From Chloroflexota bacterium (GTDB taxonomy: Bacteria > Chloroflexota > Limnocylindria > QHBO01), in NCBI GenBank assembly GCA_013816405.1, contig JACDEL010000009.1, positions 1 through 39,853 on the forward strand: a stretch of DNA of 39,853 bases, given 5' to 3'. The notes under the pieces were generated by a model that made no database searches, was not told the origin of the DNA, and saw only the letters and a program-made list of their open reading frames with translations. Of the stretch, positions 1 to 39,853 are shown in pieces (position 1 is the stretch's first letter; each line of letters begins with the position of its first letter). The translations under genes were made by a program, and so were the position numbers.

Positions 1-809
1 TAGCAGAGCAGCTCGGACGACGCGACGATCGGGCCGAAGCCCGGCGCGTACGCATTCGTGACCAGCGCTTGCAGAGGATGGGTCCGGATCGGCAGCCGAA
101 GATCGGCCATGGCTGCGACCGGCGTCACCCGCCCACCGACCGCGCTCAGCACCACGCCCGCAGATATCGGTCCAGAGGGAGTCTGCACCCCAGTCACCCG
201 CTCCCCTGAGCGCAGCAGCCCGGTGACCGGCGTGTGGGGAATGACGTGGACGCCGAGGCGCATGGCGCCCTGAGCGTATGCCCACACCACCCGGTCGTGG
301 CGAGCGGTGGCACCACCTGGGTGGTACGAGGCGCCCAGTACCGGGTAGCGGCCGCCACCCGACAGGTCGAGCTGGGGGCACAGCTCCTGCGCCTCCTCGG
401 GCGTGATCATCACCGTCTCGGCGCCGCAGGCCTGGTTCATCAGGGCACGGGCTCGCTCGGCGCGCATGCCTGACTCGGTGTGCGCCAGCCAGAGCAGGCC
501 CTTGGTCGAGTGCATCACCGAGCAGCCGGTCTCGTCCTCCAGGGACCGATACAGCTCGAGGCTGCGCTGGTAGAACCGCACCGATTCTGCGATCCCGTAG
601 TTGGCCCGGATGATGGTGGTGTTGCGCCCGGTGTTGCCGGAGCCGATGTAGTCGGCCTCGAGCACCGCCGCGTTCGTGATCCCGTGCTTCGTTGCGAGAT
701 TCCAGGCCGTCGCCAGCCCATGTCCTCCCCCGCCGATGATGACGACGTCGTACGACTTCTTCGGCTCGTGCCACGTCAGGTCGAGCAGGGTCTCCACGAA
801 CTCGTTCAC
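1..809 (-). CDS. soxB: Sarcosine oxidase beta subunit-like FAD/FMN oxidoreductase (3' end cut by window edge)
   Basis: Flavoprotein subunit that would oxidise sarcosine or a related N-methyl amino acid in a heteromeric sarcosine oxidase. The visible 269 residues begin at a GTG (809-807) directly after the TAA of the upstream gene, so the two are translationally linked. A dinucleotide-binding glycine motif (VVIIGGGGHGLATAWNLA) lies at about residues 20-37. Further on, GGATARHDRVVWAYA matches the region that carries the covalent FMN histidine in known heterotetrameric enzymes; equating this His with the flavin ligand is from family knowledge. The alpha and small-subunit genes just upstream support the call. 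The C-terminal part lies beyond position 1, so completeness cannot be judged. Another glycine/sarcosine/proline-type DAO-family oxidase is the main alternative. Confidence 0.85.
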   Translation of the reverse strand, partial: MNEFVETLLDLTWHEPKKSYDVVIIGGGGHGLATAWNLATKHGITNAAVLEADYIGSGNTGRNTTIIRANYGIAESVRFYQRSLELYRSLEDETGCSVMHSTKGLLWLAHTESGMRAERARALMNQACGAETVMITPEEAQELCPQLDLSGGGRYPVLGASYHPGGATARHDRVVWAYAQGAMRLGVHVIPHTPVTGLLRSGERVTGVQTPSGPISAGVVLSAVGGRVTPVAAMADLRLPIRTHPLQALVTNAYAPGFGPIVASSELLC

Positions 810-1184
810 TTACAACCGCTCCTCGAGCTCAGGCGCGTACGCGGCCGCGCATAGCAGGAGCGCCCGGTCCTCGGCCAGCCACAGCTTGGCGGGCACGCCC
901 GCAACCAATCCCTGGGCGAGCGCCGGCCGAGCGGTCGGGAGCGGCCAATCGACGTGCGGGACGACCTGCTCGCGCACCTCGTCGGGGGTCAGCCACCAGC
1001 CGACGAAGCCGGCCTCGTCCACGACCAGGTTCTCCCCAACGACCTGGACGCTCGCTGAGCCGATCACCAAGAGCTCGTCAGGAGCGAGGCGCAACGTCGG
1101 ATGGTCATCGGGCACGACCAGCTCGTCGAGAGCCTCGGGGGCGGCCACCACGCGGAGTGCGGGGAGCGGCTCAGGCGCGCGCAC
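810..1184 (-). CDS. Small subunit of the sarcosine oxidase-type complex (gamma-like)
   Basis: A 124-aa protein between the alpha and beta genes. I chose GTG at 1184-1182 because GGAGG lies seven bases upstream (1196-1192). A longer frame to ATG 1241 would overlap the alpha gene by 70 bases, while the chosen start overlaps it by only 14. The C-terminal half (GLVAGVPAKLWLAEDRALLL then AAAYAPELEERL) looks like a folded small-subunit domain. Canonical gamma subunits are nearer 200 residues, so this is short. The assignment rests mostly on position; it could instead be a separate DUF family that accompanies compact SoxA-like proteins. No delta subunit (the ~100-aa zinc-binding protein of the canonical complex) is seen. 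Confidence 0.6.
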   Translation of the reverse strand: MRAPEPLPALRVVAAPEALDELVVPDDHPTLRLAPDELLVIGSASVQVVGENLVVDEAGFVGWWLTPDEVREQVVPHVDWPLPTARPALAQGLVAGVPAKLWLAEDRALLLCAAAYAPELEERL

Positions 1185-3369
1185 GAAGGCCCTCCGGGTC
1201 GTAGAAGGGGGGTTCGGCGACCGATGCCCGCCGTCCGTCAACTTCGACCTCGTTCGGGAACGGCGAGCGCTTGAGCCAGCCGAGCATCACGGCGTGGCCG
1301 AGGGTCGGTGAGGTGAAGCTTGACGTCACGTGGCCAATGACCGTGCCCTTCGACGCGATCGGGCTCCCCTCGGTTGGCGCTGCACCGTCCATCGTCAGCC
1401 CGACCAACCGCCGCCGATCCGGAAGGGCAGCGGTCCGGGCCAGCGCCTCGCGGCCGATGAAGTCGGCCTTCTCCATGTTCACGGCCCAGTCCATGCCCAG
1501 GCGCCGCGGGGTCGTGTCCATCTCGGTGTCCATGCCGATGATCACGTGCCCCTTCTCCAGCCGCAGCGCGAAGAGGGCCTGCAGGCCGTGCGGCCGGATC
1601 CCCAGGTCGGCACCCTCGGCCAGCAGGGTGCGCCATAGCTCGGCTGATCGGTCGACCGGGTGGTGGAGCTCGAACGAGGCCTCGCCCGTGAACGAGAGGC
1701 GCATGACGTGGACCGGCATGCCGGCCAGCTCGCTGTGCACATGCTGCAGGAAGCGCGGCGGATCGATCAGCCCCACGCGCCCGAGGAGCTCGGCGGCGCG
1801 GGGGCCGGTCACGTTGATGGCCGCCAATGACATCGTTCGGTCGAGGAGCAGGACGCTCAGGCCCCACGTCTCCATCCAATCGCGCATCCACATCTCGGCG
1901 TTGCCGGCGCCACCGGTGGTGAAGGTGAGGACGAAGCGGTCATCGGCCTCGCGGCAGATCATGCCGTCGTCGATCACGTGGCCGCGCTCGTTGAGGAGCA
2001 GCGCGTACCGCGAGCGGCCCACGCGGATGGTCGACACGTCGGTCGGATAGAGGCGCTGCAGGAACTCGACCGCATCGGCCCCGGCGACCACGAACTTGCC
2101 GAGCGTGCTCACGTCGCCCAGCGAGACCGCCTCGCGCACCGCCTGGTACTCGGCCAGGTGGTCGCCGTAATTCCAGGGCCGCCACCAGCCGCCGAATCGG
2201 TCCATCTGGGCGCCCTCGGCCAGGTGTTCGTCGTGGAGCGGGGTGCGTCGGAAGGCGTCGAGGTAGACGTCGGCTCCTGCCTCGCCCAGGGTAATCTGGC
2301 GGCTGGCCGGCCGAGCGGTGAACGGCTCGGGGATCTTCCCGCTGCGTGCCGCGATCCAGGCCCGGACGTGGGGCAGGCAGGCGCTCCCCTGGCAGGTGCC
2401 TGTGCCGCTCAGGCTGGCCCGCTTCACCAGCTCCAGCTCGTTGAAGCCGCGCTTCCAGACACCCTCGAGGTCATCCACGCCGGTCCCGATGCAGGGGCAC
2501 ACGATGCCCTCGGTGGGTGCCGGGGGCAACGGGAACGGCTCGGCGGCCGATCCCACCACGCTCACCGGCAGGTCGTCGGCCATGCGCGACAGGATGTCGC
2601 GCGGAGATCGGCCCAGGTTCAGGATCACGGTGTCGCAGCTGGTCGTCCGCTCTTCGCCGTCCTGGCGGATGACCACGGCCGAGACCCGCCCTTCGCCCTG
2701 GAAGCGCACCAGCTCACCGGCGAGTGCCGTGCAGGGGACCTCTTCTGGTGCAGGACCGATGGACACGGCCGAGCCGAGGTTCAACCCCGCCGCGTGGGCC
2801 TTCTGCGCAGCTCGCGCGGTGAGCAATCCGGCGAGGCCGCTTCCTGGGCATACCGGATGGATCTCCGCAGCCCCCGTGGCGACCACGATCTCGCTGGCCC
2901 GGATATGGAGCATCCCCTCCGGCGCGCGCACGATCAGCGTTGGGCCGGCGTAGACCGCCACGACCTCGGCGCCCTGCGCGGCATCCAGGAGGGTGACTTG
3001 ACGACCCGCGCGCTTCGCCTCTGCGGCTGCGGCGGTGCCGCTCCTCCCGGCCCCGATGACGGCCAGGTCGGCCTCTTCCCGTCGCACCTCGATCTCCGGG
3101 GGGTCCGGCGTTGCGTCGTACCAGGCAGGTGCGCCATCGGCCGGGTGCCGGCGGACGTCGAGGTCGGGCCGGGCTGGGGTCTGGCAGGTGCGCACGTAGG
3201 CGATCCCGTCGACCTCGGCGACGCAGTTGCCGCAATCCCCGGCGAGGCAGAGGGTGCCGCCGGTTCGTGGGTGCTCGCCGGAGCGCAGGATGGCGATTGC
3301 GACCGTGTCGCCGGGTTCGTACGGCAGGCGGCGGCCGTCGAGCAGGAATCGGGCCGCTTCTGCGCTCAC
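1171..3369 (-). CDS. soxA: Sarcosine oxidase alpha subunit-like protein (2Fe-2S, FAD/NAD and GcvT domains)
   Basis: 732-aa multidomain protein. Residues 1-65 form a ferredoxin-like segment with Cys41, Cys46, Cys49 and Cys62. An FAD/NAD Rossmann motif (VIGAGRSGTAAAAEA) starts near residue 104. A second cysteine cluster (CPC, then CQGSAC) near residues 290-345 resembles a BFD-type [2Fe-2S] site. From about residue 370 to the end is a GcvT/aminomethyltransferase domain that would bind tetrahydrofolate and take the one-carbon unit released by demethylation. Canonical alpha subunits are ~960 residues; here the stretch between the Rossmann fold and the VVATGA segment is much shortened. The GTG start at 3369 has no Shine-Dalgarno but has TAGCCT six bases upstream, suggesting a leaderless message. 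It is the first gene of the operon. The substrate could be sarcosine, dimethylglycine or another N-methyl compound. Confidence 0.85.
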   Translation of the reverse strand: MSAEAARFLLDGRRLPYEPGDTVAIAILRSGEHPRTGGTLCLAGDCGNCVAEVDGIAYVRTCQTPARPDLDVRRHPADGAPAWYDATPDPPEIEVRREEADLAVIGAGRSGTAAAAEAKRAGRQVTLLDAAQGAEVVAVYAGPTLIVRAPEGMLHIRASEIVVATGAAEIHPVCPGSGLAGLLTARAAQKAHAAGLNLGSAVSIGPAPEEVPCTALAGELVRFQGEGRVSAVVIRQDGEERTTSCDTVILNLGRSPRDILSRMADDLPVSVVGSAAEPFPLPPAPTEGIVCPCIGTGVDDLEGVWKRGFNELELVKRASLSGTGTCQGSACLPHVRAWIAARSGKIPEPFTARPASRQITLGEAGADVYLDAFRRTPLHDEHLAEGAQMDRFGGWWRPWNYGDHLAEYQAVREAVSLGDVSTLGKFVVAGADAVEFLQRLYPTDVSTIRVGRSRYALLLNERGHVIDDGMICREADDRFVLTFTTGGAGNAEMWMRDWMETWGLSVLLLDRTMSLAAINVTGPRAAELLGRVGLIDPPRFLQHVHSELAGMPVHVMRLSFTGEASFELHHPVDRSAELWRTLLAEGADLGIRPHGLQALFALRLEKGHVIIGMDTEMDTTPRRLGMDWAVNMEKADFIGREALARTAALPDRRRLVGLTMDGAAPTEGSPIASKGTVIGHVTSSFTSPTLGHAVMLGWLKRSPFPNEVEVDGRRASVAEPPFYDPEGLRARA

Positions 3370-3375
3370 CGCCAG

Positions 3376-3381
3376 AGGCTA
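3376..3381 (-). promoter_or_regulatory. Candidate -10 box of the sox operon (leaderless)
   Basis: TAGCCT reads on the minus strand, separated by six bases from the GTG of the alpha subunit. It fits the TANNNT-N6-9-start pattern seen at many genes here. The nearest copy of the 15-bp palindrome (3400-3414) would sit at about -31 to -45. Confidence 0.45.
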
Positions 3382-3399
3382 ACCCGTTGCATGCCCTGT

Positions 3400-3687
3400 A
3401 CAAGCGTCACTTGTGCATCCGCGCGGATACCGCCTCTGGCGTGTTGCGGCGCAACCAATGCTTGTGGAGGCGCGCAGCGGGAGGGTCATCGGCGCCCATG
3501 CACAAGCAGGGTTTGTACCAGCCGTCACTCCGCGAGATGCGAGTCGGTTACCAATGCTGTTGGTACATCTGCGATCAAGCGCGCCAGATGAGGCTCTTAT
3601 GCGGCGCGCCACCAATGGAGTTGGTAAATGCCAGCCATCGAGCCAGCATGACGGCGCAAAATGCGCGGTTCTACCAATGTCATCGGT
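3400..3687. repeat. Array of six 15-bp palindromes (ACMA-N7-TKGT), candidate operators
   Basis: Between the divergent sox and ABC-exporter operons, six sites fit ACMA-N7-TKGT: 3400-3414 (ACAAGCGTCACTTGT), 3454-3468 (ACCAATGCTTGTGGA, one mismatch), 3502-3516 (ACAAGCAGGGTTTGT), 3550-3564 (ACCAATGCTGTTGGT), 3611-3625 (ACCAATGGAGTTGGT) and 3673-3687 (ACCAATGTCATCGGT). Start-to-start distances are 54, 48, 48, 61 and 62 bases. Sequence between the last sites is also weakly alike (for example ATGCGGCGC or ATGCGCGG before ACCAATG), so the array may have grown by unequal duplication. The 15-bp symmetry suggests a dimeric repressor or activator. No regulator gene is adjacent. No open frame of note fills 3370-3736. 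Confidence 0.6.
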
Positions 3688-3722
3688 AGCGACCCCCCAG
3701 CCGGCCGGCCCCGACCCATCGG

Positions 3723-3728
3723 TAAACT
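3723..3728 (+). promoter_or_regulatory. Candidate -10 box of the ABC exporter operon (leaderless)
   Basis: TAAACT, eight bases before the ATG at 3737, with no Shine-Dalgarno between. The last palindrome (3673-3687) ends 35 bases upstream of it. Confidence 0.45.
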
Positions 3729-3736
3729 AGGCGCTC

Positions 3737-4684
3737 ATGCCCCCGACCGACGAGATCCTTGTCCATGCCCGCGGCCTGACGAAGCGGTTCGACGAGTTCA
3801 CCGCCGTGAACGCCGTCGACTTCGACGTGCGCACCGCCGAGGCATTCGGATTCCTTGGCCCGAACGGGGCGGGCAAGACCAGCACCATGCGCATGATCGC
3901 CTGCTCCTCGCCGGTGACCGAGGGAGAGCTGACGGTCATCGGCATGGACCCGCGCACGCAGGCGGCGCAGATCAAGGCACGCCTGGGCGTCGTCCCGCAG
4001 GCCGACAACCTGGACGCGGAGCTGACCGTCGAGGAGAACCTGCTGATGTACGCGCGCTACTTCGACATCCCGATGTCGGTGGCGCGCCCGCGGGCGGCCG
4101 AGCTGCTCGAGTTCATGCAGCTCACCGAGCGGGCCGGCGACCAGGTCGAGCCACTCTCCGGGGGAATGAAGCGGCGGCTGACGATCGCGCGGGCGCTCAT
4201 CAACGACCCCGAGCTGATCATCCTCGACGAGCCGACGACGGGCCTCGACCCGCAGGCGCGCCACCTGCTCTGGGAGCGCCTCTACCGGCTCAAGCAGCGC
4301 GGCGCCACGCTGATCATCACCACCCACTACATGGACGAGGCAGAGCAGCTGTGTGACCGCCTGGTGGTGATGGACAAGGCCGCAATCGTCGCCGCCGGAA
4401 CCCCACGAGAGCTGATCGAGAAGTACGCGACCAAGGAGGTGCTCGAGCTGCGCATCCCGGATGCAGTCCGTGGCAGCCTCGACGGCCGCTTCAATGGCCG
4501 CCTCGATGGCCTCGCCGAGCGGGTCGAGGAGCTGCCGGATCGGTTCCTCCTCTACGCCGACGACGGCGAGAAGGCGCTCGAGGGCGTGCACGGCCGCGAG
4601 ATCCCGATCGATTCGGCGCTGGTCCGGCGTGCGACCCTCGAGGATGTCTTCCTGCGGCTCACCGGCCGCTCCCTGGTGGAGTGA
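3737..4684 (+). CDS. ABC-2 exporter ATP-binding protein (NodI/DrrA-like)
   Basis: 315-aa cytoplasmic ATPase that powers the two membrane proteins encoded next. Walker A (GPNGAGKTSTMRM) is near residues 40-52, the signature is LSGGMKRRL, Walker B is LIILDEPTTGLD and the H-loop lies in IITTHYMDEAE. The C-terminal ~75 residues after the nucleotide-binding core are typical of the NodI/daunorubicin-resistance branch, which exports lipids, oligosaccharides or drugs. The substrate cannot be read from sequence. The ATG is leaderless in type (TAAACT eight bases upstream). Its TGA overlaps the next gene's start as TGATG-type coupling. One oddity: the segment after Walker A reads MIACSSPVTEGEL, lacking the usual Gly-Leu. 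Confidence 0.9.
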   Translation: MPPTDEILVHARGLTKRFDEFTAVNAVDFDVRTAEAFGFLGPNGAGKTSTMRMIACSSPVTEGELTVIGMDPRTQAAQIKARLGVVPQADNLDAELTVEENLLMYARYFDIPMSVARPRAAELLEFMQLTERAGDQVEPLSGGMKRRLTIARALINDPELIILDEPTTGLDPQARHLLWERLYRLKQRGATLIITTHYMDEAEQLCDRLVVMDKAAIVAAGTPRELIEKYATKEVLELRIPDAVRGSLDGRFNGRLDGLAERVEELPDRFLLYADDGEKALEGVHGREIPIDSALVRRATLEDVFLRLTGRSLVE

Positions 4685-5514
4685 TGGCGGTCATCGCAGG
4701 CAGCCGCCCCGGCCCGGCGTCCGTCGCCAGCGGGCTCGCAGGAGCGATCGCGGGCGCGGCACGCATCCTGCAACGCAACCTGCTGGTCTATCGCCGCACC
4801 TGGCGCGGCAGCCTCTTCGGCTCGTTCCTCACCCCGCTGCTGTACCTGACCGCCATGGGGATCGGCCTCAGTCAGCTCATGGCCCGCGGCGGCTCCGACC
4901 TGCTTGGCGGCGTCCCGTACCTCGACTTCCTAGGCCCCGGCATCCTGGCCAGCAGCTGCATGCAGACCGCCAGCTTCGAATCGACCTACCCGATCATGGG
5001 CAAGATCAGCTGGCGCAAGAACTACGAGGCGATCCTGGCCACGCCGATCGAAGTGCACCACCTGCTCGTCGGCGAGCTGAGCTGGATCGCATTCCGGCTG
5101 ACCACCATGGCGACCGTCTTCATGATCGTGCTCACCCTGTTCGGGATCCCGCGCAGCCCGCTGGCGCTGCTCGCCATCCCCGCCGCGGTGCTCACCGGCC
5201 TCGCCTTCTCGGCGCCGATCATCGCCTTCGCCGCCACGCGCCATAACGACTCCGGCTTCGCAGCGCTCTTCCGGTTCATCATCAATCCCCTCTTCCTGTT
5301 CAGCGGCACCTTCTTCCCGGTCTCCCAGCTGCCCGATGCGGTGGAGTGGGTCGCCGCCGCCACGCCGCTCTACCACGGCGTCGTGCTGGTGCGGGGCTCG
5401 GTCCTCGACAAGATGCCCTCGACCTGGCCGCTGCACGTCGCCTACCTCGTCGCCTTCATCGCCGTCACCGGGTACATCGCCTACCGCCTCTTGCGCCGGC
5501 GGCTGGTCAAGTGA
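4684..5514 (+). CDS. ABC-2 type transporter permease (NodJ-like), first of two
   Basis: 276-aa polytopic membrane protein with about six hydrophobic segments and the N-terminal amphipathic start RILQRNLLVYRRTWRGSLFG that is common in NodJ/ABC-2 permeases. ATG 4684 overlaps the stop of the ATPase gene (a GTG at 4681 is the alternative). The FSGTFFPVSQLP motif in the C-terminal half is typical of the family and is shared almost exactly with the next gene, so the two are paralogues that probably form a heterodimeric channel with the ATPase. Confidence 0.88.
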   Translation: MAVIAGSRPGPASVASGLAGAIAGAARILQRNLLVYRRTWRGSLFGSFLTPLLYLTAMGIGLSQLMARGGSDLLGGVPYLDFLGPGILASSCMQTASFESTYPIMGKISWRKNYEAILATPIEVHHLLVGELSWIAFRLTTMATVFMIVLTLFGIPRSPLALLAIPAAVLTGLAFSAPIIAFAATRHNDSGFAALFRFIINPLFLFSGTFFPVSQLPDAVEWVAAATPLYHGVVLVRGSVLDKMPSTWPLHVAYLVAFIAVTGYIAYRLLRRRLVK

Positions 5515-6335
5515 CCGCCATCGCACGACGAGCTCCGGCACCCTCGCCCGCTTCCGGCGTGGTCGGCTCGCTGCTCCGATCGCGACGCCTGGTCCAGCGC
5601 AACCTGCTCGTCTACAAGCGCGGCTGGATGGTCATCTTCAGCGGCTTCTTCGAGCCACTCTTCTACCTGCTGGGGATCGGCTATGGGCTCGGCACGCTGG
5701 TGGGAGGGATCCAGCTGTCCGACGGTCGCACGATCACGTACGCCGCGTTCGTCGCCCCGGCGCTGCTCGCTACAGCGAGCATGAACGGGGCGATCGCCGA
5801 GTCGATCTTCAACGTCTTCTTCAAGCTCAACTTCAGCAAGACCTACGACGCCATCCTGGCCACGCCCCTGGGGATCCGCGAAATCGCCGTTGGCGAGATG
5901 CTCTGGTCGCTCTTCCGCGGGACGCTGTACGTGATCGCATTCGTGCTGGTCATGATCGGCATGGGGCTGGTCATCTCGCCGCTCCTCTTCCTGGTGATCC
6001 CGGCCTCGATCCTCATCGGCGCATCCTTCAGCGCGGCCTGCCTGGCGGCCACCGCCTACCTGCGCACGGTGCAGGACTTCGACCTGCCGATGGGCCTGGT
6101 GGTGATGCCGATGTTCCTGTTCAGCGGCACGTTCTTCCCGATCAGCCTCTACCCGCAGCCGATCCAGCTGGCGATGGAGCTGACGCCGCTCTTCCACGCG
6201 GTGGGCCTGCTGCGGGGCCTGGCCACCGGGCTGCTCGGCTGGCACGAGCTGTGGGACCTGGCATACATGGTCGTCTTCGGGGCGATCGCCATGTGGATCG
6301 CGCTCAATCGCCTGGAGCAGCGGCTGATCAAGTAG
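5511..6335 (+). CDS. ABC-2 type transporter permease (NodJ-like), second of two
   Basis: 274-aa permease, paralogous to the preceding one: both carry RNLLVYKR/RR near the N-terminus and FSGTFFPIS/VS near residues 200-210. The start is GTG 5511, overlapping the previous stop as GTGA; the open frame extends upstream to 5346 but that part overlaps the first permease and lacks family similarity. With the ATPase it completes a three-gene exporter. No fourth gene (for example a biosynthetic enzyme) follows in the same operon, so the substrate is unknown. Confidence 0.88.
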   Translation: MTAIARRAPAPSPASGVVGSLLRSRRLVQRNLLVYKRGWMVIFSGFFEPLFYLLGIGYGLGTLVGGIQLSDGRTITYAAFVAPALLATASMNGAIAESIFNVFFKLNFSKTYDAILATPLGIREIAVGEMLWSLFRGTLYVIAFVLVMIGMGLVISPLLFLVIPASILIGASFSAACLAATAYLRTVQDFDLPMGLVVMPMFLFSGTFFPISLYPQPIQLAMELTPLFHAVGLLRGLATGLLGWHELWDLAYMVVFGAIAMWIALNRLEQRLIK

Positions 6336-6398
6336 CCGCACGCGAGTCCTGACGACCGTAACCGGTTGGTACCAGGCCTTCGGCTCCCGCCCCGGGAG

Positions 6399-6404
6399 TA
6401 AGGT
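6399..6404 (+). promoter_or_regulatory. Candidate -10 box, leaderless
   Basis: TAAGGT lies six bases before the ATG at 6411, with no Shine-Dalgarno sequence. The 75 bases between the exporter operon and this gene hold nothing else I recognise. Confidence 0.35.
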
Positions 6405-6410
6405 CTGCCC

Positions 6411-6860
6411 ATGACCTTGCCAAGCGAGGATCCTCAGCCGATCCGGCTCATCCTCGAGGACGCGGACGTCACCGGATGGGTCTACACCCGCGGGCAGCGA
6501 ATGACCGACCTTCTGCAGAGCGGAGAGCCCTTCTCGTTCCTTCCTGCGGGCGGCGATGCGAGCCAGTGGATCGAGACCTTTCCCGACGGGACCCTGCTGG
6601 TCGTGCCACCCCCGCATGTCAGCGAGCCGACCCTGCGCGTGCACGGGCACCAGACGCAGGTCCAGATCCGCGCCGGCGCCTACCGCATCGCCGGCACCGC
6701 CCACATGCGCCCGGGCGAGCAGGACGATCCGATCATGCGAGCGACACGACGGTTCCTGCCGCTGACGTCCGCGACCTTCGGCCGGGACGAGGGTCCGGAT
6801 GAGCAGGTGGACGTGTTGATCGTGAACATGCGCAGGACCAGCGAATTCCACGTCGGCTAG
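6411..6860 (+). CDS. Hypothetical soluble protein, 149 aa
   Basis: I do not recognise this family with certainty. No membrane segment or signal peptide is visible. The chain reads as mixed beta structure with a central hydrophobic strand (TLLVVPPPHVSEPTLRVHGH) and a second near the end (VDVLIVNMRRTSEFHV). It opens with IRLILEDADVTGWVYTRG, which resembles small beta-barrel proteins of the PilZ-like or DUF type that occur in this group of organisms. Codon use matches neighbouring genes and the leaderless start pattern is present. It stands alone: the exporter operon ends 75 bases upstream and the next gene converges on it. Confidence 0.65.
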   Translation: MTLPSEDPQPIRLILEDADVTGWVYTRGQRMTDLLQSGEPFSFLPAGGDASQWIETFPDGTLLVVPPPHVSEPTLRVHGHQTQVQIRAGAYRIAGTAHMRPGEQDDPIMRATRRFLPLTSATFGRDEGPDEQVDVLIVNMRRTSEFHVG

Positions 6861-6906
6861 GGGCGCAATGGGCGCGCACCCCTGGCCTTCGGTCGCATCG
6901 AGCCTG

Positions 6907-6942
6907 GTCGTGCAGTCGTGCAGCCGTGCTGCACGAACGACC
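6907..6942. terminator. Large hairpin between convergent genes
   Basis: An inner stem TCGTGCAG / CTGCACGA (6916-6923 and 6929-6936, 5-base loop) sits inside an outer stem GGTCGT / ACGACC (6907-6912 and 6937-6942) with a 4-base bulge. It lies between the ends of the hypothetical gene (+) and pgsA (-). It lacks a clear T-run on either strand, so it may be a bidirectional terminator or simply an mRNA 3'-end stabiliser. Confidence 0.5.
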
Positions 6943-6977
6943 TTGACAGCAGGAGCCTGCCGCCGACCGAGCTCCCC

Positions 6978-7583
6978 TCAGCCCTCCCGCCCGAGCAGCA
7001 TCGGAAGGGCGCCGCGCAGGTACGCCACCCCGGAAACCACCGCCAGGACGGTCGCCAGGATCGCAAGCCAGAAGCCGATGCCCTGGACCAGGCCAGCCTC
7101 GACCACCTTCCCCACCTGCCCGCCGGTCTGAGCGTCGAAGGCGAGCAGCAGGACCCCGATCGCCGCGTTCGTGGCGAACGTCTTCCACTTGCCAAGTTGG
7201 CGGGCCGCGATGACGACACTCGCCTCCGCTGCCACCTGCCGGACCCCCTGGACCACCAGCTCCCGGATCAGCAGGGTCGCCACAATCCAGGTCGGCAGGA
7301 TATCCACCTCGACCATCGCCACTAGGACACCGGCGACCAGCACCTTGTCCGCGGTGAGATCGAGGAACACGCCCAGGGGCGACACCTGGTCGCGCGCGCG
7401 GGCGATGCGACCATCCAGGTAGTCGGTGGTTGCCGCAGCCGCGTACACCGCGAAGCCGATCAGCCCCGCTCCGGGAAACGGCAGGAGGAGGAGGAGGACC
7501 ACGATCGGGGTGGCAGCGATGCGCGCCAGGCCGAGCATGTTCGGGAGCGTGGTGAGGCGCGATGGGGATCGGCCGTCGATCAT
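6978..7583 (-). CDS. pgsA: CDP-diacylglycerol--glycerol-3-phosphate 3-phosphatidyltransferase
   Basis: 201-aa integral membrane enzyme that makes phosphatidylglycerol phosphate from CDP-diacylglycerol and glycerol 3-phosphate. The CDP-alcohol phosphotransferase motif DG-x2-AR-x8-G-x3-D-x3-D is complete: DGRIARARDQVSPLGVFLDL followed by TAD, at about residues 55-77. The N-terminus has the usual LPNMLGLARI element. The ATG (7583) overlaps the stop of plsY (7580) by four bases, so the two lipid genes are translationally coupled. The open frame continues upstream through plsY but that part is antiparallel in meaning and not used. The C-terminal half is more divergent than in model enzymes, and a cardiolipin-type activity cannot be excluded. 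Confidence 0.88.
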   Translation of the reverse strand: MIDGRSPSRLTTLPNMLGLARIAATPIVVLLLLLPFPGAGLIGFAVYAAAATTDYLDGRIARARDQVSPLGVFLDLTADKVLVAGVLVAMVEVDILPTWIVATLLIRELVVQGVRQVAAEASVVIAARQLGKWKTFATNAAIGVLLLAFDAQTGGQVGKVVEAGLVQGIGFWLAILATVLAVVSGVAYLRGALPMLLGREG

Positions 7584-8206
7584 CGGCCCAGCCTGCGTTC
7601 GGTCCCGGTCCGCAGCCGGGCGATGTTGTCGCGGTGCGCGACGGTCACCAGGATTGCGCCACCCAGGGCGAGTGCAACCGCCGCCCAGGTAGCCAAGCCC
7701 AGCAGCACCAGCACCACGGTGACGACCGGCGCCAGCAGCACCCCGGTCAGTGAGCCGAGCGAGACCGTGCGAGACCGCCACACGATCAGGGCTCCGAGTG
7801 GCAGCAGGATCGCGGCGGCCCAGGGGACCGTTGCCAGCATGGTGCCGGCGAAGGTGGCGACACCCCGCCCGCCCCGGAAGCCGATGAAGACCGAACGGAT
7901 GTGACCGGCCACCGCCGCGATCCCGACCGCCGCCGCGACCCACGCCGGCAAGCCCGGTGGGCCGGCGACATACAGCCATCCCACCATCAGGACCGCTACG
8001 ACGCCCTTCCCCACGTCGAGCAGGAAGGTCAGCACGGCCCCGGCCAGTCCGACCGTGCGCAGCGCGTTCGTGGCGCCGATGCGCCCGGATCCGTGCTCAC
8101 GAAGATCGACGCCGCCCGCCAGGCGGCTTACCAGCAGCCCGAATGGCAGCGCGCCGATGAGATAGCCGAGCAGGACCAGGACCGCCGCCCCAGGGATGCC
8201 TGTCAC
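7580..8206 (-). CDS. plsY: Glycerol-3-phosphate acyltransferase PlsY
   Basis: 208-aa membrane enzyme that acylates glycerol 3-phosphate using acyl phosphate, the first step of phospholipid synthesis. Conserved loops are visible: LPFGLLVSRL near the N-terminus, GSGRIGATNALRTVG (loop 1), GHIRSVFIGFRGGRGVAT (loop 2) and HRDNIARLRTGTERRLG at the C-terminus. I chose GTG 8206, which has GGGGGA six bases upstream; the open frame reaches 8278, but the added 24 residues are low-complexity and overlap the upstream gene. It is coupled to pgsA by a 4-base overlap, giving two steps of phosphatidylglycerol synthesis in one transcript. Confidence 0.92.
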   Translation of the reverse strand: MTGIPGAAVLVLLGYLIGALPFGLLVSRLAGGVDLREHGSGRIGATNALRTVGLAGAVLTFLLDVGKGVVAVLMVGWLYVAGPPGLPAWVAAAVGIAAVAGHIRSVFIGFRGGRGVATFAGTMLATVPWAAAILLPLGALIVWRSRTVSLGSLTGVLLAPVVTVVLVLLGLATWAAVALALGGAILVTVAHRDNIARLRTGTERRLGR

Positions 8207-8234
8207 GGTCGATCCCCCGCTCGCCGCACCGGCG

Positions 8235-8573
8235 CTAGGGCCGAACGGGATTGCGGCGGCCGAGCGCGCGAAGGCCAAAGGCCACCGCCACCCAGGCGAC
8301 GGCCACGCCGGCGCCGACGTACGCGGCGAACGGCATCCCGCTCGGCCAGGCCAGCGAGAAGGCGACGAGGCCGCTCACCGCAGCGCCGCCCACTGCCCAG
8401 GCGAGGAATCTGCGCGAGATGGCGCCCGGCGGCGCGGTCACGGAGGCGGAACGCTGCGCCTTGCGGCGCTCCAGCTGCTGCTGGCGCGCCCGAGCTGCGC
8501 CCGTCGCCGGAAGGGCGTACGGGTCCTGCTTCTTGGTCATGCGCTGATAGGCGCGGCGCTCTTCGCGAGACAT
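8235..8573 (-). CDS. Small membrane protein, 112 aa, first gene of the plsY-pgsA operon
   Basis: Unrecognised protein. The first 50 residues are basic and polar (many Arg, Lys, Gln), followed by two hydrophobic segments at about residues 52-72 and 80-100 and a short basic tail. This predicts two membrane helices with a cytoplasmic N-terminal extension. It sits 28 bases upstream of plsY on the same strand and has its own leaderless-type start (TAGACT seven bases before the ATG), so it is probably the first gene of the operon. A role in membrane lipid synthesis is suggested only by position. Confidence 0.6.
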   Translation of the reverse strand: MSREERRAYQRMTKKQDPYALPATGAARARQQQLERRKAQRSASVTAPPGAISRRFLAWAVGGAAVSGLVAFSLAWPSGMPFAAYVGAGVAVAWVAVAFGLRALGRRNPVRP

Positions 8574-8580
8574 CGGGCTG

Positions 8581-8609
8581 AGTCTAGTCGGTCATTCGGT
8601 CTGTACCAT
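8581..8609. promoter_or_regulatory. Compact divergent promoter pair (plsY operon / aceE)
   Basis: On the minus strand TAGACT (8586-8581) lies seven bases before the ATG at 8573. On the plus strand TACCAT (8604-8609) lies nine bases before the aceE ATG at 8619. Only 45 bases separate the two coding regions, which leaves no room for Shine-Dalgarno leaders and forces the two promoters to overlap. Confidence 0.45.
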
Positions 8610-8618
8610 AAGAACCCG

Positions 8619-11303
<2,685 letters not shown>

Positions 11304-11309
11304 TCGAGG

Positions 11310-11804
11310 CTATCCGCGCCCGCCGGCGATGAGCGGAGTCGCCCCTCGGAGACGCGCACCGCAGGCCGGGCAGTAGCGATAGTCGGGCTCAACCCAGGCG
11401 CTGCAGTCGTCGCATCGACCCCGGGGCAGGGCCCGCATGGCGACGACCAGCGCGGACATCGCGGCCCGTGCCGCCCGCCCCAGGCCGACGCCACCGGCCG
11501 GCATGATCGTCGGCCGCCAACGACGTTGGTTCGGTGCCGGAGCGGTGGCGGCGCTCAACTGCAGGAAGCGGAGCCGCGCGTAGTCGTATTCGGCGCGGGA
11601 ACGCGGGTCGGTCAGGAGCGATCGCACCGCATTCACGACCTGCATCTCCTCATTCGCGCGCCCGGAAGTGTTGCGGTCGGGGTGGAAGGCTCGAGCCAGC
11701 ACGCGGCAGGCGTCGACGATTTCGGCGCGACCGGCGCTCGGAAGGACTCCCAGCAGCCGGTAGACGTCGCGATCCGGTTGGTACGGCAGGAGGCGCAGGT
11801 CCAT
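11310..11804 (-). CDS. J-domain protein with C-terminal zinc ribbon
   Basis: 164-aa protein. Residues 8-65 form a J-domain with the HPD motif in ARAFHPDRNTSG, which would stimulate DnaK ATPase. The C-terminal ~35 residues hold a zinc ribbon with two CxxC pairs (CDDC and CPAC) about 15 residues apart. A weakly hydrophobic linker lies between. It lacks the Gly/Phe and peptide-binding regions of DnaJ, so it is a specialised co-chaperone rather than DnaJ itself. I chose ATG 11804 (MDLRLLPYQPDRDVYRLLGV); the frame is open to 11930 without family similarity. The sequence TACCAT lies 13 bases upstream of the start. Confidence 0.8.
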   Translation of the reverse strand: MDLRLLPYQPDRDVYRLLGVLPSAGRAEIVDACRVLARAFHPDRNTSGRANEEMQVVNAVRSLLTDPRSRAEYDYARLRFLQLSAATAPAPNQRRWRPTIMPAGGVGLGRAARAAMSALVVAMRALPRGRCDDCSAWVEPDYRYCPACGARLRGATPLIAGGRG

Positions 11805-11923
11805 CGGGGCTGGGCGGATGGTAGCTGACCGATGCCGGTGCCCGACGCACCCTGCCGCACATGCGATTTCCGAGCCTAATCCATCATTCTGGTAAGGTGG
11901 CGCAACAAAATAGAATTTGTGGC

Positions 11924-11952
11924 TTGACAAGTCACATACCAGGCACTAGTCT
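11924..11952 (+). promoter_or_regulatory. Sigma-70-type promoter of the DUF2089/DUF4097 operon
   Basis: TTGACA (11924-11929) and TAGTCT (11947-11952) are separated by exactly 17 bases. This is one of the few places here with a recognisable -35 box. Unlike the leaderless genes, the first ORF starts about 55 bases after the expected transcript start and has AAGGAG before it. An inverted repeat ACAAA-N6-TTTGT (11905-11920) and the small palindrome CTTGACAAG (11923-11931) overlap the -35 area and could be regulator sites. The stretch 11805-12012 holds no other gene. Confidence 0.65.
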
Positions 11953-12012
11953 GCAATCAACACCTTAGAAAAACACCAAGCGACTTAGCAAAAGACAAGG
12001 AGCGCAACAACG

Positions 12013-12168
12013 ATGTACAACCAATTCCAGTTGACGATCGTGAACACTGAGAACGATATCCGGGGAATCCGCTCTCGCAAGACGGTCCGCTCCCACGCGG
12101 CCACCATTGACAGCGGCATCAAGCGCGTCTTCCGCCTGAGCGGCGACCGCCATGTCGGGCGCCGATAG
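12013..12168 (+). CDS. Small basic peptide, 51 aa, leading the DUF2089 operon
   Basis: ATG 12013 is preceded by AAGGAG (11996-12001). The frame ends TAG at 12166-12168, immediately followed by the ATG of the next gene, so spacing argues for a genuine translated ORF. The peptide begins MYNQFQLTIVNTEN and is rich in Arg (SRKTVRSHAATIDSGIKRVF), with no cysteine and no membrane segment. I do not recognise a family. It could be a small DNA- or RNA-binding protein, or a leader peptide controlling the genes behind it; the promoter, ribosome site and tight junction favour a real gene. Confidence 0.55.
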   Translation: MYNQFQLTIVNTENDIRGIRSRKTVRSHAATIDSGIKRVFRLSGDRHVGRR

Positions 12169-12597
12169 ATGGCACGCGACGTCATCTCCACCTGTCCCGT
12201 CTGCGAGGGCGAGCTGGCGATCACGCGCCTGCACTGCCGCAGCTGCGGGACCGCGCTGGAAGGCGAGTTCGGGGTCGGCCGCTTCGGTCGCCTCTCGCGT
12301 GAGCAGCTCACCCTGCTCGAGTCCTTCCTCCGCTCTCGCGGCAACCTCAAGGACCTCGAGCGTGAGCTCGGCATCTCCTACCCAACCGTGCGCGGTCGGA
12401 TCGAGGCCCTCCTGCGCGCTCTCGGCCTGGCGGACGGCGACGAAGCTGCGCCCGATGAGCCGGTCGAGGCCGATGCCCCCATTCCAACCAGCGACGACGA
12501 TGCCGGCGAGCGCCGCGCCATCCTTGACCGACTCGCCCGCCGCGAAATCTCGGCTGAGGATGCCGCCGAAGCGCTCCGCGCCCTTGGAGGTGCGTAA
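12169..12597 (+). CDS. DUF2089-type zinc-ribbon / helix-turn-helix protein
   Basis: 142-aa protein. The N-terminus has a four-cysteine zinc ribbon (CPVC at residues 10-13 and CRSC about 14 residues later). It is followed by a helical section LSREQLTLLESFLRSRGNLK then DLERELGISYPTVRGRIEAL, which is the helix-turn-helix of DUF2089 proteins. The C-terminal 30 residues (RRAILDRLARREISAEDAAE) form a SHOCT-like segment also found at the ends of the next two genes. DUF2089 genes are often linked to DUF4097 genes, as here, and are inferred to be their regulators. TAG of the upstream peptide abuts its ATG. The product is probably cytoplasmic. Confidence 0.85.
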   Translation: MARDVISTCPVCEGELAITRLHCRSCGTALEGEFGVGRFGRLSREQLTLLESFLRSRGNLKDLERELGISYPTVRGRIEALLRALGLADGDEAAPDEPVEADAPIPTSDDDAGERRAILDRLARREISAEDAAEALRALGGA

Positions 12598-12600
12598 GCC

Positions 12601-13575
12601 ATGGCTACCTTCGTCCGCACGCAGTCAATCGATCACAATGTCGGAGACCGTGGCATGGTCTCGCTCAAGGTCACCTCGAGTGACGTGCAGGTCCGCGGCA
12701 TCTCCGGCGGCGAGGCTCACATTCGAGCCACCTTCGAGATCTCTGCCTCTTCCGATGCCGATGCCGATCGCATCTTCGAAGCCGTCCAGCTTCGCGTGAA
12801 TCGCGGCAGTGGCGAGCTGAGCGTCGAAGAGCAGGAAGGCAACCATTCCGTCGGCTCCGTGATCGGCCGCCTCGTTGGCGCCAACGGTCATTACGAGCTC
12901 GCCGTCGAGGCCGACGTGCCGGTCGCCGCCCAGGTCCAGCTAACCGCCGTCTCCTCTGACGTCGACGTGACTGATCTCCGCGGTGAGCAGCGGTATCAGA
13001 CCGTCTCGGGCGATCTGAGCGTGACCAACGGCGGAGGGTCGGTGCGCCTCCAGAGCGTGTCCGGCGACGCCACCGTCCGGGCGGAAGGGCCGCTCTCGAT
13101 CCAATCACAGGGTGTCTCCGGCGACCTGAACGTCACGGCACCCATCCTGCGATCGCTTCGCGCGAACACCGTCTCCGGGGACGTCGAGCTGGAGGCACAG
13201 CTCGACGAGGGGGGCGACTTCCGGGTCGAGACCGTCAGCGGGGACCTGAGCGTGGGCCTTGTCGGCGACGCGACATTCGAGATCCGCGGGCTCTCCACCG
13301 ACGTCAGCAGCGAGCTCGATCATCGGCTCGAGGGACAGGTCGATCGGCGGCGCCTGATCGTCGGCAATGGCGGTCCGCGCCTGGTCTTCAACTCGATGTC
13401 CGGGGACGTGGACGTGCGACGCCCGCGACGCCTCAGCGCCGATGCGAAGCAGCCCGAGCCCCGGTCAGCACCCACGGCAGCCGAGAAGCAGTCAGAGCTC
13501 GACGTCCTGCGCGCCCTCGAGCGTGGTGAGATCGACGTGGACGAGGCGACCCGTCGCCTGGCGGGGGGCCGCTAG
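12601..13575 (+). CDS. DUF4097 beta-helix protein with C-terminal SHOCT-like helix pair
   Basis: 324-aa protein with many repeats of the VSGD signature (YQTVSGDLSV, LQSVSGDATV, SQGVSGDLNV, ANTVSGDVEL, VETVSGDLSV, NSMSGDVDV), the hallmark of DUF4097 right-handed beta-helix or adhesin-like proteins such as Bacillus YvlB. No signal peptide or membrane segment is seen. Residues 295-324 (LDVLRALERGEIDVDEATRR) form a SHOCT-like helical tail shared with its neighbours. GGAGGTG 10 bases before the ATG provides a ribosome site. In Firmicutes such operons belong to cell-envelope stress regulons; a similar role here is inference. Confidence 0.88.
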   Translation: MATFVRTQSIDHNVGDRGMVSLKVTSSDVQVRGISGGEAHIRATFEISASSDADADRIFEAVQLRVNRGSGELSVEEQEGNHSVGSVIGRLVGANGHYELAVEADVPVAAQVQLTAVSSDVDVTDLRGEQRYQTVSGDLSVTNGGGSVRLQSVSGDATVRAEGPLSIQSQGVSGDLNVTAPILRSLRANTVSGDVELEAQLDEGGDFRVETVSGDLSVGLVGDATFEIRGLSTDVSSELDHRLEGQVDRRRLIVGNGGPRLVFNSMSGDVDVRRPRRLSADAKQPEPRSAPTAAEKQSELDVLRALERGEIDVDEATRRLAGGR

Positions 13576-13953
13576 ATGGGCGACGAGCTGACGACCGTCC
13601 TGCGCCTGGTGGCCGAGGGGAAGCTGAGCGCCGACGAGGCTGCTCCGATCATCGAGGCGCTGGGACGCCACAGCCCTCCACGACCCTCTGGGCCGCCCGC
13701 AGCGGTCCCGCCATCGACAACGGGCAAGGCTCGAGGACGGCGGGTCCGGATCCAGGTCACCGAGCGCGGGCGACGCGTGGTCGACGTGCGGGTTCCGCTC
13801 GCATTCGCCGCCATGGCGGCGCGGATGGTGCCCGGCATCCCGGACAGCTACGCCGTGCTCATCGAGCGAGCCGTCGAGGACGAAATGGTGGGACCGATCG
13901 TCGACCTGGCCGAGGACGAGGACGGCGACGCCGTTCTAATCACGGTCGAATGA
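13576..13953 (+). CDS. SHOCT-like domain protein of the DUF4097 operon, 125 aa
   Basis: Begins directly after the previous stop (TAGATG). Residues 1-30 (LTTVLRLVAEGKLSADEAAP) repeat the helical segment found at the C-termini of the two upstream proteins. A proline-rich linker follows, then a predicted alpha/beta domain (RRVRIQVTERGRRVVDVRVP to the end) ending in an acidic stretch VDLAEDEDGD. The shared helix pair suggests the three proteins interact or respond to the same partner. No catalytic motif is visible. Its TGA overlaps the ATG of the following transporter gene as ATGA. Confidence 0.75.
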   Translation: MGDELTTVLRLVAEGKLSADEAAPIIEALGRHSPPRPSGPPAAVPPSTTGKARGRRVRIQVTERGRRVVDVRVPLAFAAMAARMVPGIPDSYAVLIERAVEDEMVGPIVDLAEDEDGDAVLITVE

Positions 13954-15250
13954 CGGCCGCGGACGAGGCCCGGGCGCCGGCCACGCCCGCCCGGGGCGCG
14001 GGTCCCAACCTCCTCCGGCCGCTCCGCGTTCGGGACTTCCGCCTCCTGTTCGGCGGAGAGAGCGTCTCGGTGCTCGGCGACTACTTCCATTTCGTGGCGC
14101 TGGCCTGGCTGACCATCACGCTGACCGGGTCGGGACTGGCGCTGGGCGGCGTGCTGTTGGTCGCCGCCATTCCGCGCGCTGTCTTCGTACTGCTGGGTGG
14201 CGCCCTCTCGGACCGCTTCTCGCCGCGCAGCCTGATGCTCTACTCGAATGCCTTTCGAGCGATCGTGGTCGGCATCCTGGCGGCACTTATCCTGACGGGG
14301 AGCGCTGAGCTCTGGCATCTCTTCGTGATTGCCGGCATCTTCGGCGTGGTGGACCCGCTCTTCTATCCCGCCATCAGCTCGATCAGCCCGATGCTGGTGG
14401 ATGAGCCGATGCTTCCGCCAGCCAACGCCCTGATGCAGGGCAGCCAGCAGCTGCCTGGCCTGATCGGCCCCGTCCTGGCGAGCCTGCTCATCGCGTCGCT
14501 CCAGATCGGCGCGGCATTCGTGATCGATGCCGTCTCGTTCGCGATCGCGGCAATTGCCCTCCTGCTGATCGTGGGCGGGCGCCGGGCCGCTAGGGCAGAG
14601 GGCCCTGCCGATGACTTGAGACCAAGCCTGCTCGGCACGATCGCCGATGGCTTCAGGTTTGCGTGGAGCGATCCGGCGGTGCGCTCGCTCATCCTCCTGA
14701 CAGCGGCCTGCAACTTCGCCTTCAACGGTCCCCTGCTGGTCGGTCTGCCCTTCCTGGCCTAGACCAGCCTGGGTGGCGGCTCGGCGACGTTCGGGATCCT
14801 GCTCAGCGCCTTTGGCGCGGGCTCCCTGCTCGGGGCGGCTGGAGCGGGCTCGATCGCACGCGTTCCGCGATTGGGCACGGTAGTGCTCACGACGGCAATC
14901 GGCATGGGCGCTGCATTCGGGTTCCTGGGGATCGCGCCGAACCTCGTGGTCGCTTGCGCGATGCTGGCCGTTATCGGCATCGGGGCAGGATTGGTCAACG
15001 TGCATATCTTCTCGTGGCTCCAGGGGCGAACGGCGGACGACATGCGCGGCAGGGTCATGAGCATGGTGATGCTCGGCTCGATCGGACTGGCTCCGCTCAG
15101 CTACGGCATCGCCGGCGCGATCGTCGACCTGGGAGCGGTCCCGATCATGTTCGCGATCGCCGGCGGGATCGTGGTGGCGCCTCCCTGCTGGGATTCGGGT
15201 GGGGGGTCGCCGGTCGGATGACCTACGCACCAGAGAAGGCGCCCTCGTAG
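13950..15250 (+). pseudogene. MFS transporter with in-frame amber codon and a 3' frameshift
   Basis: A 12-helix major facilitator of the MFS_3 (EntS/macrolide efflux-like) type, starting ATG 13950 in overlap with the upstream stop. The frame reads well to GLPFLA, then meets TAG at 14760-14762, and continues in the same frame with clear family sequence (TSLGGGSATFGILLSAFGAG onwards). Near 15178-15182 a base appears to be missing: the frame ends PPCWDSGGGSPVG, while the +1 frame continues naturally as ASLLGFGWGVAGRM to TAG at 15248-15250. Two independent lesions argue for a pseudogene; sequencing error is the alternative. It is the last gene of the DUF2089/DUF4097 operon. Confidence 0.8.
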
Positions 15251-15253
15251 AAT
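15248..15253 (+). promoter_or_regulatory. Candidate -10 box of the GH13 gene (leaderless)
   Basis: TAGAAT, eight bases before GTG 15262, with no Shine-Dalgarno. The box overlaps the last codon of the broken MFS gene, so the glucosidase can be transcribed independently of it. Confidence 0.5.
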
Positions 15254-15261
15254 CCGAATCC

Positions 15262-16887
15262 GTGACCCCGCCCGCCAACGATCCAGCCGTTCCGTGGTGG
15301 ACGGGCGGGGTGATCTACCAGGTCTACCCGCGCAGCTTCGCCGATGCGAATGGCGACGGGATCGGTGACCTGGCGGGCGTGATGGCGCATCTCGACCACC
15401 TCGCCGGAACCAGGGACTCGCTCGGCGTCGACGCGGTCTGGCTGTCGCCCATCTACCCTTCCCCACTGGCCGATTTTGGCTACGACATCTCCGACTTCAC
15501 CGACGTGGCTCCCGAGTTCGGGACACTGGCCGATCTCGATCGGCTGGTCGAGGCCTGCCACGCACGCGGGCTGCGGCTGCTGCTCGACCTGGTCCCATGC
15601 CACACCTCGATCCATCACCCATGGTTCGTCGAGAGCCGATCGTCCCGCAGCAGCGCCGGTCGTGACTGGTACACCTGGGCCGATCCGGCGCCGGGCGGCG
15701 GGCCGCCGAACAACTGGATCTCATCGTTTGGCGGCTCTGCCTGGGAGCTCGACCCTGCGAGCGGCCAGTACTACCTCCACACCTTCTACCGCGAGCAGCC
15801 AGACCTGAACTGGCGGAACCCCGAGGTGGCCGATGCGATCTCCGGCGTGCTCCGCTTCTGGTTCGAGCGCGGCGTGGACGGCTTCCGGGTCGACGCCATC
15901 ATCCACGCCATCAAGGACAGCCAGCTGCGGGACAACCCACCTGCCGGCGGACCGATCCCCCCGTTCCCGCCCGATCCATCGGGCCACGACCCGGTGTTTA
16001 CCGTGGACCGTCCCGAGGTTCCGGAGGTGATCCGGCTGCTGCGCCGTGTTGCGAACGAGTACCCCGGGCGGCTGCTCATCGGCGAGGCGTACCTGCCCGT
16101 CGAACGGCTGGCCAGGTACCTCGGCGATGGGGCCGGAGACGGGTTCCAACGCGCCTTCGACTTCGAGCTGTCGGTGATCCCGTGGGGCGCCGAGCCGCTG
16201 CGCAGCACGATCGAGCGGGCGGAGCGCTTCACGCCGCCGGACGTCGAGCCGACCTGGGCGCTCTCCAACCACGACCTGTCGCGCCACGCCACGCGCTTCG
16301 GCGAGGAACGCTCCCGGCTGGCCGCGCTGCTCCTGCTCTCGATGCGCGGCACCCTCTGCCTGTACGCCGGCGAGGAGATCGGGATGGTGGACGGCCCCGA
16401 GGCGGCGACGTCACTGCACGACCGATTCGGGCGGGACCGCCAGCGAACCCCGATGCAGTGGGACGCGTCCCCCACCGGCGGCTTCACCGATGGCGACCCG
16501 TGGCTGCCGCTGGTCGACCCTGAGGAGCGGAACGTGGCGGACCAGTCTCGTGACCCGGGGTCGCTGCTCAGCCAGTACCGGCGGCTGCTGGCGCTGCGGC
16601 GGGGCTCGGCGGCGCTGCGCGACGGAGCACTGAGCCTGGTTCACGACCTGCCGCCGGATCTGCTGGCGTGGACGCGAACGGCCGACGGCGAGCGGGTCCT
16701 GATGGTCGCCAACCTGGGCGACGCGCCCGTCACCGTGGACCTGTCCGGGATCGGCTCGCAGGCCGACGTCGTGGCGGGCACCGGCTCGCGCCAGGGCTCA
16801 CAGCCCTTGGCCAACCTGCAGCTCGATCCGCTCGAAGGGCTGCTGCTGCGCCTGTGGAAGGCGGCGTGCCTGCGATCGGTGCTGTAA
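15262..16887 (+). CDS. GH13 family alpha-glucosidase / oligo-1,6-glucosidase
   Basis: 541-aa retaining glycoside hydrolase. The (beta/alpha)8 barrel carries the conserved regions: GVIYQVYPRSFADANGDGIG at the N-terminus (with the calcium-type loop), DGFRVDAIIHAIKD with the nucleophile Asp, LLIGEAYLP with the acid/base Glu, and LSNHDLSRHA with the third Asp. MQWD near residue 390 and the C-terminal beta domain are typical of the oligo-1,6-glucosidase, alpha-glucosidase and trehalose-linked subfamilies. No signal peptide is present, so it acts in the cytoplasm on imported oligosaccharides. GTG 15262 was chosen from the leaderless box; upstream residues of the open frame overlap the MFS pseudogene. 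Confidence 0.92.
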   Translation: MTPPANDPAVPWWTGGVIYQVYPRSFADANGDGIGDLAGVMAHLDHLAGTRDSLGVDAVWLSPIYPSPLADFGYDISDFTDVAPEFGTLADLDRLVEACHARGLRLLLDLVPCHTSIHHPWFVESRSSRSSAGRDWYTWADPAPGGGPPNNWISSFGGSAWELDPASGQYYLHTFYREQPDLNWRNPEVADAISGVLRFWFERGVDGFRVDAIIHAIKDSQLRDNPPAGGPIPPFPPDPSGHDPVFTVDRPEVPEVIRLLRRVANEYPGRLLIGEAYLPVERLARYLGDGAGDGFQRAFDFELSVIPWGAEPLRSTIERAERFTPPDVEPTWALSNHDLSRHATRFGEERSRLAALLLLSMRGTLCLYAGEEIGMVDGPEAATSLHDRFGRDRQRTPMQWDASPTGGFTDGDPWLPLVDPEERNVADQSRDPGSLLSQYRRLLALRRGSAALRDGALSLVHDLPPDLLAWTRTADGERVLMVANLGDAPVTVDLSGIGSQADVVAGTGSRQGSQPLANLQLDPLEGLLLRLWKAACLRSVL

Positions 16888-16897
16888 TACCGGGCGC

Positions 16898-18946
16898 ATG
16901 AGTTCCAACCGCCCGCCGGATCGCGGCAACGACCCCGCCGAGCCGCGCGTCGATCCCCTGCTCGAGGTCCGTGAGAAGCGACGCGGGCAACGGATGGGTG
17001 ACTCGTACGTTCGCATCGTCCGGCCCTTCGAGGACGAGTTCGAGCGCGAGGAGGGTCGTCTGGTGGCGACCGAGCGCACCGTCCTGCAGCGGAGCGGCTG
17101 GACCCGAACGCTGCGCGGAATCCGCACCCTATTGATCGGCCGCCCGATCTCATCGGAGCACGAACAGCACGAGCGGCTGACCAAGGTCAAGGCGCTCGCC
17201 ATCTTCAGCAGCGACAACATCAGCTCATCGGCGTATGGACCGGAAGAGATCCTCCGGGTGCTGGCCTTCGCCGGTGCCGGAGCGCTGAGCCTGACGCTGC
17301 CGCTCGCCGGGTTGATCATCGCGATGCTCGCGATCGTGACGATGTCGTACCGGCAGACGATCAAGGCCTACCCGCTCGGTGCCAGCAGCTACATCGTGGC
17401 CAGCGACAACCTGGGCGACCGGGCAGGGGTGCTGGCAGCCTCGGCGCTGCTGATCGGCTACGTGGTGACGGTTGCGGTATCAGTCTCGGCGGGAGTCGCC
17501 GCATTGACGTCGATCCTGCCGGACATCTACCCCTACCGGGTCGAGATCTCCGTCGCCATGGTCGTGCTGCTGACGCTCGGCAACCTGCGCGGCATCCGCG
17601 AATCTGGGTCGATCTTCATGGCCCCCACCTACCTCTACATCGTCACCATGCTCGGCATCATCGGATATGCGCTGGTCCGCAATGCACTGGGCGACCTGCC
17701 CCCGTACACGGCACCGCCGGAGTGGGCGGCGCTCAACGAGGGGACGCAGGCGCTCGGCCTCTTCCTGCTGCTGCGGGCCTTCTCGCAGGGTGCCGTGGCG
17801 CTTACGGGGGTCGAGGCGATCTCGGACGGGGTGCCCGCCTTCAAGGCCCCCGAGTGGCGCAACGCTCGGACGACCCTGACCTGGGCGGCGGTGATCTTCG
17901 GAATTCTCTTCCTTGGGATCGCCTATCTGATCACCACGCTCGGCATCGTGCCGGACCCGTTCGAGAAGCAGACCGTCCTGAGCCAGCTGGTGCGCCACGT
18001 GACCGGCAACGGCCCGATTTTGATCTTGGCCCAGGTGGCGACCGCGCTCTTGCTGGTGCTGGCCGCGAATACCAGCTTCGCCGATTTCCCGCGCCTCTCC
18101 TCGTTCCTGGCGCGCGACGGCTTCATGCCGCGACAGTTCGCCTTCCGCGGTGAGCGGCTGGCCTTCACCACCGGCATCGTGGCACTGGCAGGGCTCGCCA
18201 TCGTGCTCCTCGTCGCCTTCAAGGCCAGCGTGACCGGCCTGATCCCGCTCTACACGCTGGGCGTCTTCCTGGCATTCACGCTGTCACAGGCCGGCATGCT
18301 GCTGCGCTGGTGGCGACGCCACGAGAAAGGCTGGCGCCAGGGCATGATCATCAACGGGCTGGGCACCGTGACCACCGCGGTCGTGGCGCTGGTGGTCGGG
18401 ACCAGCAACTTCTTCCAGGGCTCGTGGATGGTGATCGTGCTCGTGCCGGCTCTCATGGCACTGCTGATGGGGATCCGCTCCCACTACCGCTCCATGGAAC
18501 ACCAGCTGGAAGCGGTGCCCGGCATCGACGACGATGTCGAGCCCGACCCGATCGTGATCGTGCCGCTGGCGCGCCTCGACCGGCCGGCTCGGCGCGCGCT
18601 GGCCTTCGCCCGCACGATCTCGCCGCACGCCACGGCCGTGCACATCACCAACGACCCCCACACGGCCGACCAGCTGCGAGAGCACTGGCACGAGATGGGC
18701 GGGCGCATGGAGCTGGTGGTGGTCGAGTCCCCCTACCGCGCCCTGGTCGGCCCCTTGCTTCGCTACATGGACGCACTTCAATCGCTGCATCCGACGCGGC
18801 CGATCGTGGTGGTGCTGGCCGAGGTCGTACCGCGCCACTGGTGGGAGAACCTGCTCCACAACCAGACCAGCCTCCGCCTCAAGCTGCGGCTGTTCGGCCG
18901 CAAGAACACGATCGTGGCCGACGTCCCGTTCCACCTCGGCGACTGA
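16898..18946 (+). CDS. APC-superfamily transporter, KimA-like (potassium or amino acid)
   Basis: 682-aa transporter with a ~95-residue charged N-terminal extension, about 12 membrane helices, and a ~150-residue cytoplasmic C-terminal domain. The segment LTKVKALAIFSSDNISSSAY opening helix 1 matches the SSDALSSVAYG region of the KimA (YdaO) K+/H+ symporters, where the Asp helps bind K+. The C-terminal part (PIVIVPLARLDRPARRALAF) resembles the universal-stress-like domain of the same family. Potassium uptake is therefore the favoured role, amino acid transport the alternative. It begins 11 bases after the glucosidase, with TAATAC seven bases before its ATG, so co-transcription and a separate start are both possible. 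Confidence 0.75.
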   Translation: MSSNRPPDRGNDPAEPRVDPLLEVREKRRGQRMGDSYVRIVRPFEDEFEREEGRLVATERTVLQRSGWTRTLRGIRTLLIGRPISSEHEQHERLTKVKALAIFSSDNISSSAYGPEEILRVLAFAGAGALSLTLPLAGLIIAMLAIVTMSYRQTIKAYPLGASSYIVASDNLGDRAGVLAASALLIGYVVTVAVSVSAGVAALTSILPDIYPYRVEISVAMVVLLTLGNLRGIRESGSIFMAPTYLYIVTMLGIIGYALVRNALGDLPPYTAPPEWAALNEGTQALGLFLLLRAFSQGAVALTGVEAISDGVPAFKAPEWRNARTTLTWAAVIFGILFLGIAYLITTLGIVPDPFEKQTVLSQLVRHVTGNGPILILAQVATALLLVLAANTSFADFPRLSSFLARDGFMPRQFAFRGERLAFTTGIVALAGLAIVLLVAFKASVTGLIPLYTLGVFLAFTLSQAGMLLRWWRRHEKGWRQGMIINGLGTVTTAVVALVVGTSNFFQGSWMVIVLVPALMALLMGIRSHYRSMEHQLEAVPGIDDDVEPDPIVIVPLARLDRPARRALAFARTISPHATAVHITNDPHTADQLREHWHEMGGRMELVVVESPYRALVGPLLRYMDALQSLHPTRPIVVVLAEVVPRHWWENLLHNQTSLRLKLRLFGRKNTIVADVPFHLGD

Positions 18947-18961
18947 CCGCGGGGCTCAGCC

Positions 18962-20161
18962 TCAGCTGACCGGCTGGTAGACGTTCCAGACCCAGATTCC
19001 CCAGGCGTGCACGGCGACGCCAACCGTCACCGCCGCAATCAGGCTCCACGACGCGCGTTCGCGATACGCCCAGCCAAGCAGGAGCAGTAACAACGGGACG
19101 GCATCCAGCATGAACCGATAGCCGAACTGCGCGAAGCCCCACGACCCGTGCATGAGGTCAGGCAGGAGCACCAGCCCAACCGGCAGCCAGGCGGCTGCCA
19201 CCAGCGGCCCGCGCGCCTTCACCGCCCAGAACAGGAACGGCGCCGACAGGGTCAGCGACAGCCCCGTCAACGAGGGCTTGAGATACGGGAATCCGTCGAC
19301 CACGACGGGGCCCTGGATGAAGATCGCGTACAGGTGGCGGGGGATGTAGAGGGGCGAGACCAGGCCGTGGACGAACCACGGCTCATTGGTCACCAGCCCG
19401 GTCGCACCCGATGGGATATGCGCATAGCCGGTGTCGAAGGGCGACCCGAAGCGGGCAACGTTGTAGGCCGCGAAGAGCACGGCCGGGACGGCCAGCCCGA
19501 GCAGGAGGTGCAGCTGCGCGCGTGATGGGCGCCAGCGGTTCGCGTAGAGCACCAGGAGGAGCGGGAGGGCAAGTCCGGTCGGCAGGCGGCTGGCAGCCGC
19601 GAGCCCAAGCGAGAGGCCGGCGATGACCGGCCATCGGCCTCGGACGGCCAGCAGGAGGGCCAGCAGCAGGAAGCAGGTGGCCACGACCGCCGCGTAGTGG
19701 TGCGTCCCCGCCATGCCGGCGACCCACCAGTGGGTCGTGAACGCAAAGCCGGTGGTGATCACGAGCCGTGGACGGACGGCGACCCCGATCGCCGCCAGCA
19801 TGTACCAGGCCAGCGCGACGTTGACGGCGCCGATCACGGCCGACATGACGTTGCCGTAGAGCTCCCCCACCCCCGGGAAAAACCCGAGCAGGGCGACGAC
19901 CGGCAGCAGGGTTAACGCCGGAGCCGGCGGGAAGGGCGAGTACTGCGCGCCGCTGCCATCCGGGACCGGTACGAGCTCCATCCACGGCCGGTCAACCGGG
20001 ATCGACAGGCGCCCGTGGAGGAAGGCGTCGGCCAGCGGGACGTACTGATCGCCTCCGGCGCCGGCTGGACCGGTGAACCAGTAGACCACGAGTGCGAACA
20101 GGGCAAGGCCGATGGCCACAAGGTGTTCGGGCTCCGCGGGGTCCGGGCGCTCGGCGATCAC
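18962..20161 (-). CDS. Polytopic membrane protein, glycosyltransferase-39-like
   Basis: 399-aa protein with about ten hydrophobic helices and no soluble domain. The first loop, with acidic residues after helix 1 (GGDQYVPLADAFLHGRLSIP), and the overall topology resemble GT-C fold mannosyl/arabinosyl transferases that use polyprenyl-phosphate sugars at the outer face of the membrane. The typical DE-type motif is only partly matched (GDQY), so the function is a cautious inference. The GTG start at 20161 has TACACT seven bases upstream and no Shine-Dalgarno. It converges with the KimA-like gene (15-base gap). Confidence 0.7.
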   Translation of the reverse strand: MIAERPDPAEPEHLVAIGLALFALVVYWFTGPAGAGGDQYVPLADAFLHGRLSIPVDRPWMELVPVPDGSGAQYSPFPPAPALTLLPVVALLGFFPGVGELYGNVMSAVIGAVNVALAWYMLAAIGVAVRPRLVITTGFAFTTHWWVAGMAGTHHYAAVVATCFLLLALLLAVRGRWPVIAGLSLGLAAASRLPTGLALPLLLVLYANRWRPSRAQLHLLLGLAVPAVLFAAYNVARFGSPFDTGYAHIPSGATGLVTNEPWFVHGLVSPLYIPRHLYAIFIQGPVVVDGFPYLKPSLTGLSLTLSAPFLFWAVKARGPLVAAAWLPVGLVLLPDLMHGSWGFAQFGYRFMLDAVPLLLLLLGWAYRERASWSLIAAVTVGVAVHAWGIWVWNVYQPVS

Positions 20162-20168
20162 GCCGCGG

Positions 20169-20194
20169 AGTGTAGGCGGCGAGCCCGCTATGCT
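20169..20194. promoter_or_regulatory. Divergent promoter pair (membrane GT-like gene / DUF4242 gene)
   Basis: TACACT on the minus strand (20174-20169) is seven bases before GTG 20161. TATGCT on the plus strand (20189-20194) would start a transcript with a leader of about 55 bases, ending in AAGGAG (20241-20246) before ATG 20258. One side is leaderless in type and the other leadered. Confidence 0.4.
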
Positions 20195-20257
20195 TGCGCC
20201 CGCCCTTCAACTCGTGAGCAACTCGCTCGACATCGCAACCAAGGAGACACGCCGGCC

Positions 20258-20509
20258 ATGCCCCTCTACCTCGATACCCACAATCACGTGCCCGGGCTGA
20301 CCGCGGAGGCCGTAGCGCAGGCCCACGCGCGCGACGTCGAGGTCCAGGGCAAGTACGCGGTGAACTATTTCCGCTACTGGTTCGATGAGGCGACCGGTCG
20401 CGTCTTCTGCCTCTTCGAGGCCCCGGACGCGGATGCCGGCGCTGACTGCCACCGCGAAGCGCATGGGCTGCTCGCCGACGAGATCACGCAGGTGCAAGAA
20501 GGGGCATAG
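20258..20509 (+). CDS. DUF4242 (SCO4226-like, nickel-binding) small protein
   Basis: 83-aa protein matching the DUF4242 pattern: short beta-alpha-beta fold with THNHVPGLTAEAVAQAH, then VNYFRYWFDEATGRVFCLFE and CHREAHGLLADEI. In Streptomyces SCO4226 these His residues bind nickel. The ATG at 20258 has AAGGAG 11 bases before it. It is monocistronic and ends two bases before the stop of the convergent cyclase gene. The physiological role of the family is not settled; metal sequestration is the best-supported guess. Confidence 0.88.
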   Translation: MPLYLDTHNHVPGLTAEAVAQAHARDVEVQGKYAVNYFRYWFDEATGRVFCLFEAPDADAGADCHREAHGLLADEITQVQEGA

Positions 20510-20511
20510 CC

Positions 20512-23256
20512 CTACGTAGCCAGGGTTCCGACGGCTTCCTCGGCGCTCATCGAGCGACCCTGGAGACGAAGTGCATCGAACGTCTCACGGCCCAGGCGCG
20601 AGGTGAGCGCCCCCACGGACTGCTCATAGTCGGCCCGCGCCATCGGAGGCATCGGCGCATGGATGGACTCGCGCAGTGCCTCCGCCGCCCCCAGCAACCG
20701 GGCCGCATCCTCGGCCGCGTCGGGGGCGACCACCCAGGCAAGCTTCTCCATGGCAGAGGCGGTCCCGGGCATGTCCCGCAAGCCCTGCCGGATACGCAGA
20801 CACTCACGCTGGAGCTCTCGCGCTCGCGACCGATCGCCCTGCTGGAGGGCCAGATCGGAGAGATGCGTCAGCGTCCTGGCAACTCCCCGCTCGTCGCCCA
20901 GCTCCCGCGAAATGGCGATGGCCTGCTCGTGGAGGTTGCGCGCCGTCACCGGGTCGCCACCGCGAGCTGCTGCCAGCGCGGAGTTGTCAATCGCGAACGC
21001 CATCCCAAACCGATCCCCGAGCGAGCTGAGCATCGCGACGCTCTCTTCGAAGATGGATCGCGCCGCAGGGTAGTCCCCCTGCCGAGAAACGACGTCAGCG
21101 AGGTTGATGAGGCCTATGGCGGAGCCGTGCCGATCGCCGAGCGCGAGCGCAATCTCGTTGGCCTCCTCATAGAGCTGCCGCGCCCTGGTGTAGTCTCCCT
21201 GCTCCCCGGCGACGTTGGCCAGGTTGTGGGCGGCGAAGGCGATGCTGTGTGAATTCCCGAGCTGGCGATGCTGGGCGAGGCTCTCCTCGTGGAAGGCGAC
21301 AGCGGCTGGGTAGTCACCCTGGACTTGAGCCAGGATCCCCGCACCGGTCAGCGCGTTGGCCCGCAGCTGCGAGACCTCGCCATCGGTCGCCGCCAGGGTG
21401 CGCTGCAGCCAGCGGCGGCCCTCCATCAGGAAGCCGCGGATCTCCCAGTAGCGCCAGAGCCCGGCAGCCATCCTCAGCCCTGCCTGGGCACCTTCCGGCT
21501 CGCCAGCGTTCCACTCCAGGGCCGCGCGTAGGTTGTCGTATTCGCGGTCCAACACGGTCAGCCAGCGGACCGGAGCGGGACCGCTGAAGAAGTCGGGCTT
21601 CGCGCGCTCGACGAGGGCGAGGTACCAGTCCCGATGCCGCCGGAACGCCAATTCGGCGTCGCCTGAATCCAGGAGCCGCTCCTGCGCGTACTGGCGCACC
21701 GTCTCGAGCAGATGGAAGCGACTTTCGCCTTCGGCTGCCTCAGCCACGAGCAGCGACTTGTCGACGAGATGCGAGAGGATGTCGAGCAGATCGCCCTCCG
21801 AAATGCCGTCGCCGGAGCAGATCGTCTCGGCCGCCGCCAGGGTGCAGCCGTCGGCGAAGACGGAGAGGCGTCGAAGCACGGCTCGCTCCTCATCGGAGAG
21901 GAGGTCGTAGCTCCAGTCGATGGTCGCGCGAAGCGTCTGGTGGCGCGTCACGGCCACGCGGCTGCCACCGGTCAGGAGGCGGAAGCGGTCATCGAGGCGC
22001 GCTGCGATCTGTTCGACCGGGATGGCGCGAACCCGGGCGGCGGCCAACTCGAGCGCCAGCGGGATGCCGTCCAGGCGTTGGCAAACCTGGACGACCGACC
22101 GTGCGTTCTCGTCCGTCAGCCGAAAACCGGCAAATGCGGCGGCAGCACGGTCGACGAAGAGCTGAACCGCTTCCCATCGCGCGGCCTGCTCGGCGGAGGT
22201 GACCCGTTCAGCGTCCGGCAGCGTCAACGACGGAACGTTGAACACGCTCTCCCCTGAAATGCCCAGGGCCTCGCGACTGGTCGCCAGGATGCGCAGCGTG
22301 GGGCAACCGCTGAGGAGCGCAAAGGCATGCGTGGCGCAGGACTTGAGGAGGTGCTCGCAGTTGTCCAGCAGGACGAGGACGTGGCGCGTGCGCAGATGAT
22401 CGACCAGCGTCGCGGTAAGGGGGCGTCCGGGCTGCTCGGTGACGCCCAGAGACGCGGCGATCGACGGAAGCACCAGTCCGTCATCGGTGAGCGCGCCGAG
22501 CTCGCAGACCCAGACGCCATCCTCGAATTCATCGATGAGGTCGATCCCGAGTTGCAGGGAGAGCCTCGTCTTCCCCACCCCGCCAGGCCCGGTAAGCGTC
22601 AGGAGCGCGGCCGAAGCCAGGATCTGGCGTGCCTCCGCAAGCTCCCGATCACGGCCCACGAACGTCGTCAGCTGGCGAGGCAGATTGTTCGGTCGGCCAT
22701 CCAGCGTGCGCAGTGGCGGAAAGTCGGCGGGCAGGTCGTCGGCCACGGCCGCGAAGAGCCGGATGGGAGCGGCGAGATCCTTGAGCTGGTGTTCGCCGAG
22801 GTCGGTCAGGCTGACGCCCGGCGGGAGCTCTCCGCCAATCAGGTCGTGGGTCGTCTGCGACACGAGGATCTGCCCGCCGTGGCCGGCGGCGGAGATGCGG
22901 GCCGCTCGGTGCACGTCCAGCCCCACGAGCCCAACGTCCGAGCTCACCGGTTCTCCCGTGTGCAGGCCCATTCGCACGCGCACCGCGGCGCCATCGGGCC
23001 ATTCGTGAGTGAGGAGCGCCCGCTGGGCGGCGACCGCCCCGGCTAAGGCCGCCCGGGCGCTGGGGAAGGCGAAGTAGAGGCCGTCGCCGGCCGCGTCCCG
23101 CTCGGTACCACCGTGCGCGCCGAAGGCCGCGCGCACGAGGCGGTGGTGCTCGCTGAGGACGGATCCATATCGATCGCCCAGTCGCTGGAGAAGCTGAGTC
23201 GAGCCCTCGATATCGGTGAACACGAGGGTGATCGTGCCTGCGGCGGGGTTACTCAT
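20512..23256 (-). CDS. Class III adenylate/guanylate cyclase fused to NB-ARC ATPase and TPR repeats
   Basis: 914-aa signalling protein. Residues 1-180 are a class III nucleotide cyclase homology domain with the metal-binding FTDIEGSTQLL and the AAGDGLYFAF loop. Residues ~200-450 form a STAND/NB-ARC type ATPase with P-loop GPGGVGKTRL, Walker B LVLLDNCEH and the ATSRE sensor. The C-terminal half (about 560-850) is a run of TPR-like helical repeats (QGDYPAAVAFHEESLAQH, QGDYTRARQLYEEAN, QGDYPAARSIFEE). There is no C-terminal LuxR helix-turn-helix, so output would be cyclic nucleotide or protein contact rather than DNA binding. ATG 23256 has TAGGAT eight bases upstream (leaderless). The catalytic competence of the cyclase is untested. 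Confidence 0.92.
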   Translation of the reverse strand: MSNPAAGTITLVFTDIEGSTQLLQRLGDRYGSVLSEHHRLVRAAFGAHGGTERDAAGDGLYFAFPSARAALAGAVAAQRALLTHEWPDGAAVRVRMGLHTGEPVSSDVGLVGLDVHRAARISAAGHGGQILVSQTTHDLIGGELPPGVSLTDLGEHQLKDLAAPIRLFAAVADDLPADFPPLRTLDGRPNNLPRQLTTFVGRDRELAEARQILASAALLTLTGPGGVGKTRLSLQLGIDLIDEFEDGVWVCELGALTDDGLVLPSIAASLGVTEQPGRPLTATLVDHLRTRHVLVLLDNCEHLLKSCATHAFALLSGCPTLRILATSREALGISGESVFNVPSLTLPDAERVTSAEQAARWEAVQLFVDRAAAAFAGFRLTDENARSVVQVCQRLDGIPLALELAAARVRAIPVEQIAARLDDRFRLLTGGSRVAVTRHQTLRATIDWSYDLLSDEERAVLRRLSVFADGCTLAAAETICSGDGISEGDLLDILSHLVDKSLLVAEAAEGESRFHLLETVRQYAQERLLDSGDAELAFRRHRDWYLALVERAKPDFFSGPAPVRWLTVLDREYDNLRAALEWNAGEPEGAQAGLRMAAGLWRYWEIRGFLMEGRRWLQRTLAATDGEVSQLRANALTGAGILAQVQGDYPAAVAFHEESLAQHRQLGNSHSIAFAAHNLANVAGEQGDYTRARQLYEEANEIALALGDRHGSAIGLINLADVVSRQGDYPAARSIFEESVAMLSSLGDRFGMAFAIDNSALAAARGGDPVTARNLHEQAIAISRELGDERGVARTLTHLSDLALQQGDRSRARELQRECLRIRQGLRDMPGTASAMEKLAWVVAPDAAEDAARLLGAAEALRESIHAPMPPMARADYEQSVGALTSRLGRETFDALRLQGRSMSAEEAVGTLAT

Positions 23257-23264
23257 TCCGACGC

Positions 23265-23270
23265 ATCCTA
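23265..23270 (-). promoter_or_regulatory. Candidate -10 box of the cyclase-NB-ARC gene (leaderless)
   Basis: TAGGAT on the minus strand, eight bases from ATG 23256, no Shine-Dalgarno. Confidence 0.4.
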
Positions 23271-23315
23271 CGGGAGCGGCGGCGGCGGGGTTGGCACGGG
23301 CAGCTGAGAGTGAGC

Positions 23316-24389
23316 TCAGCGCGCGGTTACAGGCACCCGCTGGAGGAGATTGTTACCCATGCCCTGGTAGTTCCACGGCTGCTCCGCGGGTTGGACGTTG
23401 CCGGCACCGTCCGTGGCGCGGCAAGCGAGCTCATGCTCTCCTGGAGCGGCCTGCCAGTCGAACGACCAGGCGCACCAGGCGAACTCTCCGACCGGCGCAT
23501 CCAGGACGGCGTCGGCCCACTCTCCGTCGACCCCGACCTCCACTCGGGTGACGGGGCCCTCGCCTGACCACGCGCGTCCGCGCAGCTGGACATGCCCGCG
23601 ATCGACGATCCGCCGTCGCGAGAAGAAATCCGGGATCCCCGGCGGCGTCATGAGTGCCCGCACCCGGATGCGCTGTACGGGTTCGCCGACGTCATCGGCG
23701 TCGCTTTTGTATCGGTACGCATCGACCTGCTGGAAGCCCTCGAAGGGGCTCGCGATAGCCTCGATCGACGTGAGCCACTTGACGCTAGTCATGCCATACC
23801 AGCCCGGAACGATGAGCCTGAGCGGGAATCCGTGCTGTGGCTCGAGGGGCCGGCCGTTCATCTCGTACGCCAGCAGCACCTCGGGACGCATCGCATCGGC
23901 CACCGTAAGGCTGCGCGCGTAGTCGTGCTCCACGTCACCCTGTACGCCGCGGTCCGCTCCGCTGAAGACGATCTCAACCGCATCGTCCGCCAGCTCCGCC
24001 CTCTCCAGCAAGGCCGCCAGGGGCGTGCCCGTCCACTGGGCCGTGCCGACCGCCTCCACCAACCACGGCTGACTGAGCGGGCGTGGAGCCAGGCGCGCCC
24101 GTCCGTTTCCGGCGCACTCGAGGGTCACCGGGACCGTGCGGCTGGGGAGCGCCCGAATCTGGTCAAGCGTGAGCTCAACTGGCGTGTGCACGCGGCCGCC
24201 GATGCGCAGCCTCCAGTCCGCGGCATCGATAACCGGGATGTCGAAGTGGACGAGGAGGTAATGCAGCCCGGTGGGCGTGATGTCGTACTGCAGGGCCTCG
24301 AGGGGGATGCCCCGATTGCGCGTGGCGAGCTGCAGCTCCTCGACGGTAAGCGGCCCGTCGGTCGGTTCTAGCGTTTCAGCGCGTCCCAC
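23316..24389 (-). CDS. Sulfite oxidase-family molybdopterin oxidoreductase
   Basis: 357-aa enzyme of the sulfite oxidase fold. The molybdenum-ligand cysteine lies in VTLECAGNGRARLAP, followed by SQPWLVEAVGTAQWTGTPLA and HGFPLRLIVPGWYGMTSVKW, all typical of the Mo-cofactor domain. The last ~100 residues form the dimerisation beta domain. No Tat or Sec signal is visible, so it appears cytoplasmic, and no haem domain is attached. I chose GTG 24389 because family similarity begins there and TACACT (24401-24396) stands six bases before it; the open frame reaches ATG 24446. The physiological substrate (sulfite, methionine sulfoxide or other) cannot be decided. Confidence 0.87.
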   Translation of the reverse strand: MGRAETLEPTDGPLTVEELQLATRNRGIPLEALQYDITPTGLHYLLVHFDIPVIDAADWRLRIGGRVHTPVELTLDQIRALPSRTVPVTLECAGNGRARLAPRPLSQPWLVEAVGTAQWTGTPLAALLERAELADDAVEIVFSGADRGVQGDVEHDYARSLTVADAMRPEVLLAYEMNGRPLEPQHGFPLRLIVPGWYGMTSVKWLTSIEAIASPFEGFQQVDAYRYKSDADDVGEPVQRIRVRALMTPPGIPDFFSRRRIVDRGHVQLRGRAWSGEGPVTRVEVGVDGEWADAVLDAPVGEFAWCAWSFDWQAAPGEHELACRATDGAGNVQPAEQPWNYQGMGNNLLQRVPVTAR

Positions 24390-24467
24390 AAGGGGAGTGT
24401 AGGCAACAGCCGAAAGACTCGATACGGTATTCGCGCCCGCCCCCATCGGCCCGGGGCGAGGACTTCC

Positions 24468-24626
24468 CTATGGCCTCCCAAGCCATGCGGCTACCACGAT
24501 GACAGCACCTGCGGCGGGCATCGACCAGCGGCGAAACCGAAACCAGGCTGCCACGCCCGCGCTTGAAAGCAAGCCGACCACGATCCCCAGGATCGCGCTG
24601 GGCGGCAGGCCTGTCGGATGATGCAA
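24468..24626 (-). CDS. Small two-helix membrane peptide, 52 aa (TTG start)
   Basis: A short frame starting at TTG 24626 and ending TAG 24470-24468. The translation, written with the initiator as Met, runs HHPTGLPPSAILGIVVGLLS, then SSAGVAAWFRFRRW and a second hydrophobic stretch SMPAAGAVIVVAAWLGRP. This gives two membrane segments separated by a basic loop. TACGCT lies seven bases before the TTG, matching the leaderless pattern of its neighbours. It precedes the sulfite-oxidase-family gene on the same strand. No family is recognised; a small membrane anchor or partner for the oxidoreductase is only a guess. Confidence 0.45.
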   Translation of the reverse strand: MHHPTGLPPSAILGIVVGLLSSAGVAAWFRFRRWSMPAAGAVIVVAAWLGRP

Positions 24627-24678
24627 GGTATCGAGCGTAGGCCCTCGGATTATCTGAAGAGGCCTGAGTCAGTTTGCG

Positions 24679-24768
24679 TGGCGCGCCCGGCAGGAATCGA
24701 ACCCGCAGCGCAAACGATCATCCGCATTCCGATCACGGGCCGGCCCGCGTTCGTCGCGGAGAGACGGG
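24679..24768 (-). repeat. attL-like site A: tRNA-Arg 3' fragment plus shared arm
   Basis: 24679-24706 is identical to the 3' part of the intact tRNA (T-arm, acceptor strand and CCA); the match ends abruptly after CCCGC. From 24707 to about 24768 the sequence is nearly identical to 25743-25803 (site B) but unlike the tRNA. Left of the tRNA fragment, the codons for PESVCV are shared with the recombinase end at 28504 but with different third bases. Confidence 0.65.
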
Positions 24769-24846
24769 TGGTGGCCTAGCGAGAGGTCCGGGAAACGGTC
24801 CTTCGGAGGCGAACTCCCGCGCTCATGCCCTATGGCGTCGTATCGA

Positions 24847-24876
24847 AGAGGCCGCCCGCCGACGCGGACGGCCTCT
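24847..24876. terminator. Hairpin AGAGGCCG / CGGCCTCT
   Basis: An 8-bp perfect stem (24847-24854 and 24869-24876) around a 14-base loop, followed by TCTGCTC on the plus strand. It stands between site A and the secreted-protein gene, whose stop faces it, so it may end that minus-strand transcript. There is no long T-run. Confidence 0.4.
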
Positions 24877-24999
24877 CTGCTCACCAATGGAGCGATGACG
24901 CACAAGACGACGACAATTGCTGCGACGTGTTAGGGACGATTTGGGGGACCTGGCGCCCAGACCTCCCAAGTTCGCTTTGCTGTCGGCCCGACTCAGTCG

Positions 25000-25503
25000 T
25001 TACACCCAGCGGCGGACAATCTGCCCGCTGTCCAGCGTCTCGATGCAGACGACCACGAAGCCTCCGGCGCCATCGGGGACCTCCAGCGTCCAATGGCCCA
25101 CTCCTGCGCCGCCGAACACCTGAATCTTCACCCTAAACGTCACGGCGACGGGGTGGCCGCCCGGAATGGAAAGAAACTTACCGACGACGTTCAAGGTCAC
25201 CTCGCCGTTGAGGTCCCCTGACCAGCTAACAACTTCGCCAAAGATGTTCCCCGGAAAACCCGTCGCGTCGCCATTCTGATCAACGCAGTCGAAGTGCCCC
25301 GTGGCTGAATGGTCTTCATAGAGCTTGACGTTGAGAGCGAACACGCTGGTCCCCGGGCTCGAAATCCCAAAGACCTCAGCCATGGTGGCCGTGCCGCCGC
25401 CATTGATCATCGCCACTACGTGCGGCGCCGCCGCGCTGGCAGTACCGACCTGGGCGCCAACGAGCAAGACGGCGACCGATAACGCGCTGATGAGATGCTT
25501 CAT
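25000..25503 (-). CDS. Secreted protein of unknown function, 167 aa
   Basis: Start ATG 25503 gives a classical Sec signal peptide: MKHLISALSVAVLLVGAQVG then TASA, with predicted cleavage after ASA. The upstream AGAGAGAGGG is a plausible ribosome site. The mature ~143 residues are beta-rich (ATMAEVFGISSPGTSVFALN, GEVTLNVVGKFLSIPGG, VTFRVKIQVFGGAGVGHWTL) and hold two cysteines (in FDCVDQ and VVCIET) that could form a disulfide. No catalytic motif is seen. It is the only gene between sites A and B, so it would be cargo of the outer element. Confidence 0.7.
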   Translation of the reverse strand: MKHLISALSVAVLLVGAQVGTASAAAPHVVAMINGGGTATMAEVFGISSPGTSVFALNVKLYEDHSATGHFDCVDQNGDATGFPGNIFGEVVSWSGDLNGEVTLNVVGKFLSIPGGHPVAVTFRVKIQVFGGAGVGHWTLEVPDGAGGFVVVCIETLDSGQIVRRWV

Positions 25504-25714
25504 GTGAGAACCCTCTCTCTGCCGCGCCCGCATCCGGTCCCTAGAGGCAGCGAGCGCGGCTGCGAGAAGGGTCCCTCAATCGATGTAGTGTGGGACTGCC
25601 GAACGGGCGTGTCTACCATTCGCTGTCTGCGCCGGTGACCGTAGGCACCACTCACGATGGCCACTCGTCCGCGTCGCCGCCGACCCAATTCGCGCAATTC
25701 TCGCCAACCAGCTC

Positions 25715-25803
25715 TGGTGCGCCCGGCAGGAATCGAACCCGCAGCGCAAACGATCATCCGCATCCCGATCACGGGCCGGGCCACGTTCGTCGCGAAGGAC
25801 GTT
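25715..25803 (-). repeat. attL-like site B: tRNA-Arg 3' fragment plus shared arm
   Basis: 25715-25742 matches the tRNA-Arg 3' end (discriminator base differs: ACCA-type rather than GCCA). 25743 to about 25803 is the same arm as at site A with a handful of substitutions. To its left the sequence differs from site A and from the intact tRNA. Confidence 0.6.
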
Positions 25804-26690
25804 GCATAGCCCGCCAACGGAACGTCGCACTGTCCCGTTGCGTAGTCCGCAGAAGGCGCAAACTTGGGCCACAACCGCATACGGTCATCTGTGGATTTCG
25901 CTCCGCGCTGTCGTGGAATGCTGGCGGTCGGGGCCCCAACTACAGCCCGTTGGGTAGCTCCCGCCAGACGGTAAGCCCGGTCGAGTTGCCTCCTCTAGTC
26001 CCACACGGCGGCGTGGACAAGGGCGACACTGGCAAATCCTCCTAGTCACCGCGGCCACTGGCCGCGAGGGAGGTTATCCGTGTCGCCTTTCTGTTCCCCC
26101 GGCAAGCTCCGAGTCAAGATCGCGGGTCTCCCAAGCGACCGCCTGATCGCTGCGCTTGCCGCCATGGTGCGCAGTGTCATGAATGACAAGAAACCGGCCC
26201 AGAAGGACCGGCCTCTTGCCACAAGTCCGCAGCGGGACGAACCGCCCACCGGGCTCCGGACGCAGCGCCACGCTCCGCCTGGCGCGCCGTCGTCTAGGAG
26301 CGAGCGCCCGGGCGCCTCGTGCGGGCGCCCCCGGCTCAGGATTCCGTGGCACGGCGCCCGAGGCTGGCCCGTCACCTGCTCCCATCAACGCTTCGTCCGC
26401 CCTCGCTCAGTGCCGTAGCCCGTGCCGCGAGGCAGTCGTGGTCTTTAAAGAGCTGACCTTCGAAGACGGCGTGCTGCGCGCTCCGACGACGCTTGGCGCT
26501 GATGCGCTCGACGACGCCGACCACCTCCTGCGACGTTTTGGCCGTGTCGCATTTCAACCAGCTCACCGGAGATCCGCTGGGCTTCGAGGAGATCGAGATT
26601 CTCGACGCCGAAGGTGGACCAGCCGCGACCCTGCATGATTCGCTCGCCGTAGGCTGGCGTAGGTAAGGGGCCAAGGTCCCGCCGAAGCCG
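25804..26690. other. Stretch without a convincing gene
   Basis: Several short open frames occur on both strands, but none has a recognisable family, start context or codon pattern. On the minus strand between about 26640 and 26400, two overlapping frames (GERIMQGRGWSTFGVENLD, then VVGVVERISAKRRRSAQHAV after a shift) read like pieces of one protein and may be a decayed gene. A GC-rich hairpin GGGCGCC/GGCGCCC (26310-26330) is also present. Confidence 0.4.
26186..26211 (-). terminator. Rho-independent terminator, minus strand
   Basis: Read on the minus strand, CCGGTCC (26211-26205), loop TTCT, and GGGCCGG (26200-26194) pair fully if one G:U is allowed, followed by TTTCTTGTC. It would stop transcripts coming from the decayed region or the SnoaL-like gene at 26694-27083. 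Confidence 0.55.
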
Positions 26691-26693
26691 CCG

Positions 26694-27083
26694 CTATCCC
26701 GACGCACCTTCCCGACCGTCTAGAACAGTCGGGCGACTCGGTGGCTCGTGCAGCCAGATTTCGGCGATGTGGTCGTCGTCAATCCGGTACACGCCCACCT
26801 GCCACCACTCCCTACCGTCGGCGTCCGATAACCGGAAGGGCACGACCACGAAGGGACCCGCTTCGAGCGCATCGCCGGCCTCCCAGGTGAAACCCTCCAC
26901 CAGCTCTGCTCTTTGGAGGAAGTACCGCTCAGCCTCGGCGAACCCCGTGTAGTCACCGGCCAGTTCTGCCGGCTCGGACGCGTGCACCACTGACGTTGGC
27001 GGCACAAGACGAACGAGCGAATCGCGATCTTTCATGGCCCACGCACTGAGCCAGCGTTGGACGACGTCCTGTGGTCCCATCAT
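26694..27083 (-). CDS. SnoaL-like (NTF2 fold) protein, 129 aa
   Basis: Small alpha+beta barrel protein of the SnoaL/nuclear-transport-factor-2 type, beginning MMGPQDVVQRWLSAWAMKDR, with the usual helix-rich start and the sheet-forming segments TWEAGDALEAGPFVVVPFRL and WWQVGVYRIDDDHIAEIWLH. I chose ATG 27083, which has TATGCT (27097-27092) eight bases upstream; the frame is open to 27122. The gene lies between two copies of a 23-bp direct repeat; the left copy encodes part of its C-terminus (VLDGREGAS). Members of this fold act as isomerases, hydrolases or plain binding domains, and no catalytic residues can be assigned here. Confidence 0.72.
   Translation of the reverse strand: MMGPQDVVQRWLSAWAMKDRDSLVRLVPPTSVVHASEPAELAGDYTGFAEAERYFLQRAELVEGFTWEAGDALEAGPFVVVPFRLSDADGREWWQVGVYRIDDDHIAEIWLHEPPSRPTVLDGREGASG
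26702..26724. repeat. 23-bp direct repeat, left copy
   Basis: Begins ACGCACCTTCCCGACC and ends GTCTAGA; identical to 27117-27139. Similarity extends about 11 bases further left with a few mismatches. The copies are 415 bases apart and enclose the SnoaL-like gene. Confidence 0.85.
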
Positions 27084-27116
27084 CGGACTCGAGCATAGCG
27101 AGGCGCCGGTATCCTC

Positions 27117-27139
27117 ACGCACCTTCCCGACCGTCTAGA
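27117..27139. repeat. 23-bp direct repeat, right copy
   Basis: Identical to 26702-26724. Recombinase similarity begins only four bases to its right (27143), so the repeat marks the exact point where the 5' end of the recombinase gene is lost. Confidence 0.85.
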
Positions 27140-27142
27140 TCT

Positions 27143-28538
27143 TGCTACGGCCCCGATAGCCAGCGCCGGGAACAGGACCACGCCATCGAGCGCTACGGGC
27201 TGATCGACACGGGCATCGTTTGGACCGTCGCCCAATCCGGGAAGACGGTCTGGCAGTCGCCCGAAATGGCTGCAATGCTCGGCAGCGCAGCCAGGAGTGG
27301 GTTCGACGTCCTGCTCGTCGGGTACTACGACCGCTGGCAGCGCAATCTGCGGCGATTCCTGGAACTGATCGAAGACAGTCTGCATCCCGCCGGCGCAACG
27401 CTGTTGATGTGCGACGTGCACCTGCTGTCGAGCAACGGGCGGGACTGGCAACGCATGAAGGAGCAGGCCAACCGGGCCGAGGACTACAGCATTGACCTCG
27501 GACGCCGGATCGCGGACGGCTTCGCGGCCAAGTTCAACCGCCCCTACGGCGATCAGGGAGGCACCACCCCACTCGGCTTCCGCCGCACCGCAGAGCCGCC
27601 CCACGTCCTGGAGATTGACCCCGCCACCATCGGCCAGGCGGTTCACCTGTTCAAGGAGTACGCCACGGGGCACTACTCGTTCGCATCCCTCGGGGCGCAG
27701 GTCGGCATGGCCCCGGAGCGCGTCCGCGAGATTCTGGCCGCCCCGATCTTCAACGGCTGGTATCGCCGCGGCAAGCGATCGTGAGGAGCAGCGAAAGCTC
27801 GCTCCGTGGCACGCCGACTCGCCGGTCAACGACGACCTGTGGGAGCGCGCGCAGGAGATGCAAGCCGCCCGTGCGCATGGTGGCGGGCTCCATCGGCCCG
27901 ACCGGCGAGACCCGTTGGGCCGGCTGATCTTCTGCACCTGCCGGCGCTATGTGAAGGCCAACGGCACGGATGGCTCCGGTCAGCCTCAGCGGGTTCACCC
28001 CGGCTCCTGCGCGGAGTGGCCGCGACCTACCTACCCCGCCGCCACTTGGCTGGAGCCGTTGGCGGCGCAGGTGCAGCAGATCGTTCTTGACGACGTGACG
28101 ATCGCCACTGTGGTCGATGCCTTGACGACCACGGCTCCTCGGCGCGACAAGCTGGCGCGCAAGCGGCTGGAGCGTCGGCGCCGTGAGGCCGCGGAAGCTT
28201 TTGCGGCGCGTCGCGTGACCATGAGCCAGTTCGCCGCGCAGATCGCCTCCCTTGAGGAACAGCAGCGGACTTTGGAGGCCGTCGAACCGGCAACCGAGCC
28301 CAGTGTTCCTAGCGCCGCGGCTGTCGCCTACCTGAAGGACCTGCCGGCCTTGTGGCGCGCTGCCGACGAGGCCGCTCGCGCCGACCTGTTGGCCGCGATC
28401 TACCCCCGCGTGGAGGTCCGGGGCGCCGAGTTCATAGCCGTCACACTGACGCCCGAGGCCGAAGCGCACGGGCTGGCACTTGCCTTGCCCGAATCCGTTT
28501 GCGTGGCGCGCCCGGCAGGAATCGAACCCGCGACCTGA
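27143..28538 (+). pseudogene. Serine site-specific recombinase, 5'-truncated and frameshifted
   Basis: The first part reads CYGPDSQRREQDHAIERYGL, then LLVGYYDRWQRNLRRFLELI, typical of the resolvase catalytic core, and GRRIADGFAAKFNRPYG plus a Recombinase domain (TPLGFRRTAEPPHVLEIDPA). The N-terminal ~25 residues with the catalytic serine (usual YxRVSTxxQ) are missing. At about 27780 the frame ends (WYRRGKRS) and continues in another frame (EEQRKLAPWHADSPVNDDLW) through a zinc-ribbon-like and coiled-coil tail to TGA 28536-28538. The last 12 codons (ARPAGIEPAT) lie antisense in the tRNA-Arg gene. It therefore cannot encode an active enzyme as written. Confidence 0.8.
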
Positions 28539-28579
28539 TGGTCCGAAGCCACCCGCTCTGTCCGCTGAGCTACGGGCGC
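28504..28579 (-). tRNA. tRNA-Arg (anticodon TCG)
   Basis: 76 bases including encoded CCA. The acceptor strands GCGCCCG (28579-28573) and CGGGCGC pair perfectly. The D-arm (GCTC...GAGC) is intact, the anticodon stem GGTGG/CCATC encloses the loop CTTCGGA (anticodon TCG, reads CGA), and the T-arm is GCGGG TTCGATT CCTGC. Discriminator base is G. It is the only complete copy of five tRNA-Arg pieces in the window and is overlapped at its 3' end by the recombinase reading frame. Confidence 0.95.
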
Positions 28580-28841
28580 ACATTTCACGCTCAAGCAGAG
28601 CGGAAAACTCGGGAATCGCTTAACCATAGCGCTCGGAGAGTGGAATGGGTGAGGGTCTTCGGACCCCTCGACCGGTAATGAACCATGGCATCGGTGATCC
28701 CGACTGGTCCATGGTAACCCGCCTCGACCTGGACGTGAACGTCAGCGACCGGCGATCTCAGGTCCCAGAGTCTGTGGTGTAGAGCTGTTGAGCAGCCAGC
28801 GGTTGCGATCGGGTTCCGCGCCGCTCCGGAGAGCCGCTGGC

Positions 28842-28847
28842 TATCCT
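28842..28847 (+). promoter_or_regulatory. Candidate -10 box of the GNAT pseudogene (leaderless)
   Basis: TATCCT, six bases before ATG 28854, without a Shine-Dalgarno. The stretch 28580-28841 otherwise holds the tRNA promoter flank, which is also repeated at 31918-31980. Confidence 0.35.
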
Positions 28848-28853
28848 GACCCG

Positions 28854-29386
28854 ATGAAGGTCGTCCTCGAGACTCGCCGTCTTCGGCTTCAGGAGCTCGA
28901 ACCGACCGACGTCGAGAACCTGTCTGAGATCCTTGGGGACCCAGTCGCGATGCGCTACTACCCTGCTCCTTTCGGTCACGAGCAGGTTGTATCGTGGATC
29001 GCCTGGGCGCGTGACAGCTACCGCGACAACGGGTTCGGGCTGTGGGCGGTCATCCGCGGTCGGATGGCCGGTTCCTAGGCGATTGCGGACCGATACTCCA
29101 GCCCGTCGAGGGGACGCTCATCCCCGAGATCGGATACCACATCGTCGCTGCCGAGCAGGGTCAAGGCTTCGCGACCGAGGCTGCGCGGGCCTGTCTCGAG
29201 TGGGTGTTCGCGAACACGACCTATAACGTCGTCTGCTCCCTGGTACCGCCCGAGAACGGACCGTCTCGGGCCGTCGCGGCAAAGGTCCATCGAGCGATGC
29301 GGCAATTCATCTGGGAGAAGCACAGTCGTCAGATGTGCCTCTACTGGACGGACCGCCCGTCCGCGAGCGAGCGCGGGGCCTACTAA
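28854..29386 (+). pseudogene. GNAT (RimJ/RimL-type) acetyltransferase with frameshift
   Basis: Begins MKVVLETRRLRLQELEPTDV, the standard opening of RimJ-like acetyltransferases, and reads to GFGLWAVIRGRMAGS before TAG (29076-29078). The family sequence resumes in the +1 frame as DGRFLGDCGPILQPVEG, IPEIGYHIVAAEQGQGFATE (acetyl-CoA loop Q-x-x-G-x-A/G region) and ends ...WTDRPSASERGAY. One indel near 29060-29070 explains the break. Without a full frame no enzyme would be made; if it is a sequencing error the intact product would be about 177 residues. Confidence 0.75.
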
Positions 29387-29464
29387 CCCGCCGTTTACAC
29401 CTGTCGGCAGTACGGATCCGGCCCGGACCGCTGACACGTCCGTTTGGGGCGGGCCCCGTCCGAA

Positions 29465-30337
29465 CTATGCTTCGCCGTCGGCCAAGAACCGGGCGAGGAT
29501 CGGATTGACGATGTCCGGCCGGCGGATATCGGGCCGGTGCCCGAGGCCGTCAAGGAGCATCAGGCGGGCGCCGGGATCCCGGCCGCGACCGCCTTGATCG
29601 ACGCCAGCTCGAGGGTCCGATCGGCCGCGCCGTGGACCACGAGCGTCGGACAGCGGACATCCTTAAGGTGGCGCGGTGCCTCGTCCCAGTCGAGCTCCGC
29701 CGACTGCTGGAGCAACATCGCATGGTCGGCCTCGAGCGCGATGCTGACCACCTCGGCGATCGTGGCCTGCGAGTCCGGTTCGGAGAACACCTCGCCGATG
29801 AACCACGTCACGAAGGCCGGGTAGTCCGTCCGCCAATCCGGCGCGCTAGGCCCCGCGGAGCGGTCCTCGTCGCTTGATTCGGTCGGGGTCTCGACATCGC
29901 CTTCGACCCTACCAGCCACGTCCATGGGAGGTGCGATGAGCACCATTCGGGCGACTCGGACTGGGTGATGCGCAGCAACCAGCACGGCGACGTGGGTGCC
30001 GAGCGAACCGGCCACGAGGGCGGCCGTCGACGTGTGGCTGGCATCGAGGACCGCCATCGCGTCCGCGACGTGATCGTCGAACCGATAGCCGTCGGGTGGG
30101 TGGTCGCTTGTGCCGGAACCCCGCGCGTCATAGGTAAGGACCCGAAAGCGATCACGGAGACCCTCAACCTGGTGACGCAGGACCCCGCGAGTCCACGAAG
30201 TTCCAGGTCGGAATGAAGAGGATTGAATGGGCGCCGTCGCCGTCGCCGTAACGGTGCCAGCCGATCCCGACGCCGTTGCTGTCGGCGATCCCGACCTCAT
30301 CCGGGACAGGTTGACGGATCTCAGGCGCGTAGGTCAT
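29465..30337 (-). pseudogene. Alpha/beta hydrolase with two frameshifts
   Basis: From ATG 30337 the start MTYAPEIRQPVPDEVGIADS and GVGIGWHRYGDGDGAHSILF fits the N-terminus of hydrolases found beside class III cyclases. After FIPTWNFVDSR the frame is lost and resumes in another frame as VLRHQVEGLRDRFRVLTYDA. The nucleophile elbow GSLGTH and the CPTLVVHGAADRT loop are present. Near 29575 a second shift is needed to join AVAAGIPG to RLMLLDGLGHRPDIRRPDIV, which carries the catalytic-type His and ends at TAG 29467-29465. The upstream ribosome site is AAGGTAAGCG. Confidence 0.72.
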
Positions 30338-30514
30338 CGCTTACCTTCTTCCCGGCTCGGGAGCTGGCCGGTTAGGCCACCCGGATGGTCCGGTGCGAGC
30401 CTGCACGATACTAGGCCAGCCGCCTGCAGTCTCCGCGACAACGTCCTGGCTTGGCGACCCCTGCTGCCGATGGCGCCAATGCTACTAACCCGCCGCTTGC
30501 ACCTGTACCAAGGG

Positions 30515-30868
30515 CTAGTAGTAGAGCCGGAGTTCCTTGATCTTGCGGCCGACGACGCGATAGACCGCCAGCCATTGCATCTCCTGTTCAGGGCCGTCCC
30601 GCATCTGCCAGTTGGGGACGACATCGTGGACGGCGACCCACTCGCCGACCTCGATCACTACCCGGTATTCGGCACGGACCTCCGGCATCCGGATGAAGAG
30701 TTCGGTGAACGTCTTGCGCATGGCCTCATGCCCTTCGTCGAGGACAGCGCCGTCGCGATCGATGATCCGTGCATCAGAAGCGTAAAACGACAGAAATCGA
30801 TCGACGTCATGCCGGTTGTATGCGTCGAGTTGACTACGAACCACCCCCGCGGGGTCGTGTTCGTCCAT
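30515..30868 (-). CDS. SnoaL-like (NTF2 fold) protein, 117 aa
   Basis: Start ATG 30868 has GGAGG (30880-30876) seven bases upstream. The sequence VVRSQLDAYNRHDVDRFLSF, YASDARIIDRDGAVLDEGHE and a final beta pair (MQWLAVYRVVGRKIKELRLYY) is typical of SnoaL/DUF4440-like barrels, in which a small molecule binds in a cone-shaped pocket. Two such genes occur in the island (the other at 26694-27083), but their sequences are only distantly alike. No partner enzyme is adjacent: the upstream flank on this strand holds the PhzF-like gene, 87 bases away. Confidence 0.8.
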   Translation of the reverse strand: MDEHDPAGVVRSQLDAYNRHDVDRFLSFYASDARIIDRDGAVLDEGHEAMRKTFTELFIRMPEVRAEYRVVIEVGEWVAVHDVVPNWQMRDGPEQEMQWLAVYRVVGRKIKELRLYY

Positions 30869-30954
30869 GCCAGCACCTCCAGTCACTGCTTTTTCCGAGA
30901 TTGTCACCCGAGCGCGAGACAAAATCTGAATCCCGTTGGGTTCCGTGGAAGCCG

Positions 30955-31635
30955 TTAAGTCGGATAGTCGCGGACTTCGACCAGAGCGCAGCGTCCGCCC
31001 ACCTCGACGGTGCCGTCCGGGCCTGGCTGGACGCTCAGCTCCGACCCAACGCCCTGCCGGATCATCAGAGCCCGTCCCAGGCGTGCCCCCATGAGGACAG
31101 CCGCAGCACCGCCCGCCTCATCTTCGGCAACGCCTGCCCACGTTGGGAACGAGCGCGAGCGCAGTCGCCCAGCGGACTCGTCCTTCCAGGCCCAGGCGTA
31201 CAACCATGGTTTGCTGCTGTGACCGGGCAGCGCGTCCACTTCCCCGACGGTGGCGTATTCGACGAAATGCGGCAGCACCGGAAAGTCGACCCAGGCAGGT
31301 CGCGCCCGAATCCAGGTCAGATCGCCCTCGCGCCACGTTGGCACCTCGCCGGCCGGTACACGCAGGACGCTGACCGGTCGGCCGACCTCGGCCAACAGCC
31401 ACGACGTCCCTACCGTCGGGTGGCCGGCGAAGGGGAGCTCCGCGGTTGGCACGTAGATGGCGATTTGAGCGGTTGCTAGGTCATCGACGAAGACCGTCTC
31501 GCTGAAACCCAGTTCGGCGGTCACGGCGAGGCGACGATCCTGCGGGATGACGGCGCCATCCAGAAAGACGCCGAGCTCATTTCCCCCGGTGTCGCCAGGG
31601 CCCACGAACACACGCACGACGTGAAATTTGGTCAT
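30955..31635 (-). CDS. PhzF-family isomerase/epimerase-like protein
   Basis: 226-aa protein starting MTKFHVVRVFVGPGDTGGNE at ATG 31635, with AGGAGG seven bases upstream. The family landmarks are GNELGVFL, the catalytic Glu in GFSETVFV, and LPFAGHPTVGTSWLL. The C-terminus (GVGSELSVQPGPDGTVEVGG) matches the glycine-rich second half. At 226 residues it is somewhat shorter than typical PhzF proteins (260-300). PhzF-like enzymes isomerise small acids or act as epimerases; the substrate is unknown. The open frame extends to 32175 but the added 180 residues are spurious and overlap a tRNA fragment and the MFS gene. Confidence 0.85.
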   Translation of the reverse strand: MTKFHVVRVFVGPGDTGGNELGVFLDGAVIPQDRRLAVTAELGFSETVFVDDLATAQIAIYVPTAELPFAGHPTVGTSWLLAEVGRPVSVLRVPAGEVPTWREGDLTWIRARPAWVDFPVLPHFVEYATVGEVDALPGHSSKPWLYAWAWKDESAGRLRSRSFPTWAGVAEDEAGGAAAVLMGARLGRALMIRQGVGSELSVQPGPDGTVEVGGRCALVEVRDYPT

Positions 31636-31843
31636 GCGGTCGCCTCCTGGGCACTTACCCGTGCGTTCGGGGCGCGGCGGGCGTCCCACCCGTACAAGGC
31701 GCGAGTATCGCATCGGGGGTAACCGCCGGCTGGACGATCTGGCGTTGGTGTGTTGCCGGACGAAGGCCCCCTCGCCCCGACCATTCCCGCATGTGCTTTG
31801 CGTACACCAAGACAGCGGATGATTCGACGCATTTTGGTCGGGT

Positions 31844-31917
31844 GCGCACGCTCGAGCCACAGCGCATCCGCCGATTTGGTCCGAAGCCACCCGCTCTGTC
31901 CGCTGAGCTACGGGCGC
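31844..31917 (-). repeat. attR-like site C: shared arm plus tRNA-Arg 5' fragment
   Basis: 31878-31917 matches the 5' half of the intact tRNA-Arg (acceptor strand, D-arm and anticodon arm, loop CTTCGGA). The match continues right into the tRNA promoter flank (31918 to about 31980 against 28580-28645). To its left, 31844-31877 is the same arm as at 33442-33473. The variable loop, T-arm and 3' acceptor strand are absent. Confidence 0.65.
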
Positions 31918-32048
31918 GCGTTTCACGCTCAAACAGAGCGGAAAACTGGACGAGGGATTCTGGGACAGCGCTCGGGGAGCCGAATCAGAGCCGCGGCTCG
32001 GTCTACCCGCCGTCCAATCGGCCCGGCGCCGGCGTGCTGCGCGTGCTA

Positions 32049-33305
32049 TCAGCCCTCTAGGGCGCGAACATCGGCGGCCTGCCGGATACGTGGCAATGGT
32101 GAGAACACCAGCAGCAGGATTGAGACCGCCATGCCAGCCCACCCAATGGCAATCACACCACGGACGCCGATCCAACTGGCGAGTCCGGCAGCCACAAGAG
32201 CGCCGAGCGGGTAGGCGATGCCGTGCGAGAAGACCTCGAGGGTTGCGTTGACGCGGCCCAGGATTCGGTCTGGGATGACGCCCTGGATGAGCGACAGCTC
32301 AGCCACGCCCTCGATGGTCTGGAGGCCGTCGCCGATCAATTGTGGGAGGAACACCATCAGCGTCGCGAGCAGCAGCGACCCGCCGGCGAGTGGCGTAAGC
32401 ACGCCAATGATCGATGCGCCTATGGCTGTCCCGATGAGGGCTGGTCCGAAACCAAATCGCGCAATGACCCGCGAAGCGAAGAACGAGCCGACGAGGGAGC
32501 CGACGCCGCCGGCCGAAACCACCACGCCGAGTAGGAGCGGGCTGAGCTGCAGGTCCTCGATGAGATAGATCGTGTAGAGAACCCCATAGAACGACCCGGC
32601 AACGTGGGCGATGATCGAGCGGAGTGTGAGCGGCACGAGCACGGCGTGCCGCCGGACGAGCCGGAGGCCCTCCAAGATCTCGAGCCGAATGGGCGTGGCT
32701 AACGTCCGAGCCGGACGCGGCGGCTCGCGGCTTCGGATCAGGACCAGCGAGATCGCCGAGACCATGAAAGAGATCGCGTCGACCAAGATCGCCAACGGCG
32801 CGCCGATCGCCTGAACAAGGCCACCCGCCAAGCCTGGACCACCGATCTCTGCGAGCGACGAACTCGTGGCCAGCTTGCTGTTGCCCTCGACGACGCGGTC
32901 GACCCCGATGAGCGAAGGGACGTAGGCCGGGTAGGCGGCATGGAATAGCGCGCCCAGGCAGCCCTCGAGGAAAACCACGAGGTACAGCTGTTCCATTCGC
33001 AGGTCTCCTCCGAGGTAGGTCGCAGGGATCGAGAACAGCAGTACGGCACGTACCGCGTCCGTCCAAATGAGGATTGGCCGACGTCGCAGCCGGTCGACCC
33101 AAGCACCGGCGAATAGGCCGACAAGGAGCACTGCAAGGCTCGCCGAGACCACGAGGAACGCCATCTCGAGCGGCCCCGCTTCCAGCGTGAGAACAGCGAC
33201 CAGCGGTACGGCCGTGCGGGTGACGACTGACCCGAGCTCGGAGATTGTTTGGCCGGCCCAGAGCTTTCTGAAGTCGGCGTTTCGCCAGAGCGACGCGCTC
33301 ACCAC
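32049..33305 (-). CDS. MFS transporter (MFS_3 / EntS-like)
   Basis: 418-aa intact major facilitator with 12 predicted helices and the loop 2-3 motif GLFAGAWVDRLRRRPILIWT. It starts at GTG 33305, with TAGGCT (33317-33312) six bases before and no Shine-Dalgarno. The segment FRKLWAGQTISELGSVVTRT is shared by macrolide-efflux and siderophore-export members of the family. It is the sole gene between the two right-hand tRNA fragments and so would be cargo of the outer element. A drug or metabolite efflux role is inferred from the family only. Confidence 0.9.
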   Translation of the reverse strand: MVSASLWRNADFRKLWAGQTISELGSVVTRTAVPLVAVLTLEAGPLEMAFLVVSASLAVLLVGLFAGAWVDRLRRRPILIWTDAVRAVLLFSIPATYLGGDLRMEQLYLVVFLEGCLGALFHAAYPAYVPSLIGVDRVVEGNSKLATSSSLAEIGGPGLAGGLVQAIGAPLAILVDAISFMVSAISLVLIRSREPPRPARTLATPIRLEILEGLRLVRRHAVLVPLTLRSIIAHVAGSFYGVLYTIYLIEDLQLSPLLLGVVVSAGGVGSLVGSFFASRVIARFGFGPALIGTAIGASIIGVLTPLAGGSLLLATLMVFLPQLIGDGLQTIEGVAELSLIQGVIPDRILGRVNATLEVFSHGIAYPLGALVAAGLASWIGVRGVIAIGWAGMAVSILLLVFSPLPRIRQAADVRALEG

Positions 33306-33441
33306 ACGGCGAGCCTACTGTTCCTCGCAAGCCGTAGGTACAGCGGAATCGCGGTCTCGGCTCACGTGAGTCTCGTCGCAGGCGAAGGCGCTGCGGGCGC
33401 GTTGGTACACGGCGGAGAACTCGGTCGCTCTCGCCGTGCTC

Positions 33442-33514
33442 CGCACGCTCAGGCCACAGCGCATCGACCGTTCTGGTCCGGAGGCACCCGCTCTGTCCGC
33501 TGAGTTTCGGGCGC
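33442..33514 (-). repeat. attR-like site D: shared arm plus degenerate tRNA-Arg 5' fragment
   Basis: 33474-33514 matches the tRNA-Arg 5' half with several changes: TAGCTC has become AAACTC, and the anticodon-loop equivalent reads CTCCGGA (CCG at the anticodon position) with a stem that no longer pairs. 33442-33473 is the arm shared with site C. Unlike site C, the sequence right of it does not resemble the tRNA promoter flank. It is the right limit of the island, 22 bases from the Kelch gene. Confidence 0.6.
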
Positions 33515-33536
33515 GCGAGGCGCCAAGGTAGGGCTC

Positions 33537-34940
33537 TCAGGTTCCGGTGCCGGGGTCATACAATTCGGCTGAGGCCAAGGCGTCATTTGGGCTCCCTCGC
33601 TGGCCGCCCACCACCAGAACGGTGCCGTCGGCTAGCAGTGTGGCGGTGTGACTCTGACGGCCTGCTATCAAGCTTGCCGTGGCGGTCCAGATTCCAGTGC
33701 TCGGGTCATACAGCTCGGCGGAGGCCGAGCCATCGATACCATTGGCAGCGGTGCCGCCAGTGGCCAGCACTCGCCCATCGGGCAGCAAGGTGGCGACGTA
33801 CGCCTGCCGCCCAGCGGACATGCTGCCAGTGGCCTTCCACGTCCCACTGCGGGGGTCGTACAGCTCGGCTGACTTCAGCGATGGGTCGCTCCTGGCCCCG
33901 CCGCCCGCCACGAGCACGTCGCCTCCGGCAAGCAACGTAGCGGTAGGCGACGTTCGCTCCGTGGTCATGCTGCCGGTGACGCTCCACGTCCCGGTGGCGG
34001 GGTCGTACAGCTCAGCGGAGGCCTGAAATTCACCGATGTCCGAGTCCGACGCCCCAAACCGCACGCCACCTGCCACCAGCACATTGCCATCGTTTAGCAG
34101 GGTGGCGGTTTGAGATTCGCGGGCCGTGGCCATGCTCCCGGTCGGGCTCCACGTCCCGGTGGCGGGGTCGTAGAGCTCAGCGGAGGCGAGCGTTGTACCC
34201 TGGCCAGAGACGGAGGCGTCATTGCCGCCCGCCACGAGGACCTTGCCATCCGCTAGGAGTGTGGCGGTGCCCCATCTGCGTGCGGTCGTCATGCTGCCAG
34301 TGACGCTCCACGTCCCCGTGCTCGGGTCGTATAGCTCCGCCGAGGAAAGAGCCGCCGGCTGGCTGTACCCGCCAGCGACAAGGACCTTCCCGTCGGCCAG
34401 CAGGGTGGCAGTCTGATGCTCGCGTGCAGTCGTCAGGCTGCCGGTCACGTTCCACCTACCGGTAAGTGGGTCGTACAGCTCAGCCGATGCCAGCAAACCG
34501 ATGTAGGCGTTACCGCCCACCACCAGGACCTTGCCATCTTCGAGCAGCGTTGAGGTGTGGTATTCACGCGTCGTGGCGAGGCTCCCGGTGGCGCTCCACG
34601 CCGCAGCCCTCGGGGGAGACTCAGTCGGCTGCGCCGAAGGGCTCACGACTCCCGGCTGACTCGGGTTCGGCGAGTCGGACGGCGCTCCAATCGGCGGACC
34701 GCGGGTGATGTCGACCACGACGAAGGCAACCAGGCCGACGGCCAGGATCAGCACCGCGGCGGCGGCGATCTTCGCGAAGTTGGACATGGTGCTGTACCTC
34801 CACGACACGCCCCAGACGCGTCGCTGCTTGGTGCCATCGATCATCTCGAGCGCCGTGTCGAGCACGCGGTCGGGAACAACCGTGGGCCCCTCCTCGAACC
34901 AACGGTCGAGAACGTGCTGGATGTCAGGCTTGTTCTTCAC
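33537..34940 (-). CDS. Membrane-anchored seven-bladed Kelch protein, probable anti-sigma factor
   Basis: 467-aa protein starting GTG 34940, overlapping the sigma factor gene by 17 bases. Residues 1-50 are cytoplasmic (DIQHVLDRWFEEGPTVVPDR), residues ~54-76 form one membrane helix (KIAAAAVLILAVGLVAFVVV), then a Pro/Ser-rich linker leads to seven Kelch repeats of ~49 residues, each ending SAELYDP-x-TG-x-W. The propeller would be outside the cell. The sequence ends exactly at the end of the seventh repeat (YDPGTGT). Translational overlap with an ECF sigma gene and the cytoplasmic tail plus helix plus sensor layout suggest an anti-sigma factor whose propeller senses an external signal. The short N-terminal part does not show the canonical zinc-binding HxxxCxxC motif. 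Confidence 0.85.
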   Translation of the reverse strand: MKNKPDIQHVLDRWFEEGPTVVPDRVLDTALEMIDGTKQRRVWGVSWRYSTMSNFAKIAAAAVLILAVGLVAFVVVDITRGPPIGAPSDSPNPSQPGVVSPSAQPTESPPRAAAWSATGSLATTREYHTSTLLEDGKVLVVGGNAYIGLLASAELYDPLTGRWNVTGSLTTAREHQTATLLADGKVLVAGGYSQPAALSSAELYDPSTGTWSVTGSMTTARRWGTATLLADGKVLVAGGNDASVSGQGTTLASAELYDPATGTWSPTGSMATARESQTATLLNDGNVLVAGGVRFGASDSDIGEFQASAELYDPATGTWSVTGSMTTERTSPTATLLAGGDVLVAGGGARSDPSLKSAELYDPRSGTWKATGSMSAGRQAYVATLLPDGRVLATGGTAANGIDGSASAELYDPSTGIWTATASLIAGRQSHTATLLADGTVLVVGGQRGSPNDALASAELYDPGTGT

Positions 34941-35532
34941 GCTCGGCCTCCTCAATCGGCAGGCCCCGCGCGTCGGCCTCGAGAGCGGCACGCATGGCGC
35001 GGTGCGCGTAATGCAGTCGTGAACGAGCTGTCCCCGCAGGTATCCCGAGTGTCTCGGCAATGTCCGTCGGTGATAGCCCAATGTAGTGATGCATCACCAG
35101 GATCGCCCGCTGCTCCGGCGGCAGGCGACGAAAGCCACGCTCGAGCTGATCGCGGTCCCCGACCGAGATGATGTCGTCGCGTCGGCTCGGCTCATCGGGG
35201 AGCAGGGTCACGACACTGGCGTTCCATCGCCGCGCCCGCTTTGACTCCTCGTAACAGACCCTGACCAGCACACGACGCAGCCAGGCCTCAAAGCGAGCCG
35301 GATCGCGGAGTGTCGGCAGCTCTCGCCAGGCGATCACCAACGCTTGCTGCACGGCATCCTCAGCTCGCTCGTAGTCCCGCAGGATTCGGTGCGCGACAGC
35401 GAAGAGCCAATCGCCGTGCAGGCGCGCGAGGAGGCCGAAGGCTTCCTTGTCGCCGTGCCGTGCCTGCTCAACGAGGTCCCGATCCATCTCCCGCCGTCCT
35501 GTGGGCATGCCAGATGGCACATCACCCTTCAT
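34924..35532 (-). CDS. ECF (extracytoplasmic function) RNA polymerase sigma factor
   Basis: About 187-202 aa depending on the start. Region 2 is RHGDKEAFGLLARLHGDWLF with the promoter -10 recognition helix DAVQQALVIAWRELPTLRDP; region 4 is RGFRRLPPEQRAILVMHHYI followed by the helix-turn-helix LSPTDIAETLGIPAGTARSR. ATG 35532 and ATG 35487 (MDRDLVEQARHGD) are both possible; family similarity begins at the latter. No clear ribosome site or leaderless box stands before either. The Kelch gene overlaps its 3' end, giving a two-gene sigma/anti-sigma unit that probably responds to an extracellular signal. Confidence 0.93.
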   Translation of the reverse strand: MKGDVPSGMPTGRREMDRDLVEQARHGDKEAFGLLARLHGDWLFAVAHRILRDYERAEDAVQQALVIAWRELPTLRDPARFEAWLRRVLVRVCYEESKRARRWNASVVTLLPDEPSRRDDIISVGDRDQLERGFRRLPPEQRAILVMHHYIGLSPTDIAETLGIPAGTARSRLHYAHRAMRAALEADARGLPIEEAEREEQA

Positions 35533-35666
35533 TGAGGGGCTCGCGCGCAAACTCGTTCAATTCTCGGTGGGGCGGCGGGCCGGAGGACTAGAATCGGCCC
35601 CGCGCAGATGAGCGTTCTGAATAAAATTGCGAACGCTCGATGCACCGAGTCTAAGGGAGCATCACC

Positions 35667-35753
35667 GTGCCGAACCTGATCTGGATCATCATCGTCGTGC
35701 TGGTCGTCCTTGCCCTGCTCGGGTACTTCGGACGTGGCCGCTTCCGCGGGTAG
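35667..35753 (+). CDS. 28-aa single-helix membrane peptide
   Basis: GTG 35667 to TAG 35751-35753, preceded by GGGAG eight bases upstream. The product is one hydrophobic helix (NLIWIIIVVLVVLALLGYF) followed by a basic tail (GRGRFRG). Near-identical short hydrophobic peptides with a GRGR-type tail occur in many actinobacterial and chloroflexotal genomes, which is why I accept it despite its length. It is isolated between the sigma gene and the PPC gene. A role in membrane quality control or as a small subunit is unknown. Confidence 0.55.
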   Translation: MPNLIWIIIVVLVVLALLGYFGRGRFRG

Positions 35754-35772
35754 CGATCGGAGGGCGTGAGCC

Positions 35773-36201
35773 CTACCAGAGGGCGAGGCCCGTCACCTCA
35801 TCGGGCGTTCGGATGAGCTCGACGCCGGTCATCTCGCGGATCGTGATTTCCGCCACGAAGACCTCGCATCCTCGCACGAGATGGCCGCCGACGGCCGCTC
35901 CGCTGCGGTCGCCGAAGGTCGCATGCGCATGCAGGAAGGGCAGATCGTCGCGCATCGAGACGTTCCCGACGAAGCCGGTGATCTCGTGGTGCCCGGTGCT
36001 CTCGAGCTCCAGGTAGCGGCGGTCGTTCTGCTCGTAGTAGGCAAACGCGGCATGCTTCACGGCGCCGATGGCGCACACCCACGCCGCGCGCACGTCGTGC
36101 TCCACGCACACCCGCTCGATCTCCTCGACGAGGTCGTCCCCCGTCTCGAGGCGACCAACCCAGATACGGCCGGGAGCGGCCTCCCAGAATCGCCCAGCCA
36201 T
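35773..36201 (-). CDS. PPC/DUF296-domain protein
   Basis: 142-aa PPC (plants and prokaryotes conserved) domain, a trimeric fold with a central beta sheet. Characteristic segments are GRIWVGRLETGDDLVEEIER, GAVKHAAFAYY, STGHHEITGFVGNVSMRDD and the histidine pair in LHAHATFGDRSGAAVGGHL, which may bind metal. In plants the domain follows an AT-hook; here it stands alone, as in most bacteria. ATG 36201 has AGGAGGG seven bases upstream. It follows the FtsX permease gene by 17 bases, so it is probably the third gene of that operon. Confidence 0.88.
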   Translation of the reverse strand: MAGRFWEAAPGRIWVGRLETGDDLVEEIERVCVEHDVRAAWVCAIGAVKHAAFAYYEQNDRRYLELESTGHHEITGFVGNVSMRDDLPFLHAHATFGDRSGAAVGGHLVRGCEVFVAEITIREMTGVELIRTPDEVTGLALW

Positions 36202-36218
36202 CGGCCTACCCTCCTTAT

Positions 36219-38759
36219 CTATTCGTGATGTGCGATCGTGCGCACGATTGGAATGCGGGCGGCAAGGCGCGCGGGATACAGCCCCGCCAAGGCGGCCACC
36301 CCGGTGCCAAGCAGCACGACGCTGATCAGCAGCGGCCACGGGATGGCCAGGCCCGCCCCAAAGTCTCGAGACGCGGTACGACCGACCACAGCCCACGACA
36401 TCAGCACGCCAGTCACGATCGCCGCTATGCCGCCGATGGCGCCCATGATCGATGCCTCGGCCACGACCATCGCCTGCACCTGACCGGTGGTCATGCCGTG
36501 GGAGCGCAGGATCGCGATCTCGCGCGCGCGCTCAAGCACGCTCACACCCAGGGTGTTCACGATCCCAAGGCCGGCGATCACCACCGCGAGCAGCGCGAGC
36601 ACGTCGAAGAGGCCGATCACGCGGTCCAGCGAACGCTCCAGGTCACTCGACAGTCCAGCCGCCGTGAGCAGCTCGGCGGAATCGTCCCTCGCGCGCTGTT
36701 CGAGTGCCGAGCGGAACGCGGCATCGGGAACATCCGCCTGCTTCACGAATGCCCACACCTCAGCGGTGTCGGCTCCGAAGCGCTCGCGCGCATCGGTCAG
36801 GCTGATGAGGAAGGCACCGTCCGCGGACCGGCCCGGAAGCGTATAGGCGATGATCCCCGCCACCCTGAAGACCTGGCTATCCGCACCCGGTTGTGCCAGC
36901 TCCACGGTCGATCCCACGCCGAGGTGGTCTCGCGACGCGACCGGCTCGGAGACGAGGATCGCACCGCCGTCCTGCAATGCCCGGAATGCCTCGTCTCGTT
37001 CGCCGTGGACGAGAATCAGTGAGCCGGTGGCGGAGAAGACGGCCGGGTCGATCCCGGCGACCGATGCCTCCCGCTGCTTGTCGCCCTCGCGGACCACGGC
37101 CGGGAAGTCCGCGATCGGCGTGACGGCGGCCACGCCAGTCACGTTCTCCAGCTCCGGCTGCTGGGTGTCGATGTTGAGCGGCAAGGTGTAGCGGATCGCG
37201 TATCCGCCGGGGAGGACGGAGCCGACCCATCGCTCGGCCGTGGCGCGCGCGCTGTTGGCCACGACGCCCAGTGTCACTACCGCGCTCAGCGCAATGATCA
37301 GGGCGCTGACGGTCAACCCGGTGCGAGCTCGATCGCGTCCGAGGTTTGCCCGGCCAAGCAGCCCCTCCGCGCCGAAGAACCACTCGAATGGCCGGCCCAC
37401 GACGCGGCTGAGCGGCTGGAGCAGGAGCGCGGTGAGCGCGGTGCCCGCGAGCAGGATCGCGAGCGCGAGAGCAATCCCGGGAACGCCGAAGTCGCCTCGG
37501 TCCACCGGGTAGGCCGCGACCCCCAGCAGGACGACCACCAGCTCCAGGATGACGATCCAGCGCAGGCGCCCCCAGAGGGTCCGACCAGGTTGTAATGAGG
37601 GGCGCAGGGCGTCCATGGGCGAGACGCGCGCTGCGGCGGCTGCCGGAAATACCGAGGCCGCGAGCGTGACTGCGATGCCCATGACGAAGGCAATCAGGAG
37701 GGCAAGCGGGTTGATCGGCAGGCCCGTCACCAGCACCGCCCGGGTGCTCCGCAGGAATCCGATGATCAACGCGGCAAAGCCGATGCCCACGGTCAGGCCG
37801 ACCACGCTGCCAATGACCGCAACCACGGCGCCCTGCCGGAGGAAGATGCCCATCACCTGGCGACCGGTCAAGCCAGCGGCCCGCAACAGCCCGATCTCGC
37901 GCGTCTGCTCGCTGAGCGTCATGGCCAGCGTGTTGGCGACCAGGAACGAGCCGACTACCAGGGCCACCAGTCCGAACAGGAATGCGATCCCGGCGAAGCC
38001 CTGTTGGGCCTGGCTGAGCTGGATCTGGGCGTCCGCCAACCGCTCGACGATGAATGGCTCTGCCATGCCGCTGTTCAGAGCCGCCTCGACGTCGCCGCCA
38101 CGGCCCTTATCCACGACCAGGTCCACGAACGTCACCGGCGCATGTGCCTTGAACGCATCGTCGAGGAAGGTGCGGTCGATGACGAGCACGTTGCCCTGCT
38201 GGAGCGCCCCGACCCCCAGGTCGCCGAGCAGCCCCACGATCTTTGCGTGCGGCACGTCGGGGTCTGAGCCGGTGAAGACGAGCTCATCCCCAACCGCGAG
38301 GCCGCGCGCGCTCGCCCAGGCGGCATTCAGGAGAATGTCCTCGGGGTGACCAGGAGATAGGAAGGTGCCCGCCTCCAGGTCGTAGGTTCGGACAGCCTGC
38401 TCAGTTTCCGGATCAACGCCGAGGGCGAGGAGAGGGGCGAAGACCTTCTCGTCGGGCCCGCCGACGGTGGAGGTGTTGATGCGCCGCTCGGCCACCGGCG
38501 CCGCCTCGAGCACGCCCGGGATGCGCCGCATCGTCTCGACCGTGCGAGCAGTGAAGCCGGCCGGGTCGAACGCGCGGACACGCAGCTCGGCCTTGCCCAG
38601 GACCTCCTGGGCAGCCCGCTCGACCGCCTCGCTGGCTGCCTGGTTGGCGAGGAGCGTCCCCGACACGAGGGCCACTCCCAGGGCGACCCCGATGATGGTC
38701 AGCGCGGTCCGGAGGGGCCGCGCCGTGAGGCCACGCCAGGCGAGGGTCGCCAGGCGCAT
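36219..38759 (-). CDS. MacB/FtsX-type ABC transporter permease, two FtsX domains
   Basis: 846-aa protein with the layout helix - large extracytoplasmic domain - three helices - linker - helix - second extracytoplasmic domain - three helices. The N-terminus (LAWRGLTARPLRTALTIIGV) and the FtsX core LAMTLSEQTREIGLLRAAGL, repeated near the end as LGVSVLERAREIAILRSHGM, are typical. Such proteins work with LolD-type ATPases in lipoprotein release, peptide export or envelope signalling. It starts four bases after the ATPase stop. Substrate is not visible; in a single-membrane organism export of peptides or antibiotics is more likely than lipoprotein release. Confidence 0.93.
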   Translation of the reverse strand: MRLATLAWRGLTARPLRTALTIIGVALGVALVSGTLLANQAASEAVERAAQEVLGKAELRVRAFDPAGFTARTVETMRRIPGVLEAAPVAERRINTSTVGGPDEKVFAPLLALGVDPETEQAVRTYDLEAGTFLSPGHPEDILLNAAWASARGLAVGDELVFTGSDPDVPHAKIVGLLGDLGVGALQQGNVLVIDRTFLDDAFKAHAPVTFVDLVVDKGRGGDVEAALNSGMAEPFIVERLADAQIQLSQAQQGFAGIAFLFGLVALVVGSFLVANTLAMTLSEQTREIGLLRAAGLTGRQVMGIFLRQGAVVAVIGSVVGLTVGIGFAALIIGFLRSTRAVLVTGLPINPLALLIAFVMGIAVTLAASVFPAAAAARVSPMDALRPSLQPGRTLWGRLRWIVILELVVVLLGVAAYPVDRGDFGVPGIALALAILLAGTALTALLLQPLSRVVGRPFEWFFGAEGLLGRANLGRDRARTGLTVSALIIALSAVVTLGVVANSARATAERWVGSVLPGGYAIRYTLPLNIDTQQPELENVTGVAAVTPIADFPAVVREGDKQREASVAGIDPAVFSATGSLILVHGERDEAFRALQDGGAILVSEPVASRDHLGVGSTVELAQPGADSQVFRVAGIIAYTLPGRSADGAFLISLTDARERFGADTAEVWAFVKQADVPDAAFRSALEQRARDDSAELLTAAGLSSDLERSLDRVIGLFDVLALLAVVIAGLGIVNTLGVSVLERAREIAILRSHGMTTGQVQAMVVAEASIMGAIGGIAAIVTGVLMSWAVVGRTASRDFGAGLAIPWPLLISVVLLGTGVAALAGLYPARLAARIPIVRTIAHHE

Positions 38760-38763
38760 CGGC

Positions 38764-39510
38764 CTAGAGGCCCAGCGCGGCCAGGCGGGTGATCAGCGGC
38801 CGTGCCTCATGGTCGCGACGCCTGCCCAGCTCGATCTCGTCGCGGATCGTGCCGTCGCGCACGATCAGCACCCGATCGGCGTAGGCCGCGGCTCGCGCGT
38901 CGTGCGTGACCAGCACGATCGTCTGGCCAAGGCGGTCGCACGAGTCCCAGATCAGGTCGAGGATCTCCGTGCCGGTCACGAAGTCGAGGTTCCCCGTCGG
39001 CTCATCGGCCAGGAGGATGGCTGGCTCGTTGGCCAGCGCCCGCGCCAGCGCCACGCGCTGCTGCTCGCCGGCGGAGAGCTGGTCCGGTCGGTGCTTGGCC
39101 TTGTCGGAGAGCCCCACCAGGTCGAGCAGGGCATCCACGCGCTCGCGGTGCGTCGACAGGGAGTCGCCGGCGATCAGGAACGGCAGCGCCACGTTCTCGG
39201 CGACATTCAGCAGCGAGATGAGGTTGAAGAACTGGAAGACGAACCCCGTCTTCTCGCGACGCGTGAGGGTCGCCTCTTCGTCGTTCAGCTGGCTGATATT
39301 CACGCCGTCGATCAGGACGTTGCCCTCGGACGGTCGATCGAGGCCGCCGAGGAGGTGGAGCATCGTCGACTTGCCCGAGCCGGAAGAACCCATGATCGCG
39401 ATGAACTCGCCCTTCGCGACCGAGAGGGAGACGCCTCGCAGAGCGTCGACCGAGCCGTCGCCAAGCGGATAGCGCTTGACGAGGTCGTGCGCTTCGAGAA
39501 TCACGGGCAC
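38764..39510 (-). CDS. LolD/MacB-type ABC transporter ATP-binding protein
   Basis: 248-aa ATPase. Walker A is [10 protein letters not shown], the Q-loop is in VFQFFNLI, the signature is [18 protein letters not shown], Walker B is [13 protein letters not shown] and the H-loop is LVTHDARAA. The DEPTGNLD form and [19 protein letters not shown] are diagnostic of the LolD/MacB branch. GTG 39510 has TAGACT six bases upstream and no Shine-Dalgarno. It is the first gene of a three-gene operon with the FtsX permease and the PPC-domain protein. Confidence 0.95.
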
Positions 39511-39516
39511 CCTGGC

Positions 39517-39522
39517 AGTCTA
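39517..39522 (-). promoter_or_regulatory. Candidate -10 box of the LolD-type operon (leaderless)
   Basis: TAGACT, six bases before GTG 39510, no Shine-Dalgarno. Confidence 0.45.
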
Positions 39523-39551
39523 GCCCGGCGGCTGGAGCCGCTGCAGGCGCC

Positions 39552-39853
39552 TCAGCCGAGGAAGAAGCTGAGCAGCGAGCCGACCACCGTCTCGAAGATG
39601 CCACGATCCGGGGCAGCCGCGGTCTCGACCCGCATGCTGTGAGCGACGCTCGCGTGGGAGGCTGGCGACGAATTTCCATCTGGCCCGAGGCTGGCGAGCA
39701 TTCTCGCCAGGTTCCGTCCCACCTTGGCCTTTGGAGTCGGTTCCGGGGTCGGCGTCGCAGTCTCCACCGGTACCTGTCGCGGTGTGGCGACGGGAAGCGG
39801 CTTCGGCGTCACGACTACGGCGGGCTTTGGCGTCACGACGACCGGCTTGGGGG
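39552..39853 (-). CDS. Proline/threonine-rich protein (5' end beyond window)
   Basis: Only the last ~100 residues are inside the window. They consist of PKPVVVTPKP-type repeats (PKPAVVVTPKPLPVATP), a TPEPTPKAKVGRNLARMLAS stretch, and a short hydrophobic end (FETVVGSLLSFFLG). Such repeats often form an extended linker outside the cell in surface proteins; the N-terminal part needed to identify the protein is missing. It is transcribed in the same direction as the ABC operon, 41 bases before it. Confidence 0.6.
   Translation of the reverse strand, partial: PKPVVVTPKPAVVVTPKPLPVATPRQVPVETATPTPEPTPKAKVGRNLARMLASLGPDGNSSPASHASVAHSMRVETAAAPDRGIFETVVGSLLSFFLG

Follow-up and report, generated by a model that had tools for sequence, protein, structure and literature searches.

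Displaced tRNA halves stacked on both sides of a tRNA-Arg gene in a Chloroflexota genome

Two unrelated families of integrative elements probably accreted independently, each from its own side, on a single tRNA-Arg(TCG) gene of a Chloroflexota bacterium (Limnocylindria; QHBO01); this is the best reading of the locus, and we hold it with good confidence. The target is probably essential, and each cassette swaps in one tRNA half, so that the tRNA-Arg gene is never broken. The insertion system, which is little described, is seen at many tRNA genes throughout the class, and the locus is a variant of tRNA-targeted island accretion not described before; a literature search found no matching report of tRNA cassette arrays in Chloroflexota. 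The analysed DNA, here called the window, is the full stretch of 39,853 nt (GCA_013816405.1, JACDEL010000009.1, positions 1-39,853), and the feature under study, the tRNA-Arg pieces with their arms, occupies positions 24,679-33,514.

The tRNA-Arg pieces and their breakpoints

The window contains a single tRNA according to ARAGORN, tRNA-Arg(TCG), and a search of the genome with its 5' half returned no second close tRNA-Arg copy. An earlier reading, made from the sequence only, had reported five tRNA-Arg pieces, and all of them exist, one intact and four fragmentary. The features, read from left to right in window coordinates, are as follows.

20258..24446: non-syntenic DNA past the left pieces (Pfam: SCO4226-like, cyclase/NB-ARC/TPR, Mo-cofactor oxidoreductase)
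24640..24678 (+): serine recombinase C-terminal remnant (..RPESVCVARPAGIEPA)
24679..24706 (-): outer displaced tRNA-Arg 3' half, nt 49-76, 28/28 to the intact gene
24707..24761 (-): outer left arm (second arm family), 94% to 25743-25797
25000..25533 (-): principal ORF in the ~1 kb left element 24707-25714, without a Pfam match
25715..25742 (-): inner displaced tRNA-Arg 3' half, 27/28 to the intact gene
25743..25797 (-): left arm in the youngest element on the left, 94% to 24707-24761
27146..28535 (+): large serine recombinase pseudogene lacking the N-terminus, with a frameshift near 27784
28504..28579 (-): intact tRNA-Arg(TCG), the common target (ARAGORN), both halves apparently element-supplied
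28580..28640 (-): P arm (putative element-carried promoter/leader plus arm repeats) lying upstream of tRNA-Arg(TCG); its match to the flank next to piece 31878 is 96% over 71 nt
28788..31635: genes carried by the younger right element (broken GNAT acetyltransferase, alpha/beta hydrolase, SnoaL-like, PhzF-like)
31808..31876 (-): P' arm belonging to the element 28580-31876, the younger one on the right, match to model R1 at 31810-31884, E 6e-17; alignment A1
about 31877..31917 (-): inner displaced tRNA-Arg 5' half, nt 1-41, 100% (40/40) to the intact gene
31918..31979 (-): P arm of the older right-side element, 83% over 103 nt (tRNA 5' half plus flank) to the region upstream of the intact gene
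32049..33305 (-): MFS transporter gene, carried by the older right element
33405..33473 (-): P' arm belonging to the older element on the right, match to model R1 at 33408-33480, E 2.9e-14
about 33474..33514 (-): outer displaced tRNA-Arg 5' half, read as oldest and native, 36/40 to the intact gene
33515..33540 (-): native 5' flank of the original tRNA with a decayed putative promoter, GCGCCTCGC, common to the outermost piece of genome G002

Exact tRNA matches of 28-40 nt with recurring arms are far above chance. Identity between the two left arms is 94% over 83 nt and between the two right arms 87% over 76 nt, the tRNA piece being included in both comparisons, which upholds the repeated arms of the earlier reading; the ~33 bp it gave for the right arm is too short, as ~70 bp are conserved in the alignment. 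The outermost right piece is, as it had noted, the most degraded. This piece retains its native flank, and the promoter flank is common to the intact gene and the inner right piece. That flank does appear to be element-supplied; rather than being simply the tRNA promoter, it looks like a second recombinase arm that replaces the promoter. The tRNA genes are common recombination substrates, and duplication or homologous recombination among them might be invoked for such pieces; the fixed breakpoints, the conserved non-tRNA arms and the recombinase genes at fixed positions make this origin extremely improbable and support site-specific integration at tRNA-Arg.

The breakpoints bear on how the pieces belong together. 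The sequence-only reading had proposed two elements nested one inside the other (pairs 24679/33474 and 25715/31878), each splitting the tRNA into a 5' piece on the right and a 3' piece on the left and bringing a whole replacement tRNA that is hit by the next element, as in phage tRNA-dependent lysogeny. Phages carrying a whole tRNA provide a precedent (PMC10865867), and the equal counts in the window (2+2), like the one piece of each type in the related genome G015, would suit such a scheme. In the window, however, the 5' pieces end at tRNA nt 41 and the 3' pieces start at nt 49, leaving 7 nt (nt 42-48) in neither. Conservative recombination keeps every target base; because nt 42-48 are missing from both, the 5' and 3' pieces are not halves of the same insertions. 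The same gap, together with a one-sided array in G002, a genome of the same genus that has three 5' pieces and the intact tRNA with no 3' piece, leaves the carriage of a whole replacement tRNA without support. Counts are also unequal at the tRNA-Gly of the window's own genome (one 5' piece, two 3' pieces), and 24679, the supposed outer edge of the nest, adjoins serine recombinase C-terminal codons, not native chromosome. The signature of tRNA-dependent lysogeny, complementary halves at both junctions plus a separate whole tRNA, is not present at this locus, and we regard nesting as very unlikely.

The right side and its tyrosine recombinase

Two-sided accretion, the preferred reading, gains from genomes in which one side can be followed alone. 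In G001 the intact tRNA has its native promoter and no fragment lies within the surrounding 20 kb; in G002 native genes adjoin the outermost 5' piece, and the tRNA 3' end lies 47 nt from a native gene. The motif TACAAT of the putative promoter in G002 and G001 reads TACCTT at 33515..33540. A leader, CCGCTCT..TTGAGCGTGAA, stands upstream of the pieces and of the occupied intact genes in G002, G004, G005, G006, G015 and G017 and is absent at the unoccupied G001. Six 5' pieces are packed into 17 kb in G017, and right-side arrays across the class reach about six pieces. Neither an excised circle nor an empty-site strain of the window's species was seen.

The right arm is a conserved, element-specific att arm beside the fragments: one alignment takes in 23 sites, and the model built on the arm matches in 45 of the 177 class genomes. 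As the earlier reading had anticipated, arms next to tRNA pieces turn up again in other genomes. They are joined to the 5' halves of tRNA-Arg, Gly, His and Thr and, mirrored, to the 3' halves of tRNA-Gly, Val and Thr; an arm also lies 3' of a tRNA-Leu 5' half. Among the four matches to the right-arm pattern in viral contigs none had a tRNA half, and most of the 47 genome-contig stretches with the pattern were likewise without one. Arm-linked 5' pieces mostly end at nt 37-42 and 3' pieces mostly start at nt 27-32, which brackets the anticodon loop and would place the right-system crossover within about nt 30-42. The anticodon loop is a classical tyrosine-integrase crossover site. The right break, which had been called unusual, is thus of a familiar kind, and the unusual part is that a 5' half is carried. 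A variable 7-nt block was considered as a Tn916-like coupling sequence and dropped; it is better read as an element-side core half-site beyond the anticodon-loop overlap.

An Xer-like tyrosine recombinase family belongs to this arm system. At its best 30 loci, 27 genes lie 53-176 bp from an intact tRNA, 21 of them facing the tRNA 5' end and 6 the 3' end; in Islander, islands with a 5' fragment make up about 4%. Intact copies are found elsewhere at tRNA-Leu, His, Gly and Met elements, the one at tRNA-Leu of G002 having 314 aa and the one at tRNA-His 315 aa. Matching displaced halves lie 4-12 kb off at the 5'-facing tRNA-Leu, Gly and Met loci and at a 3'-facing tRNA-Gly locus; for tRNA-His the half is on a different contig. 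An integron IntI-type integrase was ruled out, as the XerC/XerD profiles match best and the integron-integrase model falls far below its cut-off; attC-like folded sites were ruled out as well, the 23 arms having no conserved hairpin or compensatory pairs.

The 5' fragments of the window are oriented like the intact gene and sit on its upstream side, the correct polarity for a tRNA-targeting element. No recombinase gene of the right-side family occurs between 28580 and 33474 or anywhere else in the window, and because the right segments have none, they are filed as non-autonomous relatives of tRNA-targeting elements, operating in the manner of these. The nearest intact copy in this genome lies at tRNA-His, ~1.1 kb past the window end. 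We propose that right elements would end in an attP of the form [P arm with promoter][tRNA 5' half][P' arm], and that the Xer-like recombinase would exchange strands in the anticodon loop. The element promoter and 5' half would then join the resident 3' half and restore the tRNA, while the former 5' half would be driven outward with the P' arm as its cap; repeated rounds would build a stack whose outermost member is the native 5' half. The majority of cassettes, now without a recombinase gene, would presumably be moved in trans or dead.

Most array cassettes carry no recombinase gene, and this may be understood in two ways. Decay of ordinary tandem phage or plasmid integrations, with no special cassette system and with recombinases lost by deletion, is a possibility to be taken seriously, though we would not favor it: recombinase remnants lie beside array pieces in G002, G017 and G011, viral contigs often contain related recombinases, and the tRNA-Leu element of G002 also has SSB-like and replication-initiation-like genes. 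Against it stand the arrays of G005, G072, G085, G088 and G116, where no segment has a recombinase of the family, and the 1-6 kb segments that open in well-conserved arms. A more far-reaching possibility, held with much less confidence than the two-sided reading and less likely than not, is a dedicated tRNA-anticodon cassette system in this class, in which an Xer-like family acting in trans may insert recombinase-less cassettes into many tRNA genes, a tRNA half and conserved arms being their only marks. Cassettes of both handednesses would stack on the two sides of one gene and repeatedly replace its promoter, and the tRNA genes would serve as integron-like platforms for gene acquisition.

The left side and its probable serine recombinase

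The left side points to another enzyme. The C-terminus of the pseudogene at 27146..28535 runs antisense into the tRNA 3' half, and an intact G025 recombinase of 502 aa, placed likewise at tRNA-Arg(CCG), matches it at 54%/40%. A resolvase domain (PF00239) in 27071-27784 identifies it as a large serine recombinase homolog; with its N-terminus missing and a frameshift, the window's copy is dead. The serine recombinase C-terminal codons adjoining 24679 indicate that an earlier left element once ended at this position. This remnant at 24640-24678 and the adjacency suggest that the left arms and displaced 3' halves belong to the serine recombinase. Left elements would have a large serine recombinase gene overlapping the tRNA 3' end and carry a 3' half, with a crossover in the T-arm and older 3' halves driven outward. 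The left arm is also found in G015 (79% over 56 nt including the tRNA piece). Synteny with G002 stops at ~20176, and 20258..24446 probably represents the oldest of the left elements. No native 3' piece was detected at ~20180 (score 15 vs a shuffled mean of 17), and for the other serine recombinases no displaced 3' half was found in stretches of up to 40 kb.

The left pieces might instead represent a third variant of the tyrosine system with a T-arm crossover, the serine recombinase being an unrelated passenger. Mirrored 3'-half versions of the tyrosine system exist, and most left-side DNA has no live recombinase. However, the tyrosine-system arm motif is missing from the left arms, and their break falls at nt 49, not at nt 27-32 where most mirrored pieces start; on these grounds the reading of the left arms as mirror tyrosine arms was rejected. 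Of nine related serine recombinase genes located near a tRNA, eight overlap the 3' end of that tRNA, and the C-terminal codons precede the outer left piece. We therefore consider the passenger explanation unlikely.

Related systems and implications

Islands of the Islander type share the basic logic: the attP has part of a tRNA, integration restores the gene and the displaced fragment marks the far end; an anticodon-loop crossover is among the known subsites, and tandem arrays are known (PMC4383910). In that survey a 5' fragment was found in 159 of 3919 islands (4%), tandems of three or more numbered four, and each member was required to have its own integrase gene, whereas here arrays of 3-6 mostly integrase-less segments occur, 5' pieces are common and both sides are occupied (PMC4383910). 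In the same phylum, Dehalococcoides ssrA islands are also tandem cargo islands, have an integration module in only 16 of 31 cases and resemble the left side of the window in the serine recombinase gene at the ssrA-repeat end; their target is the tmRNA gene, they stack downstream only, and they have no 5'-half-carrying tyrosine partner (PMC3146451). Archaeal pTN3-type integrases likewise use a tRNA 5' half as attB, a type seldom seen in bacteria, and the restored tRNA is expressed from element DNA; there, unlike here, the integrase gene is split on integration, and neither non-autonomous cassette arrays nor a mirror form is described (PMC8371274).

Tycheposons and additive flexible genomic islands, as far as the available description goes, share an Xer-like tyrosine recombinase, a tRNA boundary, repeated tRNA ends and metabolic cargo (PMC10872708). 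The additive island described with them is delimited by tRNA-end repeats, and neither two-sided 5'/3' stacks nor the present arms are described there (PMC10872708); the tycheposon proper, compared by description, has only the Xer-like recombinase and the tRNA boundary in common. Phage tRNA-dependent lysogeny also solves the breakage of an essential tRNA, but with a whole separate tRNA, whereas here the gene is rebuilt from halves (PMC10865867). Serine recombinases also target a tRNA gene in the AICEs at Mycobacterium tRNA-Leu and in phage phiRSM1, which are reported as single elements of other phyla (PMC3218068).

Islander-type surveys hold nearly only islands carrying 3' halves and score tandems only if each member has its own integrase. 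Such tools would miss or miscall a family whose members mostly bring a 5' half, exchange the promoter of an essential tRNA gene with every insertion and have built two-sided multi-cassette stacks. Breakpoint complementarity offers a simple test to separate nesting from two-sided accretion, and the recombinases form a set with naturally paired left- and right-handed tRNA targets. For a poorly cultured phylum, the system represents a testable route of gene gain.

tRNA-Arg pieces and their order of insertion

The window, part of a 49-kb contig in a 2.5-Mb genome, contains a single complete tRNA gene, tRNA-Arg(TCG). The sequence-only reading recognized five pieces of this tRNA, the complete gene included, together with repeated arms (the non-tRNA att sequences adjoining the pieces), and all of these were confirmed:

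24679-24706, 3' piece running into the left arm; 28/28 identical to the intact gene
25715-25742, 3' piece running into the same left arm; 27/28 identical
28504-28579, minus strand, intact tRNA-Arg(TCG)
31878-31917, 5' piece preceded by the right arm; 40/40 identical
33474-33514, 5' piece preceded by the same right arm; 36/40 identical

The same reading proposed one element nested inside another, pairing 24679 with 33474 and 25715 with 31878. In conservative site-specific recombination, all target bases are retained. In the window, the 5' pieces stop at tRNA nt 41 and the 3' pieces begin at nt 49; these breakpoints are non-complementary, so no 5'/3' pair represents the halves of one split gene, and the nested pairs do not hold.

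The tRNA-Arg of the same-genus genome G001 carries a native promoter (GTACAAT); upstream of it is a kelch-gene homolog of window 33537-35081, and the 20 kb read around the tRNA contain no fragments. The second same-genus genome, G002, carries three 5' pieces upstream of its intact tRNA-Arg and no 3' pieces downstream, where 47 nt separate the tRNA 3' end from a homolog of window 18962-20161. Its outermost 5' piece keeps the GTACAATGGCGCCTCGC flank and adjoins a homolog of window 35773-36396. G002 shows that a right-hand stack forms by itself. Six 5' pieces are contained in 17 kb of G017, and G015 has one 5' and one 3' piece (contig names of relatives: G017, JAGXHP010000056; G019, JACCWY; G006, VBGQ, Chloroflexi).

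An alignment of 23 right-arm sites spans 77 nt (TCGGACCATCCCGGCCGATGCGCTGTGGC..GAGCGTGG..GAGCG..CGAGTTATCTGCT), with no conserved fold in the arms. Upstream of both the intact gene and piece 31878, the flank repeats related motifs (GCGCTGTGGCAC.., AGTTATCCGCTCT..TTGAGCGTGAA). This motif-bearing flank is found upstream of occupied tRNAs and is absent in G001; in our interpretation it is the second attP arm, which has replaced the native promoter and would itself provide promoter function. As predicted, the native flank remains only at the outermost piece (33474), where the TACAAT box has become TACCTT. Accretion on the right side is well supported.

The left arms and the serine recombinase

On the left, synteny with G002 stops at ~20176, not at 24678, and no native 3' piece was found at ~20180. 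The 39 nt preceding 24679, together with the tRNA piece, encode the C-terminus PESVCVARPAGIEPA, as in the serine recombinase at 27146-28535; piece 24679 therefore once marked the terminus of an earlier element. The window recombinase is dead, lacking its N-terminus and carrying a frameshift. An intact relative in G025 (54% identical) overlaps tRNA-Arg(CCG) in antisense. Since eight of the nine related genes with a nearby tRNA overlap its 3' end, by 21-101 nt (loci L026-L040), the left arms, with their break at nt 49 in the T-stem, are assigned by inference to the serine recombinase, with moderate support. No second serine-recombinase element with a displaced 3' half was found in the stretches read, of up to 40 kb. 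A SnoaL-like gene occupies the place of the missing N-terminus, surrounded by 39-bp direct repeats (90%; 26686-26724 and 27101-27139), and is possibly another insertion unit.

Serine recombinases are generally described as seldom, if ever, using tRNA genes as targets. In contrast, a set of large serine recombinases of this class overlaps the 3' ends of tRNA genes (Arg, Pro, Val, Ala, and Leu). Published examples, called rare, include Mycobacterium AICEs and phiRSM1 (PMC3218068). In Dehalococcoides, which belongs to the same phylum, the ssrA islands stack downstream of the tmRNA gene and are of the serine-recombinase type (PMC3146451).

The right-arm family and an Xer-like recombinase

The right-arm model matches 45 of 177 class genomes. 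As the sequence-only reading expected, arms recur with tRNA pieces in relatives: they are attached to 5' halves of tRNA-Arg, Gly(TCC), His, and Thr, and their mirrored form to 3' halves of tRNA-Gly, Val, and Thr. Arm-linked 5' pieces mostly stop at nt 37-42 and 3' pieces mostly begin at nt 27-32, thereby bracketing the anticodon loop. Arrays include three 5' pieces in G005 (Gly), and intact genes with four 3' pieces in G116 (Thr), four pieces in G088 (Gly), and six, two of them partial, in G072 (Gly). The window's own genome holds a two-sided tRNA-Gly(TCC) stack of a 5' piece, the intact gene, and two 3' pieces (contig C31, L167 3815-13727), with no PF00589 gene on that contig. At three loci (L090:3846-3935, L116:7024-7113, L048:9252-9341), the right arm adjoins sequence lacking a tRNA 5' half, and two of the three have an inverted repeat such as GGATAGCTTCGGACTATCC; these may be secondary integration sites outside tRNA genes that have only the anticodon-loop core in common.

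An Xer-like tyrosine recombinase of 300-340 aa lies upstream of tRNA-His and tRNA-Leu(TAG) in the window's genome and of tRNA-Leu(TAG) in G002. Among solved or curated proteins, XerD and XerC are the nearest to it, with scores under curated cut-offs. An intact copy lies divergently upstream of tRNA-His ~1.1 kb past the window end (C71, L055 1765-2895), and the displaced, arm-bearing 5' half of tRNA-His is on another contig (C5, L171:2801-2842). In the G002 tRNA-Leu element, the displaced 5' half (42 nt, 100%) is 12 kb off and followed by the arm. Further displaced halves have the predicted polarity (Gly and Met, 5'; Gly, 3'). Relatives at E <= 1e-40 occur in 61 of 177 class genomes. At 27 of the 30 top-ranking loci, the recombinase lies 53-176 bp from an intact tRNA; 21 of these face the tRNA 5' end and 6 the 3' end, a ratio biased towards 5' because the query comprised 5'-facing members and one unassigned. 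Decayed copies adjoin array pieces in G002, G017, and G011; the G005, G072, G085, G088, and G116 arrays yielded none. Relatives are also common on IMG/VR viral contigs (up to 58% identity; L237-L316), some of them lying 110-180 bp from a tRNA gene, in one orientation or the other.

Of the tRNA islands in Islander, 4% have a 5' fragment, and tandems with at least three members number just four (PMC4383910). Archaeal pTN3 integrases act on 5' halves, which is called seldom in bacteria (PMC8371274). In the open-access literature searched, we found no description of the two-sided combination, an Xer-like family that is mostly 5'-handed and also has mirror forms, or long recombinase-poor arrays.

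Cargo and mobilization

Ordinary accessory genes make up the cargo of the segments (GNAT, alpha/beta hydrolase, SnoaL-like, PhzF-like, MFS, TetR, ECF sigma, kinases, Fic). Class III adenylate/guanylate cyclase proteins recur, most with ATPase or TPR regions (window 20512-23256; L044:4959-8504, 8871-11057; L167:4419-7556, 8203-11766; L175:7316-10204), and two match Pycsar cyclase models. A 25-bp repeat (92%), CTACTAACCCGCCGYTTRCACCTGT, lies between cargo genes at 29380-29404 and 30482-30506. Apart from integrase genes, no mobilization functions were recognized in the proteins scanned. Cassettes without a recombinase gene may be mobilized in trans. The G002 tRNA-Leu element also carries SSB-like and replication-initiation-like genes; autonomous members may therefore be either small plasmids that integrate or elements related to phages.
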